A stretch of DNA of 64,000 nt, from contig AP031355.1 in assembly GCA_037833965.1 (NCBI GenBank), positions 19,307,501-19,371,500 of the forward strand. Direction: 5' to 3'. Positions 1 to 64,000 of the stretch are shown piece after piece. This stretch comes from Marchantia polymorpha subsp. ruderalis (taxonomy: Eukaryota; Streptophyta; Marchantiopsida; Marchantiales; Marchantiaceae). The notes beneath the pieces were generated by a model, which was not told the origin of the DNA, made no database searches, and saw only the letters and a program-made list of their open reading frames with translations. Within the stretch, counting starts at the first letter, position 1; the number at the start of each line of letters is the position of its first letter. The translations under genes and the position numbers were made by a program.

Positions 1-788
1 TTTTTGGGCAACGTTACAGGGGAGCCATACATTCTTCAGACCAATGTCTTCGTCGAGGGAGACGGCTATCGAGAACAGGGTATCTATCTCTGGTTCGATC
101 CCACGGCTGACTATCATGACTACGGCTTCGTCTGGAACCACGAGCTCATTCTGTAAGCTCTTCGAACTTCCTCTGGCCTGATTGGCTACTTTCATACTCA
201 ACTGATGCGCTGAGCAATCTGCCAACTTTGGCCTTGCGTTTAGTTCGATTCTTGAAGATCCGGACACTCTAGAATGGCTCGGCTGCAAGAGCAGCTATTA
301 GAGGGCCAAGGCAACTGCAGCACTGATGAGTTTGAGTTGTTTCCAGCTTCACGGTGGACAGCCGCGTGATCCGAGTTTTCCACAATGCCAAGGACCTCGG
401 AATTCCATACTTCGAGTATCAGCCAATGTACATTTACTCCAGCATCTGGAATGGAGAGGAGTGGGCCACTTGCGGGGGTACCGTGAAGCCAGACTGGACC
501 CAGCAACCTTTCGTTGCATCATATACAGCTTTCAATGTCTCGAACGCTTGTTCAGTGCAAAGCCTCTCGGGAGAACAAGCCATGAACTCGTGCTACGAGA
601 AGTTGCATCAAAGTTCCTACGGTCAGGACCCAAACCTTGCCCTTTCCCAGAAGCAAATCGATGACCTTCGATGGATTAGGAAAAATTATCTAATCTACGA
701 CTACTGCAAAACAACGGTGCACGAGAAGATTGAAGGTGTGAAGAGCGAGTTCAAGCTCGCTCCCGAGTGTTCGAGAAACTGGCCTTGA
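1..788 (+). CDS. Xyloglucan endotransglucosylase/hydrolase, 5' part outside window (XTH-1)
   Basis: This is the 3' half of an XTH (glycoside hydrolase family 16), an apoplastic enzyme that cuts xyloglucan and rejoins or hydrolyses it. Two exons are visible, 1-152 and 347-788, joined by a GT-AG intron at 153-346. The window opens at [10 protein letters not shown], just after the catalytic ExDxE motif, which must lie upstream. Next come the family motifs [32 protein letters not shown] and the C-terminal XET_C domain with [15 protein letters not shown] and the ending CSRNWP followed by TGA. In the three downstream paralogues the Gly of EQG is Arg. The splice phase matches those genes. It is the first member of a tandem array on the same strand. 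XTH assignment is secure; whether it favours transfer or hydrolysis cannot be read from the sequence. Confidence 0.9.
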
Positions 789-945
789 AATTTTGGCGAC
801 ATCCTTTTTAACCATCCATAAAAGATGGAAGCAGGAAAAATTATTTGAAACCACCCAAGTAGCTTCTTTAGTGTGATTATTTGGTCTCTCCCCTGTAGAT
901 TTTTTCCAATTGATCAACGCTGTACCTATTTTTGTCCGACAAGAC

Positions 946-951
946 AATAAA
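946..951 (+). promoter_or_regulatory. Candidate poly(A) signal of XTH-1
   Basis: An AATAAA hexamer lies about 160 nt after the XTH-1 stop codon, a normal distance for a plant 3' end. Based on position and motif only. Confidence 0.4.
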
Positions 952-959
952 ACGTGGCT

Positions 960-3830
960 AATATGGCCAGAATTTATTTGCATATCTTAAACTTTTTCCT
1001 CTCTATTCACTTGAAATTCAATTCCGACTCCTCCAGAGGTGAAAATAAATGGAACAAATCCCGCTGTTTCTCTCTACACCTGTCTTGAATAACAGTCGTA
1101 CAATCTATGGCCGCAAGATACCAAGCAAGACGGGTCACATTCAGCTTAGAGGAGAAATGCTTCTAGTGGCATCAAGATTAGAGTATTTGATTATACTACT
1201 AATCTTGAATTATTGCTAAATAAATCAAACCCGGGTACCCAAAGTATCAAAGTTTGAAAAACACACGACAATTCATTCATTGACCAGGAAAAATATACTA
1301 AATACCTCTCCCTGACTAGTGCTTAGTGCACTAGAACGATGAATAATGACATCTCTCGTGTAACAAACTTAACTATAAATCAATATCTGGAGTAAATAAT
1401 ATAAATTCTCCATATTTATTTTATGAACTAGTCTAATCTTTTGATATCTTGTAAATGTAACAAACACATGCTCTTCATATTCTATATTACCTCCTTAACA
1501 TACATACAAATCGATACACTCCTGTAAATATTTGATCATCTTACTTACTCACTTCTTTAACGTGCAATATATGAACATGAAAATACTTGCAAGTAAAAAC
1601 CTTTGTTCACAAGAAACAAACCTAGAATTCACATGAAGTTGAATACATGACAATGCATATACTTGCGATTACTAGGTGTGACATTATCAAATTTCGACTA
1701 TCCTAATGTAGTCACATATTTTATATTACTATTGTGCCTACATATTATTACTGTCTATGTTACTTGTTTGATCAAAGATATGTGCTGGTTAGTAGAGAAG
1801 TAGAGAGCAGCTAGTTATACCTCAATTTACGCTAATTATACCTCATACTAATTGTAGTTAAGGACAACAGGTTTTTTCTAGTGGTAACACACAAGATAAA
1901 TTCCCTTGATAGCTCTATTTTTCTTGTTGCCAACCATGCGTTTGTGTTTAATCATGACGGGTTAGCCCTGACTTAACGTCAAATCTTGCACTGCCGATAG
2001 TTGTGTGGGAGAACTCTGGCGGTGGTGGAGAGAACTTGTTCATTTTGAAATGAGATTACTCAGACCAATCATAGACTTATTTTCTTTAGCAATTTATATA
2101 ATTTTTGCAGTATGAGCAAGCATGGTTATAGTAGTCACTACTTTAAATAACCTAAATATTGTTATTTTAATCTACTCAAAAAAATTACTTTAGTCTCCTC
2201 AAAAACGTTAATTTAGGTTAATTTAGTGTACTTAAAAAGTCAATTTAGGCTAATATAATCTACTTAAAAGTTAATTGAAGTCAATTTAGGCTCTAAAAAT
2301 TTAATTTAAGTTAATTAAATCTCTACGTTTTTTTTCATTTAAAAGATTTTACCTTAATTTACCTTAAAATAAAAAAAAATTTACCTTAAAAAATTCGTCA
2401 ATTCTGCATAAATGTGCAATCCCCATTGGTTGCAACATATAGTCGCCAAATCACATCCAATTTAATTTAGGCGCCTAATCACAAGACAGTTTAGATAATT
2501 TAGGCAATCGTATATACAGTCGCCTAATACAACCTTACCTGAGTATTGAGTATGAGAGATAACTAGAATAAACTGAGGAATAAATAAAGACTCCCAAGAA
2601 GTATATATGGAAATGAAGTGAAAGTTTCTAAACTGAAGAGCATACCACATTTGCCATTTAGAAATGTGGGTATTGACAAGCTTTGCCCCATAAAAAGGGC
2701 CGGAGTTCTATAATATTAGAAGTGTAAGGAAGTGATGAAGGTGGATACGGTAGTTGCGGTACAATTTCTACGTATCATATACTGCATGGGCTTGAGTTAG
2801 CGTCTGCTCACGGAAAGGCAAAGGACTATCGTCACAATATACTGAAGTCGAAGGTTTGTAGGCCTATGAGCAGAACGCATATTCCAAAAACAATTTAAAG
2901 GAATTTTAAAACGAATGTGAGCAGCTGTGCTCGCAGAATGTTCTCGCGTTTGGTAATCATTTGTAAGAACACTATGTAGAGCTCGACACAGTCAAGGACA
3001 AATCGTCTTCAAAAAGCCATCCGGAAGGCAGGAAATTGCACTGTAGAGTGTCTCCAGCCCTTCAACATTCCAGTATAACTGCCATAAGTTACTCCTGAAC
3101 CCAACTAATTAATTCAAGTTTAGGAATGTAAACGAGTTTTTGTAACATCACATCGGTAGATATATGCGTTCTTTTGGCGCTCGTGACTTTTCAGACTTCC
3201 ACACTACACTCCCAATCCAAATGCCAGCCAACTAGTTGCAAATTCACGGAATGATGTCGTTTGGAGTGACGTATCTGCGAATCAACCGCAAGGACAGAAG
3301 ATCCTCAGTGCCTTATGTTGGACTTGATTTGTATGTATGAAAGTTCTCTCCAGATCCAGAGGAGAGATTGGTCCGTAAGCAATTTCTATATTAATTATGT
3401 ATTGAAAACCTTTCCTTCGATTGTATGCGGTTCTCAGATAAAAGTGGTAAATAAAAAAGCTGTAAATGAAGGTTGCTCCAGATCCAGGGTTCGCGCATGC
3501 TCCAGATCCAGTCATGGTATGCGGCAGCTGAAAATTTCCAGAAATCAGAACAACGTAAAGGAGACAAAACGACAGCTACTCTTAGATCTGAGTATCGGGT
3601 AAAAATAGAGCTAACGTAGTTTTCGTCTTTAGATCAGATCCGCCCCTAAGAACTTGGGGTCCCTTACTCTCCGGTGAGGGATTTGTACCTCGAGTTGTAT
3701 ACAGGACAGCCAAGAATAATCAATCCGGAGAACTCGCTTTCACAGTGTCGACTTGATCCTCTAACGGAACGCTAGCTAGCTAGCTACTCAGCATCCTCCT
3801 TCCCTCGTCGCTGTCGGTTCTCGATCGCTG
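960..3830. other. Intergenic region between XTH-1 and XTH-2
   Basis: No gene is supported here; all ORFs are short and without recognisable motifs. Positions 2130-2400 are low-complexity AT-rich sequence with many variants of ttaatttagg. A short direct repeat, gctccagatccag, occurs twice near 3474-3512. The last few hundred bases probably hold the XTH-2 promoter. Confidence 0.5.
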
Positions 3831-3835
3831 CAGAG

Positions 3836-3843
3836 TATTTAAG
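3836..3843 (+). promoter_or_regulatory. Candidate TATA box of XTH-2
   Basis: The sequence tatttaag sits in a more GC-rich stretch about 260 nt upstream of the XTH-2 ATG at 4103. Transcription starting about 30 nt downstream would give a leader of about 235 nt. Inferred from motif and position only. Confidence 0.35.
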
Positions 3844-4102
3844 CTGCTGCGTTGCAAGAACTTAACACCATTCACGACTTTCTATTCTCTCTCGATCTAC
3901 TTCAGTGGCATCTAGTTCGAGAAGAGAGTGGGAGTTGTAGTAGCGCTATACATACCATCAACCGCCACTTTGTAGTCGACAACATTAGACAAGTCTTCAC
4001 GCCATTTTAGTACCAGGCACACTAAGCAATTGCTTCGCTGCAGATCAGGACATTACCATTGACTCTCGTCAGTAATTTCATCTCTTTTGATACTGAAAGA
4101 AG

Positions 4103-5618
4103 ATGAAGCCCTTATCAATTCTGGTTTGCGTTATAGTACTTTTTAGCTCGGTCGCTCATGCGTCCAAATTTTGGGATGACTTTTTTGTAAATTTTGGAGG
4201 CATGAACGTCAAGTATCCCGGTAGAGACACAGGCAGCACTGTACAACTTGGTCTTACCAACCGAACCGGTAAGTTGATACTTCTCAAGTTTAGCGGCTGA
4301 TGTCACTGTCACAAGCTCCTGAGTAATCGTTTGTCCTGTTAATACTCTCTTTACGATGTATCGTCGACTGATTATGGATAGAAGCTAGCATTCTAGAGTA
4401 CGTGGTTGATAAGGGTGTGTATGCCAAATAGGTGTTCGGTCGCTGATTCCTGGATGATCTGTCTGGAACTTAGGATCTGGATTTCGATCAAAGTATCCGT
4501 ATTTGTACGGCCATCTTTCTATGAAAGTCAAACTGGTGGGAAACAACTCCGCCGGTACCGTGACGTCGTACTATGTAAGTAGCTTGTTGCAAATTGGTTT
4601 CAGTTCTCTCCATGAGTAGAATGATTATGGGATCATTACATCTGCAGGTACACGTTCATTTTGAGAAACAACATACATTCTTGTACCACACATTGCAGAT
4701 ACTTGCGTGTTGGCCCTCCGGGTACAATACCCATAACTTCATGGCTCTACTTGACTACAGCTCCTGATTCAGATGTGCAGCTGAGTGATTCATTCATTGT
4801 TGTCTTTGCAGATGGCTTCAGTGTACAAGAAATGGTGTGAACTCGACTTCGAGTTTCTGGGAAATGTTTCAGGGCAGCCATACATTCTTCAAACCAATGT
4901 CTTTGCTCTCGGAGAAGGCAATAGGGAACAGCGTATTTTTCTGTGGTTTGATCCTACGGCTGACTTTCATGACTACGGCATTCTGTGGAATCAAAACCTC
5001 ATTCTGTAAGTGCTGGATACTGAATTTGAAGAATTTCAAGCCATCCCATCTGATGAGATGCTTTCAGACGAGTTCCATGCAAGTTTCTTGGCTATGATTC
5101 CCTAAGTGTCAACCGCCCGACTCCTCGCCATTGAACCTCGTTATTGCGCATCATTATACTAACGATGACCCCAACTTGAATGCTGCAGGTTTTTGGTGGA
5201 CAATCGGGTCATCCGAGTCTTCCATAATTCCAAGGACCTCGGAATTCCATACCTGGAATATCAACCAATGTACATCTACTCTAGCATCTGGAACGGGGAG
5301 TCGTGGGCGACTCGTGGAGGTCGTGTGAAAACAGACTGGAGTCAGCAACCTTTCCTTGCATCGTACACTGCTTTCAACGTTTCGAACGCCTGCGTGGTCA
5401 AGAGCGTCACAAATTCTACCCGATGGAGCAGCTCGCACAATTGTTACAGGCAGTTGTATAGGAGTCCATACGGTAGGGCTCCCAACCTCAACTTGACGCA
5501 AACTCAAATCGACGACCTCCGATGGATTCAAAAGGGATTTGTGATCTACGACTACTGCACAGATTTGAAGAGGTTCAAGGGTGTGGCTCCTCCAGAGTGT
5601 GCCAGGAACTGGCCTTAG
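4103..5618 (+). CDS. Xyloglucan endotransglucosylase/hydrolase (XTH-2)
   Basis: Complete XTH of 296 residues (GH16 family; cuts and re-ligates wall xyloglucan). Exons are 4103-4268, 4474-4574, 4812-5005 and 5189-5618; all junctions are GT-AG and keep one frame. The first ATG begins a clear signal peptide (about 20 residues, ending SSVAHA), so the protein is secreted. After it come [30 protein letters not shown] and [10 protein letters not shown]. Catalytic motif: E99-L-D101-F-E103, where E99 should be the nucleophile and E103 the acid/base, followed by an N-glycosylation sequon at N107 (NVS) typical of the family. The C-terminal XET_C domain has [15 protein letters not shown] and ends PPECARNWP. 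Residues just before E99 are Trp-Cys where most XTHs have His-Asp. Length and intron plan match XTH-3. Family is certain; biological role among paralogues is unknown. Confidence 0.95.
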
Positions 5619-6711
5619 ACTTTCAGAAGGTTATATTCATTCCCACATGCTCACCACTAAACTATTTTCAGTGGACAGCACTGCTAAGATGATCTTCGAT
5701 GATCGAATAATCGAATGATCATGTGAACCAGCCAAGGTTTTTTATTTCTTTCTCTAAGTTCCTAGAGATGACAGGACCAGGAGAAGCATTGAACCTTTTT
5801 TCTTGAAAGAGTGGCTGTGTCAGACTTATTGGTATGAACTACATAGACTCACGACCTTGGCATTCTACCGGATATCGATCAGAATGTCTCACTTATTAGG
5901 ATTCGATGGCAGGGAGCTCGGTAGGTCGCTGATGTACAAGCCAGAGACTGATTGGAAAAACTAATTAATTAGGTGAGGAAGCAGCTTATCGACGGCAGCT
6001 CTAGTTGATAGTGGATTTCTGTTTCCAAGCTAGATGACCTTTTTGTTACAGGGAAAAATAGCAATGCAGAGTATCTGGACAGACATTGGTGCATAGAGTT
6101 GATAAAAACACAATTTAATTAGCTTTTGAGTGATATATTACTCGTAGGATGGGTAGGATACTCTTTGAAAGTATGCTCCTGCATACGTTCTTTTTCTAAG
6201 TGGGTTTCGGTTGTCATTCTTGTCCTCAAAGACCGATTTTGAAATTGTTCGAAGCCGGTTGTGGCCATTTTTTGTCACGTGACTTCTTGTTTCCACGTGC
6301 AGTAATTTATGATTTTCATTTCGTCAAAAATTGGTTGCAATGCTGTCAACATGATCTTTTAAGTGCTCAGTGATTCCAGTTTCCACCCGTATACTTCATG
6401 TCCAAGCATGCTCCATCGGTTTCGGGTTTCAAAAAAGCTCACGGGCTTTCGATCTCAAGGACAGCATCCATCACGAGTTCGAGACTCTTATTTCGATCGA
6501 GTCTCCTTGGACCTTGTGTTCCATTGTTTTGAAGCGACTAGCTCTGTCTGTCGAAGACATTCATGACCTCATTCTATGTAGACTCATGGCTGTGGACGTA
6601 CGTTTATCACGAAAATTTCCAGGCCTGTACGAGTAAGAATAGGCCCGTAGTTACGCTTCCATCCTAGGAAAGTATTCTTAAGTTAAAAAAAATCAGAAAT
6701 TTGTGCAGCTC

Positions 6712-6770
6712 CACTTGGGCGGCTGAACTTCCTAAATCGTTAAGAAATAGGAATCTCAGCCGCCCAAGTG
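6712..6770. repeat. Hairpin-forming inverted repeat
   Basis: Arms cacttgggcggctga (6712-6726) and tcagccgcccaagtg (6756-6770) are perfect 15-nt reverse complements. Inside them ttccta (6729-6734) pairs with taggaa (6748-6753), extending the stem across small internal loops. A transcript of either strand would fold into a hairpin of about 59 nt. It could be a small RNA precursor, the end of a small element, or chance; no expression evidence is visible. Confidence 0.6.
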
Positions 6771-8865
6771 CTTGATACCGCAGTCTGCGAGGCATAAAGA
6801 TTGTGTGTTAATACTCAATAGTAGATTTGATCTAAATTAAGGCTCACAAAATGTTGGACATGATTGTACGTATCTGAAGCTATTGGTATTGGGGTGGCAC
6901 CAATTCATGCTTATTACGTAGGACTATTAACTGATAAGAACCCGGACTTAGTAGCAGATAGGCTTACGGATCATAAAGCATATCTTTTGAGTCCGGAAGT
7001 CTTGACAGTGTTGGATCTCCATCTCCGGCCTTCTATCCGATGTAGTGGTGTTTAGAATGTATGAAGATTTTCGTATGAGGCATTCCGTGATTTGTGCAAA
7101 GATTAGTCTCAAATCTTTGCTTTCATGTCGTAGTAGTCGAAGAGTTCGGGTCAGGTGGTCTGGAAGCACCTCTAAAGTACTAAGAGGTGAAAGAGTCAAT
7201 GTCCGTGTTATATGTAAGACTTTTTCTTTCCGGACCGCATTTACCTCAATAATACAGTGCTAATATACTGCTAGTCGTGCATTTTTTATTTCCAGTTATA
7301 CCGGATTTATTACATCTCGACAAGGGAGGAGACAAATAGAAGCGGTACGGGCAAAAAAAGGACCGTAATCAATACTTAATTGTATCACTTCAACCTCGAT
7401 TATCAAGGGGAACAAAAATCAAGTAGAACACATCATATTTGTAGAGTCACAAACACTTTGCTTGAAGTAGTACGTAGAATAAATGAATTTTTAAAATCTC
7501 AGTCGCGGATTTCTTAGTACCTGGGACTCACCGCATCCTCGGAACGTTCTCCACATTAGCTGCGACATACTGACACGGTATACCGTGCAGTCAGTGGCAT
7601 CTAGAATACAGAAGGTGTACAGAATAGGGCGACGTGATGAGTCTAGTACCTCCGTTCGACAGGACAAAGTTCATCTGTCTGTGCTCTCGCCTGAATTTCG
7701 ACAGCTTGTCTTAGCATCTACACCATGCGAACGCGGCGTGGAAGTCAGCGGCCGAGTAGATGACCAATAAAAAAAGCCCGTTCTTAGCATCTTTCAGGTT
7801 TCTGCTCCGAGCTTGCGCAGCATGAAGCTTATCTTGTTTCACTCGGCGGACCACTTGCCAAGTCTTGCAACGTGATACATAATACCTTCCCCTTACTTAT
7901 CAAGCCTTTTTCATTCCCCTTGATTATTTATTTTTGTCTTGTGCTCTCACATGTCCCTTCTGAGCACTCGTGGACGTAATATTCGATTCCATTGAGCACC
8001 CTTTTCGGCATCGAGGTGATTTCGGCTATTTAACAGTGCGATCTGGTCGAACTCCATATCGAAACTTCCAAAGTTCTTCATGCAGCCCTTCACCTATTAA
8101 CATGTCTGTGCGTTCAAACACTCAGATGAGAACCGTTTCCGCGCTTTTAATTAAACTGAACAATAGGGTGTGTAGACTGAACGCTATGGATCTGCCTCCT
8201 ATAATACAACACTTCAGCTGTCATGCAGGACCTTAATCAGTGTGAGACTAAAAATACCACATTGTACCTTGGATCCAGCTTACAGTGATCTTGCTAACAT
8301 ACGAACGTGAGGATGTCGGGTGCAATTATTCTGTCCTATCCCTGTTTGCCAAAGACTGAGCTTCTCTGATCCTTGTTCAATGGATCAAAGATGCTCAATC
8401 ATTTGGCTGGAGCTTCCGGATTAGCAATGGTTTCTGAATATAAAACACCTCATCTGAAATACTTTTCCTGCTCATCATGCCAACCTTGCATTCAGCTTGG
8501 ACATACAGCTCCAAATCGGTCATAGACTGCGAAATCTGAGACATAATCACATTTGCTACACATCTCAAACTCAGCATTATGGTTCCACTCTGGATACATC
8601 TGAGTTTGATCGTAAACATTCAGGACATCAGCTGAAACTAAAATTAGAAGTGTACACTGGACGTCCTCATGAGGTACTTCAGGTATGAGGTACTAAATGA
8701 GCCGTTTTTAGCACATGTGCTGTTCGCAATCCAGTTTTCTAGATCTCTTCCGTTTCCCATTGAGGAAAATCCATGACCAGACTAAGAAGATCTAGAACCT
8801 TTAATAAACTGAACCAAGTTACAAATGTTTTTGCTTCCTCCCCTAGGCTCGTCGTGGAGCTGAAG

Positions 8866-8923
8866 GGAATCCAGATTTCATTTCTCATCAAACATGCGGC
8901 ATGTTTGATGAAATCTGGATTCC
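8866..8923. repeat. Long hairpin-forming inverted repeat
   Basis: Positions 8866-8881 (ggaatccagatttcat) are the exact reverse complement of 8908-8923, and 8886-8897 (catcaaacatgc) of 8899-8910. Together they form a stem of about 25-28 bp with one small asymmetric bulge and almost no loop. Such a tight fold is cruciform-like and may be the product of fold-back template switching. Confidence 0.65.
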
Positions 8924-9676
8924 AGCATGTTACATGCCGTATACTGCACAGCAATCCATGGGGCCGATCAGAATGATGCAGTAATACTTCTGTTTCCATC
9001 AAAGACACTACTTAGTGTTTTCTTTATATCCTCATTTTTAATGTAATTAACTCCGTATCATTGATATGGAGGTGTTCATTAGCGAAAGAGCATCCCAAAA
9101 ACAGGTCTGTCTGTTTTGTGAATATGAGAATCTTCCCTTTCACTTTCGCAGTTCCCTTTGACTTAGTCACTGCGGGTGTGCCCTATCTGAATATGAGTGT
9201 TGGTGATTCTTGATCTCGTAACAATTTCATGCATTTAAAGTCCACAGTGGCCACGGGAAGTCAGGCTGGAGACTTGAACGCTCATTGTGGAATAGCCTCT
9301 GGTTCTACGGTAGCTAGTACTTTATGCGCCTTCCTCCCTCACATATTGCCTAAGATTTTCTACAGGTGTAGGTTAAGTTCTACAGGAAATATGGAAAAAT
9401 TCTATGAAAAATCCACGATTGTGGACGCGCTTTGAACATGAACTGCCGCTCGATAGATTCGGAGCTTCGTCGGACCAGCTTTGCTTATGTACTATGAGGA
9501 TGCTTAATCATGTTATACAAGTCTGGGTTTTAATCACTGGCATCATTCGAGTTCCTCGTCTCTCGACCGCTATCCTCAGAGGGAGGGTAGAGTTGTAACT
9601 GACACCCATCTGCACTTCCTGACAGATTAAGATCCTCAACCTATATTTGTAGTGACTGGAGTCAAATCTATGCAAG

Positions 9677-11249
9677 ATGAGGCTTCTGTTCGAAGTACTC
9701 TGCTTCAGTTCACTTTTCCTCTCAGCTGCACAGGCGTATACATTTTGGGATGATTTCTATGTGTTTTTTGGTGGCGTGAACGTACACTTTCCTGGCAATG
9801 TGACAGGGAACACCGTGGAACTGGGACTTACTAACAAAACTGGTACTTGTTCGGATTCAGACACTGGACTTACACTCATTTCGCTGGAATTTATGGTTGC
9901 AGGCTCGATGGTTAAACAAAAATTGCCAATGGTCGATACCGGATTTGTAATGTTCCTGGATTAATACTAAAATTAACTTCATCTTGAAGTTCATTATTGT
10001 CGATTCTTTGTTAATGTCAGCTCACCAAGTTTTCTACTCTATTAGGATCTGGTTTTCGATCCAAATACCCTTATCTGTATGGCCAACTCTCGATGAAGGT
10101 GAAACTTGTGGGAGGCAACTCCGCCGGAACTGTCACTTCTTTCTATGTAAGTGACCTTACAGAAGTCAGGCTCTTTTCTTCGTAACTTAAAAGTCGTCTC
10201 CCAACTTGAAGACAATTTTTAGAGTATTTGCTAGATCTGAACTTCCGATGGCACAGTGAAAATACAATACAAGTACAATACAGTGAGTACGAAAACAGCT
10301 GTTTAATAACAAATCAAAACTTGCAAAGTTATTATCCTATTGCATGTCTGAAATAGGATAATATCTATTGCAGACATGCAATACGTATTTAATCGGTTCG
10401 CAATTTCAGGTACGCTCGACATACAAGAACTGGTGTGAACTCGACTTCGAGTTTTTGGGCAATGTTTCAGGGCAGCCTTACATTCTGCAAACCAACGTTT
10501 TCACTCTAGGACAGGGCCATAGAGAGCAACGCATATTTCTTTGGTTTGATCCTACAGCGGACTTCCATGAATACGGCATTCTTTGGAACCAAAAGCTCGT
10601 ATTGTGAGTGATGAAAACTAAACTTATAGCCTCAAATTTGTGCTTTGACCGTTTATTGTTGACCTTTCTGAAATACACAGACCTCTGGCTCTGCTGTCGA
10701 CACAACGCGCTAAGCCTTGGTATATAACATTGTATGCTTCGAGTAAGAATCGGGACCGCTCACGGATCAGAGCACAGACCCTCGGATACAAGTGTAAACA
10801 TTCTCTCCTTGGCTGCTCTCAGGTTTCTGGTCGACAACCGTGTCGTCCGAGTCTTCCACAATGCCAAGGACCTTGGGGTCCCATATCTGGAGTATCAGCC
10901 TATGTACATCTACACCAGCATCTGGAACGGAGACTCGTGGGCCACTCGTGGAGGTCGCGTGAAAACAGACTGGAATCAGCAACCTTTTGTTGCATCGTAC
11001 ACAGGTTTCAACGTTTCGAATGCTTGTGCAGTTAAGAACGTCGTCGGACCTAGATTCATCAACACCTATAACTGTTACAGAAAATTGTACAGGAGCCCAT
11101 ACGGTCAGGGCCCCAACCTCCAGCTATCGCAATCTCAGATTGCTGATCTGAGGTGGATTCAGAAAGGCTTTCTAGTGTATGACTACTGCACAGATGTCAA
11201 TAGATTCCCAGGGAAGGTGTATCCAGAGTGTGTAAGGAACTGGCCTTGA
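9677..11249 (+). CDS. Xyloglucan endotransglucosylase/hydrolase (XTH-3)
   Basis: Complete XTH of 295 residues. Exons are 9677-9842, 10046-10146, 10410-10603 and 10823-11249; the first three have exactly the lengths seen in XTH-2. The third donor is gtgagt; all acceptors are AG. Another ATG at 9670 is out of frame, so 9677 is chosen because it opens the signal peptide (ends FLSAAQA, about 21 residues). The mature start is [20 protein letters not shown]. The catalytic motif is E99-L-D101-F-E103 in the [11 protein letters not shown] context, with the NVS glycosylation sequon next. The C-terminal XET_C region has [15 protein letters not shown], two Cys pairs and the ending PECVRNWP followed by TGA. 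Intron 2 contains interlocked inverted repeats just before its acceptor. The role should be wall xyloglucan remodelling, with activity type not predictable. Confidence 0.95.
10338..10383. repeat. Interlocked inverted repeats in XTH-3 intron 2
   Basis: Segment A, attatcctatt (10331-10341), pairs with aataggataat (10352-10362). Segment B, tattgcatgtctg (10338-10350), pairs with cagacatgcaata (10371-10383). The order A-B-A'-B' means the two stems exclude one another or form a pseudoknot. The structure ends 26 nt before the splice acceptor at 10409. Confidence 0.6.
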
Positions 11250-13003
11250 AATCCATAACCCTTCATTCTTAGCCTAAATTCTTTTAATCTCGTGGTTTTA
11301 CAGCCCGTCATTCCCGAAGTCGTAGAGCTATGTCATCAGCTTTAGACGCAAGAACATGTACAAATGATGGAGATTCATCAGCAGACCCCAAGTTGAGTTT
11401 TTTGTTCTTCCATTCGTAGTTCTCGTGTCCATAGAACCGAGGAAGAATTTCACCAGTAAGCACGGGGTGACAGAAGTAAAAGATTTTGAATTAGTGACTA
11501 CAGGATTGGACCTTGTTTTCATTCTCAAATAATTAGTGGTTTCGAGATGTAGATCAACACCGCTCAAGGAGGCTGTAAATCAATCTCTTTTCTACTTGGT
11601 CGTGTCTCTTCTACTTGTCTACCATCAGTCTGAAACTAATTGAACTTCTATCATCTACAGAAGTCGTTTTCGTACTTTTACGTTCTTATATCTGGACATA
11701 TCAACTTTACAGCATAAATTCTCATGGTCATGGCATTCACTGCAGATATCTTCATGTTCGAACCGATGTCGACACAAGGTCTGTGACGCGAGCGCATAAA
11801 ACTGCTATTTTACTTGTGCTGGAAATGTGGGGTGATATCTGTCACTAAATTGGTCGGAAAATAAACCGGCCTGCAAGTCTGTTCAAAGCTTGCTCGCTAT
11901 ACCGTTTATGCGAAGACCAGAAATACCATTGCCTCTTCCATCTGCTGCTGTACAAGATACCAACCATCGGCTTTTAGAAAGATCGACTTTTGAGTACTGA
12001 TCTAGGAATCCCAAAGATTGCGGAAGCCTGCCATCTGCTGCAGGTGCCGTCGAGACGAGAGGCACAGCATGAGCTTGTAAGGATTACATTTCACCTTGGC
12101 TTTAAGTCAAATATTCATTCATGTGAGTAAAAAGTGGCAGAGAAAGTGTCGCAAGTGAATTCTCTCCTCTGAATTGCATGCAACACTGTCATTTTGCAAG
12201 GAGTTCAGATGTACAGAAGCGATACTCCCGAAGTTCTGGAAACGCGTCAGAGTTGACGTGACGTAAGCTTTATCCACCACCGTGATTTTGCTTTAACAAA
12301 AAGCTCATGACTGCTGGACCGTATCAAGAATGGCTCTTCAGATGCTTGTGTCTGGCATTGTGGAAGAGATACGTGTAGGAAGCCATCAGCGATGCATGGT
12401 AAGAAGTTCTAGACACTTAAAATCGCTCACATGGCTCTAGCATGAATACGTCTAGGATGAGTATATCTGTCTGCCACAACATGAAGAGACTCGTCCACCA
12501 AGAACTCAATTCTTCCTGGCAGATGTACCTAGAAAACATCTTTGCATCGTAAGGCAAGTCTCATCGCTTTCCTTATACTGGAATCTTGCTGGACAGCCAC
12601 AGGCAGATTTGCGCTCACGCGCTCGTTGGATGCCATGATCAGCGTACTAAAATCCATTGACAACTGTTTCGAGTGCGCTGTCCGGACCGCCATATCCGCT
12701 GAGACATGAGCACGACTAGTGAGACGGGAATGTATGCTGGCAGACGTGCTCTCTGCATTGACCCACGGGACTGTTGTGGGGCTATAAGCTTCATGTAAAT
12801 TGGCCTCTAATGCTTCCGCATCTGTGGTCCTCTATTTGATCTTATTGAAAGGACAAGTGCCGGGTACTTATCGAGAGGTACAAGAATAAGGTCCGGGTTC
12901 ACTCAGATTGAGCAGTTGGTCCGATTTGAGCTGCAATTGCAAGTGCCAGAGAGCAAATGCAATCTGAAGAACCCAGTGGCGTAGATCTTCAAGATTAGAC
13001 AAG
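11250..13003. other. Intergenic region between XTH-3 and XTH-4
   Basis: No supported gene. ORFs on both strands are at most 79 codons and have no recognisable motif. No clear TATA box was found upstream of the XTH-4 ATG. The last part should hold the XTH-4 promoter and leader. Confidence 0.5.
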
Positions 13004-14781
13004 ATGAAGCTATTTTTCTCACTGCTATGGTTTACCGCAGTCTTCATCACACGTTTGCAGGCTGCTAAATTTTGGGATGACTTCTACGTGACTTATGGTA
13101 ACGAAAACGTGAAATATCCTGGCTCTGATCCGGGCTACATCGTTCAGTTGGGTCTCACTAACAGATCAGGTATGGAAAAAGGTTTCTAGCTAGATGTGGA
13201 ATCACTCTGTCACTTGCAGGAATCTGAATCTATTAATCATGATGGTGGTGGCCAACTCCTGATTTTGCCCTAAAACTGCCGCAAAAGTTCCCTCTCGATT
13301 GTGATGATGGTTGCCGCTGCGGCCCCTGTTCCTTGCTGTTGCACGAACTGACTTGTCCTTGTGGTGGATCTGGATCAGGATCTGGATTTCGGTCTAAACT
13401 TCCATTTCTGTACGGCGAGCTTTCCATGAAAGTGAAGCTGGTGGAAGGAAACTCAGCCGGAACTGTCACAAGCTTTTATGTAAGTGGTATCCATTTTATG
13501 ATTTGTAGGCGAAATACAAATGCAAGAGGGCGAGCTATCCTTAAAAATTTACTCCAACGATTCTGTGTCAAAATTTCCTCTGAAACCGGCTTGTTTCATT
13601 TTATTTTGTTTTCGAATTCAGCGCACCGAAGCATTCATAATCCGATCTCACAATGATTTCGACGTCCATTCTATAGAGTACTGATACGAGGTTGTGAATG
13701 AGGTAAGCCAGAACGCAAAGAAGTTGAGAGAAGTGTAGTTGTCAGGGGTTTCTCTTTCTCTGCAGTCTTGCACTGCGAGCTGTGGAAACGTGAATCGAAG
13801 GATGACTGGATAGGACTAACCCCCCCTCCCTTCTTCCGCGTTTGTGCAATTTCAGATGGCTTCTATCTTCAAGAACTGGTGTGAGCTAGACTTCGAATTT
13901 CTGGGCAACGTGTCGGGGCAGCCCTACATTCTTCAAACCAATGTTTTCTCTGAGGGAGTGGGTAATCGAGAACAACGGATCTACCTTTGGTTCGATCCCA
14001 CGGCTGACTATCATACCTACAGCATACTCTGGAATCAGGCCCTTATAATGTAAGTGATCAGACTCTTTTCGAGCGTTGCAATTCAATTCAATTCACTTAA
14101 TTCTCATCGAACTCACTCCGCCAGCTACTGCTTCATGGAATCCTCATCTCCACATTAGCATATCAGAGTCTCGTACAGATCAGGAATTCAACTGTATGAG
14201 ACATGTCTGGAAGCATTGTGAAACAGCTCACGGACTCAAGGCGTGGTGTCACCTCCAGGTTCAAGGTTGATAACAGGGTCATCCGCGTGTTTCACAAAGC
14301 AACAGATCTGGGAATTCCGTATCTAGATTACCAACCTATGTACATCTACTCGAGCATCTGGAACGGAGAATCGTGGGCAACTCGTGGCGGTCGCGACAAG
14401 ACCGACTGGACTAAGCAGCCTTTCGTCGCATCCTACACAGAATTTAACGTTTCCAGCGCCTGCTCGTTGAAGGACGGCTACGTGACGGAGGATTTGCATG
14501 CCTGTTACAAAATGCTGTACCAGAGTTCATACGGTCAACCTCCCAACCTCGCACTCTCGCAATCTCAAATCGACCATCTAAAACTCATCCAGAAAGACTT
14601 CTTGATCTACGACTACTGCAGAGACACGAAGAGAACCAAGAACGTTCCACCCCCCGAGTGCTCCAGGAACTGGCCATCCATCACACTTTCCTCTGCTATA
14701 ACAGCCGCATCGACTGAAAGTCACGGTTTCTCTGTGTTGGATTTATCGCCAAAACTGTCTCGGGACAGACTCACGGTGTAG
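13004..14781 (+). CDS. Xyloglucan endotransglucosylase/hydrolase with C-terminal extension (XTH-4)
   Basis: Complete XTH of 327 residues. Exons are 13004-13169, 13379-13479, 13856-14049 and 14259-14781, in the same plan as XTH-2 and XTH-3. Signal peptide of about 22 residues (ends ITRLQA). Mature start [20 protein letters not shown]; catalytic E99-L-D101-F-E103 in the [11 protein letters not shown] context; NVS sequon follows. The XET_C domain has [15 protein letters not shown] and PPECSRNWP. Where XTH-1, -2 and -3 stop right after RNWP, this gene reads tggccatcc and continues for 34 more codons to TAG at 14779-14781. The tail is Ser/Thr-rich with no known domain. The acceptor of intron 1 lies in a ggatctggatcag repeat, so slight acceptor slippage is possible. 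The enzyme is otherwise intact. Confidence 0.93.
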
Positions 14782-15310
14782 AGTACTTAAAGCACTCGTA
14801 TGCTTCGAATATGCAGGTGTTGTGTGACTAGGTGAATGTACATTTCCACCCAAAAAAATTCCTCGTTAAAGTAAACTAAAACGAAAGGCTCTGAGAGTGA
14901 CCTGTGTTTGATCTACGCGATCTACCAGCTGTAAAGCATTACTGCCAAACTTATAAACTGATTCCTCCAAATGAGCATCGCCTTCTTTCCTCTCACCGCT
15001 GAAACGAAACATACATCACGTTCTTTGTAGATGACGAAAGAAATAGAGAACCTTACTCACGAATATACAAACTTACAGGCTATCCTAATCGACAACACTA
15101 TTACTAGTTACAAAACTCATCCAAACCACTAGCACTCTTGCTGGATCCACACCCAGCACGTATCCAGCCTTCTCAACAGAATGGCCGGATCTGCGAGCGT
15201 CGTCCTGCTGACAGGACTTGACTGTGTTGCACCCACGAATACGATGGGACTCAGTCCTCCATCTTCGTGTATCCAGGCACACAAAGTCGAGCGCATATGA
15301 AGCCCTGGAG

Positions 15311-15841
15311 ATGAACGAGAATGAGATGGGGCTGAAACCCGAGACTGAAGAACTTCTGAAATTCCACGACTCCGCATCACGAGCATGCCAGCACGTGGGT
15401 GGGGTACACGCAAGCGGAGGGAAAAATGCGAACGCTTCTATCGCCACTGCCCTCTCGGAACTACTGAATCCTGGCACCATGCGATCAGGCCCTCATGGAT
15501 GCGAGAGCGCAACATCTTCTTCTGGCGCTTGCTGCGACGGCGCTAAAGCCGTGTCTACTACCTCGAGTCCCTCATTCCCGGCGACGCGGCCGGAATCCGT
15601 TAGAAAAAATTTCTTTGCGTCGTTGGATATTGTGGCCGCCAAATTGTCACGTGAGGATCTGCCATCGATCTTGCTCAATCCACGGCCAGGCTTTGAGGAT
15701 TGTACACGCTCGGACGTTTTATGTTTGACGGCCTTCGGGCATTTCCGTGTTGTGCTTGTTAAGACGTTTTCGCAGCAGCGATCGGGATCTCGAGGAATTC
15801 GAGGACGAACGGTTATCTACTCTCTAAGGAGATTGGTGTGA
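15311..15841 (+). CDS. Uncertain ORF, no recognised domain
   Basis: An open frame from ATG 15311 (starts MNENEMGLKPETEELLKFHD) of 176 codons lies in a locally GC-richer block (about 15,110-15,840). The first half has plausible codon use and a charged, helix-prone start; the middle is Ser/Ala/Gly-rich. The frame stays open to 15218 upstream. No family is recognised and the opposite strand is also open over part of it, so this may be non-coding. It lies 0.5 kb after XTH-4 on the same strand, with no visible link. Confidence 0.25.
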   Translation: MNENEMGLKPETEELLKFHDSASRACQHVGGVHASGGKNANASIATALSELLNPGTMRSGPHGCESATSSSGACCDGAKAVSTTSSPSFPATRPESVRKNFFASLDIVAAKLSREDLPSILLNPRPGFEDCTRSDVLCLTAFGHFRVVLVKTFSQQRSGSRGIRGRTVIYSLRRLV

Positions 15842-18100
15842 CGACAACAACCAATCTTCACATTTGGGAACATAATGAAATGTGATGGTCTAAGGAGAGC
15901 TATGATCGCTGATCCATAGTCATTGTATTCGTGTTATTCATAAGAAAATGTCTTATATTTATAACTTCGAACCACGAATATGCATCTGATGTTTTCGGTC
16001 CATCCGGTACATTAATGTTTGCGAAGCCCATGTCCCTCTCCTTGCTTTTCGTTAAGATCTATAAAAACATCATCAAAGTAACATGGATCGTCTTCCTTCT
16101 ATGATAGAGGAACCACTTCCGCATAGTACTACAAGTGATAACGATGAGATGTCTAAGTTGCACTCGTTACACCATAAATACCAATAGTGAATCATGTTGA
16201 ATATCTATGTGCAGCAGAAATAACTATACATGTAGATAGAAGAGTGATTTTTTAAGATTTTTATTTTAATGCATTTACTGCAATATTCAATAAATTTTAC
16301 ATAGAATATACAATCAACATTGAATTATTTCAATGTTGATTGTATGTATCACAACATTTATATGTTGTGATAACAATGGTTTTGTCTTTGAAAAAAAACA
16401 TATGATATGTGAAGAAAAAAATGTAATGGCAAAGTATAAAGATATATACATATAGTTAATTGATTGATTTAATAGATTTATTAATTTTAAAAAGTATTGA
16501 AATCATACAACTAAGATTTCAATGTAGATTTGAAAGGAGAAAATGCAGTGTCAATTAATGATCTAAATCTGCAACAATAGATGTCTAACTATAAGAGTAT
16601 AAACAACTGACATTGAGGCAATTTGTTTTATAACAATAAGCTTCACTCATCAATATTTCATAATCATATATTTTATTTATCAACTATTATATATGTTGCA
16701 AGAAGTATAATAGCAGAACATATATATATTTTTTTATAATCTATCATACATAACTATGTAAAATTGCAAGAATATGTTATCAACCAAGTAAATCTATACA
16801 ATGCATATAATATGAGCTTTGGGCTTTACAAGAATATCATCGAATCTGCATTTGAAAGATAATATAAATGCTGTCAATTTATCATACAACTAGAAAGATA
16901 TTTAATGTTGAACTTTACTTATTATAGATTAAAATATATTTTTATTCTAATAAATTTAAAAATTCATAAAAATATATATATATTCAGATATAATTGATAT
17001 ATATTCATATAGTTTATGAATTATTTTTTATTTTGATTTTAATTTCAGAGATTATGATTATTTTTATGATTTAAGATCTTCAAGACAAAACATTGCATAA
17101 GACACAATAAATATTCAAACAATTTGAATTGAATTAATAAAAAATTTGAATTTAATTATTTAACAGATGATTTTTAATTTTTTGGAAAAATCTCCAAATT
17201 TTTTTAAAAATCACAAGAATATACATTCATCAATTTTGAAAATATGTGGTTCACCATTACGTCCACTGAAATGCAATGGATTTCAATGAAAAAACCCTAG
17301 AGTATCATCCAATACTTTTGCTAGTTTACTTTTGTAACAAGAGGCTAAACTAAATACTAACTTGTATTATACTAACAATAGTGATAATTAATCGTGAGTT
17401 ATAACCTTAGTATCTTTATTCATGATGTGGAGATTGTAATATCCATAACAGATAATTTTTACTTTACAAAAAGTTTAAAGAAGATACATAAGATATGAAT
17501 CTATTTGAACTAAATCAATGAATTGTAAATCACATCAAAGTAAAAGAGAATAAAAGTATATCTAGAGACAACAAAATTGTTATTCAATTCTACTTTGTAA
17601 ATGCTATTCAATCTGGAATGTAACTTGAGTTCCAAAATTATTTTCTTGTCATTTGTTGCGTTGTACTTTAGATTGTGCATCAATCTACTATCAATCAAAG
17701 TTTGAATTCTTTGAAGCTCCAATACTTGTAATTGCAATCTATTTATGATTGCAATTCACACTCCATAATCGTATTACAGTCAAGCCTATTAACAAAGATT
17801 TGAACTTTTCACGAGGAGAAGAATCTTCTTCTTGCAAGATTAACACATTAGTTTCAGCATTCTCAGCATCAATATCATGATTTTCATAAATTGATGAATC
17901 AATTTATAATTCATACCTCATAGAAGCTCTACTACTGCAGTATGATGATCACCTAACAAAAAATACTTTGTTCTGGACAAAAAAATTTGATTAATATCTA
18001 TTGAATGAATACACCAATGATATAATGCTTCTTAAAGTTTTGCTTTTGAAGACTTTACTTTTTTCTAATATAATTTTTCTTTGTGTAACATCATTTATTG
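15842..18100. other. AT-rich gene-free region
   Basis: Strongly AT-rich from about 16,200 on. No coding gene is supported. Two adjacent perfect hairpins lie at 16,309-16,372. The section from about 17,000 to 18,100 may be the decayed 3' end of the copia element to its right, but no reverse transcriptase or RNase H motif could be read. Confidence 0.5.
16309..16372. repeat. Two adjacent perfect hairpins
   Basis: First stem: tacaatcaacattgaa (16309-16324) with its exact complement 16329-16344 around a 4-nt loop ttat. Second stem: tatcacaacat (16347-16357) with 16362-16372, again with a 4-nt loop. Two perfect stems of 16 and 11 bp in a row are unlikely even in AT-rich sequence. Confidence 0.65.
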
Positions 18101-18129
18101 CATAATGATACACCTCTCCTTAAAGAAAA

Positions 18130-19640
18130 TTTATAAATGAAGATTTGTTCTTAACAGTGTATGGAGCTTGAAAAATCTTGCAATGGTTTTGTCTCATCCA
18201 AAGAAACATACCTATTGATATCATCTTTATATGCTATCGGGACCCATAATCTAAAACCTTTCACATTACTAACATATCCAAGAAAAAAATATTTTTTGGA
18301 TGTAGTATTCAACTTAGTCATATTTCTCTTAGGTTTGGAAAGAAAATACTTACAACAAAAAATTATTGAACAAATATAATTGGAATTAAATTTATGACAC
18401 ACTTCAAACAATGGTAAAAAATGCTTGTATTAGATAAGGATTTATTTTAAAAATACAATACGGTATTAAAAACTTCATCTCAAAATTCATCTAGTAAAGC
18501 ATAATGTACCAACATATTGAACATCTTTTACACATTGTTTGATGAGACTATTAAAAAGTTAATTTTATTGTGAAGTATACATTGCAGGAGATTACAAGTA
18601 ATCTATTTTTAATAACTTTGAAACTTGACAACATTATGATACACATCATTCATTATACGTAGGTTTTTTTATCTTGTGTACAGTTTAAGTTTCAACTTGA
18701 ACTTTCAACTTTTAAAAGTTGTAAATGTTTCATATTTTCATATGAGAAAATAAATTTATCAAAATTTAAATATTTATCCAAAATGCATAGTTTAATTTTT
18801 CAGATATTGACATTTTTGGATGTGAAACTTTATACGTAGAATATATTTAAATTTGTGGAATCCAACATCAAAAATTTTCTTATGTGTTTGCTCATAGTAA
18901 AACATTCTCAAAACTTTATATCAATTTTACATATGTATGGTAACAAACTGCTCCCAACAATGAGTGTTTTTCATTTTTCATGTGTTTAAATCTAGAATGC
19001 TACACATACATAATCTCAACTTGAGATTTAGTAAAGTTGAATTTTTTCATCTAATAATGTCTTTTAATATGTATATATTTTTGTATTTATGTGTATTCAA
19101 TATAATTTTATCATCTATCTTCACCTCAAGTACTAATTTTTTGAAATCTTACTCAATAACATTTCAAAAAATATTATTTTCTTTTTCATATTATGTTTGA
19201 ATCTTGTTTGAGTTAATTGATGTTGCATCCATCAAATGTGTAATTTTGAACAGATTCCAATATTGATCATAGTGACAAAATTGATTGTTGTAAAACTGGA
19301 AATGAAAATAGTAGTTCATTTGAAGATGAAATACAACTCTAAAGACGAACAATGTCTTGAATGAATCTATTCTTCCTTGAATTATTTTTTTCAACAAGTA
19401 TAACGAAATAAAATCTCACCTTTATATGTCAACAAACATTTACATGTGATTGTTGACATGTCCATCTTGCCACAATTTTAACATACAACTAAATTACTTT
19501 CTAAGGATTCACTTTTAAACTTGGATCTGCGTTTAAATTCAAAATGTATATCATTTTTTTCATTATGTGAATATGATCTATGTTGGAGACATTATCTCCA
19601 AGATAGTCCTAATTCTCAAAGCCAACAAATATAATGAATT
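18130..19640 (-). mobile_element. Decayed Ty1/copia retrotransposon (gag zinc knuckle and integrase remnants)
   Basis: Read on the - strand, three pieces appear in copia gag-pol order. Near 19,440-19,500 is a CCHC zinc knuckle broken by one stop and single-base shifts (C-x2-C, then GH, then a final C), preceded by an Arg/Lys/Ser-rich stretch as in gag. Near 18,400-18,520 is a segment like the integrase part with ALLDEFWDEVFNT-type sequence, carrying stops. At 18,200-18,330 is the typical copia integrase C-terminal motif TSKKYFFLGYVSNVKGFRLW followed by VSLDE. No protease, reverse transcriptase or LTRs could be confirmed, so the boundaries are approximate and the element is dead. Superfamily assignment rests mainly on the FLGY..VKGFRLW motif. 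Confidence 0.75.
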
Positions 19641-22600
19641 GTGAGGATGATTACATAGATTCCAATCATGCCACACATCAAGTATGAAACATTTCATCCA
19701 TATGTTTTGCTACACTGGACATTATAAACTAATATAGATCTTGATATAGATCTATCACAACAATAATTTCATCACTTACTACTTCTATGTGCTTATAGAA
19801 ATGTGATAGTGGTTACAATCTTCTTACGTCAAAATTGAAACATTTTATTCATATGTTTTGCTTCATGATGCACTAGCACAATGATCTAGTCATCATTTAT
19901 TTTGTTCAAAGCTCAATTTCAATTTCGTATTCAAATCAAGATATAAACGTCTCATAAAAATGTACTACTAGTTACAACCTTCTAAACAATCTTACATACA
20001 ACCCTTAGACTTTTGTTTCATCTAAAGTTAACATTCATTCAAAAAATTGCTCTAACAAAACTTATTGCAATTTAAAAAAAATATAACACCAAGCATACGT
20101 GCAGAACGTAGACACATCTAAGTGCCAACTCGAAGTACATGATTATGAACAGTACAGAATTCAAAAACATTTTAGTGATAAAAATCCTAAATGTTAAACA
20201 AGAGCTTTGGCTAATTTTCAATTGTACTAAAATGCAAAATCTAAAGTCTAACAAGGATGAACCTAAATCAGTCAAAAAGATCTGAGTTAATATTAACGTT
20301 TAGCCACATATTTAAATAAAACCAAGAGAATAATTTTTTTATACAGAAAATATAAATTTTGAAGTAATTTAGAACTTATTTTCAAAATTGAAAATGTTTT
20401 AAATCTAAAAAATAAATTTTGATGAAGAATGAATAGATCAATGCCAAGTCGAGAGCGAAAAAACTTTATATTTTTATATTTTCTTAATAGAGCTTAGTAA
20501 TAATTTTACTTCATTATTCTTCAACTTAAACAAAACTCTTACCGAATATTCCAGATTTTCAATGTACTTGAGGTTTCAAAATCATCAAAAGAGCTATACA
20601 AGACGCTTATGCTCTCAACTCTATTAAGAGATAAAACAGTCGAGTAAGTCGAAGAGAATCAAACACAAAGAATAATAAAATAGAAATATAAGTCCCACAA
20701 TCAATTGAGAAATTTACAATCTTGATAAACAAAGTTTCATTCAGATATTTTTCACTTTAGTTAGTGAATATTTCTAAATCTTGTGAATAATTCTTGAAAT
20801 TTCTAGAAATATTATATATATATATATTCATTCATGAAAATGTGTGATGTTAATCATGAAAATGAACAATTGCAATCATTCTTCAAGTATGAATTGAGTG
20901 AAAAATAACTCAATGTTCAGAAATTCAACCCGAATATATGCTTAGATATAAAATTCAATAGCAACAAGTGTGAAAAAGCCAACTAAAGCATTGGAATGTA
21001 GAATCAGCTTTCGCAATTTGAAGTAAATGTTTGAATTTGGACTGGAAGTAATTTAACTGTTGGGGGTAGTTCCACGGAACACACCAATATACAATCATAT
21101 TCTTGAAAGCTTCTCTTAACCGCAATGAAGTCACATGATTCTTATACTCTTATACTCCTCCAAAATCAAGCAGTCTTAGAACCGGGCCACCTTGTTGCCA
21201 CTAACGTGAACTATGAAATCCAAATCTGCGTCGCAAATTACTTTGCAGGCTTGCTGGTTAATACTGGAGTACAAGAGGACACTTATCCAGTAGGATGCGG
21301 CCTGTATGTGGGCAAAATAGGTTCTCTGTAGCCGAGATAAAGGTAAGTGTGACGTCCACAACATCTAAGTCGTCATTAGTGAGCTGTATGGGCAAGTGAG
21401 ATTGCGCAAATTGTCGTGAAACAAAAGTCGCAAGTCGCTTGCAGAGGTGTGCAAGGTCCATGGCCTTTTCGCAATCCAGAACAGTGCGAGGTCAACGAGT
21501 CGGCGACGTCAAGTCGACACTTCGCGAAGTCGATGGGCTGGCTCCTCGATCATTGAGTGCATACAGTTATTGCGCGGCGGTTGCGCTCATAGTTCGGAGT
21601 CCAGACTGAAAGAACGAGGGGCGAAGTCGGATGACAGGAAGATGGTGGAAACGACGAGGGAGGAGTCCGATGTAAGCGTGGACACAAGGATTCTCTGGAA
21701 GTGGGGACACAGCTCACATGCACCTGAGGCTGAGGAAAAACTTCCCGGGGACGATGCTGCATAATCCAAGGTGAAGGGAGCCGAGGGAGGTTGCCAGGTC
21801 GTTCCCTCAGCTGGCGTCCACATTGAACTTTTCTCGTCCAGTGCGCAGCGCATGTGAGCAACCGAGGTAGTATTCCTCCGCAGCCTCCTTGAGCGTGTAA
21901 CTCGTATTTCCGTCAACTCCAGACTCCAGACTCAATGCACACTACTCTACACTGTATGTAAGACAACGAGAGTTCACAAGGGAGGGGATGAGCACATCAG
22001 GTATCACGGGGATAGGCCCAAGAAGCATAACCCCGGCAAATATAACTGTACCACTCAAAGATATCCTAACTTTTTAGATCGTCGAACGTGGAAGCTTCAG
22101 AAGAAGTTTCACGTAAAGTGATTTTTCTCATCTGGAATCCACCTAGAGTATGCTGTATTTCAAGGTAAAGAAAGTGACTATAGAATGAAACCCTTCCAAG
22201 GGTTTTCACAAACATGTTGAAATGGAAACTCGAGGAATGAAGATTTGACATCTCTAGACACTCATCTCTAGTCGTGTTGTTGGATACATAAATTGCTCAT
22301 TCTCCAATGCCAGCCCATTTACGAAGTTCGTTGGTCAACCCGCTTTGGAGATTGTCCAGTGCAGTATTGAGAACTACAGCGTTTATCATAATAATCTAGA
22401 GCCTAACATTGATTATAGTCAACCAAAGTTGATTGCAACCCTAGTCTAGCATCAAAGCAATTGTATGCATAGTTTTTTCACATTCACAGCTGATAGTTGA
22501 GAAAGTAAAGATATGGTCCAAGCAAAGTATAAAAGTGTAGAGAAGGTAGCTCGCTGTTCACTTGCTTGCTTGCATTTGCTCTCATGAGAACTGCGCTGCA

Positions 22601-22750
22601 TCTTCTGTAATGAAGACAATTGTAGTCGTCACTTCCGCTGAGTAACGTGCTCGAAGCTTGGAGTGTTCGACTGAGCTCAACAGGGAAACCCCTTTTGAGA
22701 AGCGTGCTGCGTCAAGCAGAAATGCGGAGCATTTAGCCAGGGACCTAGTG
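19641..22750. other. Region without supported genes
   Basis: Up to about 20,950 the sequence is AT-rich and may include further retroelement debris. From 21,400 to 21,920 it is GC-richer and open on both strands (ORFs up to 109 codons), but none has a recognisable motif, so no gene is called. No LTR pair for the copia remnant was identified. Confidence 0.4.
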
Positions 22751-22770
22751 TTGGAGGAACACAACTCAAA

Positions 22771-23119
22771 AGGCATGCCCGCGGGCGAGGGCACGGGGGC
22801 ATGCCTCGTTCGCATTTTCCATACGGGGCATGCCCGTATGTACGAAAAACTTTATACGTATATTCCAGAGTTATAGACGGTGGGATAAGTCAAAAAAATA
22901 AATGGGAAGTTATTCTTGCTGTTGGGGCTGCATGGTACTGAAACTGCTCTTGGAACTGAAGGATTTGCCAAGTATATGCAATGCTGTTTTTCTGTCGGTA
23001 CGTGGGATGTTGACAGATACTCCGGCTTGTTGATTGTTTCCCCTTCTAAGAGTGCTTTATTTTCATAGAAGTATATTATCTGATACATCAAACATACGTA
23101 TTTTAATACGGGCATGCCT
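22771..23119. repeat. Cluster of palindromic GGCATGCC motifs
   Basis: The core ggcatgcc (itself a palindrome) appears at 22,772, 22,798, 22,826 (as gggcatgccc) and 23,111. The first two form a 10-bp inverted repeat (aggcatgccc / gggcatgcct). The third lies in the near-perfect palindrome catacggggcatgcccgtat and its last g (22,820-22,840). Four copies within 350 bp exceed chance for an 8-mer. Confidence 0.55.
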
Positions 23120-23593
23120 CGAAAATTTTTGTTGTGCCTCCAACCAACCCTACAGGGACCTGCCGTAGTGACCGGGTATGGACCGTGGACAAGCACCCGC
23201 ATCCCTTCTATCAGCACCCACGCTCCGCTACTGGTCACCGGCCGTCGGACACGAAGGCAGAAGAGTGCGTCAGGCGTCTGGCGTCTGGCGTGCGGACTGC
23301 AGCAAAGGAGAACTGAGGCCAGGTCAGGGTCAGTGTCAACGGGGCCGGTCAAGTCGTCAGCATCGGGGGTCCACTTGGCACAATCACGCGTTGAGTGGGA
23401 TGCCCGGTCGGAAGAGAGGTTTTGGACTCGCAGGGATATGATGAAGATGAAGATGCGGGCCACTCCTCAGGCTCTCAGTCACTCTCTCGCTCTCCCGTTC
23501 AGACTCCGTTCCTTCGCTCGGCTTTCGCAACGAGTCCGAGAGTCGCGTGCACTGCCTAGCTTTGAGCCGCCCTGCTGCTCTGCTCGAACGTGA

Positions 23594-23614
23594 GGGTGGG
23601 GGTGGGGGTGGGGG
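23594..23614 (+). other. G-quadruplex-type motif
   Basis: Four G-runs (ggg, ggggg, ggggg, ggggg) are separated by single t residues. This fits the strictest G-quadruplex pattern with one-base loops. It lies about 70 nt upstream of a small membrane-protein ORF. Confidence 0.7.
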
Positions 23615-23683
23615 CCGGTGGAGGACAGACGCTCAGAGGTAGGACAGGGAAGGTGTGATCGGTTCTGCACTGCTCGACTAGAT

Positions 23684-24019
23684 ATGACCGTGCGAACGAT
23701 GTCAGTTCAGGCCCCTGCACAAACAGATATGAAGCTGCAATCGATGTCTTCTCCGGCGCCGATCGTTGTCGTGGTCGAAGAGAAGAAGAGGGTTTGCCAC
23801 ACGAGGTGCACCAGCCGGGACAGGGGAATCGGACAGCTGGTTCCTACGCAAGGCATCACTGTGGTCATTTTTATAGTCATTGCACTGTTGCTCAAAGCTG
23901 AAGAAGCCGAAGATATTGTGGAATCTCTGAGAATTGCTACCGAAGTTGTGCGTCCGCTTCTGGCCCCTGTAGTCTTGGCAGTGTGTGGCTTCCTCATCCT
24001 GGAAATGACTTCATCATGA
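23684..24019 (+). CDS. Possible small membrane protein, unknown family
   Basis: An ORF of 111 codons from ATG 23684. The frame is open a little further upstream but has no ATG there. The N-terminal half (residues 1-50) is polar with a basic, Cys-containing stretch. Residues 57-71 (ITVVIFIVIALLLKA) and 91-107 (PLLAPVVLAVCGFLIL) are hydrophobic and could be two membrane helices with an acidic linker between them. No family is recognised. It lies in a GC-rich island with a G-quadruplex motif upstream, which would suit a promoter or leader. The opposite strand is also open, which weakens the case. It may be one exon of a larger gene. Confidence 0.3.
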   Translation: MTVRTMSVQAPAQTDMKLQSMSSPAPIVVVVEEKKRVCHTRCTSRDRGIGQLVPTQGITVVIFIVIALLLKAEEAEDIVESLRIATEVVRPLLAPVVLAVCGFLILEMTSS

Positions 24020-24119
24020 TTATAGCACAGGCAATCGCCCCGCCTGACGTGTTTCCGGTCCGTCTCTGACCACAGACTGCTGCTGCTACTGCTACCACCA
24101 TCACTTTTAATACACACTT

Positions 24120-27100
24120 GTAATTGGCTCTGGAAGAAAATACGAGGACAGACGCACGGGCGCTAACGAAAGTACCTCTTCCTCCACCGATTGGTCTCGT
24201 GGTGAGCGTCTAGCGGATTGCATCGACTCTGCCCATCGATCAATCGATCAGTCGAATCACCCGTACAGCAATGATGCCACAGACGACGAAGATATTTGAG
24301 TCAATTTGCACCACCGTTCGAGGGCCTGGTTATAAGTTAGCGCTCTGGATGCACATCGTTTGCGTGGTTGACGTGTCGTGGGCTCTGCTGCACATTCTCA
24401 CGATGGGTTTCGCTGCTTGGAGGGTGTAGAGAATTAGGGAGACCTGGGATATCTTTTCCGTAGGGTGGCCGTCCGCATGGTTGGAGAGCTTGAGCCTGAT
24501 GTTCGATGAAGAAGAGGTGCTTTGCAGGTATCCATGGATCGATCAGAGTTCGCGGGGCTTGGAGACAGAATTGGCTGGTGACATGGTTCCGCGGGATCCA
24601 GGGCCTGCCTCTGCGTGTTTGTGATGCACAGCCGGATTGAATCTCGCTACTGTTATGCTTGTAAGGGAGGGGAAGAGCAGGCGCTTGAGGTTTGTTACGC
24701 AGTTCATATGTGGGCTAAGACTTATTGGGAGTTCTGGATATCCAGAGGGTTCCTCGATTTTCATGTACACAGTCCAGGCAGTAGGCTGGATGGCTAGTTT
24801 CTGTATGTGCAGAAATCATTCTTTTGAATCGCCGGGGGCTTTCAACTATTGCAGTTATTGGCGAGGACGAGTTCGCAGTCGCTATGTTGTATCTATAGAA
24901 CGGCCAATTGGCCGCCCTGTAAAAATGTAGGAATTTTTTCATCATTCATTCCCCGGAGATTCACTAGCAAATAGGATATTATTATTTGGTGACGCTACCG
25001 ACACAACACATGTACACTTACTGGAACGAAGATGAAGGATTGATGCTGCTCTACAGAGTTTTAACCAAACGAATGAACCTCAGTGGAGGCCATCGATCGC
25101 ATGAGAAGGCTAAAATTTCGTCGAGAACGAGGTCAATTTACAGCACGATATCAAGTAGGTTCAAGCAGCGAGGAATTGAAGGAAAATCTACGAGGAAGGA
25201 AACCGATGCCAATGCTTGAAGGGCTCAGTGGAAGAAGAGGAGATGGAACAGAGCCTTCTGGATGACGTCGGAGAGCGCCACAGATGACATCACGCTGCCC
25301 TCAAGGAGTGACCGCTCTATTGTTTGATTCACCGGCCGATCCATCCTTCAGAATTAAGTTTTTTGCATATTTGCAGAATCAAGTTGTACTGCACTCCAGT
25401 GCTCATCGGATGTATGAATTAAGTTAAAACTGTTTTTTCTGTGTATAGCCCAATTTCTTCAATCGTGGACATGGAAGTCTAGGAGAAGCAGGGAGGGGAG
25501 TTTAACGCTTAAAAGCCTCTGTCCCTTGTACTTCTTTGGGTGCCGGTGAACTTGAGAACTGTTAAAATGTGGAGCCTTTCCAGTGGGCATGAATGAATCA
25601 TTCCAATTGAACCTCGTAAATATGGTGTCATAGTATACTGTTGTATTATCTTCGGAAAGTGAAGCTGGACAGAGTATGTGAAGGCCATGTCCCATCTTCT
25701 GAAGGACTATGATCGACGCTCTACATCATGTTCTGATCAAGAATTCTTGCGATCAACAGTTTCAGACAATGTTAATGACATGTCTAATTACAAGGTTTCA
25801 TCTCGGTTGAATACGTCGAGTTCGTGCGATTTCGCCACTATCTTTGGACAGAATATGAAAATTTCCGATGGTTCAAGAGGAGTGCTAGAGAGAAGAAACA
25901 CGGCAATCGATCCAGTAAAAGAGTAAAGCGTTCTCATTCTGCAGTACAAGCACAAACCTCATGTAAAGTCGGTACCCTCTAACTAGTACCCACGATGCCC
26001 AAGTGCCTCTCTGAATCTATCATCCATGTCTTCAATAATTGTCTCTCGTTGTGTATACTACCACAGTGGGCCAATGAAAAAGTAAGCATATTTCTAGAGC
26101 TTTGCTGACTTCACCAACACACCGAGATCAACCAACAAGGAGAATATCTAGGATTGCCTGAAGAATTATACTGTATTATATCTTCGGCAATTGTCTGGAT
26201 TTCCATCTTCTATTGAGAAATAATGAATTCTGTCTTCAATAATTTGAGGAAGAGGCTTAAAACAGTACACTACTTCAAGCTTCAGCCGTACATCACGTAA
26301 AGAAGGTGCTCAGAAAACTGCACATGACATTTATCATCGTTTTGGAACATCACATAAACGCTTGAATGTAGATCCCATGAGAGTCAGAAAGGATGAGGAC
26401 TTTTTTATTTAATAGGTTTTTACAGGTCAAATTTTGTGTAATTTCTTTTGAATGAAAGGGGCTTAGGATTTCGATCTCATGTGAATCTTCCTGAATTTTA
26501 TTACTTCCATTCGTGGCTTTCCTATGGTTGGCAGTATATCATCAGATGCTTGAAGTCTGTTAGTTCCAGATGAGCAAACGATTTAATTGTAAAACCCAAC
26601 GTGCTAAACGTGTTCCGTTTGTTTATAATTTTCTCAAACTCTTTTGGTTGTCGGTCTCTGTTCCCGAGAATGTATATCTGGATTGATCATGATGTGGACA
26701 TCAATGTGTTCGTTATTCGCAAAATGTTCAAGTTAACTGCAGGCTTATTTGCAATAAGTTACGGTTAAAACTGGCAGCTGAAATAGCAATATCGTTTATG
26801 CTCAATCTACAGAAAGCATCACTAGATGCAACACTACTGTTTTGATTCCTGTAATCAGAGTTAGCTCCCTCGCTAAACATGTAGTGCACTTATGCGACCA
26901 ATTCCGCAAAAAATTGATCAATCCTCAACCGTCGGTGACGGCTCTGTTCATGTCTTAGACTTACAGACAGATTTCTCCAAATTACAATTCGGTTTTCTCA
27001 GTAGAAGTAAATTTCACTGCAGGTGGACAGTGAACACCACAAACTGAAATCAACAGTTGTGTCAATCCAAAAACAGAAACAACAAATGAACCGTAAACAA

Positions 27101-27210
27101 CACGTATCAGCTCAGTGCAATCTCGTAATAAATGTGTCACCTTCTCACCAGCTGATTGTCACTCTTAGTTGCCATCCACAAAAATGAGATACTAGAACCT
27201 GCTGTCATGT
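24120..27210. other. Region without supported genes
   Basis: Only short ORFs (up to 97 codons) without recognisable motifs. Several frames between 24,600 and 25,950 look weakly coding (for example 25,687-25,926) but have no homology I can name and no clear splice partners. Confidence 0.4.
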
Positions 27211-28089
27211 CTCGATCAAATTAAGTTAACTGCATGATGCATGTTATGTACTCTACCTTTGCTGTTTTGATACGATAACACTTAAATCGAAAAAATGTCT
27301 ATGATTGGTCCGTGAAGATTCAGTTCAACTTCTAGAAAGTGTAGTAACTGAAGATTCAGAATATATCCATTGGATAAACTCTACACTCTATATATTTTGG
27401 TCAAAGTGCAAATCTTCAGGCGCTTGAAATAACGTAACCATTTTGTGTCCACCGAGAGTGTGGAGAACTCATGGGTGTAGCTCCTTTGACATGAGCGCCA
27501 TTTTCATAAACTGATCATCTATTTAAGAAAATGACGGAAAATTGAATTGATCATTGGACAATGACCTCGATCGAAAATGTTTTTACCTGAATGTGTGGCT
27601 TTGCTACAAGCTTAATGTCTTTTCACTCAAGGTTATTAAGGAAATTAAACGAGAACAGGAACGTGTAACATTCCCAAGCAACATCCCTCGTCCAGAAAAA
27701 GGTTTCCGGAATCGACGCTGTCTCTCTCTCTCCTCTTCTTCATCATAAAGACTTTCTGAAGATTTCACTCAAGCGTTGAACAGGAACACTGACATCAACC
27801 AGATTGAAACAAGATTCTTTCTCCACTAAGAACATATTGTTATAAAAATCAAATCATGGAAGCCCTTGGGCGCGATGTATTTTACAAAGATATAGATACT
27901 CACTCCGGATCCAATTCATGAGGGAGAAGCTATCATATCTTAGTTCAAGGCAACTCCTCTCAATTGTAAATTTATATCAACTAGAGAATAAAGTGACACT
28001 AATAAAAGATTTGTCAAAAATGATTTTTGTTGATATATTTTCCAATAGAAAATATTTATACATCAAATAAATAAAATAATAATTTTTCT

Positions 28090-28190
28090 GTGCTAGATGT
28101 AACACAAATGTTTTACACAGGAGAAAATATTTTCTCCCACGAAAATCTTGGAACTAGATCTATTTTTATTTATTTTAAAAAATGCTAAAA
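28090..28190 (+). repeat. Single degenerate relative of the 97-bp tandem repeat
   Basis: This stretch contains aatgttttacaca, then a palindromic gagaaaatattttctc, then cacgaaaatcttggaacta. The same order of blocks makes up the 97-bp repeat unit at 47.2-47.6 kb. The match is partial and judged by eye. Confidence 0.4.
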
Positions 28191-29613
28191 ATAATTTTTC
28201 TTCAATATTAAAATTAAAAATTATAATATCAATGTTCAACATCTAGACATAGTTTAGACCAAAGTCTGTACAAAGCATACTGTATTTTTCAACAAAAATT
28301 AATTTATTCTATGCTAAGAACCTTACCATATTCCCATCGACAGCTGTGTGGTGGGCTTTCCCAATGGTAGATAGTTCTAAGGTTTCGTTAGGAGTCGCTG
28401 TGGAAGGTCCATTGTCTTCATTGTCACACTTCATTCCACTAAAACACGGAAAAAATATCTTTATTTTTTTCCAGAAATTTTTCATCTTGTTTACGACCTC
28501 CATAGTAAAAAATCAAGTGAAAAGATACATTAAATTTAACATAAAATTTTTATATATAAATTTTTTTAAAAAAATTATTACATTAACACCATGTATTGGT
28601 GAGCAATGTACTTCTGTGGAGAGAAACTTGAGTGTCTTTCAAAGCTCAAAGTGCAGACACTTGCAGCACTAGTAAAGAGGGTACTGTCGAGATACCAAAG
28701 ATTCTCGTCAAAAGACTACTTGAGTGAGTCGGGCTTTGCCACTTTGCCGGATCACCCCGGGTCTATTTTTGAACGTCCATCGCGTACTCCCTTCCTCGGA
28801 AAAGGGAGGGAGGAATGCTCAGTACCTGAGGAAAGTCCCAAGTGTTAGTCTTCGTCTTGTCAGCAGACCTGACAATGTGGTGAAAATCTTTATGAGAAAT
28901 ATAGAGGTGACATGATTTAGCTCGCGAGAATATTCTGAATTAGTACGAGCTGGACAATCAGAGAAGAACATGAACCCCGGTCCTCCGGGAAACAGGTAAC
29001 TGCCATCTGAATAGCACGAGGGTTCAGATCCTCACGTGGACGTTGAGCAACGTCATCTACGTTTGCGTCACGCCTAGTCTAAACATTGGAAGATCTTGGA
29101 CAGTACATTCCACTGATCAAGACTGCAAACCGAACAATTCCATGTACCTGAATCCAAGGTTCTCAAAGCGATCTTCGCTTAGGACATGTTTCAGCATACA
29201 GGACATGCAAGCAAGGCATTCTTCAAAGCGTGTACTTCGCATTCAATTCATGCGAACTATCACAGAGGTCTAATGTTTTGATTACTTGTCTTAGGATACG
29301 GGAAGTAATCATCCTACACAACAAAGATAGCGAAATGATCTTGCTTGTTAAGCTTCTAGACCAAAGACGAGGCACGGCGTTGCATCGAAATGAAATAACC
29401 CACTTGTATGCTTTTTATTTATTGCGATTCCACGTTTCCTTCAGAACAAGACCGCTACTTCCTGCAGTACACTACGCAACTCACCACTCAGCGTCACCTC
29501 AAATTTTGGCTTGATTTATTTGCTGTCGTATGGCAACCGAACTATTGGGAACGACCATCCAAGTTCTGAATCAATGTTTAACACGAACTATTGGGAACGA
29601 ACTTTGCCGCAAG

Positions 29614-29635
29614 CGTACGAACTAATGTTCGTACG
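29614..29635. repeat. Short perfect hairpin
   Basis: cgtacgaac (29614-29622), a 4-nt loop, then gttcgtacg (29627-29635). Just upstream, cgaactattgggaacga occurs twice about 46 bp apart (near 29,538 and 29,584). Confidence 0.55.
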
Positions 29636-30359
29636 ACGTCTGAGGAAACAGATGTCTTGTCGTAGTGCCGAGAGTGTGGAGTATCTTAGAGTAAAAATTT
29701 GCCTCTGATCATTTACTTCCAAGTCGTCTGTCCCGATGATTCACTCCATATAAGTAACTGCGTGTCACAACAGTTGCCATTCGCACTCCGATGCTGAAAC
29801 TAGAACAAGGTTCTGACTCCACTCTGCAGAGATGAATTCCCTTCTTCCATAGTCCATTTGAGTGAGGCCGCCTCCGTGGGAGTCAAATGATTTGAAATGA
29901 CCGGAGGAGGAGCGCACATACAGGTCACTCCCAGTGGTCCTTTGGTTCATGCATAAGAGCTTTACTTCGCCTTTTCTGCCACATGAAAACCATATATATC
30001 ATCACTCTCAAATGATTATTTTGATTTGTAGGATGACTCTGATCCGACCGAAGAGCGTCTTTATGATATCGGTCATCCGGTAAATTTTTTTTCGGTCCAG
30101 ACATATATTTTTAAAGTTAAAAGAGGTAAATTGAAGGCATGAAGATTTGCACTTTGACCAAAATGTATACAGTGTAGAGTTTATCCTATGGATATATTCT
30201 GAATCTTCAGTGACTACACTTTCTAGAAGTTCAACTGAATCTTCAAGGAACGATCATGATAGACTTTTTTTTTATTCAAATTTGATTGTATCAAAACAGC
30301 AAAGCCAGAGTATATAAAATGCATTATGCAGTTAAAGTAATTTGATCGTCATTTGAGAA

Positions 30360-31540
30360 CTGGTTTGCAGGAGTCTCTCCGGATCCAAAAATCTGTCGAC
30401 AATTAATCTAGGGCCTTGAAATGTGGACCATGAGGTAAGAACTTCAAGTATGTTGACAGATTACTGGAGCTTTAGAAAGCTCGATCAGTTGCTCCTTGTG
30501 AAAGGTGGGTGAGAAGAATCAACGACTGTCGAGAGTAGGTTCTGATATTGCCAGCCGGTATGGAAAATATCACGGGTTAATTTCGAACTCGAGTATTGAT
30601 GAATAGATGGACGCCAGCAAAATTGATGGGCCTGGAAGACTTAAGAAGAAATTTCTTGACTTGACATTGAACATTCATTTACCCGGAGTAATGGAATGAA
30701 ACGAAAATTGGGAAGGCAAGCCGTTCTATCGAAAGTGGCCTGCACTTTGAAAGCTTGGATGCAAAGATGTACGACAAGAGGCTGGACGAGAATTAAGAAG
30801 AGAAAATCGGGAGATATTGGGAAGTATCAGTTGCATTTGAGATTCAAGGAAAGATGAAACAAAGTAGGGCAATCCTAAATAGGGGAAGGGTACTAGTGTC
30901 TACAATTGCACCTAATTGCGGACATTTTTTAAATGAAAGCTGCTCTTACCTACTCGATTAGATTCGTCACCCTCAAAGCTACCAGGGTAGAGAGCATAGA
31001 TAATTGAGGACTTCGTAGATGTTTCCATGTTAGAAAATTTAACCTCTCGTGCAATCTTTTGCAAAATATTTTGAACATTCCATGTCCGCATAGATAGAAG
31101 AATTTTTTTCTGGTTAACATTTTCAAATTCTTCTCTGAAGAATTTGTGTTTGGACATAGACGATCAAGTATAACTTCTCGGCAGCATAGTAAGATTTTCC
31201 AAAATTTTCCAACGATATGATTCTCCTATTTGATACTTGTGCAACCATACAAGATATTTTTGCAGTTCACAACTGCCAAAATATCTGCAGCAACTGTGAA
31301 CTGCAGCGAATGAAGACGAATTGATGTTACATAACAAGAAGAGAATTCTTTGCATGAAGGAGTGTGAGAAACTTTTTCTTTATAAGATGACCTACCATGG
31401 TTACTTCATCGGTCAAATATATCGTCCAGAAGGAAGAAAGTATGATCCATACTTATCAACGAAAGCAAAAGGGACGCATGCAATCATACCAACTAATTCA
31501 TAACTTGTTTTGAGAGGTATTTACTGTCTTAATCAAAGGT
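30360..31540. other. Region without supported genes
   Basis: No coding gene is supported; the longest ORF is 81 codons on the - strand without motif. Interlocked inverted repeats lie at 31,252-31,305. Confidence 0.4.
31252..31305. repeat. Interlocked inverted repeats
   Basis: agatatttt (31252-31260) pairs with aaaatatct (31278-31286), and tgcagttcaca (31261-31271) pairs with tgtgaactgca (31295-31305). Order A-B-A'-B', the same arrangement as in XTH-3 intron 2. Confidence 0.6.
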
Positions 31541-31629
31541 GATATGAGTTTTATGTTCGGTACATATCATCTTCTGGCTGCAACGTTGGCAAATTCACAT
31601 TATAGGATTCTTGTATGCAGCAAGGATCA

Positions 31630-33700
31630 TTTAGAATTGATTGTAGAAATCGAAGTTGCTATATTTGAACTGAAGTCAAAGGTCATGAGAGGCCTAATGC
31701 ACATTGAAGACAGAACCATTACCTTCGCAAACCTCAAACAGGAGTTTCTGTAAGTCGTCGTCTGGGTTTCACTTTGTCCTGGAGACAGGCTTCTAACGGT
31801 CAGTAATTAGAGCGCTTTTAGATCATAGTGAGGTTTAGGTCACCTTCCGTGATTCAGAGTGGTACGTGCATTGCTTCTTATATCATTCTCATCTGCTGGA
31901 TTCGGAGGTCCAAACCAGATTTGATTCTAGTAATTTTTGATAGGCACTAGAAAACGCTGGCCATGCATCTTTTCAATGAGAAAAGCTTGACGGATTGCAG
32001 TGTCCGAACTGCACATTATTGAAGATTCAGGACCTTTTATGCTCCAAAAATCCATGTGAATGAATTTCTTTAGTCAAAAGAGCTTTCCATTGTAACAGAT
32101 ATCAGACCAGTGGCACGTATATGATTCTCGAAGATGTCAATGGAGGAAAAATTATCTGTTTTGTTCAAGCTTTTTTCCAAGTACAATTTGGTATCCAAAA
32201 CTAGAATGTGATACTAGGTTATCATCCACATACATTGTTTCTGCTGATTTCTGTCGGATATAGTGTTTCATTCGATTAAGATGAAAAAATCAATTTGATC
32301 GCTGAACACAATTTTATTTCCATCGCGAAGTTTGATCAATCAAATCTCCATGCAAATACGTCAGAGCGTCGTTTGCATTGAGCAAGTTGAATATTTATGG
32401 CTCTTTCTGCATGAATACGTCCCCTCTGGCTTTAGTACAAACAATCTTCCACGCCGATACTAAACCCGCGAAATCAGAGAATAATTACCAATAATTGCCA
32501 CGATCCGCCATATATGACGCATCTGGTGACCCATAAAACATGCTTCACATGTAAGGTTACCTTCAATGTAATCCATCGGCTATAAGGTATTTTGTGCCTC
32601 CTGATTTTAAGATGAACAAATGCATTTATTAATTATTCTAGACAACTCGAACTATCTTTCGTGAAGGATACCCATAGTGAGTTGAATAAGGCTCAGATGA
32701 CCAAGTGTGTCGTGCGCTTGACTATTCAGATAATTAAAATGAATTGCATGTCATCCCACACAATGAATCATTTGGAATGATTGAAGATATCAAGATTGCT
32801 ATGTTTGAACTGAAGTCAAAGGTGATGAGAGGCTCATGCACATAAGACAAAGCAAGCAGGTAGTACCGCTCACTGAATTTGGAGGTATTTTAGACATGAA
32901 AGGTTAAACATGCCGCCGTCCAATGCTTCATAGAAGAATAGAACGAAAAAAAAGTGCTCATAAGTCCAAAATTCTAAAGAGGGTAGACCCTCCGGGCAGC
33001 GATATAAGAATGTCAACTGAAGCATGCCAGACATTTATTTCCATGAGGCAACTGACTGAAATCCTTTTGGGAACAAGCTTGTGTGATTTATGTGTACACG
33101 GGAAAGTGAAACATGGGACATAGCATTCAGTGAATTCAGTGAGTGTTTTGCAAGGGAAAGTCTTCGTCGTCATAGACTCTGGGTTGTTTAGTGAAATTTT
33201 CATGAAATTAGAAGAGTCATGTAAATTCTTGGGCCGAGCATACAGACGCCCCTAGCTAGAACCTTCCGCTGGCCGAAGAAGTTGAGGTAACTGAAGGTCA
33301 TGCTTCGGGCCCGGAATGCTGTTTATTCCATATTATTGAGGAGCGGCTGGTAAAAGTCCAAATCAACTTGACTCCTGATCACGATCTCCAGGAGGAAGGA
33401 GGAGCGTGCAGGCCAATTCTGTGATCAGGTGAACTCTTGTCTGAGGCAGGCGAAGGTATTTTGGATTTGCAAAGTGCGGGAAGCTGTTGGTTTCAAGAAA
33501 GAGTTCTCTCAAAGTCTAACTCCTCGCTGAAGAAAGATCTTTTGTAATGCGAATTGCCAGGGTTCCCATAGATGATTCCCACTAGTATGCGTGAAGAATC
33601 TTAACAGACAACAAACTCATCATGGACTACCTAAATTAAGCTTACAAGTACAAGTGGCTGGGATCTATTATCGTCAAACATAAAACCACATAGTTCCAAT
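31630..33700 (-). repeat. Direct copy of the PPO locus flanks, with the PPO body missing
   Basis: From about 32,222 to 33,457 this matches, in the same orientation, the 3' flank of the intact PPO gene (about 59,890-61,193). Shared landmarks include ccgccatatatgacgcat, ttcaatgtaatccatcggct and agagggtagaccctcc. From about 33,465 to 33,680 it matches the PPO 5' flank (about 63,310-63,510; shared gtttcaagaaagagttctct). The roughly 2.1 kb holding the gene are absent. One block (tttgaactgaagtcaaaggt) also occurs at 31,673, just outside the main match. A further piece at 31,945-32,055 recurs at 42,973-43,087. Confidence 0.8.
33425..33457 (-). pseudogene. PPO C-terminal relic in the gene-less PPO locus
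   Basis: Read on the - strand, this piece encodes TFACLRQEFT and a stop. The intact PPO ends TFDCLRQEFT and stop (61,161-61,193). Upstream of this relic the sequence jumps directly into PPO 5'-flank homology, so only the last ten or so codons remain of a 619-codon gene. Confidence 0.8.
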
Positions 33701-36700
33701 TCTAGACTTTTGATCTTGTTATTTTTCCACGTAATGATTTAATATCAATTTTATTTATAATTAATTAAAATTATCATAATTAACATAATTATAATCAATT
33801 CATTGATTAATTTTAAAATATAAATAATATATCAAATTTGATTCAGCGTCTTAAACAATGACATATTTGTTTCCACGGCAAACAATTTAGTTGCTTTTAT
33901 GTAAATGTATAATTTACACTTTTTTCAAAAAATTACATAATCTTACAACAATTTTTTTTTACTCTTTGTTGTAAAAACATAAAATATGTCATTATTCAAG
34001 CATGAATAGTCTATCATATAAAACTATTTAGGCTTGATTATTTTTAAAATTATAATTAAAATAATCAAAAGCTTGTATCTATTGCTTGCTCAAATTATAA
34101 CGTTCGAAAATTGTTAAAAAAAACCTTCAACTTCTTATTATTTATACAATTTATCTTAAAAAATCAAATATAAGCATTCTATGTCAAGGATAATAAATTT
34201 AAATTTATTAATAGTAATCAGTTATTACAAGGATACACGACTGTATTTTTTCAAAATTCTGTTCTCATTCATCTCTATTTAGATTTTTCTTTTTTAATTC
34301 CTTTTTTATAAATTTTTGAATTTTTCAGTAGAATATATTAAAAATCATGTATTAAGATCAAAATTGACGTGAATGAACGTAGATTTAAATCCATTAACTA
34401 TTACTTTTAACGTTGTCAACACTTGTAATATCACAAAATTGATCATTTTTCAATGATTTGAATCTTTTGGTATTAAAAAATATGAAAATAATTCAATTTA
34501 TTAAAAAATGTGATAACAAACATAGTTGACAATCTATACATAAAAAATAGACTTTGATGAATCTTGTTAGATATAATTTTGATTTCATAAATCATCATTA
34601 GGGAAGTCATACTTCTCAGAATGAAAGTATTTAGCCACATTGCCAAAAAATAGTCGGTCATAATTTTTATTCAGTGATTGCTCTTAAAACGTAAATTTTT
34701 GCCAAATTTCCAGCATACAATTGCAATTCGTCTAAAAATTTACTCTTAGATTGAGATCTAAATTCAAGTAGAATTTTTTTCATTGTCATTTTTAAATGTA
34801 TAAAATGATGTATGAATCAAATTGAATGTTATATAAAATAAATAAATACTAACAAAATAATTATCTTTCGGTGAAATTATTAATTCACAAATTATCTCAA
34901 AATTTATTGCAGATGAATGTTTTTTCATGATAATGAATTTACATGGGTGTTAATGACTTAAATGAAGCAATTAATGAATCAAAAAAAGTGAACAGCTTAC
35001 AAATGTTACTTATCTTATATAACAAGATATTTATCAATAATAAAAAATGGTCTCTTAATTATTCAATTTTAGTTTTAACAATTGCAAGATCTTGAGACTA
35101 TTTTAGTCTTTTGAATGTGGTAAAAAACTGTAGAAAGCCGTCGTTATATTTATATGCTTAATTCAATTTTTTTTGCAAACAATGTACATAACCATCTTAT
35201 AAAAATTTTCTAATTATTTTAACTGAAGTGAAACTTAAAGCTATAAATTTGTCTTTGATTTTTTTTCACAAGTGAAAATAGTCATATTCATTGTATTTGA
35301 AAAATTTCAAACCAAATTTCTTACTTTCTGTGATGAAAAACTGATTATCTAAGCTTTAAAAGCTTAAATTTTGTGCTTTTTGATAAAATAGATTTTTTTT
35401 ATTAATATTTGTTAAAAGAATCAATGTTTAATGAGATATAAGTGAAAATAAAATTCATCATTTATTTCTTGATTTCCTCTTTTTTACATAACATGTATAA
35501 TTTAAAAACTTTTTTTTCTCTTTCTAAACTAAGCTACAAAATAATAGAGCGCAGTGTCACTTTTGAGCTCTATTTATAGATCTTATGTTCAAAATTTTTA
35601 TAGCTTAAAGTTCTTTTAATCTTAGGCTTGTTATCAAAACTTTAATCACTTAGCTTTGTGGGATTACTAAAAATCAGCTTTAGATGAATATATGTCAGAT
35701 TTGGAGATTATTTCAAATTTTATAAAGAAAATACAAATAAGCTGCGTCAATTTATCATCTATTGTGATGATGCCAAAATAATTTTTTTCCCATCCAAATT
35801 ACAAGGAATGAAGACATTGAGGAAGGTCATAAAGATTTAGATTAAAATTGAGACAAAATATCTAATTTTATGAAGCAATCTAAGATCTGTTTGATTTATA
35901 TAGTGAAAATAAAACAAGTTGGACTAATTAGACATAAGGAAGCAAGATGTAGCTATCAATGATACAAAGTTGAAGATTTCAAGCAAACATTTTTGAAGTT
36001 TTCATTTATGTAATTCACTAAAAATTAATCATATTATTTTTTTGTAGATTGATCATTTGATTTGTGTGGTAGTGAATATCTTACATCTATACGGTTGTGA
36101 ACAGTAAGTTTTGATGCGCAATTCTGGATCTGCTTAAATAATTATAGGTGGAATTTGCAATTTATGTAATTTAGTCAAAAGACAAATGTCATGACTTAAT
36201 GTTATCAACATTGCTAAAATTGATTATCAAGCAATATCAATATGCATAAAATATCCTTATAAACTTTACGTGTTGAATTTCTCTCTATATTTATTTCAAT
36301 CTTCATTACATCAAACTTTTTTGAAAAATTTATCTTACCACTTATAAATGTAAGAAAGACTGCATGTTACCATTAAATTTTGACAAAAATTTAACTTTGC
36401 ATTCAATTTTTGATGATTTTTTTCTCAAAGCGATGTTGAATTTTAAGAACAGCTGATATGTAATCATTTTGGACTAATTGAAATATAGTTGTCATAGATT
36501 ATTTAGGAATATTATGTGATGTTTTTTGAAACTTTGTTTTAAATTTATCGATTATTTTGTTAATTGAAAGTAAAAAATTAGCAATCTATGATTTGAGAGT
36601 GATAAATTTCAAAAAAATCAATCTATCTAGAATTACATGAATGATGATGAAAATTCTGAATTTTTTTACATATAGATACAATGTGGAAAAAAATCCATCT

Positions 36701-36850
36701 CTTCAGGATAATTTTCTGGTATGAAGTTACTAAAAATGGAAATAATTGGAAAAATAATTGGAAATCTAATTTCAATATTCATTGCTCTCATGGTTAAACT
36801 CAATTACATTCAATATAGATGGTCTCCGCAATGCGATTGCTAGAAAACTC
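33700..36850. other. AT-rich gene-free region
   Basis: Very AT-rich, with many homopolymer runs and stops in all frames. No gene, RNA or recognisable repeat is supported. Confidence 0.5.
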
Positions 36851-37099
36851 AGACTATGTAGTCAACAGGATCAATCACACACCTGTGAAGTATTGAGGCA
36901 AGAGATTCCGAGACAATGCTGACACGCAATATTCACGTTCCCATGACAAAGAAGAGTTGAGATATTGTTGTAGACTTTGAATCATGTCCAAACAAATCAT
37001 GCCACTTTTTCTAAGGTGTGGATTTTATCAGAGGAAGATGCTTCCAAATCAGGACGTGTACGGAGGCCATGCTATGTACTCGGCTGTACTTTCGGTGCA

Positions 37100-37655
37100 A
37101 GACGGGTGATTCTTCTCATAACACCTTCGCAGATGCACTAATACGTGGGGACTCGGATCGTTCGGTTTGAGTAGTAAAGTTGCCTTGATCAAAGCAGAAA
37201 CTCATTAAATTGACTTCTTACTGAGCTGGTTTTCGTCAATATTGAGCCTTTCACAAATCTTTTACTGGTGATTTACTAGTGATTGCCAAAGTTTATGGTT
37301 CTCATTGCTTGAAATGAAATAAATCCAAGAAGGAGAAGTATCTATGTGGAGTGCGCCTGAATTGATAGCTCGGAATGGATTATATGTTCAGGTGAGATAC
37401 GTAACATGGCTTTATGAGTCGCGGATTCCTGTCACTGGCTTCTCAACCTCTCAATCATCTGCGATTTCAACGTAGCTGTCAAGATGGGGGAACGTCCGAT
37501 GCAGAAAGAAATCTATGGAAGAAGCAGTGCAAGCTTGGGCGTCACCCGCGGGTCAAAAGCTCGTCTGGGCTTCCTTCATGTGCTCGATCGTCCTAGTCCT
37601 GCAACATCTAGCGCAGCCGGCTAGTGCGGGTCCGGTCCTGGCCTGAAGCCGAACT
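37100..37655 (+). pseudogene. PPO 5'-end pseudogene outside the left inverted arm
   Basis: This is an inverted copy of the 5' flank and start of the intact PPO. Block 37,100-37,260 matches the complement of about 63,840-64,000, and block 37,265-37,655 matches the complement of about 62,860-63,240; the 600 bp between these in the PPO flank are missing here. The coding start is at 37,485 and begins MGERPMQKEIYGRSSASLGV, against MGERPMQKESWGRSSASLGV in the gene. A frameshift follows and the frame ends at TAG 37,622-37,624. No catalytic region survives. Confidence 0.85.
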
Positions 37656-38354
37656 TTCCGAACCAATTGCACCTGACAGAACTGCCATCACGGAGCAAGA
37701 AAAGCTGTTTCAAATTTTGTGAAAACCTTCTATTAGACTCGATTACAATATATCTTCAGAGAACCAGGTTTCCTAAAACTCTTTTTCTACACCTTTTCAT
37801 CACTCACATTTACCCCCTAGAGTAGCAAAGTGTATGGAATAGCTGTCATTTTGGATGCGATTGAGGCTGTGTAAGGCAGCTACAATTACTTCTGCGCAAT
37901 CTTGTCAACGACCACCAGTCATGACACTTTACTTCCACTGTTCGTACTTGCCTATGTTGTCACCAACAACTGTGGGAAGGATGTATTAGATTCTGATCTG
38001 AGAGCACCCACTATCTATACATATGTTATAGATTGGGGGTGTGATAAACAATTTTTTATGCTCGTTTTTACTGCAGTCTTTGAGGAATTTCCTTGTTGCT
38101 TTCTATTAGCCCTGTTTCGATCCATAGGCCAAATGAACGCCTGATATTCGTTGTTAGCATAATTTGCTGATCTGGCGCTGAACTGTTTCAAGATAGGTGT
38201 CATTGCAGTATCGTATCTGTCATCTAGCTTGACAAGGTAATTCAAAATTTCATAATCAGTTGAACAGTTTAACCCTATGACTGTTTCGACATTTCACGAT
38301 GGTCAATGATGGTTCCAAGTTTCATACACCTCCAGTTATCCACGGATTCAGGAC

Positions 38355-38361
38355 AAGATAA
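38355..38361 (+). promoter_or_regulatory. Possible TATA-like element of exchanger copy A
   Basis: ataaata lies 70 nt before the ATG of the left exchanger gene. The duplicated copy has ataagta at the same place. Motif and position only. Confidence 0.25.
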
Positions 38362-38430
38362 ATAGGGAATGAGAAGCTCTCCATCTCAGGAGTTCATCCA
38401 GACTCAGTCCTGTCATTCTCTGCTGCTGCC

Positions 38431-41400
38431 ATGGAGTCTCCTCTCATCATTTCGATGAAGACCTCAATCTGGACCGTTTTTCTTCTCTATTTGGTCGTAG
38501 TGTGTTGCGCTAGACCGTATGAAAATAGTCTCAGTTCGGAAAAGCCTGATCTGGAAACATCGGAAGCGTCAGATATTGTCCTTTGGCGTTCACAAGAGAG
38601 TACTCTTAAATCTTTCATAGCATTTGATGGCAGCAATGCAACAGACTGCCAGAGTGGTTATGGTTTTCTTCCCTGCTCAAACATTCGGTCCGGAAGTGCC
38701 TTTTTATTGCTGGTCTACGGATTCATGATGTTCATTGCTGTTGAATTCCTAACGAAAGGAAGCCAGCTATTGTTGACCGTGTTGGATCCTGGCTTTGTCG
38801 CGGGCATTGTTGTTCCTATTCTCAAGACACTGCCAGCTACTTTCCTTATCCTCGGTGAGCAAATGCTTGGGGGCTATCTTATTTCATAACCACGCACTTC
38901 TAGACTCATTACACGAACCCTGTAGTCATCTGTGATTTGAAAGCTAGAGAATATGAAAAAATTGGCATACATGTCTCTTCAAGCTTCGATTTGGATACAT
39001 TGCAAGCAGACTCCGAATCACCTTTCTGGCCCTTCAGCGAAAAAAAAGATAGCAAAGTTTATTTATAAAGTCTCGCAAAGTCAGCTCATAGAATCGAATC
39101 AGGAAAGGTTGTGAAAGTTTCTTCACAGTTGCAGGCGTATGAACTGCAGGTTGAGGTTTTTGGAAGTGAATGTTTGGCTTGTTCTTGAGTGAAATTGACT
39201 CGATTGACATGGGACGAGTGCTAACCTGTTGTCTAGTCGGAGCATCTTGGTCTATCTACACCGACTTTGATCACTGTCTCTTCGAAGGAATCGAGTTAAA
39301 GCAGATGTTCTCTCCTGGATCGTGAGGTAGCCTCACGGATTTGTGGGTATTGTGCAGTTGCATTCTTGGCTGAAAATGAAGAGGATGCACATAGTAAAGC
39401 ACTCGTGGGCATGGGTGTGCTGGCTGGAACAAGTATCGCTCTGCTCGGCATTGTGTGGGGAAGTTCCATCATAGTAGGCCGCTGTGACTTTGACTCCGAT
39501 CGTGTAGCAAGGGACAAAACACGCAACCAAATTTGTGCTCTAAGAGGCAAGCTCACCACATTCCCTTCTAGCAAGACCTTTCTGACAATTATTGTATTCA
39601 TAAAAACAGAAGTCTTCCCTGTTATCCAGCCGAAAGGCGCGCTCTGTCGTGCTGAATTGAAGTAATGCAGAAGTAGAAAATTCCTGAAGTAAAATCTTGA
39701 AGATTTAGTTTCTCGAGTTTATTGCTTCTTCAATATACAATCAAATGCAAAAACCATAGCAATGCTGAATATCTAGGCTCTTGGAGGTTTGGTTTCTATC
39801 GATCTTTCTGTAGGTACTGAAATGTGCAGTGTTCAATCTTACAATGCAGAATCTGGAGTAACAACTGAGTCACGTACCAGACAGGCTGCATGGATCATGC
39901 TATTCACTGTATTACCGTTCTTGGTCATACAGTTCCCTGTCATGCTGGGCAGGTCAGACAAATCAATTCATATTTCCGTGCTCGTAGCCGGCGTCTTGGC
40001 TCTGGTCACACTAGCAGGCTACTGCATCTATCAGGTATCTTCTGGAAGATGTAACCTTGATTTGCATGCACCTGCTTTGAGAACTGTCTTTAGCTATGTG
40101 TGTTTCGTCTGCGGGGAGAAGTAATAACTTCATCCCTGCGATCAGTAGTGAAAAACTCAAGGTTCAATGTATGAGACTTCCTCCTTGACAAGCTCATATT
40201 ACTCTTGAATGTGCGACTTCAAGTCTGGTTCATGCAGGTTTGACTCAATTCATTTGTCTGTATGCATCAGATGCTATGTCCGTGGATTCAAGCACGATTG
40301 ATCTACAAAGCCCAACAGGCGTTTCATCGGTCCCATCATTTCACTGAAGTGCCTTCTCCAAGTGAGGTCTCGTGGGTCTTGGCAGATGGAACTCCTGACA
40401 GGATTGTACTGGAAAAGTAAGATCCACCATTCCCTGCCTTACGCAAAGATATGTGTAAGTTTGTTCAGCAGTAAACATGAATCGTAGTCAAACAAGAATT
40501 TATGTGTGGCCAACTGCAATCAGTCAAGGTCAAACAGTTCATATAAAATCTACGCAGGCATTCTTCTCAAGTGAATGGAATCTAAACCGACGCAGAAGTT
40601 GACAGATGTGGAGTTCGATTCAGCAAATCGTTCTGTTATATGAAGCGTCTGCGTAAGCGAGTGACTACTGTGTGGCAGAGCAAAGGATTGAGCCAGGCTC
40701 CTTAAGAAAGTTGTTGGGTTCAGTTTTATTGTGAGAAGTACTGAAAGAGAGGGGAAATTCGTTAAATACAGTCAGTTGAGACTGACCACTTACATGTCTC
40801 CTATACGATGAGCGCAGATTGTTCAAAAAGCTAGATTCGGATGGGACCGGCTATATCTCTATGAGCGAGTTGCGAGGATTGATCCTGGCGATGGGACTCG
40901 ATAGCGAAGATGAAATTCCTGCGAAACAGGTGGTCATAGACGCAATTAAAACATTCGACGTCAAGAAGACTGGTAAAGTTTCTCGAGAAGATTTTGTGAA
41001 GGGTATGGATCACCTGATCCGAAGCCTCAAAGGAGACATCAGAAGGTCACACACATCTGCCGAAATCCCTGCTGCTCCGCACCAAGAGCCAACTAGCGGA
41101 GAGCTCATTACAGGAACTAAGGTGTGTTTCTGGTGTTCCCATGCTAAAACTCTCGTGGATTCATTCACTCATTCATGCACTCATAATTTTCATCCAATCG
41201 CAAACTGACTTTCAGATGGAAGTACAGAGATACAGCCCTGTCACCTTTTTACAAGGTGATAGGAATGCGAGACCTTGCAACCTCCAGTCAAGAAATGTGT
41301 CTGTACATATATTCTAGCTGCTTACTCGTGCCGGTGAATAGGTGGTCAAAACTGAGCTCTACTGACTGGGTGTGATGTGTATATTGTGCTTGTCAGGAAC

Positions 41401-42193
41401 TTGAATTGTCAATTGCAGCACTGCTCGCGGAAGTCCGAGAAGACGAAATACGGGAGATGCAGGCCACCATAGCGCCGGAGATGGCCATCGTCTACGCCGT
41501 GCTTTACATTATTGCTGGTGTAGCAGTGGCAGGATTCGCGGCAATTCCTACGGTCGGAGTTATAGGAGATTTCTCGAAAGCTGCCGGAGCGGATCCCTTC
41601 ATCGTGTCCTTTGTGGCAGCTCCTCTGATCTTAAATCTCAGTGAGGGAATCAAAACCATCTCTTCTGCTGGCAAAAGAGGAACGCTACACATAACCACGG
41701 TCTTCGCCGAGGTATGTCGGTGGCATTGTTGATTTCGCAGTGGATGCAAGTTCCATGCATTCCAGTACCTTTCAGGTCGATACATTTTAACACCTTGCTC
41801 TCCGTCCATTGCCTTGTCTTGTGGAAACAGACCTACGGACGGCTGACGATGAACAACACGCTGTCACTGGCAATCTTCTTAGCCGTAGTTTACTTCAAGG
41901 GTCTAGCGTGGGAGTATCCTTCGGAAGTGCTAGCCATCCTGATTACCTACGTGATCATCGGTCTCATCGCATCTGTGCGCACCAAATTTCCAATTTGGAT
42001 CGGCATCCTGGCCATCATCCTCTATCCTTTGATGCTAGTGATACTGATCGGCTACAAGATCATCTGTGCGGCTCTTACTACTGGGATCGACTTGAAGTTT
42101 ACAGTCTGGGAGGGAATCATTGCACTGCTCGTCTACCCTACGCTGATCTTCCTTCTGGTCGTCGCCTGCAGTGTTTGCCTACCAAGATTTTAG
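38431..42193 (+). CDS. NCL-type EF-hand sodium/calcium exchanger, copy A
   Basis: Plant NCL-family membrane exchanger, expected to move Ca2+ against Na+ or H+ across an internal or plasma membrane. Seven exons: 38431-38854, 39358-39546, 39814-40034, 40271-40416, 40818-41121, 41397-41711 and 41831-42193, giving 653 residues in one frame. A signal peptide or first helix (residues 10-27) precedes the family motif YGFLPCSNI and the first exchanger repeat (GSQLLLTVLDPGFVAGIVVP). Residues 327-395 hold the EF-hand region: loop 333-344 (DSDGTGYISMSE) looks able to bind Ca2+; loop 374-385 (DVKKTGKVSRED) is weak. The second repeat has APLILNLSEGIKTI, retaining the NxSE signature, then TMNNTLSLAIFLAVVY. 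The first repeat lacks the usual Pro-Asp-Ala (here LPATFLI). Intron 2 starts with GC, not GT. Inverted twin of the gene at 55.3-59.1 kb. Confidence 0.88.
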
Positions 42194-42650
42194 AACACCA
42201 CTGGACCCATCAAACACTGCATCTCCGAGAAAATCAATTCCGCCTTTTACCGACTACTGTCCGATATCTCCCTTCATCACCTCAATCATTCCCGAGCCAC
42301 CATATAAGGACTCCACCGTGTTCTGACTACTTTTCCTGCCACTCCATCATAGGCTTGCTCGGCCTCCATCCCTTCTCAGTCCACAGAAATTTGAAGAGTT
42401 AGAAGCTGATATCTGTCGGCACAGCTTCTGACTTCGGGTGTACCTGTAAGTGGACAGATGTTTATATTCTTCTACCATAGTTCAATTCTCTTGTCTGTCA
42501 TCTTCCCGCCATGAAATAGAAGTCCTCCACAGTGTATCCGTACGATGTACTTCATCATGTACATGTACTACTTGTGCCTTCAAAAACCAGCCCTTATTCT
42601 ATTTAGAGGTTATGTAAACATTCATAAAAAATTTGAGCCGTGTATACGTG

Positions 42651-42656
42651 AATAAA
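42651..42656 (+). promoter_or_regulatory. Candidate poly(A) signal of exchanger copy A
   Basis: AATAAA about 460 nt after the stop, conserved at the equivalent place in copy B (complement at about 54,855-54,860). Confidence 0.4.
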
Positions 42657-42972
42657 AACTTGATCTTCCTTTAAATTGTAGTCATGTAATATTTCCCTCT
42701 CGGTTGTTGTGATTCTCTAGTTTCTGAAGGCGAGTCAATGTCAATTACAAACATGTCAGACTTGCAAACGATTGGTAGATGAACTCCTGGGCTTCATGAC
42801 ATAACTTCCAATCCATGTACATAATATCAATCTCATGCGCGTAAATTGTCATTATGTTCCAGTGCGTATCTAACATCACCTTACATAGATTTTACTACTT
42901 TTTTATTCTTTTAGTCACTGAAACACGTAACATGTTGGCGATCGTAACATGGCCTGCAGTAGCCACTGCATG

Positions 42973-43087
42973 TGTACTAGCAAACGCTGGCCATACATCT
43001 TTTCATTGAGAAAGGTTTGATGCATTGCCGTGTCCGAACTGCAGACTTGTGAATATTCGGGACCTACAATGCTCCAAAAATTCCTGA
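42973..43087 (+). repeat. Dispersed repeat, second copy
   Basis: Matches 31,945-32,055 in direct orientation, with shared blocks aacgctggccat, catcttttca, gtgtccgaactgca and atgctccaaaaa. It lies just inside the inner end of the left inverted arm. No coding content. Confidence 0.7.
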
Positions 43088-43099
43088 ATCCAAAAAGCG

Positions 43100-46000
43100 T
43101 TATCTGTACCAGATATCAGAGCAGTAGGAGGTATTTGATTCTCACATATGTCAATGGAAGAAAAATTATTTGTTTTGTTCATTAGGAAAAACTTTCACCA
43201 AACTCACTCTTTAGAGTATATCTTATTCTTGGCACATGTGAAGCCATATCTATATCAGAGAACTAATTTTTGAGAAGCGCGTAGCTTCTCAGCAAGCTGA
43301 GGTATTTGCTTGGTGGGACCACATCCAAACGTAAATTGCTTGATGGGACTCTTCAAGTTTCAAATTACCCGATGGGACCTCACGGACGGTGTGCCGTCGC
43401 TCGGTTCTAGTAGATATTCTTGTACATATAAGTTCTAATATGTCTTCTTGTAATAATATGTTCTAAGTTATCAGAGATGAATCTTTGTGGACTCGTGTGT
43501 TGAGAGCTAAGCTTCCACCACCAGTACTAGTACTGGTGAAGGCCACCGGCAGTCTAAGACTGGTTCTACGTTTCGGATAGTTCATGTTCGAAGAGTCTTT
43601 CAGAGGTTTCAACGCTACGTTTGATCTTGTAACTATCAAGAACGGAATGCTTCGAGATATTCGAAAGTTTTGTTCTTCAAATCTTTTGAGTATTACAAAA
43701 GTAGCCTAATCAGATGTCACGAAGGAGATCGGATCGACATGAACATTCACGAGAAACTTCGAGAGAAATTCCTCCTTCAAAATATTTCTAGTTGTCGTGC
43801 ATTTTACGAAAACAAACCTACAAACATATAACCACAAGCAGGTAATGCACAGCAGGTGACGTACATAACGTACCTAAAACAAACCAACTCGATCTACCAG
43901 TCTCAAGCAATGGTAGCAATCTACCATGGCCGCTGTCTATCATCTGCAGTATTAACAGAACTTCTTCTCACAGGTGACTCGCCTCTGTTACTGTCATCTA
44001 CTCTCTGGCTTATTCAAGTCTGCCTTAGGCTCTGATGGGTCCTTTTCTGCGAGAAGGCAAGAGTACCTGTTCACCATTATCTATGAATCAATCTTCATGG
44101 TAACTTCGCAAAACTGGTTGCATCTAAGCAACTCTTTTGTGATCATCTATTCATACTAGAATGGTGTGACGTGTACCTTCGATGGAGTACCATCAAGCAA
44201 ATATCTCCAGCAAGCTTAAACATGTTGAATTAACAACTTAACTAAAAAAATTGAAATGAAATGAAGAATTTCTGGATTTCTTACAGATATATAAATATAT
44301 CTAAAAATAGGCTACACGATCTAGACTATAAATGTAAAAAATAAATTAATAATTTATAAAAATATGAAAAAAATTTCAATGACAGCTAATTATATATCAC
44401 TACTTCAACTTTTAGGTTTTAACTCTTATTATTTAAAATCTTGTAAGACTTAACTTGAATAAATTTACTTTTATCTTATATAATATGATCTAACATATAT
44501 AAATCATGTATGTAAATAATATATGAAAAAAATCATATACTTGAAATTTGAAGCAAATGAAATCAAAAAATTTGTATTTGAAGCATTATTGGAGTCAGCA
44601 AAGATTCTTGAATATTCTCATGTTTTTCAATCCAAGTAATTATGGTCATTGTCATCATCAAAACTATTTGATCTAGCAATCACACTTTCTGAGAGTAAAG
44701 AGAAAAATTTTAAAATTTTATTTAAGATTTGTATGAGAAAAAATAAATATGCTTTGTTTCAATTCATATGATTTCAGAAAAAATCTAAATTTTACTCACA
44801 TAAATTTGAAGTATTCTATTGAAAAATTTGGTAATATTTGTATCATTCTTTATTTTATATTATATATATTCTAATTTACAAAATAAAATAAAATTATTAT
44901 AAAATAAAATTAGACATCAAACAAAGCAAATATTTACACCAAACAAGTTTCAGTATCTGTAAGAAAAGAATTGATTTTAATTAAAACAGACAAGTCAGTA
45001 TTAATTTTTTGTAATGTTTATTCTAAATCCTAAATGATATTGATCCTGTTCGAAAGTAGATATTTTTCTAAAATTAAAATATAAATATTTTTTAAAACAT
45101 CAAATATCTTTCTAAAGATAAATGATTGAAGTGTTAAAAAAAATTATTTTATTTAAAAAATTTCACATTTACCTATAAATTTTTAAGGGTTTTCTTAATA
45201 ATAAAAAAAGTTAAAAAATCAAATTCAAATTTTAATATAATCTGATTATACCATCATTGCAATTTGATTATTTTTTCAATAAATTTCAATATTATCTGAG
45301 AAAAAATTGATTTTTTTAATAAATATTGATATTATAATTAACGGTAACAAATTTTCATTACTGTTAAATGTATTTGAAAATTTTAATTACTTATTTTTAG
45401 CAATTTTCTAATAAATTTGAGAAATTTGAAAAAAAAGTTGAAATTTTTTTAATAATAACTTTATTATTGAAATATTGATTTTATCAACCAAAGATGAAAA
45501 CAAAAAATAAAAATTGATTTTAGTTTATTAAATTTGAAATTATTATTATTAAAAATGATTTTAATTGAAAAAACTTTGGTCATGTTGTAATTAAATAAGG
45601 CTTTGATTTAAAAAATTTATTTCATATTTTGCAAAAAAAATTTGTATTGTGTTGAGTAATTTGCAAATTTTAATATAAATGCTTATAAATTTTTACATGT
45701 TGGTTGTGGCGCAGGTGCGGATGGAGCGTTAAGAAGAGAGGTCAAGAAAATATACTAGCTGGATGCGAGCAACGGCCTTTTTGAAAAACCACGCTGCCAT
45801 ATTGTTATAGACGGTACTTTCGCTCTCATTGGTGACGATGACAAACACAAGGCCCGATGATAGCTTTCCACATGTTCGAATTCAAGTTCAAATCAAATTG
45901 AAACTTGATCTGCGCAACTGTAACACATGCCGCGCAAAAAACGGCTTATGAATATGTATCATATTTAAATTATATCAAGCTTTTGTTTTAATATTTTGTG

Positions 46001-47190
46001 TTATTTTATTTAGGGTTATATCATATTTAATGAATTCAAAATTTTATTTTGTATATTTTGTGTAATAAAGTTTGTTACAATGAGTGAAAATACAAGTGTC
46101 ACTAGCTTGTCTTTGTTTATATTTTGGAATACTCTCTCAATGAGTATTCAAGTAGGAGTTCAGGGATCGAATTGGGCTCCGGAATGAATGTGACTTTCAA
46201 ACAAATAGATGTCTAATATGCCCTATGGGGAACAGACAGAAAGATTAGGAACCGAGTTACGAAATTATCAAGAATGTCAATCCAATGTTGACCAGAGTAG
46301 AGTCTATTGCTAGTCTCTCTCTATCTCAGCATCCAGTCCAAATTAGGGCCTTCGTGCCGCTTTGTTTCCAACGAAATTATGATCGAACCGTGGCAAGTGG
46401 CAGGCACTCGAGCCCGAATAAACACCATCAGGGATGAAATTATCAAGAAAAACTTGTTGTACAAGGAAGAAAACACAAAGGAAGACTATCATATATAGAT
46501 TGATTTAAGCTTTTGTTTTGAGTTATATCATATTAATTTCATGTAATTTTCATTCTATTCATTTTTAGAATTAATTTTTTGATTTACTAGATAAAATTTG
46601 AAATAAAATTGGAATATAAAAAAATTGGCTTTGATTTTAATAAAAAAAATTAAATTTGATTTGATTCTTAAGAAAATTAATGTATTCTGAAAATATTGTG
46701 ATTTTTTTTTTTTAGATTATAATATAAAAATCCAACAAATTTATTCAAAAATAAATGAGTGTGTTAGAATGTGAGTATTTATATTAGTGCTTAGATTATA
46801 CATCTAGAAAAGTTGAAAAAATAGTCTTAAAAAAGCAATATTTTAAATTTTGCTTGTTATTTTAATTACAAGCAGTGAAAAAATATTAGAATTGTTAGTG
46901 ACTTGCATTGTTATGAATGAATTGATAAGCAATCCATGAAATTAATTATTGCTAGATTTATAATGAATTAGATAGTAAAATATCTTTTATAAAATTTAGT
47001 CTAAATTATTACTTGTCTAATTGCAGATTATAGGTTAAACCTCAAAAAACTCATTATGTTAAATAATATCACAATAAATTTAATTTTAAGATTTCCATGA
47101 TAATAAAATACAATTTCATGCAGAATAATCATTCATGAGAAAGAAAAATTAAAAACAAATCAAATGCAAAAGATTTTGCACAATGTGCCT
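43100..47190. other. AT-rich spacer, left part
   Basis: No gene supported. The section 43,260-44,160 is less AT-rich and has the feel of LTR sequence (gtgtgttgagagct near 43,495), but no partner LTR or coding element was found. From 44,250 on it is extremely AT-rich. A repeat block at 46,077-46,500 is listed separately. Confidence 0.4.
46077..46500 (+). repeat. Dispersed repeat, copy 1
   Basis: Matches about 50,817-51,060 in direct orientation, with extra sequence inserted here. Shared blocks include gtcactagcttgtctttgt, ttattttggaat-like sequence and atcaagaa. Both copies can be read as a short frame with DEIIKK followed by YKEEDTK or YKEENTK. This looks like a retroelement fragment, but the family cannot be named. 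Confidence 0.6.
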
Positions 47191-47195
47191 AGTAT

Positions 47196-47690
47196 AAATC
47201 CAGAAAATGACTTTTCTTCTGGATCCATATGTTCTGCATGTGAAAAATATAATTTTCACACGAAAATCTTACAGCTGGATTTGTTCTAAAACAAATCCGG
47301 AAAATGACTTTTCTTCTGGATCCAAATGTTCTGCATGTGAAAAATATAATTTTCACACGAAAATCTTACAACTGGATTTGTTCTAAAATAAATCCGGAAA
47401 ATGACTTTTCTTCTGGATCCAGATGTTTTGCATATGAAAAATATAATTTTCACACGAAAATCTTACACCTGGATTTGTTCTAAAATAAATACAGAAAATG
47501 ACTTTTCTTCTGGATCTAGATGTTCTGCATGTGAAAAATATAATTCTCGCACGAAAATCTTATAACTAGATTTATTGTAAAATAAAAACTATACTCTCAT
47601 GACTTTTCTTCTATATGGGATAATAAAATATACCATATAAATGTTCTGCATCTAGATTATTAAACATATAGACAAAAATCTTACCAAGTA
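47196..47690 (+). repeat. Tandem array of a 97-bp unit
   Basis: aaaatgacttttcttctgga begins at 47,204, 47,301, 47,398 and 47,495, an exact 97-bp period. At least four near-identical units are followed by one or two decayed units to about 47,690. Each unit contains tctggatcc and a near-palindrome built around gaaaaatataattttc. Outside the array the sequence is simply AT-rich. Confidence 0.9.
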
Positions 47691-47699
47691 TGTAAAATT

Positions 47700-50600
47700 A
47701 TTTATTAACTCATTGTAATTTAAATAATAATTAACTGAATTTTATATCATCAAAATGAATATAATTGTTTTTATATTCCCATTGCCACTCGGTGACCATG
47801 ATAGCGAAAATTGATATTTTTTGATAAAGTTGAATACAATATACATCATTGGCTTCTTGATTTAAAAAAAAATTCTATTATTTACAAAAATATGTAGTTA
47901 ACTTCAAAAAACATGCATTTTCTGAAATAATTTTTAAAAATATTTTAGTAAATAATTTTAATAAATTCGGTTTTTTTAAAAAAATTTATATAAAAAATAA
48001 CATGAATAAAATAAAATAATTTTTTTACAATAAAGAAAAATAATTTTTTTAAAAAAACTGAATTTAATTAAACCATAACTAAAAATAAATGAGAAAGTAA
48101 ATTTTGCTTACAATATTTATAAAAATTATTCCAATAATGCATGTTTTTGAAATTAAAATTTGTTATTATAATTATATAGTTATTATTTTTTTATATAAAA
48201 ATTTAATAAATATTTTTTTAACAATTATATTTATCAAATAATATTTTTTTTCACTATATATTTTTTCGAATTTTCTATTCATTCGGATACATTTTATAGA
48301 TTAATTTTTTTTGAAATTGTTTTAAAATCATTATATTTTAAATGTTATTCAATATAAAAAAAATAATTTATTATATAAAAAATCTGTTTAAGATAAAACA
48401 TCAGTTTTAAAAAAATTTGAAATTTAATCAATTTATAATTTAATAGTGGTTGAATTGAACCAAAATGAGAAAATTATTCATTTAAATAACATTTATTCTT
48501 TTTTTATTGATATGTATGTTAATAAATTCATTTAATTACTTATCTCTTCATTAATTTGCATTTTAATTAACTAAATCTTATTTTTATTTATATTAAATAG
48601 AAGCGTTCTTTGAAAGCAATGTTAAATATTTTGATAGCATTCAAATGATTGAGAAAGATATAATTAGAATATTTTTGAAATATAAAGTTACTAACATTTT
48701 AATTTTTACAAAAATTATGAATATTTTGTCATAAATTTTGCTTTAAAAATAATTAACATTTTATTATCATGAATTTTTTTTACATCTAATAATAATTTTA
48801 CTCTTAAAACTATTATTAGATGTAAAAGTCATTGGTAGGTGAATCCTTTATCATGCATGCATTGTAAATAATTGTTGTATATTATGTAATACAACAATAA
48901 GTTTTACAATAAGATGATAAAAAAAATATCGACAAGTTTTACAAAGTAGATTATGAATTTCACACATGAATGAGCTAATCTATAAACAGCCTGGACATCG
49001 TATTTTTGCTTTCCCATCTTTGTCTCCTGAGCCTTGCCGCAAATTCTCTATCATCACGTAATTCCAAATCACTCTGGAATTGATAGCAAGGCAGTGTGAG
49101 CAATGGAATGAACATTGTGGTTTTGCTTTCTCATCTTTGTCTCCTGAGCTTTGCGGGCTGCACACTTTAAAACATAATTAGGGATTTAAATAAATACTCT
49201 AATGAGTGAAACTTTAGGGTTTTTTTTTAAAACAAAGACTTAGATGTTAGCATAGCCCTTAAGGTTTAGAATTAAATCACCTTACTCTAATGTTGGTTGT
49301 GGATGTGTGGTGTGAGTGACTTTTAGTTGTATGTCAAAAATCTACTACATAGTTGTTATTTATGTAATCACTTGATTAATAACAAACTATGAATATTAGC
49401 ATAATATTCATCAATTAACTTCATAAATATAAGTTGATACATAATGTAATGTGAATAATCTATGATACAAATTTTATTTTTTGATTTTAATAATTTTCAA
49501 AACTTAAATTAAAGTTATAAATATATATACAAGAATTAATTTGAATTTTTTGATACAAAGTTAAATTATAATTCAAAATTTTTCTTTGATAAATAAAATT
49601 GTTAAAAAATATGTATTATAATTCAATACAAAAATTTGAAATTGAGATATTGCAAGTGAAATTGGAAAATTGGAAAAATAAAATAAAATATAATGATGAT
49701 GTAATTATTAGAAATGTTAAATAAAATAATTTTTTTTATAGAAGATTGTTTATAAATTTTAATGAGAAAGAGATGAATAGATGACTTACTTGATATGATG
49801 CTAGATTGAAATAACATCAATATTAGAACTTTATTTTATTTTTTGTAAAAAAATTATTCAATCTAGCTAAACAATCGAATCAGCTAAATTGAAATTATCA
49901 CATGATTATTATTCAACGAAAAATAGTTATCAGTGCTATCTGTAAAAACATGAAAGCATGTTGACTTTGATTTTTTACAAATTTAAGGTAGAAATTTCAT
50001 AGTCATGTTCAGAAAATTATGTAATGTTTAACACAATTTTTAATAGATACATGGCAAAGATTTTGTTTGCAACTGCAAATAATTTCGGTATTAGGACATT
50101 TGCATATTCATATTGTGATAACCTTTATCTGGTGAGGTATCCAAGAAGATGGATATAGGTTCATTTTAACATATGAAGGTTACAAAATGATATATAGTAA
50201 ATGAGTGTAATAATAATCATCTAGTAATAATAAGCTAATCTCTTGACTTAGTAATAGCCATGATGTTTTTTAATTTGCCAAATTACTTCATAAGAAGACA
50301 CTTAAGTGAACATACATGTTCCAAAAATATTTCAATCAAAGGCTTCAACATGGTAAGGATGAAGTTCAAAGAAAGAAGTTGAACGGAGAAGGTATATCTA
50401 TGAAGAGTAACATAACTCAAATCAGTATATCCTAGTAGAATAACTTCATCCAGATTCATTATATTTTGACAACAGTTATCTAATCCTCTAATCCAACTAT
50501 TATAATGCATAAGTACTCTACTTGAGGAGTTTATGTCACTTTCGATAACACTTTCAAGCATACAACATTCATCTTGATAATCAAATGATGTTTGAAGGTT

Positions 50601-50810
50601 GTATTTTGGGCTTTAAATGGGAAAACACACAAGATTCCAAAAAAGTAGACAAAATATTCTCAATTAGCTTTGCGATTTAGTATAACAAAATATTTATCCC
50701 AACTAACACACTCAATGAGTACACGGATTGCTGATGTAACAATGTAGATATTTCACTATCATCTATCATATTCAATGTTGAGTAACCTCTACTTTAATTC
50801 TAACTAACTA
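47700..50810. other. AT-rich spacer, right part
   Basis: Extremely AT-rich with no supported gene. One small direct repeat is visible: tttgctttcccatctttgtc near 49,006 and a close copy near 49,121, 116 bp apart. Confidence 0.5.
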
Positions 50811-50816
50811 AAAATT

Positions 50817-51060
50817 GTTACAATGCTTGAAAATACAAATGTCACTAGCTTGTCTTTGTCTTTATTTTGGAATTGAATCTCACGGACTATTCAAAGATTA
50901 CTTCAGAGATTTGATCAGGCTCCTGCAAATAAACGTGACTTTCAAGAAAATAGTAATCTGAAACGCCCCATGGAGAACAAATGGAAAGATCAGGCAACCG
51001 AGGGATGAAATCATCAAGAAGTACTTGCAGTATAAAGAAGAAGACACGAAGTAAGACAAA
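50817..51060 (+). repeat. Dispersed repeat, copy 2
   Basis: Partner of the repeat at 46,077-46,500 (see there). Shared gtcactagcttgtctttgt, gtgactttcaa and gatgaaat followed by atcaagaa. Carries an in-frame stop. Confidence 0.6.
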
Positions 51061-52240
51061 CTCCACATGCTTGTACACACTTAGACAATTGAGCATGTTA
51101 TCTACGACAAAATTGAGAACCTTATTGTGATTGTGACTATTCGTAAGGACCAAATGTTCATGCTCAGACTGTTGACAAAGCAAGCAAGAATTTACTTAAT
51201 TCTAAGTGGGAACGCAAATGTCTATATCTCTTTAGGTGCAATAGATTTTGAAGAGTCAAGTTAGCAAGTGGACCTTAAACCATGTAAGAAGTGATTTTCA
51301 GGTGATTGTATTAGAATGAATAAGATAGTAGATTGAATGTCTTATTATGAAAACATTATCCTTGAAACTTGAAGGGAAGATACGGATAGACTTTTGTTCG
51401 GAAGAAGTTTTTGTGTGAAGTGGATTGATTTTGTGTTGATGCCAAGCCATCATAGTGCTCATTCAGACAACAATTTGAAATGTAGACGCGTCAATTGTCT
51501 AGTAGAATTTTCCACTTTCGATGGAGAAGTAGTTTGAGATTATCTTTCTTCATATGAAGGTAAAGTAGTTTATGCGGAAATATGCCAACATTTACTGATC
51601 ATCTCACTTTCTCTTAAACTTTCCTTACGTTGCAACCAAAAGGTGTAAATTAGAATGTAATGAGATTGAGTTGGTGTTTGAAAGCATGTAGGAGCACTAG
51701 AAGGTAGAAGAAACAGTTGTGTGACAAAGGAGGTTACTTGATTCACTCATTGTAACCTATACATTCATCTTTCTTTTTGAAGCTTTACTTGGAAGTGTTT
51801 TTTATGTTTGATTGATCTAATTAGGAGATGAAATGACCAAGGTACATCTTGATGACAACAAGGATTTACTCTTTCTTCAATGGAGTGAATGTAGAGGGAG
51901 TGACGGTATGTCTAACCTAGATCTACCTTTCCGGAGACGAATTAAAAACTATCGGCTATAAGTTCTAACGTAGAGAAGTGTTATAGCATACTATCTCAAA
52001 GAGCACACTTCTAGTAGAACCTGCTCCATGACGAGGTAAATAGACACCAAGTAGAGTGTAATTGGTGCTAACTTATAAGACAAGTCCCTTACAATCATTG
52101 TAGTTCCGCTGGCTCTGCCTCGTCTACCTCCTCATGCCTGAACTTACCTTCGGAAACCTCTCCCGATAGTATCTTCCAATGGCAACTTATGTTAGTTTTG
52201 GTGGCTCTGACAAGCTCTCCTCCTTAACGCTGTCAAAGAA
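51060..52240. other. Region without supported genes
   Basis: No gene supported. The last 300 bases may be the decayed 3' end of the lipase pseudogene to the right, but the GxSxG active-site motif expected there is not present. Confidence 0.4.
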
Positions 52241-52249
52241 CACAGTTGC

Positions 52250-52954
52250 CTTCCGCAAGACCTGCAGAAGAGCTCCTTAATTCCTTCCTTGACAATCAAT
52301 TCTAGTCCGTCATCATCCACAGATCTGGAAAAACCTCCGAGAAACTTCCTTGATGAACAAAAGAAGGCTTTCAGCGTTCCTTGTCATCCTTGTCCTTGCG
52401 ATTTTCTACGCTGTGTTTCTCTTTCAGTAGAGCTACATTTGTGCCACTCGATAACTCCCAAATCTTCTCACGGTTTCCAATACCAAATGCTTCCCAAAAT
52501 CCGACCTGCATTCTTCCCGTGTCTTCCAACTCAAACGATGAAAGATCAATATCGGTGCTCTAGTCCAGCGTGTTGAAAGGCTCTATACCTCTAAACGCGA
52601 CCACAATGACCTTTGCGGTTTTAGATTGATCAGTAAACATAAGTACTTGAGTATCTGCCACTTTGAAATACTTGTTTTAGCAATCGTAAAAGCCCACCAA
52701 GTTCATCATCCCTTCTCTACATTCATGAACTTCCTATCAGAAGAGAGCTTGCATTCATTCGATTGTGTTGTACTACTAGAAACCTTTCCTTTGATGTTTG
52801 ATAACAGGACAGGATTGCATTTTTCTTCTATATCATCCACTGCCGTGGCGAACTTTCCTTCCTCGCTTTCTTGCTTGAAGCCGACGTCCCTAGTACCTCC
52901 AACTGGACAAATCAAACAAATCCGCTCCCACAAACCTGCGTCATGCAGACTCAA
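52250..52954 (-). pseudogene. Class 3 lipase pseudogene (OBL1-like triacylglycerol lipase)
   Basis: On the - strand the frame reads LVGFYDC, stop, NKYFKVADTQVLMFTDQSK, then KVIVVAFRGIEPFNTLD, stop, STDIDLSSFELEDTGRMQ and VGFWEAFGIGNRE. This is the plant class 3 lipase pattern (IVVAFRGTEPF, W-[ST]-TD, then GF.EALGLGNR) of OBL1-type lipases. Stops include TAA at the expected Trp after FYDC and TAG at the expected Trp after FNTLD (near 52,561). A frameshift lies near 52,710 and another stop near 52,370. An upstream open piece (52,706-52,954, with LHDAGLWERICLICPVGG) probably belongs to the same gene. The catalytic GxSxG region is missing. A dead gene. Confidence 0.7.
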
Positions 52955-53800
52955 CTCCTACTTGCAAAAAGTGGGGCATTAAAGAACTGAGAGAGAGAGT
53001 CCAATCATGTCACTAACATAGAGCAGAATCTTATCGGCCAAGTGCTTAACTTTAGACAACCGTTACAGTGTCATTTAAAAAAAACATAATTAGTGATGTG
53101 GAGGGTTTGTATTTTGGATCCTCTCATCAGTACGAGTGTATTGGCTAGATCCAACCTATCTTGCTGAGCTAGCTAACAAAATCCATCTTGAAACACCAAC
53201 AAAAAACCCAAGGGATTGATGGATGGATGACTTGGTCCTCAAGAAAAGATTTAGTCATTGTCACCCGTGCACTTGAACTACTTTCATACTGGTTAACTTT
53301 ACCTGAGTCGCGAAACATGCATCTTGACAATAAGCTAAGGGTTGGACTTTCTATTGCACTAATTAACGCGATGAGTATACTTGCGCGAAGTCGGGTATTA
53401 AAGAGCTGAGAGATAGTACGATCATGTAACACAGAGATTGCAGACACCTACTAGACAAGTGCGCTGAGAGTTTACGAGATTAGCTACTGAGCAAATGAGA
53501 GCCGAGGGTCCTTTTTATTCCAGCTCTTGACAGGATTGAATCTGCGTAACACCACAGAGTAAAATCTCTTAGGCCAAGTGATGCAATTTTTGGCAAACAT
53601 ATCGGGCTATTGTGAGGGGCATATTGGATGAGGTGGAGGGTTTGTACTCTGGGTGGCAATTTGATCCGTAAGAACTATTGAGAGCCTGGTGTATCTAAAA
53701 TATCCAGCCTATCTTGCTGAGCTGGCGAACAGCAGGAAAGAGAAATCCATGGGATTGATGGATGTATGTCTTGGTCTTGTCACACATGTACATACGAGTA
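52950..53800. repeat. Imperfect direct duplication upstream of the lipase pseudogene
   Basis: Block 52,951-53,170 recurs at about 53,372-53,720 with an insertion. Shared sequence includes aaagaactgagaga or aaagagctgagaga, aggccaagtg-like sequence, gtggagggtttgta and ccagcctatcttgctgagct (first copy with small changes). The part from tatcttgctgagct to gggattgatggatg also recurs 550 bp apart. Part of it is open on the - strand and could be the decayed N-terminus of the lipase. Confidence 0.6.
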
Positions 53801-53929
53801 CTTCCTTTGACATCAGTACAAACATAGCAATCTTGATATGTCCAATCATTTCCAAAGAGTCTATTATGTCGGATGAGATGCAATTCACCTCAATGATCAC
53901 AGTAGTCAAGCGCACGACACTCTCGATCA

Positions 53930-54530
53930 TATAAGCCTTCACAAAGATAAGAGCGCTCAGCTTATTGTAAACAATGCTCCATAGTATGCTCAGGTTGGAG
54001 TCCTTGACCTCCTGGGGGATCGAGATATACCCCGCCAACTCATCCGCTGGTTTGAAGTTGAGTGGGAGAACCTTCGGGAGCAGATGGTTGGGATTTCTGA
54101 GTTACCATCGTGAAGAAAAGGATTGATGACTCCTGGATTCGGTGGATTGTACTAGAGGAGAATTTGAGGAATTTGGTCGAGCTGGTTGTCGCAGTTCCAG
54201 AACGGAGAACGAACTCAGGGTCGTCGATCAGACTGCCAAGGATCCTCTCGTAGAAGTAGATCAGCATCCTGTGCAACGGGAGGAACGTCCAGCTGAGATG
54301 CAATTGGAGAAGCTGTGATGTAGCAGTGCTATTGAAATATCTGGACACGAAAGGCTTCACGCAGAAAGAGCAGTGAGTGTGTCATTGTATGAGGAAGCTT
54401 CGGGGATCGTCATCGAGGAGCGCCGTCATATGCGAAGTTTTATTTGTTCACTTACTCCACATCGTTGGCCAGCTAGTGCGCAGGCCTACTCACACGCAGC
54501 TCAGGATTAGTGGCTGCCACTTTGTCTCTG
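53930..54530 (-). pseudogene. PPO pseudogene fragment (N-terminal and CuA region)
   Basis: On the - strand this corresponds to residues of about 95-300 of the intact PPO. Recognisable pieces are RPAH, stop, LANDVE, stop, VNK, stop (near 54,490-54,440), then LQLHLSWTFLPLHRMLIYFY and ILGSLIDDPEF (54,360-54,200), and later NLSILWSIVYNKLSA near 53,960. Three nonsense codons in the first 20 codons, frameshifts, and the change of PWHR to PLHR show it is dead. It lies at the inner end of the right inverted arm, 0.6 kb from the exchanger 3' flank. Confidence 0.85.
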
Positions 54531-55326
54531 AAACAACAATATTGGGTTCTGTTGGCGATCGTCACATGTTAAGATCACCAACATGTTACATGTTTCAGTG
54601 ACTAAAAGTATAAAAAAGTATCAAATATATGTAAGGTGATGTTAGATAATGGAACATAATGCCAATTTACTCGCATGAAATTGATATTATGTACATGGAT
54701 TGAAAGTTATGTCATGAAGCCCAGGAGTTGATCTACCAATCGTTTGCAAGTCTGACATGCTTGTAATTGACGTTGACTCGCCTTCAGAAACTAGAGAATC
54801 ACAACAACCGAGAGGGAAATATTACATGACTACAATTTAAAGGAAGATCAAGTTTTTATTCACGTATACACGGCTCAAATTTTTTATGAATGTTTACATA
54901 ACCTCTCAATATAACAAGTGCTGGTTTTTGAAGGCAAAAGTGGCACAAGTAGCACATGTACATGATGAAGTACATCGTACGGACACACTGTGGAGGACTT
55001 CTATTTCATGGCAGGAAGATGACAGACAAGAGAATTGAACTATGGTAGAAGAATATAAACATCTGTCCACTTACAGGTACACCCGAAGTCAGAAGCTGTG
55101 CCGACAGATATCAGCTTCTAACTCTTCAAATTTCTGTGGACTGGGAAGGGATGGAGGCCGAGCAAGCCTATGATGGAGTGGCAGGAAAAGCAGTCAGAAC
55201 ACGGTGGAGTCCTTATATGGTGGCTCGGGAATGATTGTGGTGACGAAGGGAGATATCGGACAGCAGTCGGTAAAAGGCGGAATTGATTTTCTCGGAGATG
55301 CAGTGTTTGATGGGTCCAGTGGTGTT

Positions 55327-58300
55327 CTAAAATCTTGGTAGGCAAGCACTGCAGGCGACGACCAGAAGGAAGATCAGCGTAGGGTAGACGAGCAGTGCAA
55401 TGATTCCCTCCCAGACTGTAAACTTCAAGTCGATCCCAGTAGTAAGAGCCGCACAGATGATCTTGTAGCCGATCAGTATCACTAGCATCAAAGGATAGAG
55501 GATGATGGCCAGGATGCCGATCCAAAGTGGAAATTTGGTGCGCACAGATGCGATGAGACCGATGATCACGTATGTAATCAGGATGGCCAGCACTTCCGAA
55601 GGATACTCCCACGCTAGACCCTTGAAGTAAACTACGGCTAAGAAGATTGCCAGTGACAGCGTGTTGTTCATCGTCAGCCGTCCGAAGGTCTATTTCCACA
55701 AGACAAGGCAATGGACGGAGAGCAAGATGTTAAAATGTATCGACATGAAAGGTACTGGAATGCATGGAACTTGCATCCACTGCGAAATCAACAATGCCAC
55801 CGACTTACCTCGGCGAAGACCGTGGTTATGTGTAGCTTTCCTCTTTTGCCAGCAGAAGAGATGGTTTTGATTCCTTCACTGAGATTTAAGATCAGAGGAG
55901 CTGCCACGAAGGACACGATAAAGGGATCAGCTCCGAAAGCTTTCGAGAAATCTCCTATAACTCCAACAGTAGGAATTGCCGCGAATCCTGCCACTGCTAC
56001 ACCAGCAATAATGCAAAGCACGGCGTAGACGATGGCCATCTCCGGCGTTATGGTGGCCTGCATCTCCCGTATTTCGTCTTCTCGGACTTCCGCGAGCAGT
56101 GCTGCAATTGACAATTCAAGTTCCTGACAAGCACAATATACACAGCACACCCAGTCAGTAGAGCTCAGTTTTGATCACCTATTCACCGGCACAAGTAAGC
56201 AGCTAGAATTTATGTACAGACACATTTCTTTACTGGAGGTTGCAAGGTCTCGCATTCCTGTCACCTTGTAGAAAGGTGACAGGGCTGCTTCTCTGTACTT
56301 CCATCTGAAAGTCAGTTTGCGATAGGATGAATGAGTGAATGAATCCACGAGAGTTTTAGCATGGGAACACCAGGAACACACCTTAGTTCCTGTAATGAGC
56401 TCTCCGATAGTTGGCTCTTGGTACGGAGCAGCAGGGATTTCGGCAGATGTGTGTGACCTTCTGATGTCTCCTTTGAGGCTTCGGATCAGGTGATCCATAC
56501 CCTTCACAAAATCTTCTCGAGAAACTTTACCAGTCTTCTCGACGTCGAATGTTTTAATTGCGTCTATGACCACCTGTTTCGCAGGAATTTCATCTTCGCT
56601 ATCGAGTCCCATCGCCAGGATCAATCCTCGCAACTCGCTCATAGAGATATAGTCGGTCCCATCCGAATCTAGCTTTTTGAACAATCTGCGCTCATCGTAT
56701 AGGAGACATGTAAGTGGGCAGTCTCAACTGACTGTATTTAACGAATTTCCACTCTCTTTCAGTACTTCTCACAATAAAACTGAACCCAACAACTTTCTTA
56801 AGGAGCCTGGCTCAATCCTTTGCTCTGCCAGACAGTAGTCATTCGATTACGCAGAAGCTTCAAATACCAGAACGATTTTCTGAATCGAACTTCATATCTG
56901 CCAACTTCCGCGTCGTTTTAGATTCCATTCACTTGAGGAGAATGTCTGCGTAGATGTTATATGAACTGTTTGACCTTGACTGATTGCAGTTGGCCACACA
57001 TTAATTCTTGTTTCACTCCGATTCATGTTTACTGCGGAACAAACTGACACATGTCTTTGCGTAAGGCAGGGAATGGTGGATCTTACTTTTCCAGTACAAT
57101 CCTGTCAGGAGTTCCATCTGCCAAGACCCACGAGACCTCACTTGGAGAAGGCACTTCAGCGAAATGATGGGACCGATGAAACGCCTGTTGGGCTTTGTAG
57201 ATCAATCGTGCTTGAATCCACGGACAGAGCATCTGATGCATACATACAAATGAACTGAGTCAAACCTGCATGAACCAGACTTGAAGTCGCACATTCAAGA
57301 GTAATATGAGCTTGTCAAGGAGGAAGTCTCATATATTGAAGCTTAAGTTGTTCCCTACTGATCGCAGGGATGAAGTTATCACTTCTCCCCGCAAACGAAA
57401 CACACATAGCTAACCACAGTTCTCAATGCAGGTGCATGCAAATCAACAAGGTTACATCTTCCAGAAGATACCTGATAGATGCAGTAGCCTGCTAGTGTGA
57501 CCAGAGCCAAGACGCCGGCTACGAGCACGGAAATATGAATTGATTTGTCTGACCTGCCCAGCATGACAGGGAACTGTATGACCAAGTACGGTAATACAGT
57601 GAATAGCATGATCCATGCAGCCTGTCTTGTACGTGACTCAGTTGTAACTCCAGATTCTGCATTGTAAGATTGAACACTCCACATTTCAGTACCTACAGGA
57701 AGATCCATTGAAACCAAGAGTTGCAAGAGCCTAGATTTTCAACATTGCCACGGTTTCTACATTTGATTGTATATTGAAGAAGCAATAAACTCAAGAAACT
57801 AAATCTTCAAGATTTTACTTCAGGAATATTCTACTTCTGCATTACTTCAATTCAGCACGACAGAGCGCGCCTTTCGGCTGGATAACAGGGAAGACTACTG
57901 TTTTTATGAATACAATAATTGTCAGAAAGGTCTTGCTAGAAGGGAATGTGGTGAGCTTACCTCTTAGAGCACAGATTTGGGTGAGTGTTTTGTCCCTTGC
58001 TACACCATCGGAGTCAAAGTCACAGCGGCCAACAATTATGGAACTTCCCCACACAATGCCGAGCAGAGCGATACTTGTTCCAGCCAGCACACCCATGCCC
58101 ACGAGTGCTTTACTATGTGCATCCTCTTCATTTTCAGCCAAGAATGCAACTGCACAATACCCACAAATCCGTGAGGCTACCTCACGATCCAGGAGAGAAT
58201 ATCTGCTTTAACTCGATCCAAGAGAGAACATCTGCTTTAACTCGATTCCTTCGAAGAGACAGTGATTAAAGTCGGTGTAGATATACCAAGATGCTCCGAC

Positions 58301-59121
58301 TAGACAAAAGGTTTTCACTTGTCCCGATGTCTATCGAGTCAAAACTCCCATCATACATTTCACTCAGGAACAAGCCAAACATTCACTTCCAAAAACCTCA
58401 ACCTGCAGTTCATACGCCTGCAACTGTGAAGAAATTTTCACAACCTTTCCTGCCTTCGATTCTATGAGCTGACTTTGCGGGACTTTAAGAATAAACTTTG
58501 CTATCGTTTCAATCGATGAAGGGCCAGAAAGGCGATTCGGAGTCTGCTTGCAATGTATCCAAATCGAAGCTTGAAGAGACATGTATGCCAATTTTTCATA
58601 TTCTCTAGCTTTCAAATCACAGATGACTACAGGATTCCTGTAACGAGTATAGAAGTGCGAGGTTATGAAATAAGATAGCCCCCAAGCATTTACTCACCGA
58701 AGATAAGGAAAGTAGCTGGCAGTGTCTTGAGAATAGGAACAACAATGCCCGCGACAAAGCCAGGATCCAATACGGTCAACAATAGCTGGCTTCCTTTCGT
58801 TAGGAATTCAACAGCCATGAACATAATGAATCCGTAGACCAGCAATAAAAAGGCACTTCCGGACCGAATGTTTGAGCAGGGAAGAAAACCATAACCACTC
58901 TGGCAGTCCGCTGCATTGCTGCCATCAGATGCTATGAAAGATTTAAGAGAACTCTCTTGTGAACGCCAAAGGACAATATCTGACGCTTCCGATGTTTCCA
59001 GATCAGGCTTTTCCGAACTGAGACTATTTTCATATGGTCTAGCGCAACACACTACGACCGAATAGAGAAGAAAAACGGTCCAGATTGAGGTCTTCATCGA
59101 AAAAAGGAGAGGAGACTCCAT
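55327..59121 (-). CDS. NCL-type EF-hand sodium/calcium exchanger, copy B
   Basis: Inverted twin of copy A, 653 residues, all splice sites GT-AG. Exons on the - strand: 59121-58698, 58149-57961, 57692-57472, 57232-57087, 56685-56382, 56123-55809 and 55689-55327, with the same lengths as copy A. It starts MESPLLFSMKTSIWTVFLLY and keeps both exchanger repeats (GSQLLLTVLDPGFVAGIVVP; APLILNLSEGIKTI) and the TMNN segment. The EF-hand loop reads DSDGTDYISMSE: the near-invariant Gly at loop position 6 (residue 338) is Asp, which should weaken Ca2+ binding. In the second loop Lys376 is Glu. The frame is open throughout, so it looks functional, but its Ca2+ sensing may differ from copy A. The two genes converge on the AT-rich spacer. 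Confidence 0.88.
58192..58247 (-). repeat. 29-bp tandem duplication in exchanger B intron 1
   Basis: atctgctttaactcgat occurs at 58,201 and 58,230. Copy A has one unit only (near 39,290-39,315). It accounts for most of the longer intron 1 in copy B. Confidence 0.8.
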
Positions 59122-59765
59122 GGCAGCAGCAGAGAATGACAGGACTGAGTCTGGATGAACTCCTGAGATGGAGAGCTTCTCATGCCCTACTTATCTTGCC
59201 CTGAATCCGTGGATGACTGAAGGTGTATGATATTTGGAACCATCATTGGCGATCGTGAAATGTCGATACAGTCATAGGGCTAAACTGTTCAACTGATTAT
59301 GAAATTTTGAATTACCTTGTCAAGCTAGATGACAGATTCGATACTGCAATGCCACCTATCTTGAAATAGTTAAGCGCCAAATCAGCATTATGCTAACAAC
59401 GAATATTCTGCGTGCATGTGGCCTATGGATCGAAACAGGGCTTATAGAAAGCAACAAGGAAATTCCTCAAAGACTGCAGTAAACGCGCGCATAAAAAATT
59501 GTTTTTTCACACCCCCAAACTATTATATATGAATGGATAGTGCGTGCTCTCAGATCAGACTCTAATGCATCCTTCCCTTAGTTGTTGGTGACAACATAGG
59601 CAAGTATTTCTAGGCATCAGTACGAACAGTGGAAGTAAACAGTCATTACTGGTGATTGTTGACCATATAAATCATAACATTTCACCAACCAAAAGTAGAT
59701 TTGGTCACAAAAAGTATTTGAAGTTTGTTCAAAATTGGCTTGCAATCTGATCCAATCTTTTCGAA

Positions 59766-60545
59766 TGCTCAAATGATCTTGTGTGTCGTGCGCTTGACGA
59801 TTCTGATCAGTTACATGAATTGCAGTCATCCGACACAATGGAAATGATTGGGGATATCAAGATTGCTATGATTTAACTGATTGAAACTTTCACGTACATT
59901 GTTTCTACTTATTTCTGACGGATAACGTGTTCCATTCGATTAAGATGAAACGATCAATTTCATGCTGAACATACTGTTCTCTCCATCGTGAAGTCTAATC
60001 TCTCAAATATCCATGCATATATGTCAGAGCATTGTTTGCATTGGACAAGATGAAAAATTTGTGGCTCTATCTGCATGATTATATTTCCTCCTGCTTTAGT
60101 ACAAGTAGTACAAGTAATCTCTTACGCAGATATTCATTTGCCCCGGTCCGCCATATATGACGCATATGTTGACCAATAAAACATTCTTCACATGCAAGTT
60201 TATCTTCAATGTAATCCATCGGCTTTAAGGTGTTTTGTAGCTCCCATTTCTAAAATGAACAAAAAGGCATTCGTCGATTATTCTAGACAACCGGAACAAT
60301 GTATCGTGAAGAATACCCAGAGTGAGTTGAAAAGGGCTCAAATGACCAAGTGTCGTGCGCTTGACTTTTCAGATAATTAAAAGGAATGTCATCCCACAGA
60401 ATGGATCATTTGGAAATCATTGGTGATATCAAGATTGCTAAGTTTGAGCTGAAGTCAAAGGTGATGAGAGGCCTAATGCACATGAGACAAAGCAAACAGG
60501 AGTACCGCTCACTGAATTGGGAGATAATTTAGATATGAAATTTGT
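59766..60545 (+). repeat. PPO 3'-flank repeat blocks
   Basis: The block from tgtcgtgcgcttgac to atcaagattgcta occurs twice here (about 59,770-59,870 and 60,350-60,440). It also occurs in the gene-less PPO copy (about 32,705-32,800), with part of it at 31,673. The frames are closed, so this is non-coding repeat sequence. Confidence 0.65.
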
Positions 60546-60603
60546 CGTTATATTCTTCTAGGCTGAATTCTTCTGATGCAGCCTAGAAGAATATAACGAC
60601 AAA
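60541..60603. repeat. 25-bp perfect palindrome with 13-nt loop
   Basis: Arm tttgtcgttatattcttcta plus ggctg (60,541-60,565) is the exact reverse complement of 60,579-60,603. At the paralogous place in the 32.9-kb copy only the right-hand arm is recognisable (tagaagaatagaacga); the left-hand arm is unrelated sequence. The palindrome is thus a new feature of this copy. Confidence 0.85.
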
Positions 60604-61022
60604 CTGTGCTCTCACGTCCAAATATCTAAAGAGGGTAGACCCTCCCGGGCAGCGATATAAGAATGTCAACTGAAGCAGGCCTGACTTCATTTCCATGAGG
60701 CAACAGCTGAAATCCTCTTTCGAACAATCCTGTGTAATTTTCGTGTACAGGGGAAAGTGAAGCGTGGATAATAGCATTCAGTGAGTGTTTTGCAAGGGTA
60801 AGTCATCGTTGTGATAGACGCTGAGATGTTTAGTGAAATGTTCATCAAAGTAGAAGACATGGAGATATATATATGGGCCGAGAATAAAGACGACACCTCG
60901 TGTCTTATCACCAGACACTGGGTTATTAGACACTGGGTTATTAGCTAGGGAGACGGACCTGCATATGGCCTAAGAAGTTGCGGAAACTGCAGGTCGAGCG
61001 TCATGATTCGGCCCGGAATGCG

Positions 61023-61028
61023 GTTTAT
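61023..61028 (-). promoter_or_regulatory. Candidate poly(A) signal of PPO
   Basis: tttatt on the + strand reads AATAAA on the - strand, about 135 nt after the PPO stop. The same sequence survives in the gene-less copy (tttattccatattattga near 33,322). Confidence 0.4.
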
Positions 61029-61160
61029 TCCAGATGATTGAGAAGTGGCTGGTAAGAGTCCAGACTAGCTGATGCCTCATCACCATCACCAGACGCACGC
61101 CACAAGGATTAGAGTCCCGAGCATTTGCATGCGTGCAGGCGAATCCTGTGATGACTGTGC

Positions 61161-63020
61161 TCATGTGAACTCTTGTCTGAGACAATCGAAGGTGAGGGCC
61201 TTAATGTTCCAGCCGTACCCATGAGGTCTGAACCTGGGCACGACAGTCACGGTGATGTCGGTGTTCCAGTCGGTGACGCCCAGCCTCTTCAAGGCCAAAG
61301 AAGTGCTGAAGCGAATGTTGAGGGTGCGGTACATGTCGTCGTCCTCGACGTGCACCATCTTCTGGCCCAGGTCCGTCACGGTCGTCACACCGCTGGGGAG
61401 GTGAGTGAAGGTGCCCACGTAGGCCGACTCGTCCTCGTCCGTCTCGGCCGTGGCCGCGGGGGAGTCGAGGAAAACGTCGAAGCGCACATACATGAGCTCG
61501 GGCACGCGCACGTGCTCCAGCACCACGCCCTCGCTCAGCTGATTGACGTTCAGGGCCTGCGTGCCTCGGAGATCGGCCGCGGTGGGAGCCCGGCGCGTGA
61601 GCTTGAAGCTCGTGGGACGCCTTGCGATGGCGTTGCTGGTGCTGACCCTCACGTCGCTGCGTTTGTAGCTGGGCTTGGTCCCGTTGGGCTTGTGGTTGAT
61701 CCACAGGCTGTCTGCGTCGACCATGGGCTGGTACGTGTAGCCCAGCTTGCGGCTGTCCAGCGTATCCTTCACCTTGACGATCACCATGTCTGCGTTCTCG
61801 TCGTAGAATGTGAACTCCGTCTCCAGGAAGTCGTAATCGTCGTAGTCCCTGCGGACCCGGTGCCCGTCGGGAGTGATCTTGTCCGGAAGAGCTTTCCAGA
61901 CATTCCACAGACGGTCGACGTTGGCGTGGTGCGAGTAGAAGATCGGGTCGCGCCCTGCGTACGTGAACACGCCCATGTCCTCGTTGTCGGGATAGGCCGT
62001 GTTGTTGAGCATGCCCACCCATTCGTGAGCAGTGTTGTGCAGCGATTCGGAGCCGCCGGACTCTCCGACGGTGACGTTCACGGCCTCCGTGAAGTTGGAG
62101 CTGGTGTCGTACGGTCCTCCCATGTACTCTCGGGCGCTCACCTTGTTGTACACCATCTCGTAAACCTGGCCCAGGTTGGCGTGCCTGATTTGGTCGTGAG
62201 TCCAATTTGCCCGCTCCTTCTCGAGCGATGCATCGAAGGTGAGCGGAAGAACCTTCGGGGGCATGTGGTTGGGGTTGCGGCGTTTGCCCTCGTACAGGAA
62301 CGTGTTCCTGATCTTTCCATGGCGTCCGTGCTGTCGAGGCCATCTAGTGGACTGCTGGTAAGGCAGGAAAATCTGAGGAATTTGGCCCGCGGTGGCGTCC
62401 AGCTGGTTGTCCCAGTTCCAGAACGGGAGAGTGAAGTCGGGGTCGTCGATGAGACTGCCCAGAATCTTCTCGTGGAAGTAGATCAGCATCCTGTGCCATG
62501 GGAGGAAGGTCCAGCTGTAGTGCAGTTGGAGGGGATATCCTGTGGCCGAGTTATTCAGCCTTCTCTGAAGGTAAGCCTCTTTGCAGAAGGAGCAGTGAGT
62601 GTGCCATTGTCTGAGAAAGCTCCTGGGGTCGTCAGCGGGAAGCGCGTTCATTCTCTCGTAAGCCAGGTTATACTTGTTCACGTACTCCACATCGTTGGCC
62701 AGCTCGTGCGCAGGCCTGCGCACGCGCAGATGGTGCACGCGGGGCAATTGGAACCTTTTGGGAGTTCGCCGTGGAGCCGGAAGGCAGCACTGCACGCTTC
62801 GGTCTTTCTCCTCCTGTGTCGCCTCCAACCGCACGGGCTTGCAGAAGCCCACGCTCGAGGCCAGGACCGGATCCGCAGTAGCCGGCTGCGCTAGATTCTG
62901 CAGGACTAGGACGATCGAGCACATGAAGGAAGCCCAGAGGAGCTTTCGAACCGCGGCCGTGACGCCCAAGCTTGCACTGCTTCTTCCCCAGCTTTCCTTC
63001 TGCATCGGACGTTCCCCCAT
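61161..63020 (-). CDS. Polyphenol oxidase (tyrosinase/catechol oxidase type), secreted
   Basis: Intronless PPO of 619 residues: a type 3 copper enzyme that oxidises phenols or catechols to quinones. The ATG at 63,020 is chosen; the open frame continues 39 codons upstream but has no ATG there. Residues 25-49 form a hydrophobic signal (LLWASFMCSIVLVL), and six or so N-glycosylation sequons follow, so secretion is likelier than plastid import. CuA ligands: H142 in HTHCSFC (with C146 for the Cys-His thioether), H167 in LQLHYSW, H176 in PWHR. CuB ligands: H328 and H332 in HNTAHEWVG, H365 in DPIFYSHHANVDRLW. The PPO1_DWL domain follows with the motif changed to SLW (438-440). The PPO1_KFDV domain is seen as MYVRFDVFLDSP (510-521). 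The gene is far GC-richer than its surroundings. Outer neighbour of exchanger B; relics lie at 33.4, 37.5 and 54 kb. Substrate unknown. Confidence 0.95.
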   Translation of the reverse strand: MGERPMQKESWGRSSASLGVTAAVRKLLWASFMCSIVLVLQNLAQPATADPVLASSVGFCKPVRLEATQEEKDRSVQCCLPAPRRTPKRFQLPRVHHLRVRRPAHELANDVEYVNKYNLAYERMNALPADDPRSFLRQWHTHCSFCKEAYLQRRLNNSATGYPLQLHYSWTFLPWHRMLIYFHEKILGSLIDDPDFTLPFWNWDNQLDATAGQIPQIFLPYQQSTRWPRQHGRHGKIRNTFLYEGKRRNPNHMPPKVLPLTFDASLEKERANWTHDQIRHANLGQVYEMVYNKVSAREYMGGPYDTSSNFTEAVNVTVGESGGSESLHNTAHEWVGMLNNTAYPDNEDMGVFTYAGRDPIFYSHHANVDRLWNVWKALPDKITPDGHRVRRDYDDYDFLETEFTFYDENADMVIVKVKDTLDSRKLGYTYQPMVDADSLWINHKPNGTKPSYKRSDVRVSTSNAIARRPTSFKLTRRAPTAADLRGTQALNVNQLSEGVVLEHVRVPELMYVRFDVFLDSPAATAETDEDESAYVGTFTHLPSGVTTVTDLGQKMVHVEDDDMYRTLNIRFSTSLALKRLGVTDWNTDITVTVVPRFRPHGYGWNIKALTFDCLRQEFT

Positions 63021-64000
63021 CTTGACAGCTGCGTTGAAATTGCAGATGATCGAGAGGTTGAGAAGCCAGTCGACGGGAGTCCGCGACTCATACAGCCATG
63101 GTACGTACCTCACCTGAACATATAATCCATTCCGCACTATCAGTTCAGGCGCCGTGCATTAACAAAACTTCTACTATTTGGATTTATTTCATTTCAAGCA
63201 ATGGCAACCATGAACTTTATTAATCGCTAGTAAATCATGAAGCGGCTAGAAAACAATCTGTCCTTCCCACTTCAGGCTGGTGGTGTACAATGTGTTGGAA
63301 TTCTATTCGAATTTGCAAGCTGCAGGAAAATGTTCGTTTCAAGAAAGAGTTCTCTCAAAGTCCAACTTATGTGGTCGGAATTGTCGGGGCTACCCTATAC
63401 ACGATTGCCACTGGTCTGCGTGAAGGGTCTGAATAGACAACAAGCTCTTCAAAGAGTACCTGAATTAAGTAACAAGCTCGCAGCTTTCAAGTACCAGTGG
63501 CTGGGGACCGATTATACTCTAGCAGAAGAAGAAATAGCTCCAAACTCTGTGTTCTTGAAATGCAGAGACAGTTGTGAAGTGCCTCGTGCTGGTACAAATG
63601 AAGACTCAGCATGCACAATGCTCCTGTGAGAGGGAAGTACGCGAATTCTCGGTATAAGTACTCAATGCGAGCAATAAAATACAAAAGAGTTTCATCATTG
63701 TGGATATGCGTCACAAATCAAAGGTGGAAGCCTTTGATTTGTATTATCTCAACTTCAAGTTCGTGTGCCCAACAACCACTGTGATGGGACAAGTTTCAGA
63801 CCTTTTGGTGTGCATCACTGGGAAGATTTCCGAGTCCCTCATCGTTGACGATAATTAGTTCACGTAGATGTCAATTCAATGAGATTTTGCTTTGACCAAA
63901 GCCACTTTGTTATCTACACCGAAGGATCCGAGTCCCCACGTATTATTGCATCTGGGAAGGTGGTATGAGGAAAATCGCCCTTGTCTTGCAGCAGAAACGA
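63021..64000 (-). other. PPO 5' flank, likely promoter
   Basis: No gene is supported; the + strand frame at 63,237-63,629 is not conserved in the paralogous copies. Parts recur at 33,465-33,680 (direct) and at 37,100-37,480 (inverted), so this flank has been copied with the PPO gene. No clear TATA box was seen. Confidence 0.5.

Follow-up and report, generated by a model that had tools for sequence, protein, structure and literature searches.

Did a PPO gene once stand between two PPO flanks that now meet, or were the flanks brought together with no gene between them? The question is raised by a locus within about 32.2-33.7 kb of the window, the 64,000-nucleotide stretch of Marchantia polymorpha DNA analysed here (C6:19307501-19371500, containing no N), where self-alignment and comparisons with other PPO copies show that both edges of a PPO gene are kept and the gene body is absent. 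An earlier note on this DNA had proposed either excision of a duplicated copy or a flank-only copy made by recombination. Searching the single genome to which the window belongs (241,466,482 bases, 9 contigs), we confirmed the locus as a real PPO gene relic, for which gene loss in place is the most likely origin and a flank-only recombinant the less likely one. The features on which the argument is built are collected in Table 1.

Table 1. Features of the window, with positions counted from its first base
Feature	Position	Strand	Remarks
Outer downstream flank common to the stub locus at C6:24.58 Mb	31705..32223		L021 936-1458, 84%
PPO 3' flank	32227..33391	- (orientation as for minus-strand PPO)	self-alignment
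PPO 3' end with last ten codons (TFACLRQEFT) and stop	33404..33457	-	
Junction	33457..33460		no microhomology by eye; at most ~2 filler bases; ~2.1 kb missing
Putative PPO promoter piece, from the interior of a dispersed inverted-repeat element	33461..33699	-	~240 bases
Stretch without PPO homology	33700..35946		only short weak matches elsewhere in the genome
Upstream flank of right-hand PPO relic, in blocks	35947..37261	+	longest matches with L018, 71-79%
Promoter deletion in right relic	37261..37265		~612 bp absent (L018 2247-2857), element fragment included
PPO N-terminal relic	37265..37658	+	~codons 2-98, two stop codons (translated match)
Inverted copy of 54565-59663 (stretch beyond the intact PPO's 3' flank)	37904..42951		94%, self-alignment
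Another broken PPO fragment, ~codons 137-376	53823..54499	-	
Intact comparison PPO	61161..63137	-	658-codon frame beginning GTG; left arm of head-to-head pair
Element fragment in the intact PPO's promoter	63311..63543	-	

Probable remains of a left gene and the join

The PPO 3' flank is recognisable over about 1.2 kb (32227-33391 against 59891-61092, 75% identity, plus strand in self-alignment) and, as the earlier note had claimed, the match runs on through the end of the gene: 33404-33457 aligns with 61131-61193 (76%, plus strand) and includes, besides the stop codon, the last ten codons (33428-33457), whose translation TFACLRQEFT differs from TFDCLRQEFT in PPO at one of ten residues. Alone, this stub is too short for significance (tblastn E 1.6); it is carried by the DNA match that passes through it and by its 97-100% identity to the PPO copies L017 and L018. 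On the other side of the join, 33465-33699 matches the promoter of the intact gene (63311-63543, 68%, E 2e-22, plus strand). The absence of a gene body of about 2.1 kb between flanks kept in the orientation of the intact gene, also proposed earlier, is borne out by this alignment and by seven PPO references: the missing span is 2100-2117 bp against six of them (2109 bp lie between the two sides in both L017 and L018), and the 3069 bp obtained against L027 is due to an anchor on a second stub in that locus. The locus retains a recognisable PPO coding remnant, the ten C-terminal codons, and each of its flanks has a homologue beside intact PPO genes; on the 5' side this homology lies in the repeat-derived promoter piece, which the tree supports moderately. 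A processed (retro)pseudogene was rejected because the homology continues about 1.2 kb beyond the stop codon, and it is the gene body itself that is missing.

Base by base, the best division between the 3' and 5' sides falls at 33457-33459 against six of the seven PPO copies tested and at 33457-33460 against the seventh (L022). No microhomology is visible by eye at the join in the alignments to PPO copies, the bases flanking the break share nothing, and the dinucleotide AT after the 3' side fits neither side of L017 or L018; a microhomology of one or two bases, since lost, may be compatible with the divergence seen here. A deletion between two copies of TCGAA, present by eye near both ends in the copies WIN and L019, was considered and rejected, for the relic keeps the bases that it would have removed; it is also disfavoured by L017 and L018, which carry GCGAA instead.

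The stub has its nearest relatives in L017 and L018, a head-to-head PPO pair at C6:18.64/18.66 Mb, 0.7 Mb from the relic. Identity over the 37 bases that precede the join is 97% to L017, 100% to L018 and 94% to L020, and 83-86% to the other four copies; for the preceding 120 bases the values are 86% to L017/L018 versus 74-78% to the other five compared. The relic and this pair have a 26-base gap and a distinctive stretch in common, and stand apart from the rest in the 3'-flank tree (support 96.2/88), in which a number of rows cover only part of the flank or carry unrelated sequence further out, and L019, L020, L024 and L027b form long branches. Judging from these comparisons, the intact gene of the window, which had been taken as the counterpart 29 kb away and lies 28 kb off, is not an obvious parent. 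Over the whole 3' flank the aligned identity to L017 (80%) is not higher than that to WIN or L021a (82%), and the outer flank, where the match to L021 continues a flank already shared with that locus, is nearest to L021, not to L017/L018. Because stub and outer flank differ in their nearest relatives, the 3' flank is a mosaic. With flanks diverged by 10-25%, the relic is old, and the description of the locus as a clean record of gene loss was too strong, the more so as homology to the PPO upstream region ends at about 33699-33703.

A repeat-derived promoter segment

The 5' block derives from the interior of a dispersed inverted-repeat element, and PPO promoters carry this fragment. The 5'-flank match of the earlier note is therefore real, yet it is a piece of a repeat that occurs at no fewer than 27 non-PPO places; the possibility raised there that the match comes from another repeat turned out half true, in that the block is repeat-derived but belongs to a segment carried by PPO promoters, and PPO origin is favoured. 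At eight places on C2, C3, C4, C5 and C6 (L009-L016) the block has no PPO match in the 7-8 kb read, and a ninth such place (L028) carries only its end. With a longer query taken from one dispersed copy we obtained at least 53 matches, which, counted by hand from the rows and as lower bounds, comprise 27 non-PPO places (39 rows), 12 PPO places (13 rows) and the query itself. We fetched 19 of the 27, none with a PPO match within 1.5 kb, and 18 of the 19 cover the relevant part. The longest dispersed copies span about 22 to 690 of the element query, and four of the five examined carry inverted ends of 47-77 bases, from which we label the element MITE-like. The block itself was found without terminal inverted repeats, only the inner part (273-448 of the query) matching in the surrounding 3.2 kb (L045). 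An Rfam search of the window at gathering scores returned no matches, so that the block matches no known RNA family there.

In ten of ten PPO-linked copies the shared part has its start at 252, 254 or 264 of the element query and its end at 540-542; the PPO genes here thus carry one inherited internal fragment of the element. The block of the relic, at about 268-508, lies inside this fragment, and in PPO genes the corresponding block begins some 140-180 bases upstream of the 658-codon frame. A common element fragment of about 290 bases was observed in the promoters of the 63311-63543 gene and of L017, L018, L019, L022, L024, L026 and L027. The exceptions are broken PPO copies: L020 has only a short displaced piece, and L025, which starts near codon 66, yielded no promoter block.

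In a promoter tree of 29 sequences from 30 loci (10 PPO copies, 18 dispersed copies and the query; left out were L057, whose match misses the relevant part, and the short promoter hits in L020 and L021), the block joins the PPO copies with aLRT 87.1 and ultrafast bootstrap 86, falling outside the group that the ten form without it (84.2/91). At sites diagnostic of PPO versus dispersed copies, the block has the PPO state at 9 of 13, within the range of the PPO copies (9 to 12), and the best of the 18 dispersed copies reach 7/13 and 7/14. In AU tests that made the query sister to each dispersed copy in turn while the PPO copies stayed one group, eight of the 18 placements remained acceptable (P 0.054-0.50). 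The best plain BLAST match is a dispersed copy at C2:2.13 Mb (82%), followed by L017 as the best PPO copy (81%); by alignment identity the order is L051, L052 and L039 (79.1, 79.1 and 79.0%) and then a dispersed copy (78.5%), and with the first three tied at 79% the piece singles out no one PPO copy. Extent, tree and diagnostic sites favour derivation of the block from a PPO promoter, and in our view position decides, because the block touches the PPO stub in PPO order and orientation.

The element and the PPO family may have exchanged a promoter. One tentative and rather doubtful extension is that the PPO promoter segment forms part of an inverted-repeat transposable element, having been acquired before the family expanded or else captured from PPO by the element and then spread, and that the gutted locus would be the oldest surviving witness of this promoter in the genome, because its block joins the tree outside the ten PPO copies.

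A second relic and the layout of the family

The gutted left locus described in the earlier note stands, but the description was incomplete, a truncated PPO at 35947-37658, likely its partner, having been missed. This right relic is inverted relative to the left one and lies 3.8 kb to its right. The best match of its N-terminal DNA (37265-37644) is to L018, at 90%, and the promoter stretch that it lacks is bounded by GTGAT at both ends, as seen in L018. The remainder of the gene and its 3' flank were not found, and there is no PPO match between the right relic and 37904.

Elsewhere in the genome, six plus-strand PPO N-terminal matches of at least 78% (C6:18.660, 19.376, 24.615, 26.615, 26.705 and 26.829 Mb) are each preceded, 5-25 kb to the left, by a minus-strand match. 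For two weaker ones (68%, C6:23.71 and 24.38 Mb) no minus-strand partner lies within 25 kb, and four or more minus-strand N-terminal matches are unpaired (24.80, 24.91, 25.06 and 27.25 Mb). The relics at 33.4 kb (minus) and 37.3 kb (plus) fit this head-to-head plan, the pairing pattern being one of raw counts, and both are probably gutted members of one such pair. At the end of the window an intact pair has arms at 60350-64292 and 67334-71262 (numbered past the window end; 3.97 kb, 93.6%) around a 3.0-kb centre, and the arms of L017/L018 are 98% alike across the 3 kb compared. Many PPO genes of C6 (18.64-26.83 Mb) were seen to lie in head-to-head pairs with similar arms.

The intact comparison gene has Tyrosinase, PPO1_DWL and PPO1_KFDV domains. 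In the fetched loci, nine PPO copies are near full length (WIN, L017, L018, L019, L021b, L022, L023b, L024 and L027a), some of them with a frame change near the start. Stubs comprise 24 codons in L021a and 79 in each of L023a and L027b; other partial copies are L020 (codons 241-658), L026 (codons 1-184), L025 (frame-shifted, beginning at codon 66) and a diverged copy (codons 234-657) cut by the edge of L021 as fetched. These loci were picked by similarity to the flank and block of the relic, so that the census is biased and no rate of relics follows from it.

Probable gene loss in place and the alternatives

In our judgement, 32.2-37.7 kb probably holds the remains of a divergent PPO pair, a layout recurrent in the family here, the left gene having been lost by a deletion of about 2.1 kb and the right one truncated separately. 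The left, minus-strand gene would have been removed in a single event reaching from ten codons before the stop to about 0.17 kb upstream of the frame, leaving the 3' flank, stub and promoter piece, the last two joined directly and with no microhomology. Separate losses in the right, plus-strand gene would have taken its promoter core (about 612 bp, bounded by the 5-bp repeat) and all sequence beyond about codon 98. That the right relic, like the stub, is nearest to L018 supports the loss of a pair. The mosaic 3' flank would reflect exchange with other PPO loci or differing histories of its parts. Against this reading count the acceptable AU placements and the best plain BLAST match of the block, the relation of the outer flank to L021, the unpaired N-terminal matches and the end of upstream homology at about 33699-33703, by which more than one event is needed. 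No version of the locus with the gene was seen in the one genome searched.

We regard as rather unlikely that no gene ever stood here and that duplication or unequal exchange, with breakpoints in one PPO 3' end and in the promoter of another copy, produced the flanks alone. Such an origin would suit the mosaic 3' flank, the promoter piece, which points to a different PPO copy (the L051, L052 and L039 tie) than the stub does, and the recurrence of stubs with 3' flank at L021, L023 and L027, all the more since the L023 stub abuts the 3' flank of the next copy, as expected from partial tandem duplication. It leaves unaccounted for, however, that the span missing between the edges equals one gene body of normal length, and that the locus sits where the right relic should have had its left-hand partner. 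It is improbable that the dispersed element inserted independently next to a PPO stub, which would make the block unrelated to PPO promoters: the many element parts away from PPO, the slightly better dispersed match and the acceptable AU placements speak for it, but the block nests within the PPO-type fragment whereas the extents of dispersed copies differ, both the tree and the diagnostic sites point to PPO, and the block has the side and the orientation that it has in PPO genes. A simple calculation gives about two chances in a million that one of 27 copies in 241 Mb falls within 10 bases of a given point. Least credible of all is a single PPO gene broken and scattered by inversion. Its appeal is that the two relics look complementary, the left one having promoter piece, stub and 3' flank and the right one, which has none of these, upstream flank and codons 2-98; the boundaries nevertheless mismatch, the right relic lacking about -70 to +543 of the promoter and the left one keeping about -4 to +239 (block numbering), and several inversions would be required.

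Loss of the left gene in place, as favoured here, is ordinary birth-and-death evolution, expected in a PPO family that earlier work describes as large and clustered, with fragments among its members; it implies no function for the gutted locus. For Marchantia, one study reports 64 candidate PPO genes, fragments and unresolved models included, 40 of them in tandem repeats or small clusters (PMC7010833), and another cites a count of 34 (PMC12876524). The former agrees with our observations on typical PPOs with DWL and KFDV parts, on fragments and on clusters; unlike the present account, the text available from it does not describe single relics and junctions. In Oryza, likewise a tandemly expanded family, truncated PPO copies are widespread and are read as birth-and-death evolution (PMC12876524); the frequent truncations there are by frameshift indels, whereas the Marchantia relic has lost nearly the whole gene body and the genes often lie head to head. 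Literature searches returned only poplar work for liverwort PPO tandem duplication and pseudogenes, and nothing for Marchantia PPO gene fragments, transposable element and promoter. The relic displays, base by base, what is left of a vanished PPO copy in a large clustered liverwort family; being itself ordinary, it matters more for the two better leads that it gives, the many head-to-head PPO pairs and the promoters with a common transposon-derived segment, which make shared regulation testable.

Finally, some other features of the window were observed. The inverted duplication 37904-42951/54565-59663 (5.1 kb) is, by divergence, younger than the PPO relics, because its copies are 94% identical. 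A short gene occurs in several tandem copies, 71-83% alike, within 1-14781 (e.g., frames 10734-11249 and 14203-14781). The frame at 56175-56684 is presumably EF-hand-like, judging by its appearance, and 47194-47612 is a tandem array of units about 97 bases long, 88-91% alike.
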